64,000 bases of DNA. Source: an uncultured Gammaproteobacteria bacterium. GTDB lineage: Bacteria; Pseudomonadota; Gammaproteobacteria; Pseudomonadales; Pseudohongiellaceae. The translations under genes and the position numbers were made by a program. Where the stretch lies: assembly GCA_913060695.1 (NCBI GenBank), contig CAJXUA010000001.1, positions 186,001-250,000 on the forward strand, given 5' to 3'. The notes beneath the pieces are model-generated. The model was not told the DNA's origin, searched no databases, and saw nothing but the letters and a program-made list of their open reading frames with translations. This document shows, in pieces, positions 1 to 64,000 of this stretch (position 1 is its first letter; every line of letters starts with the position of its first letter).

Positions 1-2332
1 TTTGCACGACACTTGCCAGTGCACTGCGCTCGGCAGTGCTCAGGTCGCGCCATGCCGGCATCGCAGAACCGTGTACGCCGTTCCACAGGACATCCGCCAA
101 CATGCTGCGGGTGTACTCGCGTACCGCAAGATTCTTAGGCTGAGGTTCCAGCCACTGCGCCGCAACACCGTCTCCTTGCGCTTGGTCGCCGTGACAGCCG
201 GCGCAGTTGTTCAGCCAAAGGCTTTGGCCTAATGCCAGATCTCCGCTATCCGCTAAAGAAGGGGCGTTGCCCCGCATTCGAGTGCGGGCCGGGTGTGCAT
301 TTAGCAAGGGGGCGTCGAAGGACATCTGTGCCCAACGATTGTCCGGAGCAGCGGCGCGTGCAGCCTCGTCGCCCTCGGGGTAAGCAAGCTCTCGGGCTCG
401 CCCTAATGAGTCGATGTAAGCCACGAGATCCTGTGCGTCTCGCTTAGGACGTGTAGCACTGCCGTCGAATAACTGTGTATAGGCGGGCATTATCGAGGCG
501 GGCACAAGTGCGCGGGGATCATATAGGTGCGCATATTGCCAGTCTGCTGTACGCGTGCCCCCCGCGCGACTCAGGTCTGGGCCTATGCGACGGGTACCAA
601 GCATGTGCGGAAACTCCAAGCGACCTTCCCAAGCGAGGGTGGGAGCGCCGAAGCGAGCGATGTCTGCCTCGGTGTAGCGGACCTGCTGGCTATGACAATA
701 GGAGCAGCCTTCACGGCCGTAGACGTCGCGGCCACGAGCCTCGGCGGCGGTGTAGGGTAGAGGGCTGCCTGGCGCCATCGCCACACTCTGCTGCTCCAAC
801 ACCTGTCTCGGTAAGAGGCCTAGTAGTGATACGGAGAGCACGAAGAACACAATGCCCGCAGCGCAGGCGACCACATAGGACATTGTCAGGCCACGGGAAG
901 AGGTGTGCAGCTCGGAATGGGACGCTAGTGAATCTGTTTTCTGCGTTATGTGTGAAGCCGCAAGGGCTTGTGCGCCCGCGCCTCGCTCTCCTGTCACCAT
1001 GCCAATCAATAAGACGATAAAGCCAGTGGCGACGGGGATGGCCGAAATAGAACGCACGATCCAGTAGGGGCGAGAGGCCTGCAGGGATTCGATCCAAGGA
1101 GAGCCGTCTTGCCATAGCTGTCCCTGCACGATCCCGGCGAGCGTGAGATCGATGACCATGATGCTTATGCCGACTACGAGCAGCCAATAGGCCCACTCGA
1201 AAGCCTTCGCGTTATAGCGCGCCTGCGGCATGCGCTGCCATGCATGTAATATGCCGCCGATAGCGGCGAAGGTAGCGAAGCCGAGCATGGCCAAATGCGA
1301 GTGGCCGATTACCCAGTCGGTAAAATGTACCGCTTGGTTCAGACTCATATTGGCTTGCATGGAACCCTGGATACTCACGATCAAATAGAACACGACCGCC
1401 ATCGAAACGAAACGCAGGCCAATATCCTTAGGAATTAGCCCCGCCCCACGTTGGGAGAGCATGAGGTTGCTGACGACTATGATTACCACTACGCCCAATA
1501 GGAAAGAGGCGAGGATTGCCGTCATCTGCGCTTCCATAGGGATCACGGAGAAGATGTAGTGATGGGTGCCATTGAGGGGGTAGAGGAAGAACAATCCCCA
1601 GAAGCCCAACATGGAAAGGAAATGGCTGAAGATCGGTTTGCCTGTGGAGGCAGGAATAACGAAATAAAGAATCGCGAGCGCCATTGGGGTGACGAATAGA
1701 CCAACCGCGTCATGAATCCACAGGCCACTGAACGCGGCGCCAGCGGCACCGGGTACGAACTCAGGGGCGAAGTTGCCCATAGGATAAGAGAGGAGGGTGA
1801 ATACTAGACCCCCAATAAGATACCAGCTTGAAACATAGAGATCGGTGACGCCGCGGCGGATGAAGGGCGGTAAGAACTGAAACGCCGCCAGCGCTAAGCC
1901 TACGATAACGAAGACGTCGACTGCCATGGGGAACTCGGCCCATTCCAGTGGCTGACTAACGCCGGACAATACGAGTATCCAGCCGGGAATCATGACTGCG
2001 AAGTTCCAGATGCCGAACAGCCATAGCCCTAATTTTCGACTCGTGACGGGGCGGCCGCTTAGCACTGGTACCGCATGGTACATAAAGGCGAGGAAGGCAT
2101 TGCCTAGCCAGCCCAGCATGATGCCTTGTGTGTGGGCGTAACGCATGCGCCCCCAGCCTGGCAGCCAATCGGCAGTGAAATTGGGGTAGATAAACTGCAG
2201 GGAAATAATGATGCCGAAAGTAACAGCGATGAGTAGCGCGAAGAGTGCTGCGTAGGCATGTGCGCGTATCAGCAAGCTATCTACTTCGACCTTAGCCGAT
2301 CGATTGGTTTCTTGAGCTATTGCTTGGTTCAC
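1..2332 (-). CDS. C-family heme-copper oxidase: CcoN-like core fused to CcoO-like and class I cytochrome c domains (3' end outside window)
   Basis: Probable terminal oxidase reducing O2 at the inner membrane. No stop codon is met; 777 codons lie in the window. It starts at GTG 2332, with AAGGGGA about 9 bases upstream; the nearer ATG hits an in-frame stop after three codons. The CcoN-like core carries H67 and H346 (low-spin heme), H344 (heme b3), the copper ligands H207, H257 and H258, and Y251 placed 44 residues after H207, as in CcoN. That tyrosine argues for an oxygen reductase rather than a NO reductase. A transmembrane helix near 484-507 leads to a CcoO-like domain with CSYCH at 543-547 and a RIGPDLSRAGG stretch. 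A further cytochrome c domain has CAGCH at 710-714 and a likely Met ligand in the GSAMPAW stretch near 755-761. A normal ccoNOQP operon lies 10 kb away, so this would be a second C-family oxidase. More domains may follow outside the window. Confidence 0.88.
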   Translation of the reverse strand, partial: MNQAIAQETNRSAKVEVDSLLIRAHAYAALFALLIAVTFGIIISLQFIYPNFTADWLPGWGRMRYAHTQGIMLGWLGNAFLAFMYHAVPVLSGRPVTSRKLGLWLFGIWNFAVMIPGWILVLSGVSQPLEWAEFPMAVDVFVIVGLALAAFQFLPPFIRRGVTDLYVSSWYLIGGLVFTLLSYPMGNFAPEFVPGAAGAAFSGLWIHDAVGLFVTPMALAILYFVIPASTGKPIFSHFLSMLGFWGLFFLYPLNGTHHYIFSVIPMEAQMTAILASFLLGVVVIIVVSNLMLSQRGAGLIPKDIGLRFVSMAVVFYLIVSIQGSMQANMSLNQAVHFTDWVIGHSHLAMLGFATFAAIGGILHAWQRMPQARYNAKAFEWAYWLLVVGISIMVIDLTLAGIVQGQLWQDGSPWIESLQASRPYWIVRSISAIPVATGFIVLLIGMVTGERGAGAQALAASHITQKTDSLASHSELHTSSRGLTMSYVVACAAGIVFFVLSVSLLGLLPRQVLEQQSVAMAPGSPLPYTAAEARGRDVYGREGCSYCHSQQVRYTEADIARFGAPTLAWEGRLEFPHMLGTRRIGPDLSRAGGTRTADWQYAHLYDPRALVPASIMPAYTQLFDGSATRPKRDAQDLVAYIDSLGRARELAYPEGDEAARAAAPDNRWAQMSFDAPLLNAHPARTRMRGNAPSLADSGDLALGQSLWLNNCAGCHGDQAQGDGVAAQWLEPQPKNLAVREYTRSMLADVLWNGVHGSAMPAWRDLSTAERSALASVVQ

Positions 2333-2422
2333 TGCGTCATTCCCCTTAATTATTTTTGTGGAGCTTTAGTCGGTCGCCGCGGGTATGCATTGCGAAGCCT
2401 TAAGTAAACGTAATGTGCAAAG

Positions 2423-3430
2423 TTATTCCGGATTGTTTTCCTGTGCATTTTCGATCATGGCATCATAATCGTGACGTCTGGCGCCTCCTAGGCTGCCTGT
2501 CACGGAATGATTACCTTCATGGCAGGCATACTCGTAGATTTTCTCTCCTGCTGGCAGGGCACGTAGAGGTATCTCGGCTGTCCAGCTCTGGGAGTAGGCC
2601 TTAGGGTCGTTGATCGTCACTCGGTAATTAATCTGCTGGCCCGACTCTATGCTAAACCACTCGGTAGTCGTCATCGCGGAGGTGGAGCCGCGGAAGCTCT
2701 GCTGAGGATGAATCTTATCGGTATTCACTACGAGTGTATCGCCCTCCCAATGCCCTACCGAGTCGCCCATCCAGCGCAGCATGTTTGCAGGCAATGCTTC
2801 CCCGTCAATGCGGATAATGCGCGCGTCGTTGACCATCTCGGTCATGATCATCATGTAGTGCTCAGTCTGCACGATCTGGTAAACGCTGTTGTAGATCATG
2901 GGGATCATGGGCGGGCCAGCGGTAGAAAGAACTGAGAGTAGGCAGCGCTCACCTACCGTGCGCACCTCCGGGCCATCGAACTCGTCCACACCAGGCCGCG
3001 CAAGCATCAACGCGCGCCAATCCTGAGGCGAGCCTTCCTTCACGGGAATGCGGCCATTGGGCGGGTCGATTACTAGTGAGGTGCGAGCCTCTCCATTAAC
3101 CGTTACGACGTTCGAGTCTGGAAAGCGCCAGTCCGCCTCCAATCCAATCGGGGCACCGGCGGGCGGCGCTGCTCGCTTAGGGTCAATTGCAGCCGAGTCT
3201 CGCTCGAAGCGCGCAATGGAATCCTGCACTCTCTGTTGGGCCTCCTCGACCGAGAAGGCGCGTTTTTCGCCAAGCGTCTCAGGTCGCTCCAGTGGTGTCT
3301 GCGTGGCGTTGGTCCAGATGCCCTGGAAATCGGGCCGCCCATTGGGAGTGCGGGCTATGTCTTGTGCTAGGGCAGAAGCGCTAAGTAGGAATAGTGTGCT
3401 GATTGCCACATTGCGTAGAGGTCTATTCAT
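2423..3430 (-). CDS. Exported protein of unknown function
   Basis: 335 residues starting at ATG 3430. The first 22 or so residues form a clear Sec signal peptide ending in SALAQ, so the product should be periplasmic or outer-membrane associated. Just after it comes the stretch RTPNGRPDFQGIW, an opening I recognise from uncharacterised exported proteins of marine gammaproteobacteria and Acidobacteria, where they often occur in many copies. No catalytic motif is evident; there are only two cysteines in the mature part and no heme motif. The gene lies between the fused oxidase (about 90 bp downstream) and serB (18 bp upstream, same strand), so it may be cotranscribed with serB. Function unknown. 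Confidence 0.8.
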   Translation of the reverse strand: MNRPLRNVAISTLFLLSASALAQDIARTPNGRPDFQGIWTNATQTPLERPETLGEKRAFSVEEAQQRVQDSIARFERDSAAIDPKRAAPPAGAPIGLEADWRFPDSNVVTVNGEARTSLVIDPPNGRIPVKEGSPQDWRALMLARPGVDEFDGPEVRTVGERCLLSVLSTAGPPMIPMIYNSVYQIVQTEHYMMIMTEMVNDARIIRIDGEALPANMLRWMGDSVGHWEGDTLVVNTDKIHPQQSFRGSTSAMTTTEWFSIESGQQINYRVTINDPKAYSQSWTAEIPLRALPAGEKIYEYACHEGNHSVTGSLGGARRHDYDAMIENAQENNPE

Positions 3431-3448
3431 ATGAGCTGCCCATATCTG

Positions 3449-4660
3449 TTAATACCCCTCGCGATCACGGAATCCTAGAAGGTAGAGAATGCCGTCTAGG
3501 CCGAGATTCGAGATCGCTTGCTTGGCCGACTGTTTGACGAGTGGCTTGGCACGGAAGGCGATGCCTAGGCCTGCAATGGACAGCATCGGCAGGTCGTTCG
3601 CCCCGTCGCCCACCGCAATGGTCTGTTCTAGGCTGATGCCTTCACGCTCGGCAATCTCGCGCAGTAGGTCTGCCTTGCGTTGGCCATCCACGATGGGTAA
3701 TTCGACCTCGCCCGTGACCAACCCATCCTTGATAGGCAGGGTATTTGCGTAGACGTAGTCGATACCGAGCCGCTTCTGCAGGCGCTCGGCGAAATAGGTG
3801 AAGCCGCCGGAGAGGATGGCGGTCTTATAACCTAGGCGGCGCAGCTGCACGATCAGGGTTTCCGCCCCTTCGGTCAGGCGCAGGGTTTGGGAGACCTCTT
3901 CTAGTGTGGACTCCGGTAGGCCCTTAAGCAGCGCCATGCGTTCGCGGAAGCTGCTCTGGAAATCCAGCTCGCCGCGCATCGCGCGCTCGGTGATTTCCGC
4001 CACCTGTGCGCCTACTCCTGCGGCCTTCGCGAGCTCGTCGATCACCTCGGCATCGATCAAGGTAGAGTCCATATCAAAGACTACCAAGCGGCGGTTGCGA
4101 CGGTAGAGAGTGTCTAATTGGAAGGCGATGTCGACATTGAGCTCCTGCGCTATCGAGAGGAAATCGCCGCGCAATTGCTCCGGGTCGGCGGGTTCGCCGC
4201 GCACCGAGAACTCGATGCAGGCCTTGCCCTTATCGGCGGGCAGGTCGTCGGGTATGCGGCCAGATAGTCGGTCGATGTGGTCGATATTGAGATTGTGCCG
4301 AGCGGTGATGGTGCTGACCCGCGCGATATGCTCGGCAGTCACGCGCCGGGCCAAGAGGGTTACGATGTGGCGGGATTTGCCCTGACCACTGACCCAGTGG
4401 GCGTAGTCCTCTGCACTGATAGGTGTGAACTTAACCTGCTGGTCGAGCTCGGAGGCACGAAACAATACATCCTTGAGGACATCGGTTTTTTCAACACCGC
4501 CGCTCATCTCTGCGAGTATGCCGAAGGAGAGCGTGTCGTGAATCACTGCCTGGCCAATATCCAGAATTGAGACCTCTGAGCGCGACAAAATGCCTGTAAT
4601 CGCCGCCGTAAGCCCTGGGCGGTCAGGCCCGGTGATATTGATCAGAACTATTTCCTTCAC
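3449..4660 (-). CDS. serB: Phosphoserine phosphatase SerB with N-terminal ACT-type domain
   Basis: Last step of serine biosynthesis: hydrolyses O-phosphoserine to serine, in the cytoplasm. 403 residues. The N-terminal half begins with GPDRPGLTAAI, typical of an ACT regulatory domain; a second ACT-like stretch surrounds residues 95-185. The HAD phosphatase domain starts near residue 190 with the nucleophile motif FDMDSTLID, followed by SGGF (motif II) and GDGANDLPML (motif III with the Mg-binding aspartates). The length fits the two-ACT SerB of Pseudomonas and relatives rather than the roughly 320-residue enterobacterial form. The start is GTG 4660, with AAGGAG nine bases upstream. All catalytic motifs are intact. 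Confidence 0.95.
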   Translation of the reverse strand: MKEIVLINITGPDRPGLTAAITGILSRSEVSILDIGQAVIHDTLSFGILAEMSGGVEKTDVLKDVLFRASELDQQVKFTPISAEDYAHWVSGQGKSRHIVTLLARRVTAEHIARVSTITARHNLNIDHIDRLSGRIPDDLPADKGKACIEFSVRGEPADPEQLRGDFLSIAQELNVDIAFQLDTLYRRNRRLVVFDMDSTLIDAEVIDELAKAAGVGAQVAEITERAMRGELDFQSSFRERMALLKGLPESTLEEVSQTLRLTEGAETLIVQLRRLGYKTAILSGGFTYFAERLQKRLGIDYVYANTLPIKDGLVTGEVELPIVDGQRKADLLREIAEREGISLEQTIAVGDGANDLPMLSIAGLGIAFRAKPLVKQSAKQAISNLGLDGILYLLGFRDREGY

Positions 4661-4728
4661 GCCAGTTTTCTCCTTAGACCCATGGTTTCGAGGGCGCGTA
4701 TTGTATCTGCGTGAGTGAGATCAATACC

Positions 4729-4754
4729 AGCTTCCCGGACACAGCCGGAAAGCT
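4729..4754 (-). terminator. Possible hairpin terminator after the PD40 protein gene
   Basis: A 10-bp inverted repeat with one mismatch (AGCTTTCCGG / CCGGGAAGCT read on the minus strand) and a 6-base loop lies between the 4820 stop and serB. It lacks a strong U tract, so this is a weak call. Confidence 0.3.
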
Positions 4755-4819
4755 AGTTTGAGGGTGATACAACAGCGCTAGAGAGGCTGCGGATTTCGCG
4801 ACCCTGCGTATTGCCTCGC

Positions 4820-5791
4820 TCAACGGCCCGGCAAATTGGCTTTATTGGTCCAGAAAATGTCGATATTGCCAAGGCTGTTGTCGCTGCGGGTAGAGAACCA
4901 AGTGATGGAGTCGCCCCCTGGCGGGAGGGCCGGGCACATGTCTGCGCCCGCCGTGTTGATCTTAGGGCCTAGATTGTGCGCCTCGCCCCAGGCATTTTTG
5001 CCCTGCTGCATTGCGCCCCAGATATCCATACCGCCGTAACCACCCGGGCGGGCAGAGCTGAAGTACACCATGCCGTCCTTGTCTTGAGAGAAGTGAAACT
5101 CTTCTGCTGCGGTATTGATGTTGGGGCCTTGGTTGACCGGGGTCATCCACTCTCCGTTCGCGTCTTGGTTCGAGCAATAGATGTCCGAGCCGCCATAGCC
5201 GCCAGCACGTTTCGAGGCGAAACACAGAGTCTGCCCGTCTTGCAGGATCGCGGGGCAGTGCTCGTCTCCCTCGTTCGTACTGATAGGGAAGCCTATCAGC
5301 TCTGGCGTGGTCCAATTGCCGTTCACCTTGCGGGTGATAAACAGATCGTTGTTATTGCGAGGACTGGTAGTGGCGCTGCGGTCGGACTTGAAGTAGATGG
5401 TGTTGCCGTCGGCGCTAATCCAAGGTTCGCGATCGTCGCCAAGCCGCAATGGGTCGACGTCGGTTGCCGGAGCCGCATTCACAGGCAGACCCATGTTCAC
5501 TGGTGTGTTCCAGCTACCTGTTTCCTCATTGAAAGTGGCAATGTAAAGGTCCTTAGGGTCGCCGGGGGCAACGGCCATGTCTTCTCTTGCGCTGCAATAG
5601 ACCATGGTGCCGTCATCGGCGAAGCTCAGCTCTCCCTCTGCCCACATCGTGTTGATTGGGGCCCCGAAATTATGAACGGCAAGATCGACCCAACTATCAT
5701 CTGCGGCTTGGCTGGCATTGCCCACTAGACCTGCGCTCAACGCGACTGCCACGAGTAAATGCTTGCGTAATCCTCTGCTTGAATTGTTCAT
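4820..5791 (-). CDS. Exported PD40/TolB-type beta-propeller protein
   Basis: 323 residues from ATG 5791, chosen because GGAG lies 10 bases upstream; the in-frame ATG at 5821 would put ten charged or aromatic residues before the signal peptide. The Sec signal ends near SQAADD. The mature protein has recurring PD40 motifs of the form EPWISADGNTIYFKSDR, CPAILQDGQTLCFASKR, HFSQDKDGMVYFSSARPGG and ALPPGGDSITWFSTR. Each ends in S-x-R followed by GGYGG and DI(Y/W), the hallmark of TolB-like WD40 propellers. No OmpA or TPR domain is attached. These proteins probably bind peptides or surface ligands; the real partner is unknown. The neighbouring 5836 gene is on the same strand. Confidence 0.82.
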   Translation of the reverse strand: MNNSSRGLRKHLLVAVALSAGLVGNASQAADDSWVDLAVHNFGAPINTMWAEGELSFADDGTMVYCSAREDMAVAPGDPKDLYIATFNEETGSWNTPVNMGLPVNAAPATDVDPLRLGDDREPWISADGNTIYFKSDRSATTSPRNNNDLFITRKVNGNWTTPELIGFPISTNEGDEHCPAILQDGQTLCFASKRAGGYGGSDIYCSNQDANGEWMTPVNQGPNINTAAEEFHFSQDKDGMVYFSSARPGGYGGMDIWGAMQQGKNAWGEAHNLGPKINTAGADMCPALPPGGDSITWFSTRSDNSLGNIDIFWTNKANLPGR

Positions 5792-5835
5792 AATGCTCGG
5801 TCTCCAAATTACTTTGTGCATAAGTGAACTGTGTT

Positions 5836-6402
5836 TCAGTCGCTTAGTTTTGCGCGAACTGCTGGTTCTAAGCTGCTTAGGCCCCAGGACTTACCCGTGG
5901 CGATCGCAGACTCCAGAGGCGCACCATTAGTCTCGCCAGCAGTTAGTGCTCGCAAAGCGCCTACGCGGTTACTGCTTGCGCAATGCACCAGCAATGGCTG
6001 ACCGTTGAGGCTGCTCAGCAATTCGTTCAGTTGCTGCGCATTCTCGCTACTGACACCCTCGGCACCCGCTACTGGAATATTGTGATACTCCATGCCCAAA
6101 GATTTCACGTAGGCCGCTTCGTCCCAGTCTTGCTCACTAGTAGGGCGCAGATTGATGATGTGTTTGACGCCAGAGTTGGCGAGTAACTGCAGCTGCTCCT
6201 GCGTGGGTTGTCCGCTCGCAAACACGTTCGCTTCGGGGTTGGTTAGATTGAGTATCTCCGCATTGCTGATAGCGGTGTTGTCGACCTGTTGCGCGCTTGC
6301 GAAAGATGTCAGCAGTGCAAATACGGCGGATACGAAAAGTGTGCTGAAGGTCCTGCCGCGGCCAATATGGCTAGCTGCGCGCGCGTTTCTGATCGTGTGC
6401 AT
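5836..6402 (-). CDS. Exported dual-specificity-phosphatase-like protein (DUF442/BLH type)
   Basis: 188 residues, ATG 6402 with AAAGGA 8 bases upstream. A long cationic N-terminus and hydrophobic segment ending in SFASAQQ indicates export. The mature part matches the DUF442, beta-lactamase-hydrolase-like phosphatase fold: FASGQPTQEQL, then GVKHIINLRP, then HCASSNRVGA, which is the C-x5-R phosphate-binding loop with the catalytic cysteine and arginine both present. Such proteins are usually cytoplasmic or fused to sulfide-metabolism domains; a stand-alone exported form is less common. Substrate unknown. Located 45 bp upstream of the PD40 gene and probably in the same transcript. Confidence 0.82.
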   Translation of the reverse strand: MHTIRNARAASHIGRGRTFSTLFVSAVFALLTSFASAQQVDNTAISNAEILNLTNPEANVFASGQPTQEQLQLLANSGVKHIINLRPTSEQDWDEAAYVKSLGMEYHNIPVAGAEGVSSENAQQLNELLSSLNGQPLLVHCASSNRVGALRALTAGETNGAPLESAIATGKSWGLSSLEPAVRAKLSD

Positions 6403-6514
6403 AATATTTCCTTTAGTGTATGGCTATGATTGGGATTTAGTCGTTAATCTGCCAGATTCGAGTAGTAAGTTCATCCACTAAATTAACTAAAATTGTCTGT
6501 ATTGGAGTGCTCAT

Positions 6515-7117
6515 CTAGTTGCCATCGGTAAAGACTGGCATCGCACCCATCTCCCACAGAATAACGGTTGCTCCGAGTAGCGCGACCATCAGCACTAGGC
6601 CTACCGCAACTGTTGCGCTGGCGAAAAGGAAACCCCTCTCTTTCGGCATGTCATAGACGATTGGGATGCCGATATACAGTAGATACAGCGTATAGGCCGC
6701 TGCGGCAGTGCCGACGATCATGTCCAGCCAAAGCACGGGGTATAAACCCGTGATTCCGACAAGAAACATGGGAGTGCACATATAGGCGGCGACACCAATT
6801 GCCCGGGAGATGTCGTTGTTCTTGCCGTCGTAAGTCTTCGCCATCCAATAGATCATATAGCCTAGAAAGCCGATGCTAAGGAGAATGGCGATGTAGAACA
6901 GGCCCATGATCTGCGCCGCGGAGCTCGAGGTTAAGAGAATCGTGCGACCGCCTAGCACCCAGCCGATCTGCGAGGCGCCATACCACCACGCAAGCGGCGG
7001 GAGAATCGCGATCCAAATGAGGAAGCGCAAATATTGCCCCACTATAGAATGGGACTCGTCACGAATCCGCGACCACTCTTGATGGGGTTTGCTCAATAAT
7101 CCGAGAATGTGTTTCAT
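6515..7117 (-). CDS. Yip1-family inner-membrane protein
   Basis: 200 residues from ATG 7117 with TTAGGAG close upstream. It opens with LLSKPHQEWSRIRDE, the amphipathic lead typical of bacterial Yip1-domain proteins. Five hydrophobic segments follow, around residues 30-50, 65-88, 105-125, 128-150 and 165-190, with a charged loop MAKTYDGKNNDISRAI between helices two and three. Bacterial members are integral membrane proteins of unknown function. The gene is separated from the cco operon downstream end by 85 bp on the same strand, so read-through is possible. Confidence 0.85.
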   Translation of the reverse strand: MKHILGLLSKPHQEWSRIRDESHSIVGQYLRFLIWIAILPPLAWWYGASQIGWVLGGRTILLTSSSAAQIMGLFYIAILLSIGFLGYMIYWMAKTYDGKNNDISRAIGVAAYMCTPMFLVGITGLYPVLWLDMIVGTAAAAYTLYLLYIGIPIVYDMPKERGFLFASATVAVGLVLMVALLGATVILWEMGAMPVFTDGN

Positions 7118-7201
7118 TGCTTTCTCCTAAACTCAGCTAAGATTTCTAATTCTATGTTTACGGTAAAACGACATGCCGGGGTTTGCCCGCACGTTTCAAT
7201 G

Positions 7202-7957
7202 TTAGTGGCTATGTAGAGCTGGGCTTATGCCTAGCAGCATATAGAGAGTGACTAAGCCGAGTAGTATCATCGCGGCACCAGCACACCTCTTTACTAAGGG
7301 TTGTGCCAGAGCCTTTCCGGCAACTTGCAGCAAGCCTCCTGCGCTCAATACGAATGGCATCGTGCCGAGCCCGAAACTGGCCATCATCGCCGCTGCCTTG
7401 CCAACGCTGCCGGAGGCGAGCGCTAAGCCCAGCACGCTGTAAACGATGCCGCAGGGCAAAAAGCCCCATAAAGCCCCGGCGAAGAGTTTGTTCGGGCCGC
7501 TACCCATGTCGATGCGTCCGAACATGCGCAGCGCTGGATGCCACAGGCGCGCCCCTAAGGCTTCAAGTTGTGCCAAGCCTCGCCACCAGCCCGCTATGTA
7601 CAGTCCAATCGCAACCATCAGCATAGCGCTGAGGCCGCGCAGCAACACTCCTGGCAATGGACCGAAAGAACCTATGACCATGCCAATGCCTCCCGCGCTA
7701 GCTCCTAGTAGGACATAAGCAAGAAGCTTACCGCTGCCAAATAAGAAGGCATCGTTTACTGCCCCAACCGAAACGGGGCTTGCTGAGCTCTGTGCTGGGC
7801 CTCCTGCCGAGACCATGCGGATGGGCTGGGCTTGGCTGAGAGCCTGCTTGCTGCGCTGCGCACTCATGAGCAGTGCGGTCGCAATGCTGCCGCACATGCC
7901 GATGCAGTGTGGGGCGCTTAGCAAGCCTAGGCTGAAGGCTATAAACAGGTCGCTCAT
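7202..7957 (-). CDS. SafE/TauE-type (UreH-like) membrane protein of the cbb3 operon
   Basis: 251 residues with six or so transmembrane helices. The N-terminal stretch GLLSAPHCIGMCGSIA has the HC-x3-C arrangement typical of the membrane family found at the end of ccoGHIS operons, and the GFLPCGIVY motif recurs in the second half. The family is implicated in copper handling or maturation of cbb3 oxidase, but its transported substrate is not proved. The ATG at 7957 overlaps the ccoS stop in an ATGA arrangement, which implies translational coupling. A roughly 40-residue hydrophilic insertion after helix 1 (about residues 32-68) is rich in Ser, Gln and Ala. Confidence 0.88.
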   Translation of the reverse strand: MSDLFIAFSLGLLSAPHCIGMCGSIATALLMSAQRSKQALSQAQPIRMVSAGGPAQSSASPVSVGAVNDAFLFGSGKLLAYVLLGASAGGIGMVIGSFGPLPGVLLRGLSAMLMVAIGLYIAGWWRGLAQLEALGARLWHPALRMFGRIDMGSGPNKLFAGALWGFLPCGIVYSVLGLALASGSVGKAAAMMASFGLGTMPFVLSAGGLLQVAGKALAQPLVKRCAGAAMILLGLVTLYMLLGISPALHSH

Positions 7958-8151
7958 CGAGGGGCATCCTCCTTTGCGCTTGAGTCAGGCGATTTCTTCG
8001 CCGCGACCTTCTCATCTTCGTCGAACAAGATGCTATAGGCCTGTTTGTCTAAGTCTTCAAATTGATCGTTGCGTGCAGACCATAGGAAAGCCCAAATGGA
8101 AATACCTACAAGGACGATGGTCACGGGTATGAGTATAAGAAACAGTTCCAT
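7954..8151 (-). CDS. ccoS: Cbb3 oxidase maturation protein CcoS
   Basis: 65 residues: one N-terminal transmembrane helix (about residues 3-25), followed by WSARNDQFEDLDKQAYSILF, the conserved CcoS signature of an aromatic/acidic stretch directly after the helix. CcoS is needed for cofactor insertion, copper and heme, into CcoN. It lies 3 bp after ccoI and overlaps the downstream SafE-type gene by 4 bp, as expected for a ccoGHIS cluster. The last 20 residues are a polar tail of no recognised function. Confidence 0.93.
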   Translation of the reverse strand: MELFLILIPVTIVLVGISIWAFLWSARNDQFEDLDKQAYSILFDEDEKVAAKKSPDSSAKEDAPR

Positions 8152-8154
8152 CGT

Positions 8155-10581
8155 CTAGCCCCTCACTTTGCGCAGTCGGCTCGCATTGAGTACGACGAGT
8201 ACTGAGGAGAGGCTCATCCCTATTGCCGCAAGCCATGGTGGCAACATGCCCGCGAGTGCGAGTGGGATCGCGGTGAAATTATAAAGCAAGGACCAGGCGA
8301 CATTCTGGCGGATCACGCGCCTGCATCGCTTGGCGAATTTCAACGTCGCAGGCAGAGCACTGAGCGAGGGTGAGAGCAGCGTGGCATCGGCACTGCGTTG
8401 CACAAGCACGTCTCTAGGGGCGATCGCGATGGAGCTGGATGCGGCGGCCATCGCGCCCGCGTCGTTTACACCGTCTCCAATCATCAAAACTGTCTCGTTC
8501 TGTGCAAGCTGTCTTACTGCCTCGATCTTGTCCTCGGGGTTCATGCCGGTGCGCAGCAGATCCACTTGTAGAGACTGCGCCAGGTTTATTCCCGACTGGG
8601 AATCATCTCCAGTGAAAATCGCCGTCTTTAAGCCAGCGCTTCTGAGAGTTTGAATTAATTGCTGGGCGTCCGGGCGGACCGTGTCTTGTAGTTGAAACCA
8701 CGCCAAGGCTTGATCGGAGGCGAGTAGTATCCACAAACCATCCACATTAGGCGGTGCTAAGCCTGGAGAGTTGGGGAGTGCAAATTCGGGTTTTCCGAGT
8801 CGATACTGTGTGCCGTTTATAAGGCCCTGTACGCCTGCGCCAAAAACTTGGACTTGGTCCGCGTGAAGCTCGGTGTCGGCTATAAAGGCATGGGCTATCG
8901 GGTGAGTACTGCTGCGCTCCAATGCTGTGGCGATATGGATGGCTTGAGTGTCGTCTAGCAGCGCTAGCGTTTGTACTGAGTTAAGCGTTAGTTGTGCCTC
9001 GGTGAGCGTGCCGGTCTTATCGAACACCACTGCGCTTGTATTGGCTAGTCGTTCCAGAAAGGCGCCGTTACGAATGAGAAGCCCTTGCTTTCTAAGCGCA
9101 GTAGTTGCCACTGTGCTGGCCACGGGAGTTGCCAAAGACAATGCACAGGGGCATGCCACGACGAGCACAGTAAGTGCTATAACGATGAACTCTGGCGAAC
9201 CCACGCTATACCAATATGCTCCGGCACCGGCCGAGAGGCCTAGCACTAAGCCAATAAACCAGGCGGCTGCGCGATCCGCGAAGAGCGACCAGCGTGGTCG
9301 ATACGCACTAGCCTGTTCGAATAGGCGTCCGATCTGCGCGATTAAGAAATCCTGTGGGTTACTCGTGGCACGTATTAGTAGTGTGCCGTCGTGGTTCATC
9401 GCGCCGGCTAGTACTCTTGCGCCAGCGCAGCGCAAACTGGGGAGGGGTTCGCCCGTGAATGCGGTGTCGCTTACGCTGCTCGTGCCGTCCACTACTATGC
9501 CATCAGCGGGGATCGCCTCCTGAGCTTGCACTAGCAACAGGTCCGCCTCGCGTATTCGTTCGGAGGCTACGCATTCTTTGCGGCTAATGCTCTCTATTGT
9601 GTTTGCCTGCCCGAGCACGCGGGTAACGGTGGCGGGCAACAGCCGCAGAAGAGAGTCTTCGTTGTCGTGAAAGCGCTGCCGCGAGAGCAGCTCGATGTAG
9701 CGGCCTAGCAGAAGGAAGAAGGCGAACATGCAAGCGGTGTCAAAATACACCGTACTACCGAACCTAAGCGTGTTGTAAACACTCAGCGACCACGCGGCGA
9801 GAATGGCGATGGATACGGGCAGGTCCATGCTGAGGCTGCGATGGCGCAGGGCCAGCCATGCGCCGCGATGAAATGGCATAGCGCTGTAGAATACAACAGG
9901 GATGCTCAGCGCGAGCGCACCCCAGCGCAGGAGTGTTTCGTACACAGGGTCCATGCCGCTGGCCGGGTTCTGTGCAGTAGCCGGGCCGGCGAAATAGGAG
10001 GCGAGCGCGAACATCATCACGGGCATCATGCCGATACCCGCAACCCCAAGGCGCATGAGAAGTGAGCGGCGCTGCTGCTCGAGATTAATCCGTGCAAGAT
10101 CGGGTTTGTCTGCCATGGCGGTATAGCCTAAGCGTTGCACAAGCTCCGCAATCTTGCTGCTCGATATCGCCGAGTTAAAAACCACACGCAGGCGACGCTT
10201 GGCGAAGTGCACAGACACCTCGACTATGCCGGTTTGCTTGGCTAGTACTTGTTCTAGCAGCCACACACAGGCAACGCAGCGTATATCTGGGATCAACAGG
10301 CGCAGCTCCAACTTGCCATCCTCCAGCGCAGTAGTGGCGCTAGTGAAATCTTCGGCTGGCTTGTGCTTCTTGTTCTGAGGCCACGGTCCTTCGCTGGCAC
10401 ATTGCTCGCGATACGTGTAAAAATTCTCGAGACTCAACGCTCCAATTAGCTGCGCGGCGCCCACACAACCATTACAACAGAACTGGCGCTCTTGCCCGTC
10501 AATAATTGCCGCATACGCTGCCGCTGCAGGAATGCTGTCCTGACAGTGATAACAGGTGCAATTGCGGACTTTATCGAGCAT
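8155..10581 (-). CDS. ccoI: Copper-exporting P-type ATPase of the cbb3 cluster (CcoI/FixI)
   Basis: Exports copper across the inner membrane for assembly of the CcoN heme-copper site. 808 residues from ATG 10581, which overlaps the ccoH stop (TAATG). The order of domains is: an N-terminal cysteine-rich metal-binding region (CTCYHC and FCCNGC), a heavy-metal-associated domain with CVAC, eight predicted helices, an actuator loop with TGEPLP, the CPC motif in helix six (VACPCALSLATP), the phosphorylation motif DKTGTLTE, the HP motif (STHPIAHAF) and the hinge GDGVNDAGAM. All P1B ATPase motifs are intact. An in-frame upstream ATG 51 bases earlier is less likely, because the TAATG overlap and CcoI homology fit the later start. 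Confidence 0.95.
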   Translation of the reverse strand: MLDKVRNCTCYHCQDSIPAAAAYAAIIDGQERQFCCNGCVGAAQLIGALSLENFYTYREQCASEGPWPQNKKHKPAEDFTSATTALEDGKLELRLLIPDIRCVACVWLLEQVLAKQTGIVEVSVHFAKRRLRVVFNSAISSSKIAELVQRLGYTAMADKPDLARINLEQQRRSLLMRLGVAGIGMMPVMMFALASYFAGPATAQNPASGMDPVYETLLRWGALALSIPVVFYSAMPFHRGAWLALRHRSLSMDLPVSIAILAAWSLSVYNTLRFGSTVYFDTACMFAFFLLLGRYIELLSRQRFHDNEDSLLRLLPATVTRVLGQANTIESISRKECVASERIREADLLLVQAQEAIPADGIVVDGTSSVSDTAFTGEPLPSLRCAGARVLAGAMNHDGTLLIRATSNPQDFLIAQIGRLFEQASAYRPRWSLFADRAAAWFIGLVLGLSAGAGAYWYSVGSPEFIVIALTVLVVACPCALSLATPVASTVATTALRKQGLLIRNGAFLERLANTSAVVFDKTGTLTEAQLTLNSVQTLALLDDTQAIHIATALERSSTHPIAHAFIADTELHADQVQVFGAGVQGLINGTQYRLGKPEFALPNSPGLAPPNVDGLWILLASDQALAWFQLQDTVRPDAQQLIQTLRSAGLKTAIFTGDDSQSGINLAQSLQVDLLRTGMNPEDKIEAVRQLAQNETVLMIGDGVNDAGAMAAASSSIAIAPRDVLVQRSADATLLSPSLSALPATLKFAKRCRRVIRQNVAWSLLYNFTAIPLALAGMLPPWLAAIGMSLSSVLVVLNASRLRKVRG

Positions 10582-11084
10582 TAAAACTCCATTAGCGTTA
10601 AGGGGGTGACGATGCGCTGGCGTAGTCGCCAATCGTTATCCGCGCCGCGCAATTCCATATACCAGACTCCGGCTTCGGCAAAGAGACTGCGCAGGCTGTC
10701 ATGGCTGCTTACGAACTCGCCACCTTGGGCCGTGAAACGCAGACTAAAGTCTTGCGAGCTATCGGTGACATGAAACACAGAAAGTTGTAAGTAGGGCTCG
10801 TCGCTGCCCGCGAGTTGGATGTGGCTTTGCCCACTGTTATCTCCCACACGCAATGTCGCCTCAATATTAAGCGCTAGGGCGGCCTCGTCGAGGTCGCGCA
10901 ATTGATTGATGCCTTGCCCGTCCTTGTAATAGGTATCGACGACAACATCGTCGGGATACAACAGTGCTGTGGTTACCATGAAGATACCGAACAATACGGC
11001 GGCGAAGGGTATTAACATAAGCACCCAGGGCCAGCGGTAGTGATACCACGGCAGCGTTGTGTTCGATTCAATTCCATTATTCAT
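10581..11084 (-). CDS. ccoH: Cbb3 oxidase assembly protein CcoH/FixH
   Basis: 167 residues. A short cytoplasmic lead with WYHYRWPWVLMLIPF, then one transmembrane helix, then VVVDTYYKDGQGIN, which is the FixH signature just after the membrane anchor. The rest is a periplasmic beta-rich domain. FixH/CcoH proteins stabilise the CcoNOP complex during assembly. It sits between ccoG (14 bp upstream) and ccoI (one-base overlap), the usual order. Confidence 0.93.
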   Translation of the reverse strand: MNNGIESNTTLPWYHYRWPWVLMLIPFAAVLFGIFMVTTALLYPDDVVVDTYYKDGQGINQLRDLDEAALALNIEATLRVGDNSGQSHIQLAGSDEPYLQLSVFHVTDSSQDFSLRFTAQGGEFVSSHDSLRSLFAEAGVWYMELRGADNDWRLRQRIVTPLTLMEF

Positions 11085-11098
11085 AATAGTTCCTGTGA

Positions 11099-12562
11099 CT
11101 ATCGAGACTGGACTAAGGGGCGCGGACCAAAGAATCGGCTCTCCGCGCTGGTTCGTATTCTCGCATTTGCGCTCTCACCTACTGCTTCGATTGTGAATTC
11201 GAACTCGGTGTTGAAATCGACTAACTCATCGGGATTCGCACGGACCCTGACGATCTGTTCTTGCATCTCGCGCGGGGCCACTTCGAAGACTGTCTGCGGC
11301 AATATTTGGACGTTAGTGAGGCCGTCGAGACTGAGCGCATAGCTTTGTACGTCGTCGGACATATTGATGATCTTAAGGATGTACACGTTCTCAATTAGAC
11401 CCCCAGCAACTTCTTGATAGAGTTGACCGCGGTCACGTAAAACGTCTAGGCGCACTGGCGTGCGCATAAATAAAATGCTGCTAAAGAGTAAGCACAGAAT
11501 CAATAGCACCACGCCATAACCTATGAGCTTTGGGCGGCGCCAGGTCCAGCTGCCACCGGCTAACTTATGTTCTGTGGTGTAGGAGATCAGCCCCTTAGGG
11601 TAATCCATCTTTTCCATGATCGAGTCACAGGCATCTATGCAATGCGCGCAGCCGATGCACTCGTATTGCAAACCGTCGCGGATGTCGATGCCGGTAGGGC
11701 AGACTTGCACGCACAAGGTGCAGTCGATGCAATCGCCTAGTCCTGTTTCCTTATAGCTGATATTGCGTTTACGCGACCCGCGTCGCTCGCCTCGGTATTT
11801 GTCGTAGGAGATTATGAGCGTGTCCTTGTCGAACATGGCCGACTGGAAACGCGCATAAGGACACATATAGATGCACACGTGCTCTCGCAACCAGCCCGCA
11901 TTGATGTAGGTAGCTAGGGTAAAGAACACCGACCAAGAGACCGCGGTGAGCGAAAGTTGCCAAACTAAAGCTTCGCTAACTAAGTCGCGTATGCCGTAAA
12001 AATAACCGACAAAGGTAATGCCGGTGAGTGCGGCGAAGCCTAGCCACATGCCGTGTTTCAGTCCTCTTTTCAGCACCTTCATCGCGCCAGCACGATTGCG
12101 ACCGCCGCGGGAGAAGAACGAGGGAATCTTGTCTAGGTTGATGCGCTGATGTCGTTCCCCTTCGGTGATCTGTTCAACCCAGGAAAAAATCGCGGTCCAT
12201 ACCGTTTGGGGGCAGGTGTAACCACACCAGACTCGCCCCCAAAGTGTGGTGACGAAGAATAAGGCGAACGCGGCAATGGCGAGCGTCCACATTAGTAGGA
12301 TGAAATCCTGTGGCCATAGAGTCAGCCAGAATATATTGAACTGCTGTTCTGGTAAGTTAAAGAATACCGCTTGCCGTCCTTCGATCTGAAACCACGGCAA
12401 TAGAAAATAACCGAGCAGGAGCGGCCATCCGGTGTACAGACGTAGACGTTGGAATACGCCCTCCATCGAGCGGATATAGATCTTTTCCTTTTTCTCATAG
12501 AGATTGAAGACGCGGGAGTCCGCGTCCTCTGGAATGATCTGCTGAACTGGTATGCGCTCCAT
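11099..12562 (-). CDS. ccoG: Cbb3 oxidase accessory protein CcoG (FixG/RdxA), polyferredoxin-type cupric reductase
   Basis: 487 residues. Several transmembrane helices, a WCGYTCPQTVW motif near residues 112-122, an MCPYARFQS stretch, and a dicluster ferredoxin region with CIDCTLCVQVCP and CIGCAHCIDACD, so two [4Fe-4S] clusters are expected. The C-terminal part is a periplasmic Ig-like domain (FixG C-terminal). Members have been linked to Cu(II) to Cu(I) reduction for the CcoI pump. The start codon ATG 12562 lies 4 bases after the ccoP stop, so the gene is part of the same transcription unit as ccoNOQP. Confidence 0.95.
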   Translation of the reverse strand: MERIPVQQIIPEDADSRVFNLYEKKEKIYIRSMEGVFQRLRLYTGWPLLLGYFLLPWFQIEGRQAVFFNLPEQQFNIFWLTLWPQDFILLMWTLAIAAFALFFVTTLWGRVWCGYTCPQTVWTAIFSWVEQITEGERHQRINLDKIPSFFSRGGRNRAGAMKVLKRGLKHGMWLGFAALTGITFVGYFYGIRDLVSEALVWQLSLTAVSWSVFFTLATYINAGWLREHVCIYMCPYARFQSAMFDKDTLIISYDKYRGERRGSRKRNISYKETGLGDCIDCTLCVQVCPTGIDIRDGLQYECIGCAHCIDACDSIMEKMDYPKGLISYTTEHKLAGGSWTWRRPKLIGYGVVLLILCLLFSSILFMRTPVRLDVLRDRGQLYQEVAGGLIENVYILKIINMSDDVQSYALSLDGLTNVQILPQTVFEVAPREMQEQIVRVRANPDELVDFNTEFEFTIEAVGESANARIRTSAESRFFGPRPLVQSR

Positions 12563-12566
12563 AGGC

Positions 12567-13442
12567 TTATTGCTGCTGCAGACTCTTCACGTACGCACTA
12601 AGGATATGCACTTTATCTTCGCCAAGTCGCTCGGCAAAGGCTGGCATTTGCCCACTGCGTCCATTGCGAATGGCGTCCTCGATACGCAGTCTCGAGTTAC
12701 CGTATAACCAAATTTCATTATTGAGTGCGGGTGCGCCCATCATCGGCTGCCCAGCACCTTCTGGTCCGTGGCAGGCGACACAGAACATGTCATAGCGCGA
12801 CTTGCCGGCGCTGGCGAGTTCGGCATTCACCTCGCGACCGGACAGTTGCATCACGTATTCGGCAACCTCTTGCACCCCCTGCTCCTGTAGGGCAGGACCC
12901 CATGCGGGCATCATCGCCACGCGTCCGTTCATGATCGTGGTTTTAATCTGTTCGGCATCGCTGCCCCATAGCCATTCATGGTCGGTCAGATTGGGAAAAC
13001 CCTCGCTGCCCGTGCCCGCGCTGCCGTGACACACCGAACAGTTCGTTGCGAAGAGTCTGCGCCCCATGCGCATAGCGGCGGCGTCTTGTCGCAACTCGTC
13101 GACGGGAATGGCGGCATACTGAGCGAACAGCGGACCATAGCGTTCATCCGCGTCGTCCTGAGCGCTCTCTAATGCGCCTACCTGGGTCCAGCCACCGAAG
13201 CCTGCAAAATTTCCTAAGCCAGGAAAATAGAGAAGGTAGCCAATCCCGAAGAGGATGCTGATCACGAAGCCCCAGAACCACCATGCGGGCATGGGGTTGT
13301 CGTACTCTTCAATGCCGTCGTAGCTATGGCCAGTGGTCTTGCCTGGATTGCTGGTGTGGCGATTCATATACAGAATCAAGAAAAAGGCCAATAGGGAACC
13401 CAAGGTACCTATGATGACAAACCAACTAAACGCGTTACTCAT
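12567..13442 (-). CDS. ccoP: Cbb3 oxidase diheme cytochrome subunit CcoP
   Basis: Membrane-anchored diheme cytochrome c that takes electrons from soluble cytochrome c and passes them to CcoO. 291 residues from ATG 13442; an upstream in-frame TTG would only add shadow sequence overlapping ccoQ. Two N-terminal helices (residues about 5-25 and 52-72), with the CcoP signature SYDGIEEYDNPMPAWW between them. The two heme c sites are CSVCH (135-139) and CVACH (221-225), each followed by its Met-ligand region (MMPAW, QMPAF). It overlaps the ccoQ 3' end by 8 bp. Confidence 0.95.
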   Translation of the reverse strand: MSNAFSWFVIIGTLGSLLAFFLILYMNRHTSNPGKTTGHSYDGIEEYDNPMPAWWFWGFVISILFGIGYLLYFPGLGNFAGFGGWTQVGALESAQDDADERYGPLFAQYAAIPVDELRQDAAAMRMGRRLFATNCSVCHGSAGTGSEGFPNLTDHEWLWGSDAEQIKTTIMNGRVAMMPAWGPALQEQGVQEVAEYVMQLSGREVNAELASAGKSRYDMFCVACHGPEGAGQPMMGAPALNNEIWLYGNSRLRIEDAIRNGRSGQMPAFAERLGEDKVHILSAYVKSLQQQ

Positions 13443-13632
13443 TGCTCCCCCTCGCATCCGCGTGCTCGTCACTAGTGCGTCGACCAGCAGTCTCATCGTC
13501 TTCTAGAAAAGGGAGCTTAGCTGCCTCGTCGAACTGTGCTTTACGACTCGGGCCATATGCCCACCACACAACCGCGGTAAAGGCGATTGCACACAGCACG
13601 GTGGCTAAGCTGCGGAAATCTGTAATGTCCAT
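13435..13632 (-). CDS. ccoQ: Cbb3 oxidase small subunit CcoQ
   Basis: 65 residues from ATG 13632 (an in-frame TTG two codons earlier overlaps the ccoO stop). A single transmembrane helix is followed by WWAYGPSRKAQFDEAAKLPF, the typical CcoQ post-helix motif. CcoQ stabilises the interaction of CcoP with the CcoNO core. The gene overlaps ccoP and lies immediately after ccoO. Confidence 0.9.
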   Translation of the reverse strand: MDITDFRSLATVLCAIAFTAVVWWAYGPSRKAQFDEAAKLPFLEDDETAGRRTSDEHADARGSNE

Positions 13633-13634
13633 AA

Positions 13635-14240
13635 TCAACGTCGCTCCGTAATTAATGTGCCGAGTTGCTGTAGATAGGCGATGACGGCATCGGCTTCGGT
13701 GCTGTTCTCCAGCCCGTTTGCAGCGTTGGCAATATCTTCGTCCGAGTAGGGCACGCCTAGTGTCTGCAAAACCGCCACTTTCTTAGCCAGCACCTCTAGG
13801 TCGATGCTCTCTTCGAACAACCAAGGGTAGGAAGGCATGATCGAGCCCGGAACAACCGAGCGTGGGTCTAGTAAATGAGCGCGGTGCCAGTCGTCGCTGT
13901 ACAGCCCGCCCACGCGCGCGAGGTCTGGACCGGTGCGCTTGGAGCCGAACACGAAGGGGTGGTCATAAACCAACTCGCCCGCGACGGAATAATGTCCGTA
14001 ACGCTCTACCTCGGCGCGAAGTGGCCGAATCATCTGCGAATGACAGACGGTGCAGCCTTCGCGGATATAGATGTCGCGCCCTTCCAATTGCAAGGGAGTT
14101 AGCGGCTCTAGGCCATCTATAGGTTCAGTCACCATCTTCTGGGACATCAACGGGACGATCTCGACGATGCCGCCAAAGCTCACAGCTATCAGAATCAACA
14201 CTATCATCAGGCCGATATTTCTCTCAATAAACTGGTTCAT
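13635..14240 (-). CDS. ccoO: Cbb3 oxidase monoheme cytochrome subunit CcoO
   Basis: 201 residues. One N-terminal helix, then a single heme c site CTVCH at 63-67 within the CcoO signature [12 protein letters not shown], and further down [30 protein letters not shown] with the axial methionine. It transfers electrons from CcoP to the binuclear centre of CcoN. The start codon overlaps the ccoN stop (ATGA). Confidence 0.96.
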
Positions 14241-15685
14241 GCGAGCACCTCCTGCGCGTCGGGGTGCTGTTCTTCTTCAGCCTGCGTGGGATTAGCAAGC
14301 GCCAACTGTCTTGTTTTCCAGATGTTCCACGCCATGACTATCATGCCCGAGAAGAAGATCGCCCCGCCGATGAAGCGCACCACGTAACCGGCGTAACTTG
14401 CCTCTACGGACTCGATGAAGCTGTAGGTAAGCGTGCCGTCACTGTTGACAGCACGCCACATCAGTCCCTGCATCAGGCCGTTGACCCACATGGAGACGAT
14501 ATAGAGTACGGTGCCGATGGTGGACAGCCAGAAGTGTAAGTCGATCAGCTTTACGCTATACATCGCGCCCGCCTTGCGGCCATACATCAAGGGAATCAGA
14601 TGATAGATGGCGCCGATGGAGATCATCGCCACCCAACCCAGTGCGCCGGAGTGCACGTGACCAATCGTCCAGTCGGTGTAATGAGACAGCGCATTCACGG
14701 ACTTGATCGACATCATTGGTCCTTCGAAGGTCGACATGCCATAGAAGGATAGGGACACCACGAGGAACTTCAGGATCGGGTCGGTACGCAGTTTGTCCCA
14801 GGCGCCAGACAGGGTCATGATGCCGTTGATCATGCCACCCCAAGAGGGCGCCAAGAGCACCAGTGACATCGCCATGCCGACGCTCTGAGTCCAGTCTGGG
14901 AGCGAGGTGTAGTGCAGGTGGTGTGGGCCCGCCCAAACGTAGATGGCGATAAGCGCCCAGAAATGCACGACCGAGAGCCGATATGAATACACGGGACGCT
15001 CGGCCTGCTTAGGCACGAAGTAATACATAATGCCGAGGAAGCCGGCGGTGAGGAAGAAGCCCACCGCATTGTGCCCGTACCACCATTGCACCATCGCATC
15101 GATGGTGCCGGAGTACACGGAATAGGACTTCGTCATGGTCACTGGGAGGGCCAGACTATTGATGATGTGCAGAATGGCTACGGCGATGATAAACGCGCCG
15201 AAGAACCAGTTGGCGACGTAAATGTGCTTATCCTTGCGCTTGGTGATGGTGCCGAAGAACAGGATTGCATAACAGATCCACACTACTGCGATCAGAATAT
15301 CGATTGGCCATTCGAGCTCGGCGTATTCCTTAGAGCTTGTAAAGCCCATGGGCAGCGTTATCGCCGCCGCTACGATGACGACCTGCCAGCCCCAGAACAC
15401 GAACGCCGCGAGGCGGTCGGAGATCAAGCGTGCATGACAGGTGCGTTGCACGATGAATAGCGAGGTCGACATTAGCGCGCTGCCGCCGAACGCGAAAATG
15501 ACCGCGTTGGTATGCAGGGGGCGCAGTCTTCCGAAGCTCAACCACGCTGTATCGAAGTTCAAGGCTGGCCAGGCTAGCTGGGCCGCGATGAATACGCCCA
15601 CCAACATGCCCACGATGCCCCAAACTACGGTCATGATGGCGAATTGGTGAACTACCTTGTAGTTGTAAAAAGGGTGTTCTGTCAT
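14237..15685 (-). CDS. ccoN: Cbb3 oxidase catalytic subunit CcoN
   Basis: Reduces O2 to water and pumps protons. 482 residues from ATG 15685, chosen because the first residues then match other CcoN proteins (a short lead before [17 protein letters not shown]); an in-frame ATG 36 bases upstream would add a run not seen in relatives. Twelve helices. The heme and copper ligands are intact: [30 protein letters not shown] and [15 protein letters not shown], including the active-site tyrosine six residues before the HH pair. First gene of ccoNOQPGHIS-safE. A CRP-like palindrome lies 216-231 bp upstream of its start; I found no FNR/ANR box (TTGAT-N4-ATCAA) there. Confidence 0.96.
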
Positions 15686-16044
15686 GCGAAATTTCCATTG
15701 CAGGCCCGAATTCATTGCCATTCGGGAGAAGGCCTTCGTGAATAGATTTAGTGCTAAGTGGGGAGGCGAAACTCACAACAACGCACCGCGCTGGCTATTA
15801 TCACAGCCAGTACCGATCACTTCTCTGCGCTATCGCAATGTTTTGGTGGGAAATGGGTTCAACGGTGTCGACCGCGTTTCCTCACGAAACGCAGCGACCT
15901 TGTGATTCCCGTCACTTACGTGGAGTTTTTGTTGCCATACTATCCATAGCATTGGATCGTAATAGGCTTGGCGTCTAGTTGAACACTAAGTAGCTTCGCG
16001 CTACTTCGTAATGCGAATGTTTCACCACAAAAGGATGAGTATCG
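15686..16044. other. Divergent intergenic region between ccoN and a small exported-protein gene
   Basis: About 360 bases with no convincing gene; short plus-strand reading frames here lack coding character. It holds a CRP-like palindrome (15901-15916) and a perfect 7-bp stem with a 5-base loop at 15988-16006 (AAGTAGC / GCTACTT). The hairpin would lie in the leader of the 16045 gene. Promoters for both directions must be here, but I cannot fix their boxes. Confidence 0.5.
15901..15916. promoter_or_regulatory. CRP-like operator upstream of ccoN
   Basis: TGTGA-TTCCCG-TCACT, one mismatch from the symmetric CRP consensus TGTGA-N6-TCACA. It sits between the divergent ccoN and 16045 genes. An FNR site would need the TTGAT half-site, which is absent. 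The assignment rests on the motif alone. Confidence 0.35.
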
Positions 16045-16599
16045 ATGACACTATCTAAAATAGTTTTAGCGGTTTTGACTGTTTTCATTGCGCCTAGTTA
16101 CGCCTTCTCTGAGGAGAATCCTCGCTACTCGGAAGAGTCACAAACCCTCACCATTCCTTCCGTCGATGCGGGTGACAGCCCGGGTTTATATCAAGAGTTA
16201 GAGTTCGAGCTCATGCAGGGCAATGATTGGCGAATGATTAGGGCAAAGGAGGGGCGCCAAATTCGTGAGATCACGAACGTGGAGCTCGTGCAGACACAAA
16301 CTTTTCCTGTGCAAATATTTCTCAAGATAAGCGGAAGGTTTTCTAATGGATGCCCGAAGCTCGGGAAGATGAGTCACGCCCTTGCGGGGAGTGATTTTAA
16401 TGTTGTGGTGTACTATAGACCTCAGCCTGAGTTTGATGGAACAGTTGTCTGCACACAAGCTGAGGTAGATTTTTCCACCTACATGCCCTTGCCTGTGTAC
16501 GGGCTCGATGCCGGGGTCTATTCCTACACGGTGAATGACGAAGTGCTAACGAAAAACAATTCGGGTACTTTCGCACTTACGCAGAAGAACGCGTATTAG
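16045..16599 (+). CDS. Small exported protein of unknown function
   Basis: 184 residues from ATG 16045, with AAGGA about 10 bases upstream. A Sec signal peptide ends at about residue 20 (APSYAFS). The mature protein is beta-rich with two cysteines (in NGCPKL and VVCTQ) that could form one disulfide. No domain recognised. It is divergent from ccoN and convergent with the lipoprotein gene at 16608, with only 8 bases between the two stops, so it is probably a single-gene unit. Confidence 0.72.
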   Translation: MTLSKIVLAVLTVFIAPSYAFSEENPRYSEESQTLTIPSVDAGDSPGLYQELEFELMQGNDWRMIRAKEGRQIREITNVELVQTQTFPVQIFLKISGRFSNGCPKLGKMSHALAGSDFNVVVYYRPQPEFDGTVVCTQAEVDFSTYMPLPVYGLDAGVYSYTVNDEVLTKNNSGTFALTQKNAY

Positions 16600-16607
16600 A
16601 GTGTTTG

Positions 16608-17906
16608 CTAGAACATGTACTCGGTTTTCTCTTCTAGTGCCTCTTGAGGTTCTTGATAGTTTGCCTTAATCGTCAATATCAATTCGGAGAACTCCTCGAG
16701 ATCGGTGTCCGCGCCGACGAAATCGATAAGGCCTCGGTTGGGCAATGTGACGAGGCCTAAGTAGAAGTAGCGGCTCCTATAAATTGGCGCCCCGTGCATC
16801 ACGATATCGTTATAACTAACAAAGTAACTGCCACCGGCGCCGGCCACGAAATCGTTCGTGTAATAGAGGCCGTCCTCGGAAAACAACACACCATTCTTGC
16901 CGCTTCTCCATACACTGGTATCGATAAACCCAAGTACGGGCGTGTCGCTGGGCAAGTTGGCTTTCTCTAGAAAGCGAATGATCTTCCACTGCGGCAGCTC
17001 GTCGACATACAGACCCTCAAGATGCACATAGTGCTGAAGAATAGCCTGCATTGAATCAAGTTTGAGCGGTTCCGTTACGGCGTGTGATTCGGCGATTGCT
17101 GTTGGGCTAATATCGCCTTCGCTTGTGCGCGTCGAGTTGTTCGAAGTCACTCCTGCAGAGGCGACTGGCATTACGGGACGTTCGGCCACTGCGGTCGGTG
17201 CAAGATTCTCCTGCCTTGCTACGGCGCGACTCGCGGGTGCCTCTATGGGGTTGTCGACGCGCGCGACTACGATGCCTAGATCGGTCTTGTTGATGATGGC
17301 ATAGAGGCTATCGAGCTCTTGCGCGGTAGGTTGCTGAGTGTTGCTGCCGAGCAATCTAAACGCGGTGTCTTGCGCCTCGATCAGCTCTGCGTCGGTGATG
17401 ACGCCTTGGCTATGGGCACGCTCCAGCATGCCGATCATCTGAGAGAGTGAGACCCGCATATTATTGGGCAGCGCTATCAGGGTGTCTTCAATCAAGGAGT
17501 CTTCGATCTGCTCGTCTGGTGAGCGTGACTGCTGGCCGCATAGCTTTTGCTGTGACGCATAGCGCAAAGCCTCATAGTCACCCTTAAGGAAGGCATACTC
17601 GGACGCCTCCACGCCGTCACCACCCTCCAGTGCAAACAGTGTGGGTAGCAGCAAAAGGCCAACGCCTGCCTGCCAGTTGTCGCCACGGCGCGTTCTGCGC
17701 AGCTGCTGGTAGAGTGCGTCGGTGCGCAGCTCAACGTTCTCCATCTCGGTGGCGATTTGGGCACAGCTATAGGATTCATACTTCAAATTGGAGACGTATG
17801 CGGCATCGATCTTGTCGGGGTGGGAGGCGCAGCCGAGCAGCGCGGAGGCCAGTAAAGCCAAGGCAAGACCCTTGCCGCGGGTAGTAGTGCGTTGTAGATC
17901 TATCAC
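16608..17906 (-). CDS. Lipoprotein of unknown function
   Basis: 432 residues from GTG 17906 (AAGGGG seven bases upstream). A lipobox (SALLGC, Cys at about residue 26) ends the signal peptide, so it is probably anchored to the outer membrane. Just after the Cys comes a stretch (AAYVSNLKYESYSCAQI) that recurs near the N-terminus of many gammaproteobacterial lipoproteins, followed by an alpha-helical region and a hydrophobic segment LLLLPTLFALEGG. The middle (about 215-275) is Ala/Pro/Thr-rich, a probable linker. The C-terminal 150 residues are beta-rich with SYNDIVMHGAPIY. No enzyme motif. Confidence 0.72.
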   Translation of the reverse strand: MIDLQRTTTRGKGLALALLASALLGCASHPDKIDAAYVSNLKYESYSCAQIATEMENVELRTDALYQQLRRTRRGDNWQAGVGLLLLPTLFALEGGDGVEASEYAFLKGDYEALRYASQQKLCGQQSRSPDEQIEDSLIEDTLIALPNNMRVSLSQMIGMLERAHSQGVITDAELIEAQDTAFRLLGSNTQQPTAQELDSLYAIINKTDLGIVVARVDNPIEAPASRAVARQENLAPTAVAERPVMPVASAGVTSNNSTRTSEGDISPTAIAESHAVTEPLKLDSMQAILQHYVHLEGLYVDELPQWKIIRFLEKANLPSDTPVLGFIDTSVWRSGKNGVLFSEDGLYYTNDFVAGAGGSYFVSYNDIVMHGAPIYRSRYFYLGLVTLPNRGLIDFVGADTDLEEFSELILTIKANYQEPQEALEEKTEYMF

Positions 17907-18061
17907 TTATCGACCCCTTCGGTGCATTGAAGTATTGCGTGCAAGACATTAGCGAAATTATAGCGTGTTAGCGTCTCTACAGGGTATCGGCTGAATTGCT
18001 AAATATTTTACACACGAATGCCTATTCTGGGATCGAGCGCAGCTCGCGCAGTCTACGTTTA

Positions 18062-18847
18062 CTAGCTAGCCTCAGTGTTAAGCCAGGCTGTGTGAATCAG
18101 TTGGGCGAAGCACTGGGCACCCTGAGTGGTCTCGATCTTGTCGCGGCGGATCTCTAGCATCACGTGGGACAGCCCTCGGCTCGCCGCATGGCATGGAAGA
18201 GAGTAGTCGACATCGTCTTCTATCGAATAGGGTTCATTATCGCCAACAAGGCCGGGCGTCACCTTGCTTAGTTGAGGTAACAAGGCATGGGCCAGTCGTG
18301 GGTCGCCTCCGTAGCACACCCCAATGCTCCACGGGCGTTCCTTGCCCTGCAAAGAGGGGCTGAAACTGTGTATCGAAAGCATGGTCATGTTCTCGTCTTT
18401 GCGTGCTTCCAGCAACGCAGTTATCGCAGCGTGATAGGGAGCGAAGACAGCGCTAATACGGCTAGCGATATGTTCCTCACTCAAGTCCTTATTTCCTGGT
18501 ATCCGGGTTCCGTCACTCTCCTGCAGTATGGACTCAGGGCTTGTAGCTGCGCGGTTGCAGTCGATCACGAGACGGGAGTAGTTGGACAGCAGCAAGGGGG
18601 CATCCAGTAGCTTGGAGAGATGCCGTGCAACATCCGCAGTGCCTGCATCCCAGGCGATGTGGCTGGCGAGTATCTCCTCGCTAAGCCCTAGCTGCTGCAG
18701 GCAACGCGGAACACGGTTAGAGGCGTGGTCCGCAATTAGTAGGAGTGTGTTGCGCCCCTGTGCATTGATTAGCTCAAACGCTGCGGGTTCATCATTCTCA
18801 AGCGATATAGTTGCGGTAATACTTGCTGTGCTACTAAACGATTTCAT
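18062..18847 (-). CDS. N-formylglutamate amidohydrolase family protein
   Basis: 261 residues from ATG 18847, which lies inside the 3' end of the upstream transglutaminase gene (14-bp overlap). Family motifs are clear: LLLIADHASNRVP, HIAWDAGTADVA, YSRLVIDCNR, SIHSFSP and LEIRRD. The enzyme family hydrolyses N-formylglutamate in histidine degradation, but no hut genes are nearby. Stand-alone members next to transglutaminase-like genes are common and probably act on other N-acyl amino acids or peptides. The overlap means the two genes are translated together. Confidence 0.85.
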   Translation of the reverse strand: MKSFSSTASITATISLENDEPAAFELINAQGRNTLLLIADHASNRVPRCLQQLGLSEEILASHIAWDAGTADVARHLSKLLDAPLLLSNYSRLVIDCNRAATSPESILQESDGTRIPGNKDLSEEHIASRISAVFAPYHAAITALLEARKDENMTMLSIHSFSPSLQGKERPWSIGVCYGGDPRLAHALLPQLSKVTPGLVGDNEPYSIEDDVDYSLPCHAASRGLSHVMLEIRRDKIETTQGAQCFAQLIHTAWLNTEAS

Positions 18848-19640
18848 CCGCAATTACCTTAAAGCTCTTCAGTTGATTCTCGCCAAAGGTATTACTGATC
18901 GCGACGTCTGCTGCATCGCGGCCCTGTGCGATTAACACCCTTCCTATGCGGCGCTCGTTATTGCGAGGGTCGAAAATATGCCATTGTCCGTCTAAATAGG
19001 CTTCAAACCATGCAGCGAAATCCATGGTGCCGTAGGGTGGCGGAATGCCAATGTCGCTAAGATAGCCGGTGCAGTAGCGCGCGGGAATATTCATGCAGCG
19101 ACAGAACGCGACCGCTAAATGAGTGTAGTCGCGGCATACGCCTTTGCCCTCGTTGAAGGCTTCGGCGGCCGTCTTAGTAGAGCGGGAATAGGCATAGCCA
19201 AACTCGATATGATTGTGCACGTAGTCGCAAATAGCCTGCACTCGTGCCCAACCTAACGGCGTGTTGCCAAACAGATTCCACGCGGTGCTCGAGAGTATGT
19301 CTGTCTCGCAGTAGCGGCTGCCTAACAGATACTGAAGCGTTTCCTCTGGTAGGTCTTCCACATTGTGTTGGTGAGCAAACAGACTCTCTGGGTCTGGCAA
19401 GCCGTTATCATTAATTATCGCGATAGTGGAGATGGTGGTCTCTCCAGTGGGTGCTGTGATACGACTTATCCAGTTTCCCATCGCATCGCGGTAGCCCCGA
19501 ATCAATACCGATGGCTTGGCAATAATATGATCGGGTTGGTGGAGGTCCGAGGCGCGTGAGTAATGTACATTGAGCGCAAGTATCATTGGAGTGGGGTTCG
19601 GGCAAGAGTAAGTTAGCTCGTAACCTATTCGCATTTGCAT
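18834..19640 (-). CDS. Transglutaminase-like cysteine peptidase family protein
   Basis: 268 residues from ATG 19640 (AGAGAA upstream). The N-terminal domain is the bacterial transglutaminase-like lead; the core has the catalytic triad GKGVCRDYTHLAVAFCR (Cys), TMDFAAWFEAYLDGQW (His position replaced by the family's D-F-x-A-W arrangement) and HIFDPRNN (Asp). The family H-A-W motif reads FAAW here, so the expected histidine immediately before A-W is not present in this alignment by eye, which could mean altered catalysis. Coupled to the downstream amidohydrolase by overlap. No signal peptide, so probably cytoplasmic. Confidence 0.82.
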   Translation of the reverse strand: MQMRIGYELTYSCPNPTPMILALNVHYSRASDLHQPDHIIAKPSVLIRGYRDAMGNWISRITAPTGETTISTIAIINDNGLPDPESLFAHQHNVEDLPEETLQYLLGSRYCETDILSSTAWNLFGNTPLGWARVQAICDYVHNHIEFGYAYSRSTKTAAEAFNEGKGVCRDYTHLAVAFCRCMNIPARYCTGYLSDIGIPPPYGTMDFAAWFEAYLDGQWHIFDPRNNERRIGRVLIAQGRDAADVAISNTFGENQLKSFKVIADEIV

Positions 19641-19879
19641 GTTAGTTTCTCTTTTTGAGGAGTGGCCATGTGCACAAATATTTTTTACACAGGTCTAGCA
19701 TTCTCTGACAGCAGTATGCGCCAGTAATAAGTCAAATTGGGGGAGTAAGTAAGTTACTTCTTGGTAGTGAGCGATTAGAAGCGTAAAGAGCAGTTTTTTA
19801 AGTGTGTTTGCGTACAGACCAGAATTGCCTAAAGCCTCATTATGAAATCTAAATTGGCTGTCTTATTAGGATGAATGAC

Positions 19880-20026
19880 ATGTTAGAAACGATTGCAGTG
19901 GTTCTATTGATTCTCTGGGTGCTGGGTCTGGTGACGTCTTCCAGCATAGGCGGGTTCATTCACATTCTCTTGGTCATCGCCGTGATAGTTGTACTAATTC
20001 GAATTATTCAAGGCAGAAGACTCTGA
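19880..20026 (+). CDS. Small membrane protein, lmo0937 (DUF5670) type
   Basis: 48 residues. The start is ATG 19880, with AGGA eight bases upstream; an ATG 9 bases earlier abuts the AGG and would leave no room for ribosome binding. The protein opens with MLETIAVVLLILWVLGLVTS, continues with GGFIHILLVIAVIVVLIRI and ends in QGRRL: two transmembrane helices around a small turn. This matches the lmo0937-family pattern almost exactly. Function of the family is not known; members are often stress-induced. It is convergent with the glycine-zipper lipoprotein gene. Confidence 0.85.
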   Translation: MLETIAVVLLILWVLGLVTSSSIGGFIHILLVIAVIVVLIRIIQGRRL

Positions 20027-20032
20027 ATTGTA

Positions 20033-20061
20033 GAGGGCATACGCAAGTCGCGCATGCCCTC
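20033..20061. terminator. Hairpin between convergent genes
   Basis: GAGGGCAT / ATGCCCTC, an 8-bp perfect inverted repeat with a 13-base loop that can pair further, between the lmo0937-type gene and the glycine-zipper lipoprotein gene. No long U tract on either side; possibly a bidirectional terminator. Confidence 0.4.
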
Positions 20062-20069
20062 ACAGAGAT

Positions 20070-20531
20070 TTAGCGCAAAGTAATATTGTCACCATACACA
20101 TTTACTGCAGCGCCAGGGCTGATGTTCATCGGGTCTTGTACGGCGATAGTTTGTTGTCCGCCGTCATCCATCTCGACCACTACGTTGTACCAAGTAGAAG
20201 CATTGCGATTCTGCTCTATGTTGTTGCCAAGCAAAGCCCCGCCAATTACGCCCGCAGCGGTCGCTACTTTCTTACCGTTACCGCCGCCTACCTGATTGCC
20301 AGCAACGCCGCCCACAACTGCGCCGATCACCGCGCCAGTACCGGTTGAGGTACCTTGCTGCGAGACTGGTGTCACAGAGCGGACCACACCGCAGGAGCTA
20401 CAAGATTCGATCACTGTGGTCGAAACTGGGCCAGGGGTTGAGGATGAGGCGGCCTCTGGTGGAGAACAGGCCGCAAGGCCTGCGAACAAAATTGAGACAC
20501 TTACTGCACGAAGAACGAATATAGTTTTCAT
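20070..20531 (-). CDS. Glycine-zipper 2TM lipoprotein (SlyB/OsmB-like)
   Basis: 153 residues from ATG 20531. The signal peptide ends at the lipobox LAAC (Cys at about residue 22). The centre holds a glycine-zipper repeat, GAVIGAVVGGVAGNQVGGG and AAGVIGGALLGNNIEQ, typical of outer-membrane lipoproteins such as SlyB. The C-terminal segment with VVVEMDDGGQQTIAVQ matches the conserved region after the zipper. Probably supports outer-membrane integrity; the partner is unknown. Confidence 0.87.
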   Translation of the reverse strand: MKTIFVLRAVSVSILFAGLAACSPPEAASSSTPGPVSTTVIESCSSCGVVRSVTPVSQQGTSTGTGAVIGAVVGGVAGNQVGGGNGKKVATAAGVIGGALLGNNIEQNRNASTWYNVVVEMDDGGQQTIAVQDPMNISPGAAVNVYGDNITLR

Positions 20532-20762
20532 ATTTCCCTACTCTGACTGATTGCCAGCTCTGCCGACGCGGCAGGGTTGGAACAGTCTTCCGATAGATTT
20601 ATCAGTAACTGTTGAATCATTGTAAATCAACAGTACCCCCTGCTCGGTGCGCCACCGCACGGAACGATTCTACAATACTGCTATTTTCATCAAATGAAGT
20701 GAACTGATGCACATTTTGTGTACTAGGCGCTTCTTTGAATCACCCACTAAGAGACCAGAACT

Positions 20763-21152
20763 ATGAGAATAACTAAACTTTTAAGAACCCCTGCTGCATA
20801 CTCGATCATCGCTTCTATGTTGTTTGTCAGCGTTCAGGCTCCCGCATTGGCTGATGTTGTTGGTACCAAAGAGTTGACGATGCAGGCGCAACTGCAAGTG
20901 CAGCGCAACGATGTGCGTGACTTGATCGCTCGTGAAGATGTTCGTGCAGGACTTCTTGGCTACGGTGTGAATCCTGCCGATATCGACAAGCGTATCGACA
21001 GCCTAACGACAAGCGAGTTACTACAGATTCAGAATCAGCTGGGCGTTCTTCCAGCGGGCGCTGATGGCGTGCTAGGCGTAGTACTGACCCTGATCTTGAT
21101 CTTCGTACTTCTCGACGTGCTCGGCGCGACAGACGTGTTCCCGCGCATCTAA
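20763..21152 (+). CDS. PA2779-family membrane protein
   Basis: 129 residues from ATG 20763. A signal peptide or N-terminal helix (ending VQAPALAD) is followed by a helical region with QRNDVRDLIAREDVRAGLLGYGVNP and a C-terminal transmembrane helix VLGVVLTLILIFVLLDVLG. This is the PA2779 pattern, and the next gene, 14 bp downstream on the same strand, is the usual PA2778 partner. The pair is conserved in gammaproteobacteria; the role is unknown. The alternating invariant positions suggest a periplasmic substrate or cofactor for the peptidase. Confidence 0.87.
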   Translation: MRITKLLRTPAAYSIIASMLFVSVQAPALADVVGTKELTMQAQLQVQRNDVRDLIAREDVRAGLLGYGVNPADIDKRIDSLTTSELLQIQNQLGVLPAGADGVLGVVLTLILIFVLLDVLGATDVFPRI

Positions 21153-21166
21153 AGGATAGGTACAAG

Positions 21167-22102
21167 ATGAGATTCAAGCTGCTTCTACTTCTGGCGTTTG
21201 CATCGCTTCTGAGTGCCTGTCTTTCCGCTCCACAGTCTGCTGCCTTGGTGCAGCAGGCTGACTTCAAATTCCCCAATCCGGAAGTCTTAGAATCACTCCC
21301 ATTTTTCTCGCAATCCGCCTATCAATGCGGGCCTGCGGCCTTGGCGACAATGTTGGTTTACAGTGAGGTAGATGTCAGCCCTGAGGATCTCGTGCCGCTA
21401 GTCTATGTGCCTGCGCGTAAGGGTTCATTCCAGTTTGAGATGGTGGCTGCAACGCGCAGTTATGAGCGACTTGCCTATCATCTTGAGCCTAGCCTCAATG
21501 CAGTGTTCGAAGAGATCAAGGCGGGACATCCTGTTCTGGTACTTCAAAACCTCGGTTTATCTTGGTATCCGCGCTGGCACTTTGCCGTTGTAAAAGGCTT
21601 CGATCTAGGTCGAGAGAAGATCATATTGAACTCTGGCACTTTCGAGAATTATGAGATGCCGCTCACTACTTTTGAGCTTACCTGGGCGCGTGCCGAGTAT
21701 TGGGCCATGTTATCTCTCGAGCCGGGGGTAATGCCGATTAGCGCAGAACCTGAATCCTACTATTTAGCGCTTGCGGCACTGGAAGAGACTCAGCCTCAGG
21801 CCAACATCTCGGCGGCATATCGCAGCGGCTTGCAGGCCTGGCCAAGTAATCAGAACCTACTGATGGGCTATGGGAATTTACTCTATCAAGAAGGTAACTC
21901 AGCAGAGGCCGCGACGAGGTTCAGGGAGGTGATTAAGTATCACAGTAACTTCGCGCCCGCGTGGAATAATCTGGCGCAGATTTTATTAGAGGATGGTGAT
22001 GTAGCGCAGGCTCGCACCGCGGTAGACCGGGCTATCGCGCTAGACGGTCCTTTCGTTGATATCTATCGTGAGACACTAGCGAAGATAGAGGCAGCCAAGT
22101 AA
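21167..22102 (+). CDS. PA2778-family C39-like cysteine peptidase with TPR repeats
   Basis: 311 residues. A lipobox (LLSAC at about residue 18) anchors it to the envelope. The peptidase domain has the C39-like catalytic Cys in QSAYQCGPAALATML and the His in WHFAVVKGFD. The C-terminal 110 residues carry two or three TPR-like repeats (YGNLLYQEGNSAEAATRF, AWNNLAQILLEDGDVAQA). Partner of the PA2779-type protein upstream, which may be its substrate. AAAGGA lies 12 bases before the start. Confidence 0.87.
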   Translation: MRFKLLLLLAFASLLSACLSAPQSAALVQQADFKFPNPEVLESLPFFSQSAYQCGPAALATMLVYSEVDVSPEDLVPLVYVPARKGSFQFEMVAATRSYERLAYHLEPSLNAVFEEIKAGHPVLVLQNLGLSWYPRWHFAVVKGFDLGREKIILNSGTFENYEMPLTTFELTWARAEYWAMLSLEPGVMPISAEPESYYLALAALEETQPQANISAAYRSGLQAWPSNQNLLMGYGNLLYQEGNSAEAATRFREVIKYHSNFAPAWNNLAQILLEDGDVAQARTAVDRAIALDGPFVDIYRETLAKIEAAK

Positions 22103-22107
22103 TAAAG

Positions 22108-22740
22108 TTATACGTTCACTTTGCGTAATCGCATAACCTCTTTCTTGACCATCGCGTAGCATTCGCAAGCCGTAGCCTCTAATCCGCTGCGGTTGATAAC
22201 GGCAATATGCCCACGACGAGAACTAATATAGCCGGCGTCTTCTAGGCATCCGGCTGCATCAGTTATGCTCTCCCGGCGCACCCCAAGAATACTGGCAACA
22301 AGTTCCTGAGTGATCACCAAGTCTTCGGAAGCGCAGCGATCGAGCGTTAGTAGAAGCCAGCGACATAGTCTTTGTTCGAGAGAGTGGTGGCAATTACACA
22401 CTGCAGTCTGGGCGATCTGCGTCATGAGTGCTTGGGTGTAACGTAGTAGTAGCGCATGCATGTTGCCGCCCCGCGCAAACTCCGTCTGTAAGATGCGTGC
22501 ATCCAATCTGTAGGCATAGCCCGCTGTCTGCACTACTGCCGAACCAGGCATGCGACCTCCGCCCAGAAACAAGGCAACGCCAACCAATCCCTCGTTGCCC
22601 ACTCCGGCAGTCTCGGCAACCGCCCCCGATTCGGTGACGTAGTGTAGAGAGACAATTGCAGTCGTAGGAAAGTAGGCGTGAGTCAGTTGCTCGCCGGGTC
22701 GATAAAGCATCTGGCCTAGTGGTAAAAGTTCAAGAACCAA
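22108..22740 (-). CDS. Crp/Fnr-family transcriptional regulator (start uncertain)
   Basis: 210 residues if TTG 22740 is the start. Cyclic-nucleotide-type domain (LGQMLYRPGEQLTHAYFPTTA) and a C-terminal helix-turn-helix (LVITQELVASILGVRRESITDAAGCL). It belongs to the subgroup with CNCHHSLEQRLCRWLL and lacks the N-terminal cysteines of FNR. The frame stays open upstream and encodes a stretch, DQKPIHNYLLSALHAEDYER, that matches the N-terminus of relatives, yet no ATG, GTG or TTG occurs between the in-frame stop at 22849-22851 and TTG 22740. An ATT at 22842, with GGTGA six bases before it, is a candidate start. The gene follows the receiver-PAS gene, whose stop overlaps that ATT. Confidence 0.85.
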   Translation of the reverse strand: MVLELLPLGQMLYRPGEQLTHAYFPTTAIVSLHYVTESGAVAETAGVGNEGLVGVALFLGGGRMPGSAVVQTAGYAYRLDARILQTEFARGGNMHALLLRYTQALMTQIAQTAVCNCHHSLEQRLCRWLLLTLDRCASEDLVITQELVASILGVRRESITDAAGCLEDAGYISSRRGHIAVINRSGLEATACECYAMVKKEVMRLRKVNV

Positions 22741-22837
22741 ATGTGCGCTTAGGCGCTCATAATCTTCTGCATGCAGGGCCGAGAGAAGATAATTATGAAT
22801 TGGTTTCTGATCTTTGCTTGTACAGGACGTGATTGCC

Positions 22838-23662
22838 TTAATTGTTTTTCACCGCGCTGATCTCCACGCCAATGCCACGATAACCGAGGAAATTACAAGT
22901 TCTGTCGAACATAGGCTGACCGCTTACAAGGTAGGTTTGTTGACCGCCCTCAGGAGTATTGCGCGAGAACTCGAAGTCGAGAAAGGGTTCGCGAGCCGTA
23001 ATCTTTCCGCGCAGTATCGACTGCTCTTGCGCATTCCAGCCAGTGCCTAGAAGTGTGTTTGTAGACTCGGCAGTAGAATCGACTGCGATGCCGAGTATCT
23101 CGGGAACAGGACCTGATACCTTAGTGAAGCTGCCGGTAGTGTCTTGCTCCCAATACCAGTCCGATACTAGATCGGTAAAGCCTCGGAAGCGCGCTTCGCT
23201 TTCCTGAAGCTCGGTAGTGCGTTCGTTAAACTGCTGTTCCAGTTTTCCAATATGTTCCTCTAGGGACCTATAAGACAGTCGCGCCTCGAGCACGTTGTGT
23301 ATGCGCGCTAAAAGCTCAACCATCTCGAATGGTTTACCGAGCGCATCTTTTGCGCCAGCTTGCAGAGAACGCAGTTTAAGATTGAGATTATCGGTTAGCA
23401 CGATGACGCACAGATAAGGAGAGGCAATGTGTTTGCGCAGACTCTTCATCAAAGCGAAGCCGCCGGTTCCTAGGAAATCCATATCGAGTAGTATTAGGTC
23501 GCAGCGACCACTAAGGTGTAGCTCTATTACCTTGGCAGGATCGTTGGTTTGTTGAATGTTTGAATAGCCTGCCTTTGACAAACTTTTTTCTAGAAGATCT
23601 AAGTTTTTTTGCTGATCGTCTACTAGCAGTATGCTGGCACCATGAACATCGACTGGATTCAT
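22838..23662 (-). CDS. Response regulator with receiver and PAS domains
   Basis: 274 residues from ATG 23662, chosen over ATG 23680 because AAGGAAG precedes it at good spacing. Receiver domain: acidic pair in LLVDDQ, phospho-acceptor Asp in LILLDMDF, the T/S position in VLTDN and the lysine in GKPFE. A short coiled-coil region (SLEEHIGKLEQQFNERTTEL) links to a PAS domain (ARFRGFTDLVSDWYWEQD ... GYRGIGVEIS). No GGDEF, EAL, kinase or DNA-binding domain follows, so it is probably an adaptor or sensor for another protein. The Crp-type gene comes straight after it and may respond to the same signal. Confidence 0.87.
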   Translation of the reverse strand: MNPVDVHGASILLVDDQQKNLDLLEKSLSKAGYSNIQQTNDPAKVIELHLSGRCDLILLDMDFLGTGGFALMKSLRKHIASPYLCVIVLTDNLNLKLRSLQAGAKDALGKPFEMVELLARIHNVLEARLSYRSLEEHIGKLEQQFNERTTELQESEARFRGFTDLVSDWYWEQDTTGSFTKVSGPVPEILGIAVDSTAESTNTLLGTGWNAQEQSILRGKITAREPFLDFEFSRNTPEGGQQTYLVSGQPMFDRTCNFLGYRGIGVEISAVKNN

Positions 23663-23850
23663 CTTTCGACTTCCTTTCATAACACGTGGTTGTTGCGATT
23701 CGAAAGTACGGAGGAGGAGAGTCTTGGCGTGTTGTGAAAATTTAACGCAAGCCTGCAGGACCTAGGTATTCACAGAAGGTAAAACGCGTGGGGCAGAGTA
23801 TCACGTATTCGCTATTACGCAATGCGCACTGCGCCTATCACGATATGTCA

Positions 23851-23884
23851 GAAGTGCCCGATCACAAACGCATTCGGGCACTTC
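23851..23884 (-). terminator. Hairpin after the ice-binding protein gene
   Basis: Perfect 11-bp arms (GAAGTGCCCGA / TCGGGCACTTC) with a 12-base loop, 23 bases after the ice-binding protein stop. The U tract is poor. Confidence 0.5.
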
Positions 23885-23906
23885 ATCCACTAAACAGTTA
23901 AAAATC

Positions 23907-25028
23907 TTAAGGCGCAGGCTTTGCAACGGTGGCGCTGTCTAAGGCCACCATAGTCTGCGCTAATGCTCTGCCCGTCAAGGACGCGCCAGTCTGCATAGTG
24001 ATTGCTGTCTGGGACAGGATGTTGCCTTCGAAATGAGCACCAGCTTCGATGATGACTTCGCCCGCAACTTGCCAGAAGATATTCTTGGCCTGTGCGCCGC
24101 CAGCTAGAGTAATACGCTTGTTGGCGCTGATTGTCAGGTCGCCGGAGATTTGGAGTATCCACACATCATTGGCTGCGCCAGATATAACGAGGTCGCCTGG
24201 AATAGTGACTGAAGTGCCCCAGTTATAGAGACCGCCTGTAAGTGTTCTGCCACCTATATTACCGGTGCCCAAGTTGAGGAAATCAGGCGTTGGACGGCCG
24301 GCCGCATCTGTGTAGGCATTCTGCATGTCTAACACGGCAGTGGTAAGGTTTGAGTTGGTAGGGGGCGACATGTCGGCGCCGTAGAGCGTTCCCGTCACTT
24401 GAGGAGATGTTGCCGAAGTGGTGCCTACCATCGTCAATGAGAAGCCGGTTAAGAACGAAGTGGCCGCGGGGCTCAAGCCTATGTCGCCGGTGATAGCGGA
24501 GGCTGGTACTGTCGAGACCGCGGACTTTGCTAGAATGGCGAAGTTTGCCGATGAGCCTAGCAGTACGGCTGCTGGTCCTAATTTCACAGAGTCTGCTGTG
24601 ACGGTGTAGACCATCGAATACTTGGCGTTAGCCAGCATGTCACTTTCGGTCAATCCGTAACCAATGTAGAGCTGCGCGCCCACATAATTTGTGAGGTCTC
24701 CGTTTGCAAACAACACTGCGGAACCGCTGTATAGAGTGGTTGTCGCCAAGACAGGTACGGTACCCGTGCTGTAGCTAGTCCAGCCTTGAGGGGTTAAGAA
24801 GTACCAGCTGTTCTCGAAACTGAAACCCGCATAGTAATTGCCGGTTTTGCCAAGATCGGCATCCGCCACATTGACGGTAGCGCTTAGGGTAAGGCTCTGT
24901 GTAGTGCCAACTCCCGAGGCGGAGAAACTCGCCGTAGGGGCAGCCTGAGCGGTGCCCATTAGCAATGCGCTTATAAGAAACAGGGCTAACCGTGCTTTTT
25001 GCCTCACGATTGTTTGAAAACTTGTCAT
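23907..25028 (-). CDS. Exported ice-binding-like protein (DUF3494)
   Basis: 373 residues from ATG 25028 (CGGAG upstream). Signal peptide ends at GTAQAAPTAS. The first 150 residues form a beta-rich N-terminal domain; the DUF3494 ice-binding domain starts near residue 155 with SANFAILAKSAVSTVP and contains TGDIGLSPAA, LTGGLYNWGT, IPGDLVISG, ANDVWILQISGDLT and FEGNILSQTAITMQTGASL. These are the conserved segments of the DUF3494 beta-solenoid plus long helix (AVLDMQNAYTDA). Such proteins bind ice crystals in polar marine microbes. The N-terminal domain, absent in the simplest family members, may be an attachment or spacer module. Confidence 0.9.
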   Translation of the reverse strand: MTSFQTIVRQKARLALFLISALLMGTAQAAPTASFSASGVGTTQSLTLSATVNVADADLGKTGNYYAGFSFENSWYFLTPQGWTSYSTGTVPVLATTTLYSGSAVLFANGDLTNYVGAQLYIGYGLTESDMLANAKYSMVYTVTADSVKLGPAAVLLGSSANFAILAKSAVSTVPASAITGDIGLSPAATSFLTGFSLTMVGTTSATSPQVTGTLYGADMSPPTNSNLTTAVLDMQNAYTDAAGRPTPDFLNLGTGNIGGRTLTGGLYNWGTSVTIPGDLVISGAANDVWILQISGDLTISANKRITLAGGAQAKNIFWQVAGEVIIEAGAHFEGNILSQTAITMQTGASLTGRALAQTMVALDSATVAKPAP

Positions 25029-25434
25029 GCGTAACTCCGTTTAATTCAGAATGATCGGATGAAGGCCTAGCGCGCACAGATTGGACGCTGCCGCCTTGGG
25101 CTTTCTTGAAGGACAAGTGGACTATATCGAGGAAGAACCGATCCGACTGTTTGCTGGCACACACAAGGTGCAACTGGTTTTGAGTGAATAGAGTCGAACT
25201 TTAGATAGCAGGCAGCGTTATACAGCGCTAGTTGTTTGCTCAGATTTGCTAGTTTATTGGAATGAGTTGCACCGAAGCATTGGAATCTCCGGTTCATTGT
25301 CGGTGAAGTAGCGAAAATTTTACTCTGACCCCCAAAAACTGATACCTTTTGGGTGTCTTATAAGCTGGTGAGGTAAGAGCAACAATAGTAATAAACCCTA
25401 TCCATCCTGTTTGTACCCTGTAAGGGAGAGAAAT
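25029..25434. other. Intergenic region between the ice-binding protein and FAH-family genes
   Basis: About 400 bases, divergent genes on both sides. Contains one GGGGTCAGAGTA-type motif (25314-25339) also present in the palindrome near 47.1 kb, and a good ribosome-binding site (AGGGAGAG) before the FAH-family gene. No gene seen. Confidence 0.5.
25314..25339 (-). repeat. Copy of the GGGGTCAGAGTA repeat motif
   Basis: On the minus strand this reads GGGGGTCAGAGTAAAATTTT. It shares the 12-base core GGGGTCAGAGTA with the 54-bp palindrome at 47103-47156. The same core is frequent in intergenic REP-like repeats of marine gammaproteobacteria, from memory. Confidence 0.55.
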
Positions 25435-26595
25435 ATGATAAGAAATTCCCTGTATACCCTGATGTTAGCGGCTGTGCTGATGGTTTTCAGCCCTGCTAGC
25501 CTCTACGCTCAAGCAATGGAGTCAGCCGAGCCGTTCAAGGTTGGCACATTCGCAATCAACGATGTTCCCACGGTTGGCCTAGTGCTGCGCAATGATACTT
25601 TGATCGTCGACTTGGCCGCCGCTAACCGCGCTATGGAGCTTCTACCCCAGTACAGCCATGTGGCGATACCCGGCGATATGCTTGGGCTCATCGAGCAGTA
25701 TGAGTACGGCTTGAAGTTTCGTATCTACGAGGTCGTGAACTGGCTTGTAGAGAAGAATCTGCTTAGTTCGAACGACCTCCGCAGCTTCGTGCATCCTGTC
25801 GATTCCGTGGACATCATGGCGCCGATTCAGTACCCCAGCAAAATCATGAATGCCGCCGTAAACTTCTACACTCACGCCTGTGAGGGCTGTAACGACGACG
25901 AATTGGCCCGCAGGGTACGTGAGCGCCAAGAGAATCGCGGTGTTCCCTATCTATTCCTGAAACCAACTCGCGGTGCCGTTATCGGTGACGGCGACGACGT
26001 TATCATGCCTTACGGGCGCGACCGAATAGAGTGGGAAGTGGAAATGGCGATTGTATTCGGCCGCACTGGTAAGTACATCTCTGCAGATCGGGCCTATGAC
26101 CACGTCTTCGGCTATATGGTGGCCATGGATATCTCCGACCGCGGTGGCCGTCCACCAGGTGGCTATGGCTCAGGCTCGGATTGGTTCGTTGGCAAGGGCC
26201 ACGATACCTTTGCACCACAGGGTCCTTGGATTGTGCCAAAGGAGTTCTATGGCGACCCCATGCAGCGTCTGCATCAGACCTTGGTAATCGACGGGGTTAC
26301 GGTACAGGAGGCTCACGCCGGAGACATGATCCACAACATCCCAGAGTTGATCGAGTATGCCTCTTCGCTGATCACCGTATTCCCGGGTGATGTTATGCAG
26401 AGTGGTACTTCCGGTGGTACAGGCGACGGTCGCGTAGAGCGCGCGTCTGGCTCAGGCTACCTAGAAGATGGTGAGACCATTCGTGCCAGCATCGAAGGGA
26501 TAGGCACGCTGACTCATACTGTGCGCAGAGAGACGAGTGTTCCAGCCGATCTGTCTGGTTCGCAGCTACCTCCAGTCAGTAGCTACCGCAACTAA
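25435..26595 (+). CDS. Exported fumarylacetoacetate hydrolase (FAH) family protein
   Basis: 386 residues from ATG 25435; an in-frame upstream start at 25411 lacks a ribosome-binding site and lengthens the lead. A Sec signal peptide (ends SLYAQAM) makes this FAH-fold protein periplasmic, unusual for a family that is mostly cytoplasmic. The C-terminal catalytic domain has YLFLKPTRGAVIGDGD, IEWEVEMAIVFGR (metal-binding E-x-E), FGYMVAMDISDRG and GDVMQSGTSGGTG. Substrate unknown: family members cleave C-C bonds in acylpyruvates and homologues. A strong terminator follows the gene, so it forms a single-gene unit. Confidence 0.87.
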   Translation: MIRNSLYTLMLAAVLMVFSPASLYAQAMESAEPFKVGTFAINDVPTVGLVLRNDTLIVDLAAANRAMELLPQYSHVAIPGDMLGLIEQYEYGLKFRIYEVVNWLVEKNLLSSNDLRSFVHPVDSVDIMAPIQYPSKIMNAAVNFYTHACEGCNDDELARRVRERQENRGVPYLFLKPTRGAVIGDGDDVIMPYGRDRIEWEVEMAIVFGRTGKYISADRAYDHVFGYMVAMDISDRGGRPPGGYGSGSDWFVGKGHDTFAPQGPWIVPKEFYGDPMQRLHQTLVIDGVTVQEAHAGDMIHNIPELIEYASSLITVFPGDVMQSGTSGGTGDGRVERASGSGYLEDGETIRASIEGIGTLTHTVRRETSVPADLSGSQLPPVSSYRN

Positions 26596-26603
26596 GAACG
26601 GAA

Positions 26604-26650
26604 AAAGGGGCGGCGTGATCCCAGCTTGGGTCACGCCGCCCCTTTCGTAT
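26604..26650. terminator. Bidirectional Rho-independent terminator
   Basis: Perfect 15-bp arms (AAAGGGGCGGCGTGA / TCACGCCGCCCCTTT), extended by a CCCA/TGGG inner stem, between the convergent FAH-family and DUF5916 genes. T-rich flanks on the plus side (CGTATTTT) and five Ts on the minus side make it work in both directions. Confidence 0.92.
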
Positions 26651-26666
26651 TTTGACTTCCCTAAAA

Positions 26667-29075
26667 CTAAGAGCCGAAGCGATAGCGTAGTTTAATGACT
26701 ATCGTATCTACGACTGGTTCTTGCCAAGCCTCTACGAGCAAGCCGCTATAGTCATCGAACTGCGAACCCGGCACATTCCCGCCTCGTGTATAGACCACAA
26801 ATAGATCCGACAATGGTGCGATCTCCCAGCGATAGCGCGCCTGAAACGTCATGCGGCTGATTACAAAGTCATCTGGGGTCGCGTCTGGTTTAGCCACGAC
26901 CTCCAGAAAGTCGACCTTGTTGGGGTTCACCTCAAGGAAGCGATCTTCGAAGGCCTTGAGTCCTGTCCATTGCATACTAAAGCGCAGTTGCTGCTTCGCT
27001 GAGAGGAAGTAGTCGACGCTAAGTTTTGGCGCCCATTGAGTCGCTTCGAAACTGGTGTACTGCCCATTTCCTTGGTAAACCAATAAGGACTCGCGGTCCG
27101 TATAGCTGACATCGAAGAGCATGGAGAAGTTATCGATCGGGCGATAGGTGAAGCCGCTCGACACAGTCAGTATTTTGCTACCCAAGTCTTCCTGCCCCGC
27201 GTTAATCCCAGCCTCAAACGAGAGCTTCTTACTAGGGTCATCACTCCAGCTGAAATTCGCACCAAAGCGCTCGGGGATACGGAAAGTACCACTACCACGG
27301 CCTAGGCGATCGTCGATGCGTGGATTGAAGTAACGCACACTGGCGTTGAAAGAGCTGTTGTCTAAGTAGGTGTATTTGCGATTCAGGAAGCCGCCGACAC
27401 GTGTAGGCTGCAGGTCGGTGTTCCATTGATTGAAGATCTGCACACTGGTGCTTAGCGCGCGCAGGCCCGGTACGTCGGAGCGGTCGATTGAGAAATCGTA
27501 GTCCGCCTGCACATAGTCGTTGCGGCTGACGAAACCGAGATCATTGATGTCTAGAGTATCGTCTAGATAAGAAAGTGACAGCGAGTGCTGGCGTCCACGC
27601 TCTGGCTGGTAGGTGATATCACCGAAGCCACCCGCGCCGGTGATGCCATCGACATCGCTGTGTACGAGCTGTGCGTCCACCAGCCAATGTGAATCGGCAG
27701 AAAAGTAATGCATGTCTATACCGTTCACAACCGCCTCGATGTCAGAATGAGAGACATCTGTCCCCATCCAGCCGATGGATCGACGTCCGCCGTTGGAGGT
27801 GTCCTCATACAGAAGCCTGCCAACGCTATAGTCCCTGCCTTCGCTCGCAATATCGACTCGATTGCCATTGGCGTCTTTGCCGCGTAGCTCCATGTCGTCT
27901 TCTGAAGCGAACAGGGTGCCATAGCGCCAGTTACCGTTCTGACCGGTGAGCTTAACGGCCCCGAGTAGGTCGCTAGGCTGGCTGAGATCCGTGGCTGCCA
28001 CGCTAACACCAGTGGGTACACTGAAGCGCGGTGACCCGCCTATGCGTCGAGTATTAAGAAGGGTTGTAGGACCACTCGGGCCACTACTGCCACGTGCGCG
28101 CGGAGAAGTAATAAACACGTCTTGCCCCTCTAAGAAGAAGGAGCGTTTCTCGGAGAAGAAGGTCTCGAAGGCAGTTAGATTGACGACGACGTCATCGGAC
28201 TCCACATTGCCGAAATCGGGATTCAAGCTTGCAGACACTTGCGTGTTGGAAGACGGGCGCCAGAAGACTTCCGCCCCGGCACGCATCTCCGATTCATCGC
28301 GCACGCTGTCGTGTGTAGTCGAAACATAGGGGTAGTAGGTGATCTGACGACGCGGCTCGATGTCTCTGAGTTCATAAAGGTCGAATGCCGATAGGAACTG
28401 AGAGCCGGTACCGGGCAGTGCAGGGGAGGACCATGTCTCTCCGGTTGCGCCAATCTGGCGTTCGGCATAGATGCCGATTCGACGAGACTCCCCCGTAACT
28501 TGCGGCAGGGCCATCATGGACCATGGAATAAACATCTCGGCGACCCAGCCGTCTTCGACGATCGATGCCTTGCCATCCCACGCGCCGTCCCATTGTGTAT
28601 TGTATTGGCGCTCGGGCAGGATGGTGATGTCGTTCATGGAGCCGCCGACATTCACGCGCATCCCATAGCCGTATAGGCCTTCACCCGAGGGGTCGATCAT
28701 CAACACGAAGCCATCGCGCACAATCTGCGTATCTCGCGAGGTCATTCGCGCAACAATCGAGCCGTCGGGCTGGTAGTTCATCACGCCAACATAAATGCCG
28801 CGCTCGGTATAGAACAGCTTGATATGAGTCTCGTAACTAGCTTGGGCCAGGGTGTCTGGAGTGATGACGCGCATTCCATCAAAATAAGGCACTTGCCGCC
28901 ATATAGACTCATCGAGTTTGCCATCGAGCACGAAATCGATGCCGTTCTCATCGGCTTGCGTCAATTGCGGAACTGAGTCTTGAGCCCAAAGAGGTGAGCT
29001 AATAGTTAGGCTTGTTGATACAACGAAACAAAGTTTGCGAATGCCAACGAGAAGGCGGGAGATATAGAGGCGCAT
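26667..29075 (-). CDS. Exported DUF5916 protein (CBM9-like domain plus outer-membrane barrel)
   Basis: 802 residues from ATG 29075. After a long signal region (ends SPLWAQD), residues 45-235 resemble a carbohydrate-binding family 9 domain: DGKLDESIWRQVPY, FVLMIDPSGEGLYG and DGWVAEMFIPWSMMALP. The remainder is DUF5916: a beta-barrel-like region with alternating aromatic and polar residues and FFSEKRSFFLEGQDVF, ending in IVIKLRYRFGS, a typical outer-membrane C-terminus with an aromatic residue three from the end. Probably an outer-membrane porin or binding protein for an exported substrate; no substrate is known for the family. Confidence 0.88.
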   Translation of the reverse strand: MRLYISRLLVGIRKLCFVVSTSLTISSPLWAQDSVPQLTQADENGIDFVLDGKLDESIWRQVPYFDGMRVITPDTLAQASYETHIKLFYTERGIYVGVMNYQPDGSIVARMTSRDTQIVRDGFVLMIDPSGEGLYGYGMRVNVGGSMNDITILPERQYNTQWDGAWDGKASIVEDGWVAEMFIPWSMMALPQVTGESRRIGIYAERQIGATGETWSSPALPGTGSQFLSAFDLYELRDIEPRRQITYYPYVSTTHDSVRDESEMRAGAEVFWRPSSNTQVSASLNPDFGNVESDDVVVNLTAFETFFSEKRSFFLEGQDVFITSPRARGSSGPSGPTTLLNTRRIGGSPRFSVPTGVSVAATDLSQPSDLLGAVKLTGQNGNWRYGTLFASEDDMELRGKDANGNRVDIASEGRDYSVGRLLYEDTSNGGRRSIGWMGTDVSHSDIEAVVNGIDMHYFSADSHWLVDAQLVHSDVDGITGAGGFGDITYQPERGRQHSLSLSYLDDTLDINDLGFVSRNDYVQADYDFSIDRSDVPGLRALSTSVQIFNQWNTDLQPTRVGGFLNRKYTYLDNSSFNASVRYFNPRIDDRLGRGSGTFRIPERFGANFSWSDDPSKKLSFEAGINAGQEDLGSKILTVSSGFTYRPIDNFSMLFDVSYTDRESLLVYQGNGQYTSFEATQWAPKLSVDYFLSAKQQLRFSMQWTGLKAFEDRFLEVNPNKVDFLEVVAKPDATPDDFVISRMTFQARYRWEIAPLSDLFVVYTRGGNVPGSQFDDYSGLLVEAWQEPVVDTIVIKLRYRFGS

Positions 29076-29104
29076 TTAGAATTACTCACTAGGTATGCTT
29101 TACT

Positions 29105-29137
29105 GGCACCGTTCGCGTGACGAACGAAGTCGGTGCC
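29105..29137 (-). promoter_or_regulatory. Hairpin in the leader of the DUF5916 gene
   Basis: GGCACCG / CGGTGCC arms enclose a second small inverted repeat (TTCG / CGAA), 30 bases upstream of the DUF5916 start. Could be an operator or leader structure; no motif recognised. Confidence 0.35.
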
Positions 29138-29235
29138 GACGACAAAAGGGGCGCAATATACGCTAATACGTGAGTAATTTCCGGAAGCGAGACAATTAAT
29201 TGCAATTCGAAGTGATGCGTTAATCTTCGTTGAGG

Positions 29236-29275
29236 GAAAATAAAAATGGCGCATGGTCTTTCGCCGTGCGCCATT
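29236..29275 (-). terminator. Rho-independent terminator of the adhesin gene
   Basis: On the minus strand a 9-bp stem (AATGGCGCA / TGCGCCATT, 13-base loop) is followed by TTTATTTTCC, a canonical terminator located 18 bases after the adhesin stop codon. Confidence 0.85.
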
Positions 29276-29292
29276 GTATTGGACAAGTAAAC

Positions 29293-32200
29293 TTAGGCTA
29301 TCCACATCTGAGAGTCGGTTGCACCAACATCTAGAGGGAAGCTGCTGCCCACTAACTGTATCGGCACATGTTGATTGATGACAGTGCCGTTCCACTGCTC
29401 CAGTGGCCCTTCGTTGATGCCGATGCCACCGAAACCCTCAACCGACGCGTCGACGTTGACGGATAAGATATCCACCTCATCCCGCAGGCTAAGATCGATA
29501 AAGGCATTGGTCTGGAACTGGGCGTCGGGCTTCATCTGGAAGTAGTAGTCGATCTTGCCGTCGCCATTAGCGTCCTTCGCGGAGGCGTTGCTGATGTTGA
29601 TCTCATCACCGAAGACGAAGTCAATGCGGCTGTCATCCTCGAACACTACAGTTCCATTCAAACGGCCCGGCTGTAAGAAGTTGTCTTGTCGATAACTACT
29701 GGCGAGAACGAGATCAATGTCCAGAAGCTCGGCTCCAGCGCCTACGTGGAGTGGCCCTATGTCCACAGCATCCAATTGCTGATGTACCGGGTTCGGCTGG
29801 TTACGCATAGAGGCAACGATGCCGTCGAGGTCGAATCTGATGCTGGCAAATTCGCGAGAGGTCGAGCCTGCTACCTGATTGTTCCAAGAGTCGACGTAGG
29901 TTGATCGATTCTCGACCTGATGAGAGTTTAGTATCCACGAGAACAGCTCATTGCCCCAGGAGTCGTTCTTGCTGCCAGTGTATTCGCTCTGCGTGTAAGC
30001 CCCCTCTAATAGATGCAGCGCGTTGCCGTCGTAACGAACTAGGCTAAGGCCATCGGCTCCGAATGCGCCGCCTAGGTCGATCCCCACGGGCGCGCCAATC
30101 TTGAGCCCGCCGTTGATATCGGGCATGTGCACGACTCGAGAAGTGCCTGCGGTGTAGTGAATATGCAGATAACCCCAGAAGAACAGCGCGAAGTCCATGT
30201 CGAGGTCGAACTCGGTCAGGGCCTGCTCGAAGCTAATATTCGGAGTGGTGGCATTGAAGCCATTATTAGGCAGGAAGTTGCTCGCCTGAGTCTGTATGGA
30301 CAGGACATCGGTGGTCTTGTTGAGGGTTGAGGTGACATTGGTGTCGTAGTTCAGCACGGCGTCGACCTCGCCACCACTGATGCCGAAGCGGCTCTGCATG
30401 CCCAGATCCAGCTCGACCTCGGTGCGCACGACTGTAGAGAAGTGAGTGGTCGCTCCGGTTCCAGCCACCCGAATATCGATGGGGCCTATGACCGATGTGC
30501 CAAATTCTGCGGCTTCGTCTAGCGACCCACCTGTATTGACTACGGCGTTGTAACTGAAGGCGTCGCCGTTAGCCCAGATGCTCTGATTCTCCGCGTTGAA
30601 GGTGTAGCGATTAGAGGCCGAAGACCCGGTGGCCTCTATATGCACGCTGCTAGCGCTAGCCGCCTCGTCGCCATTGGAGGGCTCCTTAGAGACCGCCGTC
30701 GCGGTTACTTCGAAGTCGCTGTTGGTGCCTGTGGGCAGGGTGAAATGGAAGTCCGCTGTCACATCGCCGCTGGCCTGAGGGGGCGACCATTGTACCGTGT
30801 CGACATAGGGTGTCAGGTCGATGGGGCTGCCATCGGGCGCCGTTGCGGTCAGCTCGATGCGATCGATGAACTCGGAGCCATCGAGATCGGTCTGATGCGC
30901 GGTAACCCGCACGGTGAATTGGCTCGCAGTGCCGCCCGCTATAACCTGGTGTGAAATGCTGGGCGCGTCGGCCCTTGCGGCCACATTGACAGTCGCAGTC
31001 TGGGTAACTACCCCACCTCGCCCATCGCTCACGGTGTAGTTAAAGCTATCTTCGCCGCTGAAATCGGGATCGGGTGTATAGACCAGCAGGTCGTTGGCTA
31101 CGTCGTCCGCGTCGTCGCCATCGACAATGACTACATTGCCGTGAGTCGGGTCATCCACCGCGCTAATTCGCAGTATATCGCTCGCGTCTACGTCGCTGTC
31201 GTTGGCTAGGGCGTCGATGGTGACGTAGCCGTCCTCGATAGCGTCGGCCTGGTCGGCGATAAGCACCGGCAGGTCGTTAGTACCGGTGACCGTTACCTCG
31301 ATGGTATTACTTGCCGAGGCGCCGTGGCGGTCGGTCGCGGTCACGCCGATAGTGACGGTAGTCGTCTCATTCACGGCGAGGTACTGGAAATCGCTTCCGC
31401 CCTGCACTACGAGGGAGGTGTCTTCGATGCTGGCCACCCCTTCTTCGGGGTCCGTGGTGATGGTGTACTCAAGGCTTGTGCCGTCATTGTCGCTGTCGAT
31501 ATCACTCCCGAGTGCTGAAAGGTCCACAGTGACGCTAGGGCCATCCTCGACGATACTGGATTGCGCGCCTTCCATCAGGGGGGCATCATTCTGGCCGTTG
31601 ATGGTGATCGTCATCAAAGCGTTGTCAGTGTCACCGGTCGCATCGACTACTCGGTAGTTGAAGCTAACGGTAGTGGTCTGATTCAGCGCGAGCTCCTCGA
31701 ATTCGTCGCCTGTAGCAAAATCGAAGCTGCCGTTTGAGTTCAGTGTTAGTGTCCCTCGCTGCACCGTGGGGCCGCTTAAATCGACTTGGCGTACTAAATC
31801 GGGCACCGTGTCATTGAGCAACACACTGCCGCTGATTGCGGTGTTCTCGTTCAATAATGCGATATCGTCAGTAGCGATCACACTATCGTCGCTGGGCGTT
31901 AGTTCGAGGCCATCGACAAACAGGCGCACGTGTTCAAATTCCTGGGCCTCGACTCCGACGCTTTGAAACGCGAAAGCCTTCTTACTACCGCTCGCGAGAT
32001 GAGTTATGAAACCATCAAGATCTGTTTGAATATTTGGATTTAGCTGCATCCATTGAGCTCGTGTGAAATACAACTCCAGTGTATCTTCGTCCTTGTCGCC
32101 ATCGTAGGCATTCTCACCGTTCTCATTGCCAGAGTAGAAAAATGCGACCGTATCATCTCCAGCGCCGGTACTGACTTTGTCTACATCGCCCCCTAGATCG

Positions 32201-32313
32201 CTAATATAGTCATTACCCTTGCCTGATTTTACGCTTGCAGAGGAGGGGTCAAGAATATACAACTGATCATCGGATGCCCCCTTGTCGCCGGTTATTTTTA
32301 CTTTTTTTGGCAT
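29293..32313 (-). CDS. Large VCBS/cadherin-like repeat adhesin, probable type I secretion substrate
   Basis: 1006 residues from ATG 32313, preceded by AAGGA at seven bases. There is no Sec signal. The N-terminus has glycine/aspartate-rich calcium-binding features (SGKGNDYISDLGG, STGAGDDTVAFF). Residues about 150-470 hold three or four VCBS/cadherin-like repeats marked by NGQNDAP, TGTNDLPVL and DGRGGVVTQTATVNV. The C-terminal half is a beta-rich region with no recognised family and lacks a visible RTX nonapeptide array at the very end. Probably a surface or secreted adhesin. No T1SS ABC or membrane-fusion gene is in the window. Rho-independent terminator after the stop. Confidence 0.82.
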   Translation of the reverse strand: MPKKVKITGDKGASDDQLYILDPSSASVKSGKGNDYISDLGGDVDKVSTGAGDDTVAFFYSGNENGENAYDGDKDEDTLELYFTRAQWMQLNPNIQTDLDGFITHLASGSKKAFAFQSVGVEAQEFEHVRLFVDGLELTPSDDSVIATDDIALLNENTAISGSVLLNDTVPDLVRQVDLSGPTVQRGTLTLNSNGSFDFATGDEFEELALNQTTTVSFNYRVVDATGDTDNALMTITINGQNDAPLMEGAQSSIVEDGPSVTVDLSALGSDIDSDNDGTSLEYTITTDPEEGVASIEDTSLVVQGGSDFQYLAVNETTTVTIGVTATDRHGASASNTIEVTVTGTNDLPVLIADQADAIEDGYVTIDALANDSDVDASDILRISAVDDPTHGNVVIVDGDDADDVANDLLVYTPDPDFSGEDSFNYTVSDGRGGVVTQTATVNVAARADAPSISHQVIAGGTASQFTVRVTAHQTDLDGSEFIDRIELTATAPDGSPIDLTPYVDTVQWSPPQASGDVTADFHFTLPTGTNSDFEVTATAVSKEPSNGDEAASASSVHIEATGSSASNRYTFNAENQSIWANGDAFSYNAVVNTGGSLDEAAEFGTSVIGPIDIRVAGTGATTHFSTVVRTEVELDLGMQSRFGISGGEVDAVLNYDTNVTSTLNKTTDVLSIQTQASNFLPNNGFNATTPNISFEQALTEFDLDMDFALFFWGYLHIHYTAGTSRVVHMPDINGGLKIGAPVGIDLGGAFGADGLSLVRYDGNALHLLEGAYTQSEYTGSKNDSWGNELFSWILNSHQVENRSTYVDSWNNQVAGSTSREFASIRFDLDGIVASMRNQPNPVHQQLDAVDIGPLHVGAGAELLDIDLVLASSYRQDNFLQPGRLNGTVVFEDDSRIDFVFGDEINISNASAKDANGDGKIDYYFQMKPDAQFQTNAFIDLSLRDEVDILSVNVDASVEGFGGIGINEGPLEQWNGTVINQHVPIQLVGSSFPLDVGATDSQMWIA

Positions 32314-32739
32314 AACAAAATCCTTATGGCTTGTATTGGAATGAGCGCGGAAAGCCGCAAAAAACCTAACAATAGTTAAAGGTAGCAGCATAGTAGTGTG
32401 TGATCAAACCTAGAGGAGGAAGAAGTGGTCGATTAACGAAAAAGGCCGTAATTTCTCGTATATTTGTTTGTTAATTGTTCAATATGCTCAATAAACAAAC
32501 AGTCACTTCTTTGAGGCGATAAGCCATACGATATTTGAGCTATAGCTTTGTATAGAGCATTCGAAACTTTGAGAAACGAATATGTGTGTAAGAAAAGTCG
32601 GCGCAGCAGGCGCTGTGGAGCGAAAAATCCCCGTAATTGAAACAAGAAACTTTTGTTCAAGTAGGCGCCACGTTCCTGTCCTAAGCTAGGTCGTTCATAG
32701 TAGGGAGGGGGTATTGCTAGGTTTTGCGCCCAAATACAA
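32314..32739. other. Intergenic region upstream of the adhesin gene
   Basis: About 425 bases with AT-rich stretches. A 75-codon minus-strand frame (32433-32660) has no ribosome-binding site or recognisable product. No motif found that I can name. Confidence 0.4.
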
Positions 32740-33279
32740 TCACACAGTCACAAGCAAGACACCGAGTGAGTAAATCGCAAACAGTAGCGACCATAGTTTG
32801 AAGTGAGCAGGAATGCTGATCACCAACACCATGAGCAACATACCAATAGCAGGGACCGCTATAGAGGGAAGCACTTCGTTGTTATACATCACGATGTTGA
32901 CATAGGGGCCTACTAGGAAATACAGCAACATCGATAGTGCGGAAAGGCGCCCCAATTGCTGGCTCTCCTTGAGCATGTCCACCGTACCGTCTTCGGGCAC
33001 TGTCAACGACATCTCCGCCGCGCCGTAGATGCAAGAGGAGCCGAACACTAGAATGATGAAATCTAGAAAGGACCATTCCTCGATCGACCGCAGGCCCCAC
33101 CCCACCCACCAAAGCTGCAAGATATAGAGCATGATACTGCCCGACCAAATCGCAGAGGACCAATGAAAAACGAGCCGATCGTGGGCGCGAGTAAGCATCG
33201 CCGCATTGTGCAGCAGGCGCGTTATAGCTAGGCCTAGAATGATCGAGACGGCAATGAAGATGTATTCGTGTTGAGTCAT
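32740..33279 (-). CDS. Membrane protein of unknown function
   Basis: 179 residues, five or six transmembrane helices, starting MTQHEYIFIAVSIILGLAI with a conserved-looking HAMLT/RLLHN helical start. The first residues resemble a family of small integral proteins common in marine bacteria with no assigned role. One base separates the preceding DUF4345 stop from this start, so the two form an operon. Nothing indicates a substrate. Confidence 0.7.
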   Translation of the reverse strand: MTQHEYIFIAVSIILGLAITRLLHNAAMLTRAHDRLVFHWSSAIWSGSIMLYILQLWWVGWGLRSIEEWSFLDFIILVFGSSCIYGAAEMSLTVPEDGTVDMLKESQQLGRLSALSMLLYFLVGPYVNIVMYNNEVLPSIAVPAIGMLLMVLVISIPAHFKLWSLLFAIYSLGVLLVTV

Positions 33280-33280
33280 A

Positions 33281-33667
33281 TTATTTTTTTAGTAGTGCCG
33301 TTAGTGCGACTAGGGTTGTGACGAGTTCATATCCGAATGCGCCATAGCTATAAACACTAACAGGATCGGGTGCTGCAAGTAAGGAAATAAGGCGCGCGAG
33401 TGTTAGGGCGCCAATGGCTAGAACGAGCAGCATCAGGCCTGAGCGGTAGAACTCTGGTTTGAACATGGCCAGAGCACAGAACAGACCGATCCCCGTTTGC
33501 AGCCCGCCATACATCGCGCCCACCTCAGCGTAGGCATCCCCATTGCTCAATTGGATGCCAGCAAAGCTAGCGGGAATCCCAGGTGAAAGGAGGCTAAGGA
33601 GTCCATAGCTAATAAACGCCAACGCTGAGATACCCAGAACGGCTTTGCCTAGCATCATCGTGATCAT
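33281..33667 (-). CDS. DUF4345 membrane protein
   Basis: 128 residues with four transmembrane helices (about 5-25, 45-65, 75-95, 105-125), the DUF4345 layout, with conserved GAMYGGLQTGIGLFCALA and LVLAIGALTLARLISL. Function of the family is not known; it is often found with other small membrane proteins, as here. It is upstream of the 32740 gene in a tight two-gene unit. ATG 33667 is the likely start. Confidence 0.78.
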   Translation of the reverse strand: MITMMLGKAVLGISALAFISYGLLSLLSPGIPASFAGIQLSNGDAYAEVGAMYGGLQTGIGLFCALAMFKPEFYRSGLMLLVLAIGALTLARLISLLAAPDPVSVYSYGAFGYELVTTLVALTALLKK

Positions 33668-33780
33668 CCATTAATAACTAAGTGAACCTATATCTTCAAA
33701 CAGTTAAACGTACAATGCGTTGGAATAGATCAAGGCATCATCACCATTAGGCTTTATATGTTGGGGCCCGAAAGACCCCG

Positions 33781-35907
33781 TTAGAAATTTCCTCGTACTT
33801 TAAACGCGAAGCGCCTACCGGTGGTAGAGCAGCCATATTCGTATTCCTTGGCTATTCCATTGAGAATATTGCCATCGTAGCGAACCCGTTTAGGGCAGGT
33901 CTCATGGTCGGTCATGTTAATCGCCTCGAAGCGATAGGTTAGACCTGCGAATCCAACCTTCTCGACGTAGAGGGTGAGGTCGTGGGGAAGTGCGAGATTA
34001 TATCGGTTGTCTACGTCGTAGAGGATGCGACCGCCTTGCCAGCGGCCAACGTAGGTCAACCCATAGTTAAGTTGGTACTCGGGAAGATCGTGTCGGTAAC
34101 TGACACGATAATTGCCTCTGTCGTAGGGAGGAAAGCCGTGCTCTGTGGTGATCAAAGGGTCATTGTGGAACTCGGATTCCTGTATGGTAGCCGATGCCGT
34201 TAGCAGTGCCTGTGGAAGCCCGACGAAGCCAAGCTTAACGCTGCCGTTTAGAATGATGCCGTAGGTTGCAGCTGAGCCGATATTTCCATTCGTGGACTGC
34301 AATACCGTTGGTGTGGAGATATCCACTTTGCCGATCTTGTTGTCGTACTCGTAGTGGAAATATTTCGCATTGAGTGCGCCGCCGTCATTGGGCAGGCGAT
34401 AGTCTAGTGTGACCTCGCCACGCAAACTCTCTTCGGGCTCAAGCTGGGTATTACCCGCAACGGTGTCCTGATCGTCGTCCCGCTCGTTGGTGGCGCGGGA
34501 GAAATCGGCAAAGCTTAGCTGTGAGACATTGCGCTCTAGTGTCGTTCGCAATTGCAGAGAGCCGCTGATGTTGAAGCGGAAATCGAGTTTGGGTTTTAGA
34601 TACTGGAAGTCGCGCTTGATATGACCGTCTGCATTCTGCTCGATCTCGGAGAACTCAGCGACGAGAGAGCTCTCGAGTGACATGCGAGGGGACAGTTGCC
34701 AGTTGTGAATGGCAAAGGGCTCGTAGCGAATCTCCTCTACTGTAGAGTCGGCGTTCGGCAAGGCTACTGGCGAAAGGCCACCGTAGGCCGGGTTAGCACC
34801 CGTAGCGCGCAGTACGCCTTGTTTGAGCGCTGAGTCCTGTGTGGTCTGCGCCGCTTCGATACCAAGCTCCAAGCCTTGGCCCTCGCGCAGGTTCATAGTG
34901 TAGGAGCTACGAGCGATGCGTTCGCTATAACGACTCTGGGAGGAGAGGAAGAGGTTCTTGGTCTCTGCGCCGCCTAATGAGGTAGAGACGAAGCGCTCGC
35001 GCAAGGTATCGGTATTCTTCTCATTGACGATGAACAGTGCCTTGAAGCGATTGCCGCCGGCGAAGCTGTGTTCATAATCGCCGCCGAACTCCCAATTGTC
35101 AGATGTAGCGGGAATATCTTCTCGCTCATAGCTCGGCACAGGCGTAGCGCCGTTGAGGTCGGTAACGACACGAAAGAGCTCAACGGGGGGATTGCTCTCA
35201 TTGTAGAGCACGTTGAATGCAATTCTGTCATTGTCTGTCAGCGCATAGGATACGTTGGAGTTTAGCGAGTAGTTGGTCTGCTCTTTATAGCGATCATAGG
35301 CCACGGTGTCGTTGGGCGAGAAGTCGGCGTTGAGGCTGTGCTCAAAGCTTTCGGTATGTTCGTAAGCGCTAGCGATAGTGCCGCTCAACAAATAAGTTAA
35401 TTTCCCCGATTGTCCACTCCACGCGAGAGAACCACCTGGCTCTACGCTGCCATCGGCAAAATGGGTAGCATTCACTTCTGTAGATATACTTGAGCGTGAA
35501 AGAGACTCTAGTAAAACGATGTTCACGAGCTGACCGCTGTTCTGCACATCAAGATCGCTGGAGCTGCCCCTGATGATCTCGATGTAGTTCACCTCGTTTG
35601 CCGCGATCCTGTCGAGCTGGCTGCTGGCCTCGTTAGCCTTGCCTGCTAGGCGTTTGCCATCGATGAGAATCTGCGCACTAGATCCTAGGCCACGATCGGA
35701 AGAGGAAGAGGAGCTGCTAGTGGTCAAGACCAAGTTGATGCCAGGAATTCTATTGAGCATGTCGTTCACCGTAATTGGTGCATACTCGGCGAAATAGGCG
35801 CTCGGGTAAGTGACGTTCGAGTTCTCCTCAGAGCTCTGCGCAAAGGCATGTGCAGAAAGGATTGAGATATAGAGTAGGGAGAGTGGTCTGGCTATTTTTC
35901 TATGCAT
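33781..35907 (-). CDS. TonB-dependent outer-membrane receptor
   Basis: 708 residues from ATG 35907. Signal peptide ends at SAHAFAQS. The plug domain includes ITVNDMLNRIPGINLVL, ILIDGKRLAGK and YIEIIRGSSS, followed by a 22-strand barrel region ending in GRRFAFKVRGNF with a terminal Phe as expected. The TonB box (near residue 25) is not conserved by eye. A run of eight serines follows the GINLVLTT segment; the codons vary, so it is not a simple repeat. Substrate unknown. The MarR gene lies 40 bp upstream on the same strand, so the two may be coregulated. Confidence 0.9.
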   Translation of the reverse strand: MHRKIARPLSLLYISILSAHAFAQSSEENSNVTYPSAYFAEYAPITVNDMLNRIPGINLVLTTSSSSSSSDRGLGSSAQILIDGKRLAGKANEASSQLDRIAANEVNYIEIIRGSSSDLDVQNSGQLVNIVLLESLSRSSISTEVNATHFADGSVEPGGSLAWSGQSGKLTYLLSGTIASAYEHTESFEHSLNADFSPNDTVAYDRYKEQTNYSLNSNVSYALTDNDRIAFNVLYNESNPPVELFRVVTDLNGATPVPSYEREDIPATSDNWEFGGDYEHSFAGGNRFKALFIVNEKNTDTLRERFVSTSLGGAETKNLFLSSQSRYSERIARSSYTMNLREGQGLELGIEAAQTTQDSALKQGVLRATGANPAYGGLSPVALPNADSTVEEIRYEPFAIHNWQLSPRMSLESSLVAEFSEIEQNADGHIKRDFQYLKPKLDFRFNISGSLQLRTTLERNVSQLSFADFSRATNERDDDQDTVAGNTQLEPEESLRGEVTLDYRLPNDGGALNAKYFHYEYDNKIGKVDISTPTVLQSTNGNIGSAATYGIILNGSVKLGFVGLPQALLTASATIQESEFHNDPLITTEHGFPPYDRGNYRVSYRHDLPEYQLNYGLTYVGRWQGGRILYDVDNRYNLALPHDLTLYVEKVGFAGLTYRFEAINMTDHETCPKRVRYDGNILNGIAKEYEYGCSTTGRRFAFKVRGNF

Positions 35908-35947
35908 ATTGTTATACCAATTTATTGTAATTGATTGATTTAGTTTG

Positions 35948-36376
35948 CTAAGCAGCTACCGCTTCTGCCGCAGCGCGCAATTCTTCGCGCAGCTTTGCCG
36001 CCCGCTCGACTCCGAAGCGAGACTCGAACTCCGCTTGTGCCTTGCGCCATAGTTTGATCGCGACTTCGAGTTTCTCTTTGCCCTTTGGGGTGATCGAAAC
36101 AATGCGAATCCGCCGATCCTCTTTGCTGCTCGCTATCGAGATATAAGAATCCCTTTCAATTGGGTTTAAGCTTCGAGCGAGGGTGGTTCTATCCATAGCC
36201 AACGCTTGTGCGAGTTCGATAATGCTCAAGGGTCCCTTGTGCTTGATAATTGCAAGAATGGTGAACTGTTGGATGTGAATGCCGCTACCAATAATCATGT
36301 GCTCATAGAACTGCGCAAGATGCCGACTTGCGTGTCTGGCGGTAAAGGAATAACAAGGAATTTCGAGAGCGCTCAA
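35948..36376 (-). CDS. MarR-family transcriptional regulator
   Basis: 142 residues from TTG 36376, preferred over a TTG 63 bases upstream because CGGAG precedes it at eight bases and homology starts here (LSALEIPCYSFTARHASR). It has the MarR winged-helix core: LSIIELAQALAMDRTTLARSL (recognition helix) and SSKEDRRIRIVSITPKG (wing). MarR proteins usually bind palindromic operators near their own gene and respond to phenolic or other small molecules. It is transcribed toward the TonB receptor gene and divergent from the mscS-type gene. Confidence 0.9.
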   Translation of the reverse strand: MSALEIPCYSFTARHASRHLAQFYEHMIIGSGIHIQQFTILAIIKHKGPLSIIELAQALAMDRTTLARSLNPIERDSYISIASSKEDRRIRIVSITPKGKEKLEVAIKLWRKAQAEFESRFGVERAAKLREELRAAAEAVAA

Positions 36377-36521
36377 GTTAAAACTCCGGAATATAGGTGT
36401 ATATGCACGCAATATGAGTGCATGCACAGCCACTGTCAACGCGAAGTCACAAGAAATGACAATCCGTCACTAATTACCTACAGTTTTTGTTTGAACCGGC
36501 TGTAAAGCTGCAGGCTGCAAA

Positions 36522-36551
36522 TTGACAGTCTAAGTGTCGAAACGCTAAGTT
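36522..36551 (+). promoter_or_regulatory. Candidate promoter of the BON-MscS gene
   Basis: TTGACA at 36522-36527, an 18-base spacer and TAAGTT at 36546-36551, 50 bases before the coding start. The -35 matches consensus; the -10 is weak. Confidence 0.35.
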
Positions 36552-36600
36552 GTATTTTCGCAATCCAATCAGAGCAGATTATCCACAAAGGTATTTCTTC

Positions 36601-38031
36601 ATGGCCATGTTGACCTTTTCAATGCTTGCGCAGGACAGAGTAGGCAAAAAAATGTTGCTAGGCTTGTTTAGCTTATTGCTGGGGAGCGCTGTTTTTGCTC
36701 AAGACGGTGGGGGTGATCTTGCGGCAGAGACAGCGCTGATAGCGGTTACGCGAGATAGCCCTTCAGACCAACAGATTCTCGACCGTATTTCGAGTATTTA
36801 CGAACAACTCGAGCAATTTGCCGGTATTGAGGTAAACGTCGCTGCAGGTGTGGTGACAGTTGGAGGCGGCGTGTCTAACGAGGCGCAAGCTGAGCGTGCC
36901 TTAAGTCTCGCTGGACGGGTAGAGGGTGTGGTTACGGTAGAAGATCGCATAGAGCGTGTTAGAGATGTGCAAGGCAATGTCGCACCTCTAGTAGATCAAT
37001 TCAAAGAAGATTTTAGGCAATGGATTCGTGCTCTGCCTCTTTTTCTGCTGGCACTTGGCGTTTTCATTGCGATATCGCTGAGTGGTCATTTAATCGCCAA
37101 CTGGGCCACGCTGTGGCGTCGCGTGACGCGGAACCCTTTTCTCATAGAGATTGTGACTCAGGTCATTCGAGTAGTGGCCATAATACTCGGGCTAGTCGTT
37201 GCGCTTAATCTTCTAGGGGCTACCACGCTGATGGGAACGATTCTAGGGGGGGCGGGTGTAATAGGCCTCGCGATAGGTTTTGCCGTTAGAGACACTATGG
37301 AAAATTACATCTCTAGCATTATGCTCAGCATACGCCAGCCATTTCGTGCGAATGAGCACGTTGTCATCAACGAGTATGAGGGCAGGGTGATTAGGCTAAC
37401 CTCGAGAGCTACGGTACTGATGACTTTGGATGGCAATCATCTGCGTGTTCCTAACGCAACAGTATTCAAGGCAGTTATTCTGAACTACTCACGAAATCCG
37501 GAGCGCCGTTTTCAATTCGAGCTAGGTGTTGATGCCGACGACGATCCATTGGCGGCTATGGAAACCGGACTATTGGCGATTAGAAAACTCGACTTTATTC
37601 TCAAATCCCCAAAACCAGATGCCGTCATCAATGCTGTGGGCGACTCTAATATTTTGATTACCTTCGCCGGTTGGGTTGACCAAGAGCAAAGTGACTTTAA
37701 TAAGGCGCGTAGTTTAGCGATTCGCTCTGCGAAGATCGCGTTAGAGGAGAATGGCTTTACATTGCCAGAGCCGATTTATAGGCTCCGCTTCGATCAACAA
37801 GCTTTGGGGCTTATAGACACGATAGGGGCAAAGGGTCCTTCCGATACAGTGAGTCCTGAAAGTGAACAGCGCCGAGATTCGAGAAGGAGAGGTTCGTCGA
37901 CCTCTGTGTCCCTAGAGAATGCAGCGGAAAACGACATTGCGCCAGATGAACATATCGAGAATATTGTGAATAGCGAGCGTAGTAAGTCTGTAGAAACAGA
38001 CTTGCTAGACTCTGATAGACCAATCGAATAG
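36601..38031 (+). CDS. BON-domain mechanosensitive channel (MscS family)
   Basis: 476 residues from ATG 36601 (AAGG nine bases upstream); an upstream in-frame TTG lacks a ribosome-binding site. A signal sequence (ends SAVFAQD) precedes a BON domain with GIEVNVAAGVVTVGGGVSNEAQA, then four to five helices including the pore-lining TM3 GTILGGAGVIGLAIGFAVRD and the beta domain FRANEHVVINEYEGRVIRL. This fusion of a periplasmic BON domain to the MscS core is common in Gammaproteobacteria. It should gate under membrane tension to release solutes during hypo-osmotic shock. The hydrophilic tail from residue 415 is variable. Confidence 0.9.
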   Translation: MAMLTFSMLAQDRVGKKMLLGLFSLLLGSAVFAQDGGGDLAAETALIAVTRDSPSDQQILDRISSIYEQLEQFAGIEVNVAAGVVTVGGGVSNEAQAERALSLAGRVEGVVTVEDRIERVRDVQGNVAPLVDQFKEDFRQWIRALPLFLLALGVFIAISLSGHLIANWATLWRRVTRNPFLIEIVTQVIRVVAIILGLVVALNLLGATTLMGTILGGAGVIGLAIGFAVRDTMENYISSIMLSIRQPFRANEHVVINEYEGRVIRLTSRATVLMTLDGNHLRVPNATVFKAVILNYSRNPERRFQFELGVDADDDPLAAMETGLLAIRKLDFILKSPKPDAVINAVGDSNILITFAGWVDQEQSDFNKARSLAIRSAKIALEENGFTLPEPIYRLRFDQQALGLIDTIGAKGPSDTVSPESEQRRDSRRRGSSTSVSLENAAENDIAPDEHIENIVNSERSKSVETDLLDSDRPIE

Positions 38032-38170
38032 TCGGTGGGCCATTAGCCACTACACAATAAGCACAGAGCTTAACCCTATTCCCCATTCTTAGGTCAAAAG
38101 ATTAAGTTCAGAATTGTGAGTGGGGTTAGAATGCTCTTTGAAATTTTCACTGCCCTTCGGTTTCGCTACT

Positions 38171-39694
38171 ATGTCTATTCACGATTTACCTAACATTGTC
38201 TCAGTTTCTCTTACCTTGCATACCCCACTGGTCGATCTGCTAGGTTGTGAGTATCCAATTCTCTGTGCGGGCATGGGCGGAGTGGCGCGTGCAGAGCTTG
38301 CTGCAGCGGTCAGTGAGGCTGGCGGCTTCGGTTGCATGGGAATGGTGCGGGAAAGCCCGCAGTTCATTCGCGCTCAAATCAAGCAGTATCGTACGCTTAG
38401 CGACAAACCCTTCGCGGTTAATATTGTTCCCGCTGCAACTGCCCCAGACTTGTTAGAACAACAAGTCGCAACGCTAATCGAGATGAACGTTGCAGCGGTA
38501 TGCCTATTCTGGGATGTGATGCCCGAGACCGTGCAGCGCTTCAAGGGCGAAGGTATCACGGTAATTCATCAGGTAGGCAGTCTTGCGGATGCCCATAGGG
38601 CTCTTGCCGCTGGCGTCGACATTTTGATAGTGCAGGGCGTAGATGCCGGTGGTCATGTTTGGGCTACGCAAAGTGTGTACACCCTATTACCAGAGATATG
38701 CCGGATCAGCGCGGTGCCAGTCATTGCAGCAGGAGGTATAGCCACTGGGCAGGCGATCGCCGCCGCCATGATGCTAGGCGCCCAAGGGGTTAGTTGCGGT
38801 ACTGCATTCCTCGCGACATTCGAGTCCAATGCCCACAGCTATCACAAGCAAAGAGTGATAGACGCGAAGGCAGATGACACGCTGTACACGACAAAATTCC
38901 ATATCAACTGGCCGGACGATGCCCCTGTGAGAGTGTTGCGTAACAGCGTTACTGAGGCCAGCACGCCTGAGCAATGCAATAGCGCGGAGCGTGTGAAGAT
39001 AGGCGAGCAAGATGGACAGGATGTTTTTCTATTCGCGACAGACTCTCCCTTGAAGGGCGCAACAGGTGAGCTGGAGAAAATGGCTCTTTATGCTGGTCGC
39101 TCCTGTGACGACATTCACGGCTTGTGCAGCGCGGCTGATCGCGTGCAGCAGTTGGTCAAGGAGGCGAGAGTGTCGATGCGGCGCATAGCGAGCCCAGAGG
39201 AGTTTGACTCGGAGATCCTATGTGACAATGAGGTGAGTTCTAGCCCTTGCATGGCGAGTGAGTTTAATGGCGATTACTCTGGACATTGCAGTGACGAGGA
39301 ACTCTATGCATTCATTGTGGAGCTTCTAGAAGTCGAACGTGCAGTTGCGAAAGTATGCGGATTCTCGATGGGACAGGCAGGCAATAGCCACAGACACGAT
39401 TTACTTCTGCGGATTCATTTCGAAGATACTAAAAATTGCGAAGCCCTGGAACAATGTATAGAGATATTGGGCATGGAAGTGACGGGAGCAATAAGCAGCA
39501 ATTTCAAAAAATACATGGCGGTTCAAGGCTTCATGCCACGCATGCAAAATATAAGAAACGACCAAGATGAAGTGCTGCAGAAGATTAGCGAAATACTAGC
39601 GCGTGTTGGCAATGCGCAGGTATTCAACGAACTTAAATCTGTAAGAGATCGGCAAAGAAGCATTATCGAACTATTCGATCAGCTGCTGAAGTAG
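38171..39694 (+). CDS. Nitronate monooxygenase family protein with C-terminal extension
   Basis: 507 residues from ATG 38171; earlier in-frame starts (from GTG 38120) are possible, and TTG further in could also serve. The flavin-binding core spans residues about 20-340: TPLVDLLGCEYPILCAGMGG, AVNIVPAATAP, VIHQVGSLADA, VQGVDAGGH and PVIAAGGIATG, all matching the 2-nitropropane dioxygenase family, which oxidises nitronates or acts as a flavin oxidase. The C-terminal 130 residues begin near SDEELYAFIVELLEVERAVAK and are an added helical domain, resembling DUF6306/ferritin-like extensions reported with this enzyme. No operon partner; it converges with the 39697 gene with 2 bases between stops. Confidence 0.87.
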   Translation: MSIHDLPNIVSVSLTLHTPLVDLLGCEYPILCAGMGGVARAELAAAVSEAGGFGCMGMVRESPQFIRAQIKQYRTLSDKPFAVNIVPAATAPDLLEQQVATLIEMNVAAVCLFWDVMPETVQRFKGEGITVIHQVGSLADAHRALAAGVDILIVQGVDAGGHVWATQSVYTLLPEICRISAVPVIAAGGIATGQAIAAAMMLGAQGVSCGTAFLATFESNAHSYHKQRVIDAKADDTLYTTKFHINWPDDAPVRVLRNSVTEASTPEQCNSAERVKIGEQDGQDVFLFATDSPLKGATGELEKMALYAGRSCDDIHGLCSAADRVQQLVKEARVSMRRIASPEEFDSEILCDNEVSSSPCMASEFNGDYSGHCSDEELYAFIVELLEVERAVAKVCGFSMGQAGNSHRHDLLLRIHFEDTKNCEALEQCIEILGMEVTGAISSNFKKYMAVQGFMPRMQNIRNDQDEVLQKISEILARVGNAQVFNELKSVRDRQRSIIELFDQLLK

Positions 39695-39696
39695 GT

Positions 39697-40107
39697 TCAG
39701 CGTGGCTCCAGTCTTAAGACAATTCTCTGAGGATCGAACTGCGCGATAATATCCGCGTCTGTTTCTCTAACAGTCATCATTGGGTGAATTAGTTCGCTGT
39801 CGCTAAATCGAATTCGGACCGCTGGGTCGACTAGAATATTCTGATACCACTGGCGGTCTAGCGCAGGGTCGATATAGAGTTCACCATCGAGAAGGACAAA
39901 ACCAATATTGACCGAATAAGGGTCGGAAGGCAGTGTCTCAATCTGCATCACGCCGCTAGATGTTGGCAGCTCGGTCAATGGAGCCTCCGCACCGCTTAGG
40001 CGCCCGCCGGAGAAATACAGAAAAGGCTCGGAGCAAGCCGTTGTGCCGAGCAGTAGGAGCGCTAGAAATAGATTCCTGAACTTTGTCTTCGTCATTATTT
40101 TCTGCAC
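39697..40107 (-). CDS. Small lipoprotein, possibly PNPOx-like fold
   Basis: 136 residues from GTG 40107, with GGAG nine bases upstream; ATG 40095 is an alternative. A signal peptide ends in the lipobox GTTAC. The mature part has a segment GELYIDPALDRQWYQNILVD that resembles the split barrel of pyridoxamine-phosphate-oxidase-like proteins, but without a clear flavin-binding signature. Function unknown. It is the last gene before the serine hydrolase on the same strand (27 bp gap), probably cotranscribed with it. Confidence 0.7.
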   Translation of the reverse strand: MQKIMTKTKFRNLFLALLLLGTTACSEPFLYFSGGRLSGAEAPLTELPTSSGVMQIETLPSDPYSVNIGFVLLDGELYIDPALDRQWYQNILVDPAVRIRFSDSELIHPMMTVRETDADIIAQFDPQRIVLRLEPR

Positions 40108-40133
40108 GTAATTACGCTCCTACTATTTCTAAA

Positions 40134-41441
40134 TCAATCTTCTACGATTGCTTGAATGACCGCGTTGATAAAGTCGGTTCGCAGGTCGCCGTTGGGGGTC
40201 TGAATCATCATTACTCCGACTAGGTCATTGTAGGGATCAACCCAAAAATAAGTGCCGAATGCGCCGCCCCAGCTAAAGCTGCCTTGGCCTCTACGGGTAT
40301 TGGCAAGTACTGGGTCTAATACGACCTCGACCGTTAGGCCAAAGCCTAAGCCCTCCGCACGATTGGCAGCCGGTCCGTAAAGTTCGCCGACGTGATTCGA
40401 GGCCATTAGCTCAACTGTACGGGTGCCTAGAATGCGTTCCCCATCGAGCTCGCCTCGGTTCAAGAGCATCTGCGCGAAACGCATATAGTCGGAAGTGGTG
40501 GAGTAGAGTCCGCCGCCTCCGGAGAATAGAGTCTCGGTATCCAGCCATGATGGGGTCTCGTCTTGGCGCACCAATTGTCCTTCTTCTGTGCGCTCATACA
40601 AAGTGACTAGACGTGGCAGCTTATCGTCAGGTACCACAAAGCTTGTGTCGTTCATCTGCAGGGGGCCAAAAAGGCGTTCCTGCAGGAATTGATCGAAGCT
40701 CATGCCGGATGTGACCTCGACGATGCGGCCCAGTGTTTCTATGCCAGCAAGTAGGCTGTACTGCCATTTCGTACCAGGCTGAAAGTCTAGGGGCACGGCG
40801 CCAAGTGTTGGGATGTAGCTTGCAAGGTCCGCAGATGTTGAGCGAGGTGCCATGCGCGCCGTGGTGCGCGAGGCAATACCACTGGAGGCAAGCCCGGAGG
40901 TGTGTGTCAGTAGGTCGCGGACAGTGATTTCTCTAGAAGCTGGTGTCCTATAGATGTCTGGGTCACGTGAAGGCTCTGCATTCGGGTCGGTAAGCATGGC
41001 GACGGTGGTGTTGGTAAACTCGGGAATAAACTTGGAGACTGGGTCTTCTAGTCTTAATTTGCCTTCCTCTAACATCATCAGAATGGCAACCCCTGTGACT
41101 GGCTTGGACATCGATGCCATGCGGAAAATGGCATCGTCACGCATGTCGATCGCGTTCTCCCTGTCCATATAGCCCTGCGCAGAGAAATGCACAGTCTCGC
41201 CGTGTCTGGCCACCGCGGTGATGGAGCCGCTTATATAGTCGTTGTCCATATACCGGGTCATCACGTCGTCGATGCGCTTGAGACGCTCCGATGAGAGGCC
41301 TACGGACTCAGGGCTAGCGCTAGTCTGGGCGACGCTATTGGCGCTTAGAGCCAAGCCTAGGCTTATTAGCGTGAATTGTAGATAGTGTTTCAATGCGAGG
41401 GGCAGCGTAGGTGCGTGAGGAATTGAAAGTTTCGTTAGCAT
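40134..41441 (-). CDS. Exported beta-lactamase-fold serine hydrolase (class C-like)
   Basis: 435 residues from ATG 41441 (AGAGAG seven bases upstream). Signal peptide ends near SANSVAQ. Class C beta-lactamase/penicillin-binding fold: nucleophile motif SMSK (in FRMASMSKPVTG), HTSGL, and the third-motif equivalent GQGSFSWGGAFGTYFWV. These proteins are often esterases or peptidases rather than lactamases. It is divergent from the TetR gene, and the operator palindrome at 41584 lies in between, so TetR probably controls both. Confidence 0.88.
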   Translation of the reverse strand: MLTKLSIPHAPTLPLALKHYLQFTLISLGLALSANSVAQTSASPESVGLSSERLKRIDDVMTRYMDNDYISGSITAVARHGETVHFSAQGYMDRENAIDMRDDAIFRMASMSKPVTGVAILMMLEEGKLRLEDPVSKFIPEFTNTTVAMLTDPNAEPSRDPDIYRTPASREITVRDLLTHTSGLASSGIASRTTARMAPRSTSADLASYIPTLGAVPLDFQPGTKWQYSLLAGIETLGRIVEVTSGMSFDQFLQERLFGPLQMNDTSFVVPDDKLPRLVTLYERTEEGQLVRQDETPSWLDTETLFSGGGGLYSTTSDYMRFAQMLLNRGELDGERILGTRTVELMASNHVGELYGPAANRAEGLGFGLTVEVVLDPVLANTRRGQGSFSWGGAFGTYFWVDPYNDLVGVMMIQTPNGDLRTDFINAVIQAIVED

Positions 41442-41580
41442 TTTTACGCTCTCTTTTGGATTGGAGTCTAGGCTGAGCAAGGCAAATCTAATCGTAAACT
41501 ACCCCTATTTTCCTTCCGCACCAAGCATATCTTTAACTCTAGCGATGGGAGGACGGCTTTGGCGTGTAAGCTGAGAGGAG

Positions 41581-41609
41581 TTGACAGACCGACGTCGGTT
41601 TGTAAGTAT
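41581..41609 (+). promoter_or_regulatory. Promoter with TetR-type operator palindrome between -35 and -10
   Basis: TTGACA at 41581-41586 is followed by a palindrome (ACAnACCGACGTCGGTnTGT, 41584-41603), with a weak -10 near 41604 (AAGTAT). It lies 58 bases before the TetR start and between that gene and the divergent serine hydrolase. Confidence 0.6.
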
Positions 41610-41660
41610 GCAGATGTCCAACCTAATTGTGACAGTGCATTCCCGAGAGGAACCAAGCCC

Positions 41661-42287
41661 GTGCCTAGAATCGATCCAGAACTGCGTCGCCAAGCAATCA
41701 CCCGTACCGCGTTGGCGTTGTTTCAGCGCGATGGCTTCGACTCGGTTCGAGTCGACGACATCCTGAAGGCAATAGGATTGTCCAAGGGCGGTTTCTACCA
41801 TCACTTCAAATCGCGCGAGGATATTTTACGGCAGATTGTTGTGGATGAAACCAATGGCATTGCCCAGCGACTCAATGACTCGTTGTTGGATGACGACCCT
41901 ATTAGCGCAATAACTCGATTGTTTCTAGAGGGCTCAACAAATCTTGGAGCGGAAGTTGGAGTGCTTGGCAGTTTAGGCTCGTTCGCAGCCCGATCTGTTT
42001 ATCTTGACGAACTCGAGCGACAGTTAGCGCTGCAGCTGAAGCCTTACATTGTGCAGGTCATTGAAAAGGGAATTTTCGAAGAAGTTTTCAATGTCGTTGA
42101 TAGCAGTGCGACTGCAGAAATAGTGCTCGCAGTTAATGACCACGGCAATCGCTGTGCAGTGCTTGGGAACCTCAACTCGCAGCAGCTTCGCGCCTATAAT
42201 CGCACCGCTATTGAAGCATTGGGCAAATACCTAGGCATTGAGAGTCAGCTTGGCGATCTATTGACGACTCTCGGCAATTCACAGTAA
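41661..42287 (+). CDS. TetR-family transcriptional regulator
   Basis: 208 residues from GTG 41661, with AGAGG ten bases upstream; the longer frame from 41559 crosses the operator and is unlikely. The N-terminal HTH is ITRTALALFQRDGFDSVRVDDI and LSKGGFYHHFKSREDIL. It most likely represses itself, the downstream CPBP gene and the divergent serine hydrolase through the palindrome at 41584-41603. The ligand is unknown. The CPBP gene follows by 20 bases in the same unit. Confidence 0.9.
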   Translation: MPRIDPELRRQAITRTALALFQRDGFDSVRVDDILKAIGLSKGGFYHHFKSREDILRQIVVDETNGIAQRLNDSLLDDDPISAITRLFLEGSTNLGAEVGVLGSLGSFAARSVYLDELERQLALQLKPYIVQVIEKGIFEEVFNVVDSSATAEIVLAVNDHGNRCAVLGNLNSQQLRAYNRTAIEALGKYLGIESQLGDLLTTLGNSQ

Positions 42288-42307
42288 GACATCAGTAGGA
42301 GAGCGAC

Positions 42308-43096
42308 ATGATGCAATCCCACCCTGTATTAGTATTCTTACTCGGTACCTTTGCCTTATCGAGTATTGCATTCGCGTTAATGTTTGCTATTCCAAGTGCA
42401 CAAAGCCCCGAAGGCATGCCGGGACTGCCTATCTGGTTAATCGCCATCTGGAGTCCGAGTGTGATGGCAATGATACTGGCCTATAACAATGGTCATTTGT
42501 CTTCATTACTAGGTCGCCTAATCGCGTTCAAAGGCCTAGGCATGAGCTGGGTAATAATCGCCATACCCCTTCTGATTCTAACGGCAGGCTTAATAATTAG
42601 CTGGCGTGAAGTGCGTTTTGATGATTTCACTCCTAGGTTCGTGTTGTTACTGATCGGCTTGAACTTGTTTCTTGGGCCACTAGGGGAAGAGCTCGGTTGG
42701 CGAGGATTTCTGCAACCAAGTTTAGAGGCTAAAGTAGGTTGGCTATCAGCTACATTACTAGTATGTGTTATCTGGGCGATCTGGCACGCCCCCTTATGGT
42801 TTATCGCATCTCCACAAAGTGAGATACCCTATTTTATTTTCTGTGTTCACGTTTTAGCTTATGGCTTGTTGATGGCTTTAGCCCAGTCAGTGGCGCCACA
42901 CTCTCTTGTGCCAGCTGTTTTGTTACACCTATTATTCAACGTCACTGCGAGTGTGGCTTTGCTTAGCAATCTCGCAGGCTCCGAGCGTTGGTATATCGCA
43001 ACTGCGTTCCCCTATCTTGCAATTGCGATAGTGCTTGCATTGCTAGTGCGCAATGACGCAGCTAGCACTGTTGGCGAGCTTGCTCCCTCTTTCTAA
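42308..43096 (+). CDS. CPBP-family intramembrane metalloprotease
   Basis: 262 residues, seven or eight transmembrane helices. Family motifs are present in order: EELGWRGFL (catalytic EE-x3-R), AIWHAPL (metal-binding His) and LVPAVLLHLLFNVTASV (third motif). In bacteria such proteins process prenylated or bacteriocin-related substrates, or contribute to immunity; here the substrate is unknown. ATG 42308 with GGAG six bases before. It is the second gene of the TetR unit. Confidence 0.88.
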   Translation: MMQSHPVLVFLLGTFALSSIAFALMFAIPSAQSPEGMPGLPIWLIAIWSPSVMAMILAYNNGHLSSLLGRLIAFKGLGMSWVIIAIPLLILTAGLIISWREVRFDDFTPRFVLLLIGLNLFLGPLGEELGWRGFLQPSLEAKVGWLSATLLVCVIWAIWHAPLWFIASPQSEIPYFIFCVHVLAYGLLMALAQSVAPHSLVPAVLLHLLFNVTASVALLSNLAGSERWYIATAFPYLAIAIVLALLVRNDAASTVGELAPSF

Positions 43097-43148
43097 GCAT
43101 GCAACAGACGCTTGAACGCGATGGGCAAGCTAAATAAGAGTAGCCCCG

Positions 43149-43164
43149 CGAAGGCGAGCCTTCG
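43149..43164 (+). terminator. Weak hairpin after the CPBP protease gene
   Basis: CGAAGG / CCTTCG stem with a 4-base loop, 50 bases after the stop; no U tract. Confidence 0.25.
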
Positions 43165-43387
43165 AATTGTGCGGTGCTGTAGCAGGAACTCGAAACTCCA
43201 CTTAACTCTTCTAGAAGTTGCCAATGTTGCCGTTGCTATTCTTGGTCATTTTCTGAGGCCGCCATGTATTGTGGTGTGAGAGTTAGTAGAGAATAATGCA
43301 AAGGAACTGACAACAAGTGTCAGGGTTGATAGCGCCCGCCGAGTGAGGGGCGGGTATAAAGCGCTTAACTCTACGGTTGAAATTTTC

Positions 43388-44233
43388 ATGACTCTTGAGC
43401 ATTACCTGCAGCATCGTACTCGCTATGAAACTCTCGCCTTAGTATTAATCCTGAGTCTTGTGCTTGTAGTGAACGTCACGACACTAGGTATAGAGCATAT
43501 GCGTGACGGAACCGGCCAGGGTTGGGCGGAGGCATGGGCGACCGAGTTTACTTCCTTATTGATAACCGGAATCTTATTGCCATTCCTATTCGCTGCCCTT
43601 GTGAGACTCAACCTATCGATAACGAATATGCGCTGGCGTGTAATAGGTTTGCTAGCAATGTTTGTCGTCTTCTCGTTCTTGCATGTTGCGGGGTTTGTAA
43701 TGCTACGTGAGTTGCTGTGGGCCGCAGTAGGAGAGGACTATAGATACGGTCCATTGCTGCTAAACCTCGTATATGAAATGCGCAAAGACTTGCTAGCATT
43801 TTTACTCTATGTTGCTATTTTTTATGGGTATCAATTCATCATCAATCGCCTACAAGGGGAGGCGCGCTTTCTTGATCAAGAAAATGCGCAATCCCAGAGA
43901 ACTACCAGTGTGCAGTTTCTAGTGAAGATGTTGGATAGGGAATATCTAGTAAAAGTCGACGACATTGATTGGATTCAATCCGCCAGCAATTACGTTGTGC
44001 TGCACTGTGGCGAGCGGCATTACCCCATGCGGCAGACCTTAAAGAGTCTCTATGAGCAGCTAGATCCTGTTCAGTTCAAACAGGTGCACCGTACTGCCAT
44101 TGTGAACTTAGAGCGAGTGCGGAGTCTGAATTCTAAAGGAGAGTTGTCACTCGAACTGCTAACAGGAAAGAGCGTGCCGGTTAGCAAGACGCATTTGCCG
44201 GAGTTACGCGCTGCGCTCAACACGTCCCAATAA
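43388..44233 (+). CDS. Membrane-anchored LytTR-family regulator
   Basis: 281 residues from ATG 43388; an upstream in-frame start at 43343 has no ribosome-binding site. Three or four transmembrane segments occupy residues about 18-160; the C-terminal LytTR domain (about 190-275) has VKVDDIDWIQSASNYVVLHCGERHYPMRQTL and FKQVHRTAIVNLERV. Proteins of this layout are membrane-tethered regulators that sense an unknown signal. TTCGTC repeats lie between this gene and the downstream quinoprotein gene, suggesting it may regulate that gene. Confidence 0.87.
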   Translation: MTLEHYLQHRTRYETLALVLILSLVLVVNVTTLGIEHMRDGTGQGWAEAWATEFTSLLITGILLPFLFAALVRLNLSITNMRWRVIGLLAMFVVFSFLHVAGFVMLRELLWAAVGEDYRYGPLLLNLVYEMRKDLLAFLLYVAIFYGYQFIINRLQGEARFLDQENAQSQRTTSVQFLVKMLDREYLVKVDDIDWIQSASNYVVLHCGERHYPMRQTLKSLYEQLDPVQFKQVHRTAIVNLERVRSLNSKGELSLELLTGKSVPVSKTHLPELRAALNTSQ

Positions 44234-44256
44234 TGCAGCACGACATTACACTTAGT

Positions 44257-44295
44257 TTCGTCACAATATCGATAAGCTTCGTCCCAAAATTCGTC
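44257..44295 (+). promoter_or_regulatory. Three TTCGTC repeats, possible LytTR-binding direct repeats
   Basis: TTCGTC at 44257, 44278 and 44290; the first two are 21 bases apart, two helical turns, as in LytTR operators. They lie 77-115 bases upstream of the quinoprotein start. Confidence 0.35.
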
Positions 44296-44371
44296 CCTTG
44301 GCTCCCAATCTGCAGATAGGGCAGCTAGCTATGTTAGTTTGCTTCGGTACTTGCCAGAAGGAAACCACACG

Positions 44372-46303
44372 ATGAATGCAAAACGCACAACCCCCAAATG
44401 TTTGTTATGGCTTGCCATGTGTCTCTACACTTACAGTTTGCAGGCGCAAACGTGGGATGCTTATGGAGGCGACGGTGGTCGCCAGCATACCGAGCTTGAT
44501 CAGATCAATCCAAGTAATGTTGAAGACTTGCAGTTGGCCTGGCGCACGCAGACAGGCGATCTGAATCTGGGTTTCGCCCACAAAGGACACTCATTGCAGA
44601 CTCAGGCAGTTTTCTGGGACGGCATGCTTTTCCTTAGTACTTCTTCTAATTGGGTGTTGGCACTTGATGCAAAAAGCGGAGAGCAATTGTGGCGCTTTGA
44701 TCCGGGCCTTCCCAAGGACATCGGTTATTCGGAAAGTGCTTCTCGTGGGGTTAGCCTGTGGCACGGAGCCGCCGCATTGTGTCCAGACCGAGTATTCATC
44801 GGCACGCTAGTGGGAGAGGTGTACGCGTTGGACGCCCGGACAGGGGAGCGTTGTGCCGATTTTGGAAGCAACGGGCGGGTGGATATGACTGAAGGCGTTG
44901 GCGAGGTGAGCTACGGCGATTATGGTATTACTTCGCCTCCGGCTGTAATGGGTGATCAACTCATTGTGGGTTCTGCTATTGGAGATAACAGGGCGACCCA
45001 ACTGGAGCGTGGCATTGTGCGGGCACTCGATGTGCGTAGCGGAAGCATCAACTGGTTGTGGGATCCGATCCCCACCTCGCCGCTGCAGCCGGCTTACTCC
45101 ACTTGGGAGAATGACAGCGCGCAACGCACCGGTGCCGCCAATGTATGGCCGCCTATTTCGGTGGATACAGAACGAGATCTGGTGTTTGTCTCAACTGGTT
45201 CACCTAGCCCAGACTTTTACGGTGGTGAACGACTAGGAGACAACAACTACGCGAATTCCTTGGTAGCGTTGAATGGAGCAACTGGCGCAATTGAGTGGTC
45301 CCAGCAATTGATCCATCACGACGTATGGGACTATGACATCCCCTCGCAGCCAACCTTGGTAGCGATTGTGAAAGATGGCCAGAGTATCCCTGCTGTCATG
45401 GTGGTGACAAAGACCGGCATGCTCTATGCGTTTGATCGCGTTAGCGGCGAAGCAGTCTATCCCATCATCGAGCGGCCAGTGCCGGCTACAGACGTGCCAG
45501 GTGAAAGACTCTCACCAACTCAGCCAATATCCAGTTTTCCAGCCTTCGCAGATCAGTCCGCATTGGGTGAAGCCGATGCCTTCGGCCTGACGTGGTTCGA
45601 TAAGCGCAGTTGCACCCGCATTCTCAAAGAGTACCGCTCAGAGGGCATCTTTACGCCTCCCAGCCTCAAGGGTTCAATAATGAATCCTAGCTACGTTGGC
45701 GGCGCCAACTGGGGAGGAGTCGCGGTGGACACGGCAAGGCAGATTGCGATCGTTAATGTTAACCAGATTCCGGCCTTAGTGCGCCTCATTCCCCGCGATG
45801 AACTTGACGCTTTGCGCGAAGCAGAAGACTTGAGCGATTGGCAAATTAGCCGTCAGGCCGGCACCCCTTACTACATGGCACGCAAGGTATTTTTGTCCGC
45901 GCTAGGCCTGCCCTGTGTCAATCCACCATGGGGAAAATTAGTAGCGTTGGATCTGGTTAACGAGAAAATACTATGGGAGATGCCATTAGGTACGATTCGG
46001 GATTTGGCGCCAGCCTTGGTGCCGAACTACGCATGGGGCGTACCGAATATGGGTGGGCCATTGACCACCAAGTCCGGCTTGATCGTGCTAGGAGCTGCTG
46101 CGGAGCATGTGTTGCGCATTTTCGACACCAACTCTGGCGAGGTGCTCTGGCAATATGATCTGCCAACATCGGCAAATTCTACACCCATGAGCTACGAGGC
46201 TGAGGGGGATCAGTATATTGTCGTAGCGGTAGGTGGCCACGATGGTCTGGGGATGCCGCGAGGAGACTATATCTATGCGTTCAAACTGGGTTCTCAGCAG
46301 TAG
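44372..46303 (+). CDS. PQQ-dependent dehydrogenase, glucose-dehydrogenase-like (soluble form)
   Basis: 643 residues from ATG 44372 (AAGGA nine bases upstream). A signal peptide (ends YSLQAQT) makes it periplasmic. Eight-bladed quinoprotein propeller with GGRQHTELDQINPSNVEDLQ, the tryptophan-docking repeats (AWRTQTGDLN, GEQLWRFD, GEVYALDARTGE) and the catalytic region IHHDVWDYDIPSQPTL, with D320 as the likely catalytic Asp. The HHD-x-WD-x-D-x-P-x-QPTL pattern is that of membrane glucose dehydrogenase Gcd, but the transmembrane anchor of Gcd is missing. Substrate unknown; sugars or small alcohols are plausible. It must import PQQ or have its genes elsewhere, since none are in the window. Confidence 0.9.
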   Translation: MNAKRTTPKCLLWLAMCLYTYSLQAQTWDAYGGDGGRQHTELDQINPSNVEDLQLAWRTQTGDLNLGFAHKGHSLQTQAVFWDGMLFLSTSSNWVLALDAKSGEQLWRFDPGLPKDIGYSESASRGVSLWHGAAALCPDRVFIGTLVGEVYALDARTGERCADFGSNGRVDMTEGVGEVSYGDYGITSPPAVMGDQLIVGSAIGDNRATQLERGIVRALDVRSGSINWLWDPIPTSPLQPAYSTWENDSAQRTGAANVWPPISVDTERDLVFVSTGSPSPDFYGGERLGDNNYANSLVALNGATGAIEWSQQLIHHDVWDYDIPSQPTLVAIVKDGQSIPAVMVVTKTGMLYAFDRVSGEAVYPIIERPVPATDVPGERLSPTQPISSFPAFADQSALGEADAFGLTWFDKRSCTRILKEYRSEGIFTPPSLKGSIMNPSYVGGANWGGVAVDTARQIAIVNVNQIPALVRLIPRDELDALREAEDLSDWQISRQAGTPYYMARKVFLSALGLPCVNPPWGKLVALDLVNEKILWEMPLGTIRDLAPALVPNYAWGVPNMGGPLTTKSGLIVLGAAAEHVLRIFDTNSGEVLWQYDLPTSANSTPMSYEAEGDQYIVVAVGGHDGLGMPRGDYIYAFKLGSQQ

Positions 46304-46330
46304 CGGGACCCAGCGTGCGCCATCGGCGAA

Positions 46331-46466
46331 TTAGGTGGCGTTGGCAGAGAGAAACGCGATAAGTGCGCCCTCAATGGCCTCTCCGATACTTGGCGAAAGC
46401 AATAAAACGAGCACAGTGAGCAATGAACCCGCGGCGCAAAGAATAAGATAATTTCGTAATGACATA
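46331..46466 (-). pseudogene. Small membrane ORF with an apparent single-base frameshift
   Basis: ATG 46466 has a good ribosome-binding site (AAAGGA, eight bases) directly after the 46483 stop. It reads MSLRNYLIL, then a run of four Ts shifts into a frame that stops soon. Removing one T would give a 44-residue hydrophobic product through SLLTVLVLLLSPSIGEAI to a stop at 46331. Either a sequencing error, decay, or frameshifting; I cannot tell which. Confidence 0.4.
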
Positions 46467-46482
46467 ATGGTTTTCCTTTGAC

Positions 46483-47031
46483 CTAACGTGGGACGAGTTC
46501 AAACACCCAGCTATTGCCGTCTTCAATGTCTGCTCTCGCTGTGGCAATGTCCTGGGCCGACACTGGCGTAGGCACGCCGCTGTATTTAGCCAGAAGCTTA
46601 GCAGCGACACCATCGAGCACATCCCCTTGCTTAACACGCACTAGCTGTCTTGGGTAGCGCACATTATTCACACGCAATACGCCTTGGTCGTTACCCGCGT
46701 CTGCGTCGAAAGCCCATTGTTTCCAGATTTTGCCGAGGAAGGACTTCATATAGCCAGAGACTACGTAGATCTTGCCCTCGCTCTCCAAGATGAAGATGCG
46801 GCGGGTGGACATGGGGTCGTTGAGTTGTAGCTCGATGGTGAAGATATCGTCGGTGAAGCTCCAGTCTGGCTCCGGCCCCATATGCAATTCTCCGGACACC
46901 ATCTCGCCGCCGGGGAACACCACCGTTGCGCCGTCTGCACCACTGCGCTGTATGCGCAATGTGCCGATCGCAACTGCACTAATCAGCACAACGAAGCCCA
47001 CTATCTGCAAAACAATCTTGATAATTTTCAC
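46483..47031 (-). CDS. Membrane-anchored protein, possibly PNPOx-like fold
   Basis: 182 residues from GTG 47031, with GGAGG seven bases upstream. An N-terminal transmembrane helix (IVLQIVGFVVLISAVAIGTL) is followed by a periplasmic domain with GKIYVVSGYMKSFLGKIWKQ and RVNNVRYPRQLVRV, which resembles the split-barrel fold of deazaflavin nitroreductase or PNPOx proteins. No flavin-binding residues can be confirmed. It is convergent with the quinoprotein gene, with a small frameshifted ORF between. Confidence 0.72.
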   Translation of the reverse strand: MKIIKIVLQIVGFVVLISAVAIGTLRIQRSGADGATVVFPGGEMVSGELHMGPEPDWSFTDDIFTIELQLNDPMSTRRIFILESEGKIYVVSGYMKSFLGKIWKQWAFDADAGNDQGVLRVNNVRYPRQLVRVKQGDVLDGVAAKLLAKYSGVPTPVSAQDIATARADIEDGNSWVFELVPR

Positions 47032-47102
47032 GCGCTAGCCTCCAAGGCATCAGTGTTTTGAATCATAGGTGATTTAGGAAGCTGCGTCTCAACTATCAAA
47101 CG

Positions 47103-47180
47103 GATCAAAGGGGTCAGAGTAGTTTGCTTAAGCAAACTACTCTGACCCCTTTGATCTGACCCCTTTGATCCCTTTGATCG
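47103..47180. repeat. REP-like element: 54-bp perfect palindrome with truncated tandem copies
   Basis: Two perfect 27-base arms (47103-47156) with no loop, centred on GCTTAAGC; each arm contains GGGGTCAGAGTA. The right end is repeated twice as TGACCCCTTTGATC (47143-47156 and 47157-47170), then CCTTTGATC (47171-47179). It lies between divergent genes, so a terminator role is unlikely. Confidence 0.75.
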
Positions 47181-47250
47181 CGAATTGCGCTGTACATGGC
47201 ATTAATGTAGTCTCAGTCGATAAAATAATAAAAGCCTAGAACGGTCGTTA

Positions 47251-49809
47251 ATGATGCGAATTGCAAGCTGCTTGTATCGCTGTCTTTCCAATACCTTTGG
47301 TATCCTCTCCCTATTTCCGTCAACTTATAGAATAAAGAGTCTCTCTAGCCCTGCGCTGCTCGTCTTCACGCTGTCACAAGGGCTCGTTCTGCCACCTGCG
47401 CACGCCGCAGCAGCCGTTGCGGAGGACTTCTCTGCAGTGCAGATGCAAGAGGTTGTGAACACATACTGCCTTGCTTGCCACAATGATGTTTTGAGCTCCT
47501 CCGGGCTTTCCCTGCAGCGTGTGGATTTTAACAGTCCCGCTAATCATGCCGAAATTCTGGAAATGATCGTCAAAAAGCTGCGTGCTCATATGATGCCGCC
47601 GGCAGGCATGCCTCGCCCAGCATTCGAAACCTATGAAGTCATGACCACTTGGTTAGAAACCGAGTTAGACAAAGCGTGGGTAGCGAATCCAAATCCTGGG
47701 CGCATAAGCCCCATTCAGCGCATGAATCGTTACGAATACAATAATGCGGTAAACGATCTGCTTGGGCTCGATATGGATGTCACGAGTCTATTACCCGGCG
47801 ACCCCACAGCCGATGGCGGTTTCGATAATATGGCCTCGGCATTGCCGTTTTCGACGGCACATATGGAACGCTACATGTCGGTGGCGCGGCAATTAACACG
47901 ATTGGCCGTAGGCATGCCGCCGCTGAGCCCCAGTGTTAGCACTTACGAGATTCCACTGTATATGGCACAGGACTGGCGCCAGAGCGAGAACGTTCCGTTC
48001 GCAAGCCGTGGTGGGCTAGGGGTGTCGCATTATTTCCCAGTAGATGGCGACTATGTCATCAAAGTCAGCCTCGAGCGTAACTATCAGGATTACCTGAAGG
48101 GCATGGGGTGGCCGCAACAGCTAGAGATTCGTTTGGATGGCGTGTTATTGCAACGCTTTACTATTGGGGGTGAGGCACCAGGAACGCCGGCACCGTTGAG
48201 CTTTAGCGGCACTGGGGAGCTAGGGAGCAGCGACTGGGAAACCTATATGCTCGTCACAGCAGAGCAGGGGCTAGAGGTGCGGGTTCCAGTGAGCGCGGGT
48301 CCCGGAGTCGTGTCTGTCACCTATGTTCGGCAGATGCTCGAACCCGAGAGTATTCCACAACCGGCTCAGCAAGGCCGTCTCTACGCCAATGACGAGGCGT
48401 ACATGGCCTATCAGAAGGTGCATTCAATAGAGATTGGCGGACCATTCGGAGAGGTAAAGCCTGCTCGCAATACTGCGAGCCGTGACGCGATATTCAGCTG
48501 CCACCCGGAGCAAGGCAGTCCCGAGAACGCCTGTGCGACGACGATTCTTAGCGATATGGCACGCAAGGCCTATCGGCGGCCAGTGACAGCGGACGATCTG
48601 GCACTGCTCACTAGCTTCTTCAATGACGGGCGCGAGCGTGGAGGAAGTTTTGACGCCGGCATACAGTTCGCGATCGAATTCTTACTAAGTGATCCCGATT
48701 TCTTAGTGCGCTTCCATGAAGACCCTCAAGGCCTAGGGCCACGCCAAACCTTCGCGTTAACCGACAATGAACTGGCCTCGCGCTTGGCCTTCTTCCTGTG
48801 GAGTAGCGGTCCTGATGACACCCTGTTGCATCTTGCAGAGGAAGGCCGCCTGACGGAGCCAGAGGTCCTGAGGGCGCAAGTACGCCGTCTCCTCGAAGAC
48901 CCACGTGGTGTAGAGACTCTAGTCGATGATTTCGCAGCACAATGGTTGAACCTGCGGCGGATTGAGGAAGTGCAGATCAATACGGTGGTATTCCCGGAAT
49001 ACGATCTGGCCTTAATGGAAGCCTTCGAACAGGAAACACAATTGTTTGTCGCGGACACCTTGCGCAGCGATGCCAGCGTGATGGAGTTGCTGGGGGCACG
49101 GTATACCTATTTGAACGAGCGTCTAGCAAGACATTACGCAGTGCCCGACGTCTACGGTAGCCGCTTCCGCAAGGTGGCCTTGCCCAATGCCAATCAACGT
49201 GGCGGCTTGTTGGCACACGGCGCGCTGCTAACGGTCACGTCCTACCCGGGTCGCACATCGCCGGTGTTGCGAGGTAAATGGCTGCTCGACAATATCCTCG
49301 GCACGCCGCCACCGCCACCGCCTGCGAATGTACCGATTCTTCCGGATGCAGAGGACGGACAGCTAGCGACTTCGATTCGCGAACGCCTAGCCCAGCATCG
49401 CATAGATCCCATTTGTTCATCGTGCCATAACGTAATCGATCCGCTGGGTTTCGCGTTGGAGAATTTTGACGTCATTGGGGCTTGGCGAGAGTACGATGAA
49501 GGGGGTAACGCGGTAGATCCTAACGGTACCTATCCGGGAGGCGTGGAGTTCACGGGTTTTGCGGATCTGCGTGAGTGGATGCTGGAGCGCCCCGAGCGTT
49601 TCGCCCACACCTTGACCGAGAAACTGATGACCTATGCGCTGGGCCGCAGAGTTGAGTATTACGATCAACCCGCGATTCGGCAGATTGTGCGCACGGCGGC
49701 AGCAGAGAACTACAGCTGGTCGTCACTCATTATAGGCATAGTGGAGAGCCCGCCATTCCTAATGAGTATTACCGCGGACTCTGCCGAGCTAGCGAGTGGA
49801 ACACAGTAA
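47251..49809 (+). CDS. Exported DUF1592-family cytochrome c-like protein
   Basis: 852 residues from ATG 47251. A long N-terminus with a hydrophobic signal (LVFTLSQGLVLPPAHA) exports it. Domain order: an N-terminal heme c site CLACH at 73-77, DUF1587 (RMNRYEYNNAVNDLLGLD), a DUF1595-like central region, DUF1592 (DNELASRLAFFLWSSGPDD), DUF1588 (GRTSPVLRGKWLLDNILGTPPPPPP, with a second heme-type CSSCH at 722-726) and DUF1585 at the C-terminus (ALGRRVEYYDQPAIRQIV). These proteins are widespread with DUF1552 partners in Planctomycetes, Myxococci and marine gammaproteobacteria, and no reaction is known. The 40-residue ProAlaPro linker is absent here. Confidence 0.88.
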   Translation: MMRIASCLYRCLSNTFGILSLFPSTYRIKSLSSPALLVFTLSQGLVLPPAHAAAAVAEDFSAVQMQEVVNTYCLACHNDVLSSSGLSLQRVDFNSPANHAEILEMIVKKLRAHMMPPAGMPRPAFETYEVMTTWLETELDKAWVANPNPGRISPIQRMNRYEYNNAVNDLLGLDMDVTSLLPGDPTADGGFDNMASALPFSTAHMERYMSVARQLTRLAVGMPPLSPSVSTYEIPLYMAQDWRQSENVPFASRGGLGVSHYFPVDGDYVIKVSLERNYQDYLKGMGWPQQLEIRLDGVLLQRFTIGGEAPGTPAPLSFSGTGELGSSDWETYMLVTAEQGLEVRVPVSAGPGVVSVTYVRQMLEPESIPQPAQQGRLYANDEAYMAYQKVHSIEIGGPFGEVKPARNTASRDAIFSCHPEQGSPENACATTILSDMARKAYRRPVTADDLALLTSFFNDGRERGGSFDAGIQFAIEFLLSDPDFLVRFHEDPQGLGPRQTFALTDNELASRLAFFLWSSGPDDTLLHLAEEGRLTEPEVLRAQVRRLLEDPRGVETLVDDFAAQWLNLRRIEEVQINTVVFPEYDLALMEAFEQETQLFVADTLRSDASVMELLGARYTYLNERLARHYAVPDVYGSRFRKVALPNANQRGGLLAHGALLTVTSYPGRTSPVLRGKWLLDNILGTPPPPPPANVPILPDAEDGQLATSIRERLAQHRIDPICSSCHNVIDPLGFALENFDVIGAWREYDEGGNAVDPNGTYPGGVEFTGFADLREWMLERPERFAHTLTEKLMTYALGRRVEYYDQPAIRQIVRTAAAENYSWSSLIIGIVESPPFLMSITADSAELASGTQ

Positions 49810-49868
49810 GCATGAAGTCGTATTGTCCAAAATATTGAGCAAAGTGTTTGGCCATGGAGAACAGTTCA

Positions 49869-51224
49869 ATGAACACTAAAGTACGGACGGTCAACATCGT
49901 GACCGGCAAGTCTATCTCTCGGCGAGCGGTCCTGCGCGGCTTGGGCGCCACGCTAGCACTGCCCTTGCTTGATGCCATGACCCCGGCGTTCGCGCAGCCT
50001 AGGTCGGTTATCGCGCCCGTGCATCGTTTTCAGACCTTCTACGTACCTAACGGCATGGCCATGGAATACTGGACACCGCCCACGGTGGGCAGAAACTTCG
50101 AGTTGACGCCCATTCTCAAACCGCTTGCTCAGTTCAGGCAGCAAATGCTGGTGTTGTCGGGGTTGAAGGCCAATTGGAATATTGCCCACGCAGGTGCCGG
50201 CGGATCATTTCTGACCGGTGTTACGGAAGGCGGCAAGAACGAAGTCGATATTCTGGCGGATGTGTCAGTCGACCAAATGCTTGCCAGAGAGTTAGGCAAG
50301 CAGACACAGCTATCATCCCTAGAGTTATCCATGGATGCGCCAGCCCATGCGGGTGCATGCACGGTCAATCTTAGCTGTGTGTATACCCATACGCTGTCAT
50401 GGCGCGGGCAGCGAGAGCCTCTGCCCATGGAGCATAACCCGCGGGCCGTGTTCGAACGCCTCTTTGGCGATAGTGGCAGTACTGGCCAGGCGGCAAGGGA
50501 AGCACGTTTCAGTGAGCAAACCAGCATCCTGGATGCGGTATTAGGCAAACTCAATGGGCTGCAGAGCAAACTAGGCGCGCAGGACCGTCATCTCGTCGAC
50601 GGCTATACGGAATCGATACGCAGTATTGAGCAGCGCATTCAAAAAGCGGAAGAACAGAGCGACATGGAGCTACCCGAACTGATGCAACCAGCCGGCGTGC
50701 CTCCGGTGTTCGAAGATCATTTGGCCTTGATGCAAGATCTACAAGTGCTAGCGCTACAAACAGACCTCACTCGTGTGATTACCTTCATGATGAGCAAAGA
50801 GCAGAGTGCGCGGCCTTACCCACAGATTGGCGTGCCCGACGCGCATCACCCCTTGTCCCATCACAACAATAACCCCGAACTGATCGAGCGGATGTCGAGA
50901 ATCAACACTTACCACACGCAGTTATTTGCGAACTACCTCAGCAAGCTCGCCGCCACCCCAGATGGCGACGGCTCATTACTCGATCATATGACGATTCTTT
51001 ACGGCAGCGGTATTTCCAACAGCACCAATCACTCCGGAGACAATCTGCCAATCCTTCTTCTCGGAGGAGGAAACGGCTGGATGAAGGGTGGACAGCATTT
51101 ACACTTCCCCAATGAGCCGACCATGGCGGATCTTTTGTTAACGCTCATGGATCAGTACCAATTACCTTTAGATCGTATTGGTGGCAGTTCTGGTCGCCTG
51201 TCTCTTGACGGAGCGTCCGCGTAG
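49869..51224 (+). CDS. DUF1552 protein with twin-arginine-like signal
   Basis: 451 residues from ATG 49869, chosen over upstream in-frame starts because GGAG precedes it at nine bases. The N-terminus has a twin-arginine-like signal: SRRAVLRGLGATLALPLLD, consistent with export of a folded, perhaps metal-loaded, protein. DUF1552 motifs are clear: RFQTFYVPNGMAMEYWTP, HAGAGGSFLTG, and the acidic and histidine positions GVPDAHHPLSHHNN. It is always found next to DUF1592 proteins; the fold resembles the alkaline-phosphatase/sulfatase superfamily, but catalysis is unknown. It follows the DUF1592 gene by 59 bases in the same unit. Confidence 0.88.
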   Translation: MNTKVRTVNIVTGKSISRRAVLRGLGATLALPLLDAMTPAFAQPRSVIAPVHRFQTFYVPNGMAMEYWTPPTVGRNFELTPILKPLAQFRQQMLVLSGLKANWNIAHAGAGGSFLTGVTEGGKNEVDILADVSVDQMLARELGKQTQLSSLELSMDAPAHAGACTVNLSCVYTHTLSWRGQREPLPMEHNPRAVFERLFGDSGSTGQAAREARFSEQTSILDAVLGKLNGLQSKLGAQDRHLVDGYTESIRSIEQRIQKAEEQSDMELPELMQPAGVPPVFEDHLALMQDLQVLALQTDLTRVITFMMSKEQSARPYPQIGVPDAHHPLSHHNNNPELIERMSRINTYHTQLFANYLSKLAATPDGDGSLLDHMTILYGSGISNSTNHSGDNLPILLLGGGNGWMKGGQHLHFPNEPTMADLLLTLMDQYQLPLDRIGGSSGRLSLDGASA

Positions 51225-51237
51225 CGACGGTGAACCC

Positions 51238-52638
51238 ATGTTGAAACGATGGCACTTTTTAGTTCTGATTGGCACTGCAACCCTTTGTTCAGGGGCGGTA
51301 GCGCAGCGCGGTATGCCGGAACTAGTTGGAGCCGCAAAAGAAGGCGACTGGTCCCATCTAGCGCAATTATTAGGCGAGAGTGCCCCTGTAAACGCGGTGT
51401 ACGGGGACGGTAGTACCGCACTGCATTGGGCGAGCTATCACAATAATGTAGAAGCTGTAGAGCAATTACTTAACGCTGGGGCGAATGTGAACGCCAGCAC
51501 CGATCTTGGCGTCACGCCACTGTGGTTGGCGGCAGAGAACGCCAACGCGGCTTTGGTCGAGACATTGCTGGCTGCAGGCGCTGACGCCAACGTGGCACTG
51601 CATAGTGGCGAAACAATCCTCATGACGGCTACGCTAGCTGGAAATGCGGCGGTAGTACGACAGTTGCTGGAGGCGGGTGCGCAACCCAATCACAGGGTTG
51701 CTCGCGGCCAGAGTGCGTTGATGTGGGCGGCGGGCCGAGGCTATGGCGATGTTGTGGCCGCCCTCATAGACCATGGCGCCGATGTCCATGCCAGTTCCGA
51801 ATCCCGAACCCATTACGTAAAGACCGAAAAGCCCCAAGACAGCCCACCGGACTACAAGGTCTGGGTGGAAGATGGTGGCAACACACCCTTGATGTTCGCG
51901 GCCAGGTCAGGTGACTTGCACTCTGTGCAATCGCTGATAAACGCCGGCAGTGATGTGAATGAGGTTTCCGCGTTCGGCACAAGCCCAGCCATTATGGCGA
52001 CACACTCTGGCAATGTCGCTACCTTGTCTGCACTACTGGAGGCGGGTGCAAATCCAAATTCTGACGTCAGTGGCCACACAGCCTTGCACGTGGCCGTCCT
52101 GCGCGGCAATAACGATGCCGTCAAGGCGCTCCTCGATCATGGCGCCACAGTTAACGCGAAAGTCGAACGCGCATCTCCGACGCGGCGTCAGTCCGAGGAT
52201 TACCATTTCCACGAGACCTTTGTCGGCGCTACTCCGCTATGGCTTGCCGCTCGTTTCCAAGAGCCAGACATTATGGCCACCTTGTTGGCACACGGGGCAG
52301 ATCCTAAGGTAGTGAACAATGTTCGCTACCCCGCGTTGACGCGCGATGGGCAGCCCACAGTGGTCAGTGAAGGCGATATCTCCATTTTGATGGCAGCACT
52401 TGGCATGGGTAACCGTCGTCTGGCTGTTAGTTGGGGGACCGAAGAGCGTCGGGCTGGTCGCATCGACAAAGACATCGAGGCGCTGATCTACAGCACTGCT
52501 AAGCTCGCGATTGCGGCTGGTGCAGAGCTAGATCTGACTGACGCGTCGCAACAAAGTGCGCTGAGTACTGCAAAGAGTCGGCGCTATGAATCCGTGCAGC
52601 GTTTGTTGAGAGAAGCAGGCGCAGCAGAGGTGCCGTAA
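51238..52638 (+). CDS. Exported ankyrin-repeat protein
   Basis: 466 residues from ATG 51238. A signal peptide (ends SGAVAQRG) sends it to the periplasm, which is unusual for ankyrin proteins. It has at least nine repeats, from DGSTALHWASYHNNVEAVEQ to GHTALHVAVLRGNNDAVKA, broken near residue 200 by a charged insertion (THYVKTEKPQDSPPDYKVW) and again around residue 320 (ASPTRRQSEDYHFHETF). Probably a binding scaffold for the DUF1552/DUF1592 proteins; no enzyme motif is seen. It lies 13 bases after the DUF1552 stop, so it is cotranscribed. Confidence 0.87.
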   Translation: MLKRWHFLVLIGTATLCSGAVAQRGMPELVGAAKEGDWSHLAQLLGESAPVNAVYGDGSTALHWASYHNNVEAVEQLLNAGANVNASTDLGVTPLWLAAENANAALVETLLAAGADANVALHSGETILMTATLAGNAAVVRQLLEAGAQPNHRVARGQSALMWAAGRGYGDVVAALIDHGADVHASSESRTHYVKTEKPQDSPPDYKVWVEDGGNTPLMFAARSGDLHSVQSLINAGSDVNEVSAFGTSPAIMATHSGNVATLSALLEAGANPNSDVSGHTALHVAVLRGNNDAVKALLDHGATVNAKVERASPTRRQSEDYHFHETFVGATPLWLAARFQEPDIMATLLAHGADPKVVNNVRYPALTRDGQPTVVSEGDISILMAALGMGNRRLAVSWGTEERRAGRIDKDIEALIYSTAKLAIAAGAELDLTDASQQSALSTAKSRRYESVQRLLREAGAAEVP

Positions 52639-52751
52639 GACATGGGGTGAGTAGCACTATCCCGATTGTGATTGCTTTTTGATCGCCAGCGCTTACTCAC
52701 AAGGTAAGCATGCTGGTGGCTAATAACAAGAATAAACTAGAGGAGTACAAG

Positions 52752-54227
52752 ATGAACATCCGTCATCTGCTGATTGCAGTAGTAACCGTTCCGTTAATGT
52801 ACTCGGCGTCTGTGATTGCGCAGTCGCACGATGCCAGTATCGCGAACCATCAACCGCATTATTATGACGCGCAGGAATTTGGGATTGACCCCAAGAACGT
52901 GACCTTTCATAAAGACATTCAGCCGATTCTGCAAAAGAGCTGCCAGAATTGTCATCGCGCTGGTGGCGGTGGTCCCATGTCCCTCATTTCCTACGATGAG
53001 GTTAAACCCTGGGCTCCAGTGATTCGTTATCGAACGGCCATTAGAGATCGCCTTGGCGCTATGCCTCCTTTCTTCGCCGAGAAAGATATCGGCATTATTC
53101 AATTTAAGAATGATTATTCTCTCACCGACTTGGATCTCGCCTTAATTCAGGCATGGGTGGACAACGAGTCGGTGGAGGGCAACCCTGCCGATGCGCCGCC
53201 TGCGCTAGTGTTCAATGAATCCAATGATTGGACTATTGGCACGCCGGATCTTGTGCTGCGTTCCGCAGATTTAACTCGCCCTGCGGTGGGCTCAGATTGG
53301 TGGGGCGATGTTGGCCTAATACCCACTGGGCTAACTGAAGATCGCTACGTTGCGGCAATTCAGGTGCGCGAAGTGAACGACATCCCAGTGGATGCGAGCA
53401 ATACCACTGTTGGTGGGCGTTATATTTTCCATCACCTGACCTATACCAGCGGCGTGTTGAGTGAAGAGGGAACAGCTATCCTAGCGGATGACGTGGTCAG
53501 CTGGCCCATCCATGAAGTAGGGCGTAATCCTGATATTTTTCCAGAGAAGGCAGGCCGCTTGCTACATGCCAACTCTGCACTGCATCTTGAAGCAGCACAC
53601 CTGCATTCCAATGGTCGAGAAACTACTGGTTATCTGGAATTCGGCATTGTGTTCTTCCCGCGTGACTATAAGCCACAATATAGTCGACGTGGCCCCAGAA
53701 CAGGCAATGGTATCGACATAGACATCGTGCCCAACAAAGCCAACCAAGAAGTGCACAACTACGTGGTGTTGCAAGAGCACACTAAGATAATTGCGTTCGA
53801 GCCTCACCTTCATGCGCCTGGCGTAAGAATGTGTATGGAGGCCATCTGGGGGCATAATCAGTTCACACTGAACTGTGTGGGCTATGACCACAATTGGGTA
53901 AAACAGTACGTGTACGAAGACGACTATGCGCCTCTGCTGCCAAAGGGCACCATATTGCATACCATTGGGTATCTTGACACGACTGCTGCCAACCCGAATC
54001 TCGCCGATCCGCGCAACTGGGCAGGTGGTGGCCGACGCTCCGTGTCGAATATGTTTATCGATCTGGGTTACTCGGTATCGCTAACCGAAGAGCAGTTTCA
54101 GGCTGAGATGGCAACCCGTCGTGAACGCTTGAAAGACAAGAATGATTACGACATTGCCTGCCCTTTATGCTGGGCTCCCGTCGTTACAGCTCCGACTAAT
54201 ACGGTTGCACAGGAGGCGAACCCATAA
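52752..54227 (+). CDS. Exported cytochrome c / copper monooxygenase-like protein
   Basis: 491 residues from ATG 52752 (GAGGAG upstream). A signal peptide ends near SVIAQSH. The N-terminal half has one heme c site, CQNCH at 64-68, and a GAMPPFFA stretch typical of its fold. The C-terminal half resembles copper type II ascorbate-dependent monooxygenases (PHM/DBM): HH at 227-228 in YIFHHLTY, H283-x-H285 in HLEAAHLHSNG, and H352-x-H354 in EPHLHAPGVRM. These could form the CuH and CuM sites of that family. I infer oxygen-dependent hydroxylation of a small substrate, with the heme feeding electrons in place of ascorbate. The stop overlaps the next start (TAATG). Confidence 0.83.
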   Translation: MNIRHLLIAVVTVPLMYSASVIAQSHDASIANHQPHYYDAQEFGIDPKNVTFHKDIQPILQKSCQNCHRAGGGGPMSLISYDEVKPWAPVIRYRTAIRDRLGAMPPFFAEKDIGIIQFKNDYSLTDLDLALIQAWVDNESVEGNPADAPPALVFNESNDWTIGTPDLVLRSADLTRPAVGSDWWGDVGLIPTGLTEDRYVAAIQVREVNDIPVDASNTTVGGRYIFHHLTYTSGVLSEEGTAILADDVVSWPIHEVGRNPDIFPEKAGRLLHANSALHLEAAHLHSNGRETTGYLEFGIVFFPRDYKPQYSRRGPRTGNGIDIDIVPNKANQEVHNYVVLQEHTKIIAFEPHLHAPGVRMCMEAIWGHNQFTLNCVGYDHNWVKQYVYEDDYAPLLPKGTILHTIGYLDTTAANPNLADPRNWAGGGRRSVSNMFIDLGYSVSLTEEQFQAEMATRRERLKDKNDYDIACPLCWAPVVTAPTNTVAQEANP

Positions 54228-55213
54228 TGGTTGTTAGAAGTAATGTAAAAAAAGTAACTGCGTTGTCCTTGCTGTTGATGTTCGTTGCGAGCCTTTTGTT
54301 CTCGACGATGGCTCAGGCACAAGTGGTGTTCATGCAGCTGCGGGATCAGAACATCTCGCCGGCCTTCGAAGGCTGGTGGGAGAATGAGGATGGATCCTAC
54401 AAACTGTTCTTCGGTTATATGAATGCCAATTGGGCACAGGAGCTCGATATTCCGATAGGCCCTGATAATTACTTCGCGTTGTCGGGGCCTGGGGAACAAG
54501 ATGATCTGAGTAAAGACTTCTACAGTTTCGCCAACGCCGACTATGGGCAACCGACGCATTTTTATCCGCGTCGCAATCCTTTCCTGTTCACTGTTGACGT
54601 GCCTGCCGACTTTGGCAAGCAAGAGCTGGTGTGGACCTTAACTAGCAAAGGCAAAGTGCACCGTGCATATGCCACCTTGAAGTACGATTACATGATCGAT
54701 CCGCAGGTAATCTCTACCGAGGTTGGTGGCGACTATGGCAGTCTCGCAGATTCATTGCGTACGAATATTTCGCCGGAGTTAAAAGTGGAAGGGGAGACTC
54801 GCCGCACAGTGCGCGCAGGGCAAACACTTTCCTTAGCGGCGGTTGCCAACGATCCGGATAATTTGCCAGCTCACAGGGGCAACCGTTTGCCGAGTACACC
54901 AGATCAACTGTATAGGCCGCCATCCTCTATCGTGGCCATTAGCGGTCCCGGTCTGCGGTTTTCGTGGTCAGTGTATAGAGGGCCTGCGCAGAAAGTGAGC
55001 TTTATGCCCGAGCAGTTCAAGACTTGGACAGATACCCGAGTCTACAGCAACTCGCCATGGTCTCCGCCCTATCAGATACCCGAGATACCTGCGGATAATC
55101 GCTGGGAAACCGAGGTAACGTTCGCTGAACCGGGGGAGTATGTCTTGCGTGGCATCGCCAGTGATGGTTCTATGTTCACGTATGAGAATATCTACATCAC
55201 TGTAGTGGAGTAG
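54227..55213 (+). CDS. Exported protein coupled to the heme/copper monooxygenase
   Basis: 328 residues. Its ATG overlaps the previous stop, and AGGAGG lies 12 bases before it, so it is translationally coupled. A signal peptide ends in MAQAQVV. Two beta-rich domains: an N-terminal domain with SPAFEGWWENEDGSYKLFF and a C-terminal Ig/PKD-like domain from GPGLRFSWSVYRG to ENIYITVVE. No catalytic motif. I recognise it as a frequent companion of such cytochrome/copper proteins, without a known function, perhaps a substrate-binding or assembly partner. No cysteines in the mature protein. Confidence 0.78.
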   Translation: MVVRSNVKKVTALSLLLMFVASLLFSTMAQAQVVFMQLRDQNISPAFEGWWENEDGSYKLFFGYMNANWAQELDIPIGPDNYFALSGPGEQDDLSKDFYSFANADYGQPTHFYPRRNPFLFTVDVPADFGKQELVWTLTSKGKVHRAYATLKYDYMIDPQVISTEVGGDYGSLADSLRTNISPELKVEGETRRTVRAGQTLSLAAVANDPDNLPAHRGNRLPSTPDQLYRPPSSIVAISGPGLRFSWSVYRGPAQKVSFMPEQFKTWTDTRVYSNSPWSPPYQIPEIPADNRWETEVTFAEPGEYVLRGIASDGSMFTYENIYITVVE

Positions 55214-55220
55214 AGGAAAG

Positions 55221-55257
55221 TAAGCAGTTGCCACCTATTGCGTGTGGCAACTGCTTA
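55221..55257. terminator. Hairpin between convergent genes
   Basis: Perfect 14-bp arms (TAAGCAGTTGCCAC / GTGGCAACTGCTTA) with a 9-base loop, between the 54227 gene and the convergent cupin gene. No U tract, but the stem is stable. Confidence 0.6.
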
Positions 55258-55287
55258 GTCCTGCGGTTGAATCGCTTTGGCTTAACG

Positions 55288-55743
55288 CTACTGCACTACA
55301 GGAGTGGCGCGATACTCCGCATCAGTGACAGGCTCAAGCCAATTCACCTCGCCCTCATAAATTGTTAGTTGTAAGGCATCTTCGTCCGGGTGGGCTCCGT
55401 GCCAGTGCTCCACACCCTCTGGCGTCCAGAAGGGTTTGCCTGGGCCGTATTGGCGCACCACGCCGCCACGGTCTTGCGCCAAGCCTCTGCCCTCTTCAAT
55501 CATGAGCAGTTGACCCCACGAGTGCGAATGCCAGTTGGATCTTACGCCCGCTGGAAATAACAAGCGCGCTGTCTGCACTGCCTCGCTATCATGCACTTGT
55601 GGGTTGCCTCCCATGAAGCGGCTCTGTTGCTGTGCAAAAGTGTTGCTTGAGTCTGACCCCACGAGGATCCAGCCAAAGGCTATTGTCGACGCAATGCCAA
55701 TGAATATTTCTTTCTTCGTTGCTTTGTTTTTATTGCTAATCAT
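55288..55743 (-). CDS. Exported cupin-domain protein
   Basis: 151 residues from ATG 55743 (AAGGAAGG upstream); an in-frame start at 55797 adds a charged stretch. The N-terminal hydrophobic segment (IASTIAFGWILVGSDSSN) is a signal anchor or Sec signal ending at FAQQQ. The cupin motif has metal ligands in WHSHSWGQLLMIEEG and GVEHWHGAHPDEDALQL. Such cupins may bind a metal and act on small molecules; it lies between the plus-strand oxidation genes but on the opposite strand. Confidence 0.82.
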   Translation of the reverse strand: MISNKNKATKKEIFIGIASTIAFGWILVGSDSSNTFAQQQSRFMGGNPQVHDSEAVQTARLLFPAGVRSNWHSHSWGQLLMIEEGRGLAQDRGGVVRQYGPGKPFWTPEGVEHWHGAHPDEDALQLTIYEGEVNWLEPVTDAEYRATPVVQ

Positions 55744-55942
55744 TGAGGGTGCCTTCCTTTGTGATTTTAATTTTTTAGAATCTCCACCAATCCTCACCAG
55801 TGTAGCAAGAGTCTTAACTAGAATTCATCCTCTGGCCATTCAGCATTACTAAATTTCTTTAATTTTTGATTCTGCAAAATTTAGACAGCTCCCCTCATAT
55901 TCTGCTACAGTCTTGGCAAATAATAAGAACGCAGAATCAATA

Positions 55943-56725
55943 ATGTTGCGACTTCATCCGCTCTGCTTAAGATTACTCTGTTTTATTTTCTCTCTCTTCG
56001 CGCCTATCGTGGTGTCCGCGCAGAACGCCAATCCGTTCATCGGTGATATTGGCTCTATTCGCGTGGGCGGCGCATTATTTGGTGCGCGCTGTGCCACCTG
56101 CCATGGTGCCGACGCGAAAGGGATTGTAGCGCCAGACTTGACCCAGCTGTGGGCCGCAGGCGTCGAAGACTATCGCGTGTTCCAAATTGTGAAAGAAGGT
56201 GTTCCGGGCAGCATCATGCCGTCGAGTCCTGCGCCGGACAATGAGCTGTGGGCGATAGTGGCCTACCTGCGTAGTATCAGTACCGTCGCGGTAGAGATAG
56301 ACCCCAATGCGGACCTAGCGCGCGGGGAGAGCCTCTTTAAATCCGAGTGCGCCACTTGTCACCGCGTGAATGGACAAGGCGGCAGTATGGGGCCTGACTT
56401 AAGCCGCATCGCAGCCATTCGCTCGCAAGATTTGCTCACTAGTGCCATGCGCGATCCAAGTGCGTTGATAGGCTCGCGCTATAAAACCGTAGCCTTAGTC
56501 TTAAATGATGGCACCGAAGTTCGCGGCACTATAAAAAGCGAGGACGCCTTTTCTATTCAGATCATGAACACGGAGCAACAACTGCGTGCTTACCGCCTAT
56601 CCCAGGTGCGCGAGCTCGTTCGAGAAACGCAATCGCTTATGCCGGTATATGACGCTGGCGCTTTAAGTGAAGAAGATCTGCACAATATTTTGGGATACTT
56701 GGTGAATGTCGCGACAGCCAACTAA
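55943..56725 (+). CDS. Exported diheme cytochrome c with TIGR02603-like heme domain
   Basis: 260 residues from ATG 55943. A signal peptide ends near VVSAQN. Two heme c sites: CATCH at 50-54 with the axial Met near SIMPSS, and CATCH at 136-140. The second half, with NGQGGSMGPDLSRIAAIRS, DPSALIGSRYKTVAL and DGTEVRGTIKSEDAF, matches the TIGR02603 putative heme-binding domain known from Planctomycetes. It probably carries electrons from the quinoprotein encoded next, 17 bases downstream. The ribosome-binding site is weak (no clear AGGA). Confidence 0.87.
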   Translation: MLRLHPLCLRLLCFIFSLFAPIVVSAQNANPFIGDIGSIRVGGALFGARCATCHGADAKGIVAPDLTQLWAAGVEDYRVFQIVKEGVPGSIMPSSPAPDNELWAIVAYLRSISTVAVEIDPNADLARGESLFKSECATCHRVNGQGGSMGPDLSRIAAIRSQDLLTSAMRDPSALIGSRYKTVALVLNDGTEVRGTIKSEDAFSIQIMNTEQQLRAYRLSQVRELVRETQSLMPVYDAGALSEEDLHNILGYLVNVATAN

Positions 56726-56741
56726 AGGGAAGCGCTTATCT

Positions 56742-58379
56742 ATGTCAGCTGTATTTCTACGCAATCTAGTAGTGGCATCAACACTCCTCGTATTGCACTC
56801 CAATATTGGGCATGCACAGAACGCCAGCAGTGGCGTTAGTTATCCGGACATCTTCGCGGGATTAACTAAGCCGGATCAGTGGCCCACGTTCTCCGGCGAT
56901 TACACTGGCCAGCGTCACAGCCCCCTCACGCAGATAACGCCAGAAAACGTAGAGAACCTGGTGTCTACTTGGACCTTTCAGACCGGCACGACCACGCGTG
57001 GACGCGGCTTCGAAACCACGCCCTTGCTGATAGACGGTAACCTCTATGTCACTGGTTCCAATAACTATGCGTGGGCTATCGATGCTAAAACTGGGCGATC
57101 TTTTTGGGAGTACCGTCGCGACTTGCCTGACAATCTTACCTATGGTGCCACAGTGCCGGTCAACCGTGGTTTCGGAATGCTCGGTGAGAGTCTGTTCATG
57201 GTTACGCTCGACGCTCATTTACTGTCCTTGGATCGGCGCACAGGCGAGGTGCTATGGGATATCGAACTGGCCGATTACCGTATTGGTTATTCTGCAACCT
57301 TGGCCCCGCTTGTTATCGATGGCAAAGTGATTGTCGGCATCTCCGGCGGCGAGTATGCGACCCGAGGCTTTATCGACGCCTATAACCCCGAAACAGGTGA
57401 GCGGCTATGGCGATTCAATACGGTGCCGAACCCGGGTGAGCCCGGCAGTGAGACTTGGCCCGATGACCCGGATGTGTTGGCCCGTGGCGGCGGCGGTACT
57501 TGGATGACGGGTAGTTATGATCCAGAGTTGGACTTGCTGTACTGGGGCACCGGTAATCCGAACCCGGACTACTATGGAGATGAGAGGCCTGGCGATAACC
57601 TCTACACTAACTCTATTGTGGCGCTGGATGCCCAAAGCGGCGAGCTGCGTTGGCATTATCAATTTACCCCACACGATCTCAACGACTGGGATTCGAATCA
57701 TGTGCCAGTGCTGGCCGATATCGACTGGCAAGGTTCGCCACGTAAAGTGGTGATGGTGGCGAATCGCAATGGTTTCTTCTACGTGCTCGATAGAGTGAGC
57801 GGCGAGTTCTTGCTTGGGAAGCCTTTTACAGGCACTAGCTGGGCCCGAGAGATTGGCAGTGATGGCCGCCCTATTGTGCTAAACGACGGGAGTAAGGGTT
57901 GTGTTCCAGACCCGTGGGGCGGCACTAACTTCTTCCCGCCTTCTTTCGATCCGAAACTGGAATGGCTATTTCTTAACGTGAGGGAGACCTGTGCAACCTA
58001 TGTTCCTCAGGCGCCAGAGCTGATTTCAGGGCAGGCCTCTTTCGGTGGAATAGTCTCTGTCGATCGGAGCGAGGAGTACGGAGCGCTGCGAGCATTGAAC
58101 GTGAAAACCGGAGAGGCACAATGGGAGTTTCGCTACCCTTCCGCGACCTTTGGTGGGGTCATGAGCACAGCCTCTGGCATAGTCTTTGCGGGCGACCACG
58201 AAGGCAACTTCATGGCTTTCAGGTCTGCGACTGGTGAAAACCTCTGGCATTACCAGACTGGGTCGAGAATCTGGGGAGCCGCAGCGATGACCTATATGCT
58301 CGAAGGTAGGCAATATGTGTTGATTGCATCTGGCACTACGCTATTAGCCTTTGCACTACATGCGAGCGCGCAGCTCTGA
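56742..58379 (+). CDS. Exported quinoprotein (PQQ) alcohol dehydrogenase
   Basis: 545 residues from ATG 56742 (AAGGGA eleven bases upstream); an earlier ATG overlaps the cytochrome gene. A signal peptide ends near NIGHAQN. The eight-bladed quinoprotein repeats are clear: YTGQRHSPLTQITPENVENL, WAIDAKTGRSFWEYR, VNRGFGMLG and GELRWHYQFTPHDLNDWDS. The catalytic region has D315-W-D317. The extra Asp two residues after the catalytic one is the signature used to recognise lanthanide-binding quinoprotein alcohol dehydrogenases (XoxF/ExaF type). No heme c domain, so electrons should go to the adjacent diheme cytochrome. It lies 6 bases from the convergent 58386 gene. Confidence 0.88.
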   Translation: MSAVFLRNLVVASTLLVLHSNIGHAQNASSGVSYPDIFAGLTKPDQWPTFSGDYTGQRHSPLTQITPENVENLVSTWTFQTGTTTRGRGFETTPLLIDGNLYVTGSNNYAWAIDAKTGRSFWEYRRDLPDNLTYGATVPVNRGFGMLGESLFMVTLDAHLLSLDRRTGEVLWDIELADYRIGYSATLAPLVIDGKVIVGISGGEYATRGFIDAYNPETGERLWRFNTVPNPGEPGSETWPDDPDVLARGGGGTWMTGSYDPELDLLYWGTGNPNPDYYGDERPGDNLYTNSIVALDAQSGELRWHYQFTPHDLNDWDSNHVPVLADIDWQGSPRKVVMVANRNGFFYVLDRVSGEFLLGKPFTGTSWAREIGSDGRPIVLNDGSKGCVPDPWGGTNFFPPSFDPKLEWLFLNVRETCATYVPQAPELISGQASFGGIVSVDRSEEYGALRALNVKTGEAQWEFRYPSATFGGVMSTASGIVFAGDHEGNFMAFRSATGENLWHYQTGSRIWGAAAMTYMLEGRQYVLIASGTTLLAFALHASAQL

Positions 58380-58385
58380 GTGCCT

Positions 58386-59510
58386 TCAACGAATAATCAT
58401 GGGGCGGCCAGCCGCAGGAGGAGCCTGTAGTGATTCTCTGGACTGGAACCGCTCCGATTGTTCCATCTCGGACATGGCCGGACCACCCTGATTGAAGATG
58501 CCTCCACGCAGGGCAAAGATGGTATAGCGCATCTGGTCTTCTAGTTCGTTTTCCTTGTCTATAAATTGCGCGGTGATGGCTTCGATGCTAGCCATTCTAT
58601 CGATCGCATCTGGGTGGGCCAGAATATCCCCAATGACAATGCGGAGCATGGCGATATTATCCACTATCATCGCCGCAGCAGGATGGCGCGAGAATACAGT
58701 GGGTGCGATTGCGGGCATGGTAGGGATGTCAGTAGGTAAGTTCACAAAGCTGCCGTGAGCGCGCTGAATCTTATCGGCGAAGCGTGTTAGCAGACTTTCC
58801 AGCGCTTGATGGCGTAACTCTGCATCTGTGTCAGTGAGCAAGAGGGTTTCCAGTGTAGCCAAATACAGCCATTGCGACGACCATAGCAAACCGCTGAACT
58901 GTGGAAAGCCCACACGAAAAGCATAGGCAAACTGATGCTTCGATAATAAATTGGACGATTTCGGGTGTGCTGCAACGGAGTGCTCGTGTTCACTTAAGTA
59001 GTCTTGCACGGCCTTGTCGACCTCTGCACTTTTATCTGCGAACGCTTCGTTAGTGTAAATCGCTAATAGCTTTTCATTGAACTGGCGTCCCTTTTCTAGG
59101 ACTGCAATTGTTAGCGGGGGAAGAATGCCGCTATCGCCCAATGCTGTGTTGCTCGTCTGAGGTGCTCGTTCGCGATACAGCGTGGCCACAAGCCCCGGTG
59201 TTGCTCTGCTCTCGAATACCCGGAAAGGGCCGAGCATTGCCAAATGATTACCCGGGGAGTGATAGTGGGAGGCTGGTGCCTGAGCCAGTTCGAGTAAAGA
59301 CTCGCGAAGAAGACCCTTTCCCGAGATCGAATCGGGCGAAGAATTAGTAAAGAGCACTTCTTCAAAGATCGTGCTTTGTACGATCTCGAAAGCGTCTAGA
59401 TAGTGCTTAACTCCCACCAGCTCGCTCGGTAGCGCGGTATCCAATGGTTGCGCATTTGAGGTGATCGAAACTACTACCAAGGCCCACAAGTGGACCCGTA
59501 GAATTCGCAT
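58386..59510 (-). CDS. Exported protein of unknown function
   Basis: 374 residues from ATG 59510; a GTG 30 bases earlier is possible, and neither has a good ribosome-binding site. A signal peptide ends near SITSNAQP. The mature protein is mainly helical, with regularly spaced acidic and aromatic residues, and no motif for any enzyme. The run DIPTMPAIAPTVFSRHPAAA is proline-rich. Cysteines are absent from the mature part. It is on the opposite strand to the quinoprotein gene and may belong to the 58-62 kb set. Confidence 0.7.
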   Translation of the reverse strand: MRILRVHLWALVVVSITSNAQPLDTALPSELVGVKHYLDAFEIVQSTIFEEVLFTNSSPDSISGKGLLRESLLELAQAPASHYHSPGNHLAMLGPFRVFESRATPGLVATLYRERAPQTSNTALGDSGILPPLTIAVLEKGRQFNEKLLAIYTNEAFADKSAEVDKAVQDYLSEHEHSVAAHPKSSNLLSKHQFAYAFRVGFPQFSGLLWSSQWLYLATLETLLLTDTDAELRHQALESLLTRFADKIQRAHGSFVNLPTDIPTMPAIAPTVFSRHPAAAMIVDNIAMLRIVIGDILAHPDAIDRMASIEAITAQFIDKENELEDQMRYTIFALRGGIFNQGGPAMSEMEQSERFQSRESLQAPPAAGRPMIIR

Positions 59511-59624
59511 CAGTGTCTGTTTAGTAGTGACAAGCCCCACGGTACTTATCTCGTTAGAGTGATATTCGTTTGTGCCTCAAGATAACGGAAGTCGATACAT
59601 CAAAGCCACCCGTGATTTGCTAAA

Positions 59625-61013
59625 TCAGTTCGCAGTAAATATTGCAGCCATGGCATCTCGATCTAGTAGCTCGCCGCGCAAGTATACTTGGTGAATTTTT
59701 TGTGTGTTACGGATGTCATCCAGAGGATTCTCGTCGAGTATCAACAAGTCTGCACTAAACCCTGGCTTAATTTGTCCTGCGTCTTCCAAGCCTAGCACTC
59801 TGGCAGCCACGCTGGTAGCCGCGGCAATGGCTTGTGCAGTGCTCATTCCGTGTCTTACGAATATCTCCAATTCTTTATGCCCTGTATAGCCGAAGGGGTG
59901 GTAGGGAACAGCGCCGGCATCGGTGCCAAGCACGACATCGACGTTTGCATTGCGCATATAGTCAAAACTGTTATGTAGGGTTTGCTCTAGCTGCGGGTTT
60001 CTCTCTGGCAGAGCTTGGCGTTGTGCTGAAGCCGAAAGTCGTTCCGCAACATTTGCTTGTAGGGACTGCGCTAGAAATTCGTCGTCACCTATTGCCTCTC
60101 TGCGTAGTTCAGACAAGCCTAGGTTTGGGACGATGAACACATCGTGCTGCTTAACGGCATTCGCGATCTGTTCAGTAAACCCCTCTTCTAATCTCCCATG
60201 CAGAAATCCGCGTGTTCCCGCGTCAATCAGGTCGAGCATATCTTCTGCAAATTGTTGATGCACGACAGCACCTAAGCCAAGTCGATTGGCCTCTGCTATG
60301 GCGGCTCGGTAGATCTCTGGTCGCAGTTTTTCCTGCGAACCGCCGCGATCATCGACCCAGAGCTTGATAAAAGGGATATGCAGTGCCGCGACCTCTTGCA
60401 CCGCTTCGCGGGCTTGTTCGGGACTCTCTAGCCCGCGCAAGATGGTATTGCCGGTTTGCCTTTCTACTTCGAGCGCCTCTACCAGAAACTGATTGTTAGG
60501 CCCTTGTCCGGGAGGTGCCATTCCGGCTGCGAACACAAACCGCGCTCCACCCACTTCGCCGCTGGCCTGTAATCTTTGTAACTCTAGAGCAAAAGCGTCT
60601 GGGTCGCTGCCGGCAGAAAAAACAGCACCAAACCCGTAGTAGGCATAACGATTCAAATGATCAACAAGGTTGTCGAGGTTGTAATTTTGCGCGCCCCAAC
60701 TATTAGCTCCCTCATAGCCCAAATGAGCGTGCGCATCAATCATGGCGGGCATAATTGTTTTCCCAGTGAGATCAACTCGTCGGGTGCCAATGGGAATAGC
60801 CATCTCTGCACTCTGCCCGACCGCCGCTATCGTATCGCCGCGCAATAATAACGACGCGTCAGAGAGCACCGGGCCGTCGCCGACGATCACTCGAAGATGT
60901 TCAAGTAGTAAGTATTCTTCAGAGGCACTTTGTGCCATCGCACCGAGGCCGAACATCAACGTTGACATCAGCACAGCGGTTCTAGTGAAGCAGTTTGCAC
61001 AGCTTAGTTTCAT
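59625..61013 (-). CDS. Exported metal-dependent amidohydrolase
   Basis: 462 residues from ATG 61013, AAGGAG nine bases upstream. A signal peptide ends near GAMAQSA. Amidohydrolase superfamily: HAHLG (metal ligands), a lysine region (IPFIKLWVDDRG) that may be the carbamylated Lys, VVHQQFAED, GFLHGRLEEG and GTDAGAVPYHPFG (metal-binding Asp). It most resembles the imidazolonepropionase/prolidase-like exported members. Substrate unknown. It is on the minus strand and lies 66 bp downstream of the alpha/beta hydrolase gene. Confidence 0.9.
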   Translation of the reverse strand: MKLSCANCFTRTAVLMSTLMFGLGAMAQSASEEYLLLEHLRVIVGDGPVLSDASLLLRGDTIAAVGQSAEMAIPIGTRRVDLTGKTIMPAMIDAHAHLGYEGANSWGAQNYNLDNLVDHLNRYAYYGFGAVFSAGSDPDAFALELQRLQASGEVGGARFVFAAGMAPPGQGPNNQFLVEALEVERQTGNTILRGLESPEQAREAVQEVAALHIPFIKLWVDDRGGSQEKLRPEIYRAAIAEANRLGLGAVVHQQFAEDMLDLIDAGTRGFLHGRLEEGFTEQIANAVKQHDVFIVPNLGLSELRREAIGDDEFLAQSLQANVAERLSASAQRQALPERNPQLEQTLHNSFDYMRNANVDVVLGTDAGAVPYHPFGYTGHKELEIFVRHGMSTAQAIAAATSVAARVLGLEDAGQIKPGFSADLLILDENPLDDIRNTQKIHQVYLRGELLDRDAMAAIFTAN

Positions 61014-61079
61014 TAGAGCTGGCTCCTTTTTCTTAGCGAGTTGTAAGAATCAAGCATCTTGCGGCATTTAAAGTTTTTA

Positions 61080-62084
61080 TTATTTACAGTGCGACTTGAG
61101 AAACACAGCGATTTTATTCAGTGAGTCGATCGCCTGTTCTAGCTTTAGATTTATCTGCCATACATGCCACATTCTTGGGTATATTTCGAGACTGACATCA
61201 ACCCCAGCGGCAGCGGCGATTGCATTGATGCGTATGGCATCGTCTTTGAGAACTTCGTCTTCACCGGCATGAATCAACAGTGGCGGCAGTCCATGCCAGT
61301 CACCACATAGGGGCGAGACGAGAGGGTTGTGAGGATCGCTTTGTCCCACATAGGACTCTCGGTAGAATTTGCGAGCCTTGGGATGCAGGAGGATGTCTTG
61401 CGCCGTGTTGTCGCGCACTGTGAGATCGCCACTTGGGGAGAGACAGGCAGCCGCGCACGGCATGGGGTCGCCGCTATCGCGTAGGGACATCAGAGTAGAC
61501 AGAGTAAGATTGCCGCCTGCCGAGTCACCTGCGATGACGATATTGTTAGCGGCATAACCTTGTTGCAGCAACCAACGATATGCCGTGACACAGTCATCGA
61601 GAGGGGCAGGGAATGGGTGGCGTGGTGCCACCCTATAATCGACCATTAGCGTTTGCATTTCTGTCTTGCGCGCCAAGTAGGCACCCATAAGGAGGTGGTT
61701 GGGCGTTTGCGGAATCACGAAGCCACCGCCGTGCAAATAAAGCAGTACGCGATCGGTTGATGCGCCATCTGGAATTAGCCAGTCGCAAGCGACTCCGTTC
61801 GCCGCTATGGAGCTGCGTTTGATATCGGCGGGTAGCTGAACTCTGCTAACTGCCTTCTTGAGTAAAGGATACATAATCGACAATGGCGTATAGACCTGCA
61901 TCAGTCGGATTATAGGCAGGCGCGCCCGAATTTTGCGCTCGATCGCAGAAATTTCTACCGAGTTTGGCGGTGTCGTTGATTGCTTATTGATTTTGTATCT
62001 CCCCCGAGTGCGCAATATATAAGCCCTTATCATCGCGTGAATGACAGCATAGACGAAGCCTTTTCTAAAGTCGCTGTTATCCAA
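61080..62084 (-). CDS. Alpha/beta hydrolase of the hormone-sensitive-lipase family
   Basis: 334 residues from TTG 62084 (AAGG five bases upstream); ATG 62033 is an alternative. The HSL motifs are present: LYLHGGGFVIPQ (oxyanion hole), VIAGDSAGGNL (nucleophile Ser), HAGEDEVLKDDA (Asp) and MWHVWQ (His). Probably an intracellular or membrane-associated esterase for short acyl esters. The first 45 residues are an N-terminal helical extension with a hydrophobic patch. It may form a unit with the amidohydrolase. Confidence 0.9.
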   Translation of the reverse strand: MDNSDFRKGFVYAVIHAMIRAYILRTRGRYKINKQSTTPPNSVEISAIERKIRARLPIIRLMQVYTPLSIMYPLLKKAVSRVQLPADIKRSSIAANGVACDWLIPDGASTDRVLLYLHGGGFVIPQTPNHLLMGAYLARKTEMQTLMVDYRVAPRHPFPAPLDDCVTAYRWLLQQGYAANNIVIAGDSAGGNLTLSTLMSLRDSGDPMPCAAACLSPSGDLTVRDNTAQDILLHPKARKFYRESYVGQSDPHNPLVSPLCGDWHGLPPLLIHAGEDEVLKDDAIRINAIAAAAGVDVSLEIYPRMWHVWQINLKLEQAIDSLNKIAVFLKSHCK

Positions 62085-62174
62085 GTAAGCCTTAGTAAGA
62101 GGGCTAGCTGTAGATTTTGCGGATGGAACTAGTTAAGTTGTCCTTACCCGAAATAGTCTCACACGCTGGAGATC

Positions 62175-62513
62175 ATGCTAACACTTTCATCTATCATCTG
62201 GACTGCAATTGCCGTCTCTCTCATAAGCTTCTGGTGGCAGGGGGATATGATTAAGACTCTTGCCCTACAGTATCTTGACCAGCATTTTCGTCAACAGGAC
62301 CTGCAGCTGTTAGATCAGACTATTGTGCTTAAAGGCGTGTGGCCACGCCGCGGCGATTCTGGTTCTCTGCAACTGCGTAGACGCTATCGGTTCGAATTCA
62401 CCTCCACAGGGGAAGAGCGCTATAAGGGCATGATCGAACTAAGTGGGCGTCGGCTGCAGCGCATCGAGCTTGAGCCGCATCTAATGCCAGACACTCAGGA
62501 CCGTCTGCACTAG
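62175..62513 (+). CDS. DUF3301 membrane-associated protein
   Basis: 112 residues from ATG 62175 (GGAG five bases upstream). An N-terminal transmembrane helix (SSIIWTAIAVSLISFWWQG) is followed by the DUF3301 motif LDQTIVLKGVWPRRG and LQLRRRYRFEFTSTGEERYKG. Function of the family is not known; it is found widely in Gammaproteobacteria. It is convergent with the MATE gene with a 4-bp overlap of the stops, and stands 90 bp from the alpha/beta hydrolase. Confidence 0.87.
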   Translation: MLTLSSIIWTAIAVSLISFWWQGDMIKTLALQYLDQHFRQQDLQLLDQTIVLKGVWPRRGDSGSLQLRRRYRFEFTSTGEERYKGMIELSGRRLQRIELEPHLMPDTQDRLH

Positions 62514-63850
62514 TTCTGTTCTTTAGCGACCGACGACCTTAGCGCTGGGTAGTAGACGAGCAACGCGAAGGCTCTTGCCACTACGTAAATAATCATCGCC
62601 CACCACAGGCCACTTACTCCGTATCGTTCTGCCAGCCACCACCATGCACACAAGAAGACCGCGACCGACATGAATGCGGCATTGCGCATCTGCCCGGTGC
62701 GCGAAACGCCTATAAAGATGCCATCGAGTTGGAATGCCCCAAACGAGCAGAAGATGTAGATGGCGGCGAGGAATAGCATGTCGCCGGCGGCCGCGCGCAC
62801 CGACTCGAGATCGGTCAGTAGCGCCACGGCATACTCGCCGAACAGCCAAATCAACAGTGCGAGGATCGTCGCGGATACCCCCGCCAAGACGGTGGAGCGT
62901 TTGATGGCGAGGTCGAAGTGCAGGCGGTCCCTTGCGCCAACCGCTTTGCCCACCAGGGCCTCGACGACAAAAGCATAGCCATCGAGAAAAAACGCGGCGA
63001 AGGAGATGAGTTGCATCAGAATATGGTTGGCCGCGAGTACCACGCCGCTATAGATAGCGCTCTGATTGATGAAGAAGCTAAACGAGAAGATCATCAGTAA
63101 TGTGCGAATCATGATGTCTGCATTCGCCGCTAGTGTTTTCTTCAGCGCTACAGCATCGAGTATGCGCGCTTTGGGCCAGAAGCTAGCGCCAAGAGTATTG
63201 CGTCTTACCAGCTCGCGATAGATAAGCGTGCCGGCGAAAAGCAGCGCACTCCACTCCGCAATCACGGTGCCAAAGGCAATGCCCTCGACGCCCCATCCCA
63301 GCACGCCAGCGAAGAGCACATCTAGGGTGATGTTCAATCCGTTCATTGCGAGTTGCACAATTAACAGAGCCTTGCTGTTGCCCATGCCTATCAATAAGCC
63401 CATCAAGGCGAAATTGGCCAGTGTGGCAGGCGCGCCCCAGATCCTGATCGAGAAGTATTGCTGCGCCAGAGCTTCCATCTGCTCGCCGCCACTGAGCAGT
63501 GAGAATGCAGTGCTAGAGATTGGCCATTGCAGCAGAATCAGGAGAATGCCGAGCGTACCGCCGAGTAGGAGAGAGCGGCCTAATACCGCTCGCACTTCCT
63601 CTTCATTGCCAGCTCCTACTGCCTGGGCGGTGAACCCCGTAGTGCCCATGCGCAGGAAGCCAAAGCTCCAATACACAAAAGAGAATATCAGCGCGCCAAG
63701 CGCAATCGCACCAAGGTCGGCGACGGTGCCCACATTGCCGATCACAGCGGTATCCACCAATCCCAGCAGGGGAACCGCGGCATTAGCTAAAATAATCGGC
63801 CAAGACTTGCGAAGGATAAAGCCGTAACTGATGGATTCAGTGTTCGTCAT
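62510..63850 (-). CDS. MATE-family multidrug exporter (DinF-like)
   Basis: 446 residues, 12 transmembrane helices. N-terminal half starts with ILRKSWPIILANAAVPLLGLVDTAVIG, the MATE/DinF signature; a second copy of the topology follows from residue 235. The regions GTTGFTAQAVGAGNEEEVRA and VVEALVGKAVGARDRLHFDLAI are the paired loop motifs. It would export organic cations or oxidised metabolites against a Na+ or H+ gradient; the substrate cannot be read. ATG 63850 is the likely start. Confidence 0.9.
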   Translation of the reverse strand: MTNTESISYGFILRKSWPIILANAAVPLLGLVDTAVIGNVGTVADLGAIALGALIFSFVYWSFGFLRMGTTGFTAQAVGAGNEEEVRAVLGRSLLLGGTLGILLILLQWPISSTAFSLLSGGEQMEALAQQYFSIRIWGAPATLANFALMGLLIGMGNSKALLIVQLAMNGLNITLDVLFAGVLGWGVEGIAFGTVIAEWSALLFAGTLIYRELVRRNTLGASFWPKARILDAVALKKTLAANADIMIRTLLMIFSFSFFINQSAIYSGVVLAANHILMQLISFAAFFLDGYAFVVEALVGKAVGARDRLHFDLAIKRSTVLAGVSATILALLIWLFGEYAVALLTDLESVRAAAGDMLFLAAIYIFCSFGAFQLDGIFIGVSRTGQMRNAAFMSVAVFLCAWWWLAERYGVSGLWWAMIIYVVARAFALLVYYPALRSSVAKEQN

Positions 63851-63938
63851 AGTTAAGAGCGGTTAGAGGGAAAACAGTGAACTGTAGCCTATGCACTGCT
63901 AACATGCGAACGCGAACTAAATTGGAGAAACGAGAGCA

Positions 63939-64000
63939 ATGATCAAATTACATCACCTGCGTATTGGACGTTCTATATTTACTGTATGGCAGCTCGAAGA
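63939..64000 (+). CDS. Glutathione S-transferase, N-terminal fragment (cut by window edge)
   Basis: Only 20 codons are in the window, from ATG 63939 with GAGA upstream: MIKLHHLRIGRSIFTVWQLE, an N-terminal sequence typical of a GST subfamily in Gammaproteobacteria, with the Ser that contacts glutathione. The remainder lies beyond the right edge. Confidence 0.7.
   Translation, partial: MIKLHHLRIGRSIFTVWQLE

Follow-up and report, generated by a model that had tools for sequence, protein, structure and literature searches.

Two modules of putatively exported redox proteins in a Pseudohongiellaceae genome: a DUF1592/DUF1552/ankyrin set beside a predicted cytochrome-fed copper monooxygenase

The eight neighbouring genes described here, from an uncultured gammaproteobacterium of the Pseudohongiellaceae, are best read as two modules that have been joined in this lineage (Table 1). 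Module D holds a DUF1592 protein, a DUF1552 protein and an ankyrin-repeat protein; module M holds a cytochrome c-monooxygenase fusion, its partner, a cupin, a dihaem cytochrome and a quinoprotein. We hypothesize, with a probability of roughly 0.4, that module M is a cytochrome-fed periplasmic copper hydroxylase working with a quinoprotein dehydrogenase, and that the DUF1592/DUF1552/ankyrin unit aids them. The window, by which we mean the whole 64,000-nucleotide stretch of DNA analysed, had previously been interpreted from its letters alone; every gene that this sequence-only reading named is present where it was placed. Pfam finds ankyrin repeats, a cupin domain and a PQQ propeller in the products so named in Table 1.

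Table 1. Features of the two-module block and its upstream neighbour (window positions)
Product	Coordinates	Strand	Remarks
DUF1587/1595/1592/1588/1585 protein, PSCyt/PSD group	47251..49809	+	module D; putatively exported; two CxxCH
DUF1552 (HXXSHH) protein	49848..51224	+	module D; putative Tat signal; possible sulfatase/alkaline-phosphatase fold
Putatively exported ankyrin-repeat protein	51238..52638 (ORF listed from 51178)	+	module D
Cytochrome c domain fused to predicted PHM/DBH-type copper monooxygenase domain	52710..54227	+	module M
328-aa putatively exported partner, no Pfam family	54227..55213	+	module M
Putatively exported cupin, divergent from dihaem cytochrome	55288..55797	-	module M; position conserved in g5 loci
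Dihaem cytochrome c, two Pfam cytochrome c domains	55913..56725	+	module M
Quinoprotein, PQQ-dehydrogenase-like propeller; overlaps cytochrome gene	56706..58379	+	module M
Small protein, strongly hydrophobic N-terminus	46483..47031	-	upstream of module D in divergent orientation; may be an accessory

All eight products of the two modules have a hydrophobic N-terminal segment which, judged by a crude hydropathy measure rather than a signal-peptide predictor, is consistent with export; for the DUF1552 protein this measure is marginal, and the predicted export rests on a twin-arginine motif. Together with the CxxCH haem sites at positions 73 and 722 of the DUF1592 protein, 78 of the monooxygenase, and 60 and 146 of the dihaem cytochrome, these N-termini support the earlier view of the block as a set of exported redox proteins. 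The genes had also been described as closely spaced on one strand apart from the cupin, but the co-directional run is interrupted by a 700-base gap ahead of the dihaem cytochrome gene as well as by the cupin. As for overlapping or near-touching starts, the monooxygenase stop and the partner ATG do share one base (TAATG, with AGGAGG upstream), whereas the overlap of the DUF1552 and ankyrin genes is a start-codon artefact, because the likely ankyrin ATG at 51238 lies 13 bases past the DUF1552 stop. Promoter and terminator scans stayed at chance level (8 vs 8.9, sd 2.8, and 9 vs 10.6, sd 3.0, respectively). Counterparts of the small upstream protein adjoin DUF1592 in locus L002 and in the paralogous cassette L088.

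The division into two modules follows from the arrangement of these genes in relatives. The sequence-only reading had treated the block as one multi-protein system, and it is here that the gene-order test failed: the full block was found in just one of 143 other genomes searched, and elsewhere D and M form independent modules, which rules out a single conserved operon. Module M is itself well conserved in the sister genus g5. A partner orthologue occurs in 28 g5 genomes; the M locus was read in 18 of them, and the other 10 were placed by coordinates only. In all 17 loci that are intact, the eighteenth (L052) being cut by a contig end, the five module M genes fall within about 8 kb. Sixteen of these loci have the order cupin/dihaem cytochrome-quinoprotein-monooxygenase-partner, and one (L051) has monooxygenase-partner-dihaem cytochrome-quinoprotein. 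None of the 17 contains module D, nor does any of the 18 when all loci read are counted. An acidobacterial locus (L004) also has the module M genes together, without the cupin.

These observations lend weight to a rival that we consider a serious possibility, namely that D and M are unrelated modules which became neighbours by chance in two species of the genus and share no common pathway. Consistent with it, only two (L090 and L101) of 39 hand-picked, mostly high-scoring and thus non-random DUF1552 loci in other genomes of the family (L083-L121) have a monooxygenase or partner relative; no general attraction between monooxygenases and DUF1552 cassettes is seen in these family loci. Among 20 acidobacterial loci chosen in the same way, four (L126, L132, L135 and L142) have a monooxygenase relative and L133 has a partner fragment, counts for which no null was computed. 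However, a weaker link between D and M survives. Across g1 and g5, 21 genomes carry both orthologues, 9 M only, 1 D only and 19 neither. Within g5 the figures are 19, 9, 1 and 7 (Fisher p=0.012), and within g1 the same 2 of 14 genomes carry both while the other 12 carry neither (p=0.011), both p values ignoring shared ancestry. In three g5 genomes the two modules lie on one contig at spacings of 21 kb (G066), 28 kb (G071) and 43 kb (G064); of the remaining g5 genomes with both, 15 carry them on separate contigs, and in one the distance is 995 kb. Finally, the acidobacterium G144 has sister genes of D and M divergently adjacent. Against the link, the 17 kb inspected around a second, closely related D cassette of that genome (L124) contain no monooxygenase.

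The DUF1592 protein of module D has the domain order DUF1587-1595-1592-1588-1585, all above Pfam cut-offs, and the DUF1552 protein matches PF07586 with 312.6 bits against a cut-off of 30. The pairing of DUF1592 with DUF1552, which had been noted beforehand as frequent, is borne out, and so is the membership of the ankyrin protein. Of 42 DUF1552 genes examined, 39 have an ankyrin gene no more than 5 kb away, 31 of them directly downstream, and an ankyrin gene is likewise present at 17 of 20 acidobacterial DUF1552 loci; the two sets, which span two phyla, share one locus (L126, identical to L003). Control loci have none (0/30), and ankyrin copies track cassettes in eight chosen genomes. This rules out a chance neighbour and marks the ankyrin protein as the dedicated third component of the DUF1592/DUF1552 set. 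The open-access literature searched yielded no earlier report of this association, and no paper naming DUF1592 and DUF1552 together.

What module D does is a more tentative matter. Over 36 aligned DUF1552 sequences R25, R26, H114, D142, H334, H338, H339, D379 and H395 are invariant; three of these histidines, with the near-invariant S337, form the HxxSHH motif. The DUF1552 profile had no match among PDB sequences, and that of DUF1592 had no more than weak matches in the cytochrome region or spurious ones. The predicted DUF1552 structure (pLDDT 76.6) weakly resembles choline sulfatase (E 2.3e-4, the best match) and phosphonate monoester hydrolase (E 3.9e-4), with TM scores, among the matches listed, of at most 0.42 by query and up to 0.47 by target. 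Sulfatases carry the nucleophile motif C/S-x-P-x-R. These fold matches, to the sulfatase and alkaline-phosphatase type, would suit a different and in our judgment unlikely function for module D, a hydrolase system for carbohydrate use in which a sulfatase-like DUF1552 protein attacks a polymer or ester and the cytochrome is structural or sensing. The accessible part of one study likewise places PSCyt genes often near sulfatase genes, some with carbohydrate-binding modules (PMC5615132). Against this, both haem sites of DUF1592 are kept in 24 of 24 aligned sequences, and the listed invariant and near-invariant DUF1552 columns include no sulfatase nucleophile motif.

In module M, the fusion of a cytochrome c domain to a copper monooxygenase-like domain, recognized already in the sequence-only reading, is real. 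In Pfam the window protein has a sub-cut-off cytochrome match at its N-terminus and no copper-monooxygenase match. Its model (pLDDT 80.6), however, matches human dopamine beta-hydroxylase (DBH; E 6e-9) and PHM with probability 1.00; the top Foldseek matches are 4zel, 3mll and 1sdw, all with E <1e-7. TM scores by query are only 0.30-0.40 for these enzymes, and plant-virus capsids also match, from E 3e-6 and at lower TM. Against PDB sequences, profiles of the monooxygenase and its partner found nothing beyond weak similarity in the cytochrome region or spurious matches. Across 29 aligned sequences C78, C81, H82, H241 and H368 are invariant, and H242, H297, H366 and M448 occur in at least 90%; we take H241/H242/H297 to be the CuH ligands (HH, H) and H366/H368/M448 the CuM ligands (HxH, M). 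Type II copper monooxygenases are described by PF03712 and an N-terminal partner model, and 7 of the 29 members do match Cu2_monoox_C (PF03712). From predicted fold and residue pattern, the protein looks like a PHM/DBH-type hydroxylase with a built-in cytochrome feed. Paralogues are abundant (18 matched stretches in one genome), and at least one (L029:5023) has lost ligands. Titles and abstract starts of the open-access literature searched contained no report of bacterial haem/copper fusions or of this cassette. Since locus L035 has an NHL protein downstream, we considered a PAM-like pairing of a copper hydroxylase with an NHL-propeller lyase. That protein matches PAL (E 9.8e-18), but other NHL propellers outscore PAL, and no NHL protein was seen beside the window cluster.

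The quinoprotein had been called a PQQ dehydrogenase. Its TIGR03075 score (498.9 bits, cut-off 480.05) favours this, and so does the fact that all 21 sequences keep the Glu, Asn, Asp, Arg and Trp positions, which we take to be catalytic or PQQ-binding in methanol dehydrogenase. The label nevertheless needs caution, as searches of the genome turned up neither PqqC nor PqqE: the best PqqE candidate reached 53.2 of 381.35 bits, PqqC had no match in either of the genomes G000 and G012, and only 2 of 30 genomes carrying the M orthologue have PqqC. The quinoprotein may therefore lack PQQ or use an imported supply, as other bacteria import it. In the former case the propeller could be a relative of the empty quinoproteins serving in binding or as a scaffold, with respiratory cytochromes driving the monooxygenase directly. 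We regard this as somewhat unlikely, given the TIGR03075 match and the conserved positions; in its favour, TIGR04528 (acido-empty-quinoprotein A) gives the lowest E-value among NCBIfam models, although the score of 524.9 falls short of the cut-off of 650, and at the two columns where the solved homologue 6zcv has its CC, all 21 sequences have G and A. A further suggestion, that electrons pass to cbb3 oxidases, finds no footing: the COX1-family and FixG genes, probably cbb3-type, are at least about 31 kb away from the block, on its upstream side within the window, and nothing links them to it.

Hypothetically, then, the cytochrome-fed hydroxylase would work as follows. The monooxygenase, together with the 328-aa partner, would use O2 to hydroxylate a compound outside the cell membrane, with the fused cytochrome c domain, rather than ascorbate, as its electron source. 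The quinoprotein would oxidise the resulting alcohol and pass electrons to the dihaem cytochrome, from which they could flow back to the monooxygenase or on to the respiratory chain. In module D, DUF1552 would be a metal protein folded before Tat export that exchanges electrons with the dihaem DUF1592 protein, and the ankyrin protein would be a dedicated scaffold for both; in this lineage the set may act on the same substrate as module M or at an adjacent step.

A wider reading, which we consider doubtful, is that DUF1592, DUF1552 and ankyrin proteins make up a new kind of redox machine in the periplasm, consisting of a dihaem cytochrome, a metal protein that is exported by Tat and folded like a sulfatase, and an ankyrin scaffold, and present in two phyla, in dozens of copies in some genomes and for varied substrates, of which one copy here shares a pathway with a PHM-type hydroxylase and a quinoprotein. 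DUF1592 and DUF1552 are frequent proteins without known function, and a specific ankyrin partner in two phyla turns them into a testable three-part complex. The amplification of DUF1552, which reaches 39 matches in a 4.7-Mb genome when partial ones are counted, suggests importance to the host organisms. If true, these ideas would expose a large, little-studied repertoire of periplasmic oxidation, and the built-in cytochrome feed would be a bacterial solution for PHM-type hydroxylases without ascorbate.

With the PQQ methanol/ethanol-family dehydrogenases (TIGR03075) the quinoprotein shares its score, its catalytic positions and a cytochrome c gene alongside, but it lacks the adjacent-cysteine pair, and its genome yielded neither PqqC nor PqqE. 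The best model by E-value, TIGR04528, bears an acidobacterial name, but the window protein falls below its cut-off. The accessible part of PMC5615132 describes planctomycete-type PSCyt/PSD domain proteins as occurring in high numbers, as a rule next to genes from either of two uncharacterised families, and does not name DUF1552; the word ankyrin has 0 occurrences in its main text. Module D likewise combines numerous PSCyt/PSD proteins with an uncharacterised family, but differs in its near-constant, putatively exported ankyrin third member in Gammaproteobacteria and Acidobacteria. The monooxygenase resembles PHM and dopamine beta-hydroxylase in predicted fold and in the candidate His-His...His...His-x-His...Met pattern; it differs from them in its N-terminal cytochrome c fusion, its 328-aa partner and its quinoprotein/cytochrome cluster, and in belonging to a bacterial, probably periplasmic type with many paralogues in one genome.

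The block is made up of two well-conserved modules. Module D comprises the genes for a DUF1592-type protein, DUF1552 and an ankyrin protein, and module M those for a cupin, a dihaem cytochrome, a quinoprotein, a monooxygenase (a cytochrome c/PHM-type copper fusion) and a 328-aa exported partner. An ORF listing and domain scan of the window bore out these gene calls from the sequence-only reading. Its claim that every product is exported stands insofar as all eight have hydrophobic, export-compatible N-terminal segments by a crude hydropathy measure. The proposal of a single undescribed system was not borne out, as the modules usually lie apart in other genomes.

Features of the block, its flanks and related loci (L numbers are loci read in genomes)
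Feature	Location	Strand	Remark
DUF1592-type protein	47251-49809	+	two haem motifs
DUF1552	49848-51224	+	twin-arginine signal
Ankyrin	likely start 51238	+	directly after DUF1552 in gene order
Cytochrome/monooxygenase	52710-54227	+	one haem motif
328-aa partner	54227-55213	+	ATG overlaps monooxygenase stop
Cupin	55288-55797	-	between partner and dihaem cytochrome
Dihaem cytochrome	55913-56725	+	two haem motifs
Quinoprotein	56706-58379	+	overlaps dihaem cytochrome gene
LytTR-like gene	43343-44233		precedes second PQQ-type dehydrogenase; tentative label of ours
Second PQQ-type dehydrogenase	44339-46303	+	just upstream; glucose/quinate family-like, below TIGR03074 cut-off
182-aa protein	46483-47031	-	no Pfam family
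384-aa family	58386-59540	-	window copy
384-aa family	L026:6161-7321
384-aa family	L026:10202-11386
384-aa family	L027:11911-13041
Partner-family copy	L022:7795-8766		window's genome
Partner-family copy	L024:8176-9147		window's genome
Transporter and NHL-repeat protein following module M	L035:10854-15346		genus g5
Two module D cassettes	L107:6398-18571		genus g2; facing

Outside the window's own genome (3.73 Mb in 47 contigs, 99% complete), the whole block was found only in G012 among 144 genomes, own included. In the sister genus g5, 28 genomes have a partner orthologue, and we read one module M locus from each of 18 of them. One is interrupted by a contig end, and in all 17 intact loci the five module M genes lie within ~8 kb, in one arrangement in 16 and in another in L051. 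DUF1592, DUF1552 and ankyrin are absent from all 18 loci. For the D cassette of the window, the loci read include eight orthologues that stand by themselves (L087, L096, L098, L102, L118, L120 and L121 in g5, L119 in g6). Where g5 genomes carry both orthologues (n=19), these are on different contigs in 15 and on the same contig in 4, a count limited by contig breaks; the single-contig spacings are 21 kb (G066), 28 kb (G071), 43 kb (G064) and 995 kb (G054).

At thresholds of >430 bits for the partner and >730 bits for DUF1552, orthologues occur in 30 and 23 of the 144 genomes respectively; 21 genomes have the two together, which leaves 9 with M alone and 2 with D alone (G018, G088). In g5, 19 genomes have both, 9 just M, 1 just D and 7 neither (p=0.012); the corresponding counts in the window's genus g1 are 2, 0, 0 and 12 (p=0.011), both p values ignoring shared ancestry. 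In the acidobacterial genome G144 (L003, the same locus as L126), a D cassette and a monooxygenase-partner pair adjoin divergently. Both trees place the DUF1552 and the monooxygenase of G144 as sisters to the window/g5 clades, with support of 100/97 in one and 99 by SH-aLRT in the other, a quick tree. A second, closely related D cassette of G144 (L124) has no monooxygenase within the 17 kb read. On the strength of the co-occurrence, the G144 adjacency and the sister genes, we take a functional link between the modules to be moderately supported, their usual separation being the counterweight.

Both modules include amplified families. At least 14 DUF1552 matches per genome were found in 5/6 g2 and 8/11 g8 genomes, and an acidobacterial genome has 39, of which some are partial. 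For the partner family, the window's genome yields 7 matches, two of them weak, and other genomes up to 16 each, and the monooxygenase query matched 18 stretches of the window's genome, some being pieces of a single gene. Each of the six acidobacterial genomes searched (G144-G149) has between 18 and 111 quinoprotein-like matches. Genomes of g2, g3 and g8 have DUF1552 and no partner match; those of g1 and g4 have the partner and at most 2 DUF1552 matches.

The ankyrin protein is a dedicated third component of DUF1592/DUF1552. Across 42 DUF1552 genes (L002, L003, L083-L121), an ankyrin gene lies immediately downstream on the same strand in 31 and within 5 kb in another arrangement in 8, with none nearby in 3 (L090, L111, L117). 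DUF1592 is immediately upstream in 36/42 by a strict test and adjoins DUF1552 in 40/42 by locus maps (exceptions L111, L117). Acidobacterial loci have DUF1592 in 19/20 (exception L135) and ankyrin in 17/20 (exceptions L131, L135, L138). Ankyrin occurs in none of 30 control loci not centred on DUF1552 (L022-L033 from the window's genome, 12; L035-L052 from g5 genomes, 18). In eight genomes of our choosing, ankyrin query copies and DUF1552 matches agree in number (one each in G000, the window's own, G012 and G084; none in G005, G013 and G107), except for a surplus of one DUF1552 match in G071 (2 against 3) and of two in G041 (0 against 2), the latter being weak members (best 6.4e-43). In locus L107, the start of another DUF1592-like ORF lies beyond the two facing cassettes. 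The 182-aa protein is divergent from DUF1592 in the window and in L002, and a counterpart adjoins a paralogous DUF1592 cassette in L088.

Invariant residues of DUF1552 (36 sequences) include R25, R26, H114, D142, H334, H338, H339, D379 and H395. The best matches of its structural model (pLDDT 76.6) are choline sulfatase, YejM-type proteins and phosphonate monoester hydrolase (E 2e-4 to 5e-4; among the matches listed, TM at most 0.42 by query and 0.47 by target), and the fold may well be that of the alkaline-phosphatase superfamily.

All 29 aligned monooxygenase sequences keep CxxCH. The positions at which PHM would lead one to expect the ligands of two coppers (His-His, His, His-x-His and Met) are invariant or at least 90% conserved; L029:5023 has lost some of them. 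Cu2_monoox_C matches 7/29 members, the window's monooxygenase not among them. Against its predicted model (pLDDT 80.6), dopamine beta-hydroxylase and PHM both score a probability of 1.00; TM by query is modest (0.30-0.40), and plant-virus capsids come farther down the same list. The fused cytochrome c domain suggests that electrons may come from cytochromes, not ascorbate.

Many haem/copper paralogues in the window's genome measure ~570-650 aa and carry an additional region at the N-terminus (L028, L029, L030, L031 and others), and among the 29 aligned members AhpC-TSA matches 7 and EF hands occur in one. A secreted-looking 384-aa family recurs beside the genome's haem/copper monooxygenase genes, without a Pfam match in the two of four copies scanned. 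The L022 and L024 partner copies adjoin AraC-type regulators and have no monooxygenase in the stretch read, which in L022 soon reaches the contig end. In L035, genes for a TAXI-type TRAP transporter (NMT1_3 protein and DctM) and an NHL-repeat protein come after module M, hinting at small organic acid uptake; similar-sized ORFs occupy that position in L036 and L037.

The quinoprotein scores above the methanol/ethanol-family cut-off and below that for empty quinoproteins. Aligned to 6zcv, all 21 quinoprotein sequences keep the Glu, Asn, Asp, Arg and Trp positions and have G and A in the adjacent-cysteine columns. Neither PqqE nor PqqC was detected in the window's genome, which also hosts the second PQQ-type dehydrogenase. 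PqqC was found in 4/36 g5 genomes (G045, G060, G074, G082), in 5/14 g1 genomes (G001, G005, G010, G011, G013) and in 2/30 carrying a module M orthologue. Either PQQ is imported or the quinoprotein functions without it.

A paper on planctomycete-type PSCyt/PSD proteins (PMC5615132) describes them as numerous and usually next to a gene from one of two uncharacterised families, one of which we infer to be DUF1552; its main text mentions neither DUF1552 nor ankyrin. The literature searched yielded no further relevant report on the DUF1592/DUF1552 cassette or the haem/copper fusion. The two new points of study are the dedicated ankyrin protein and the predicted cytochrome-fed copper hydroxylase.
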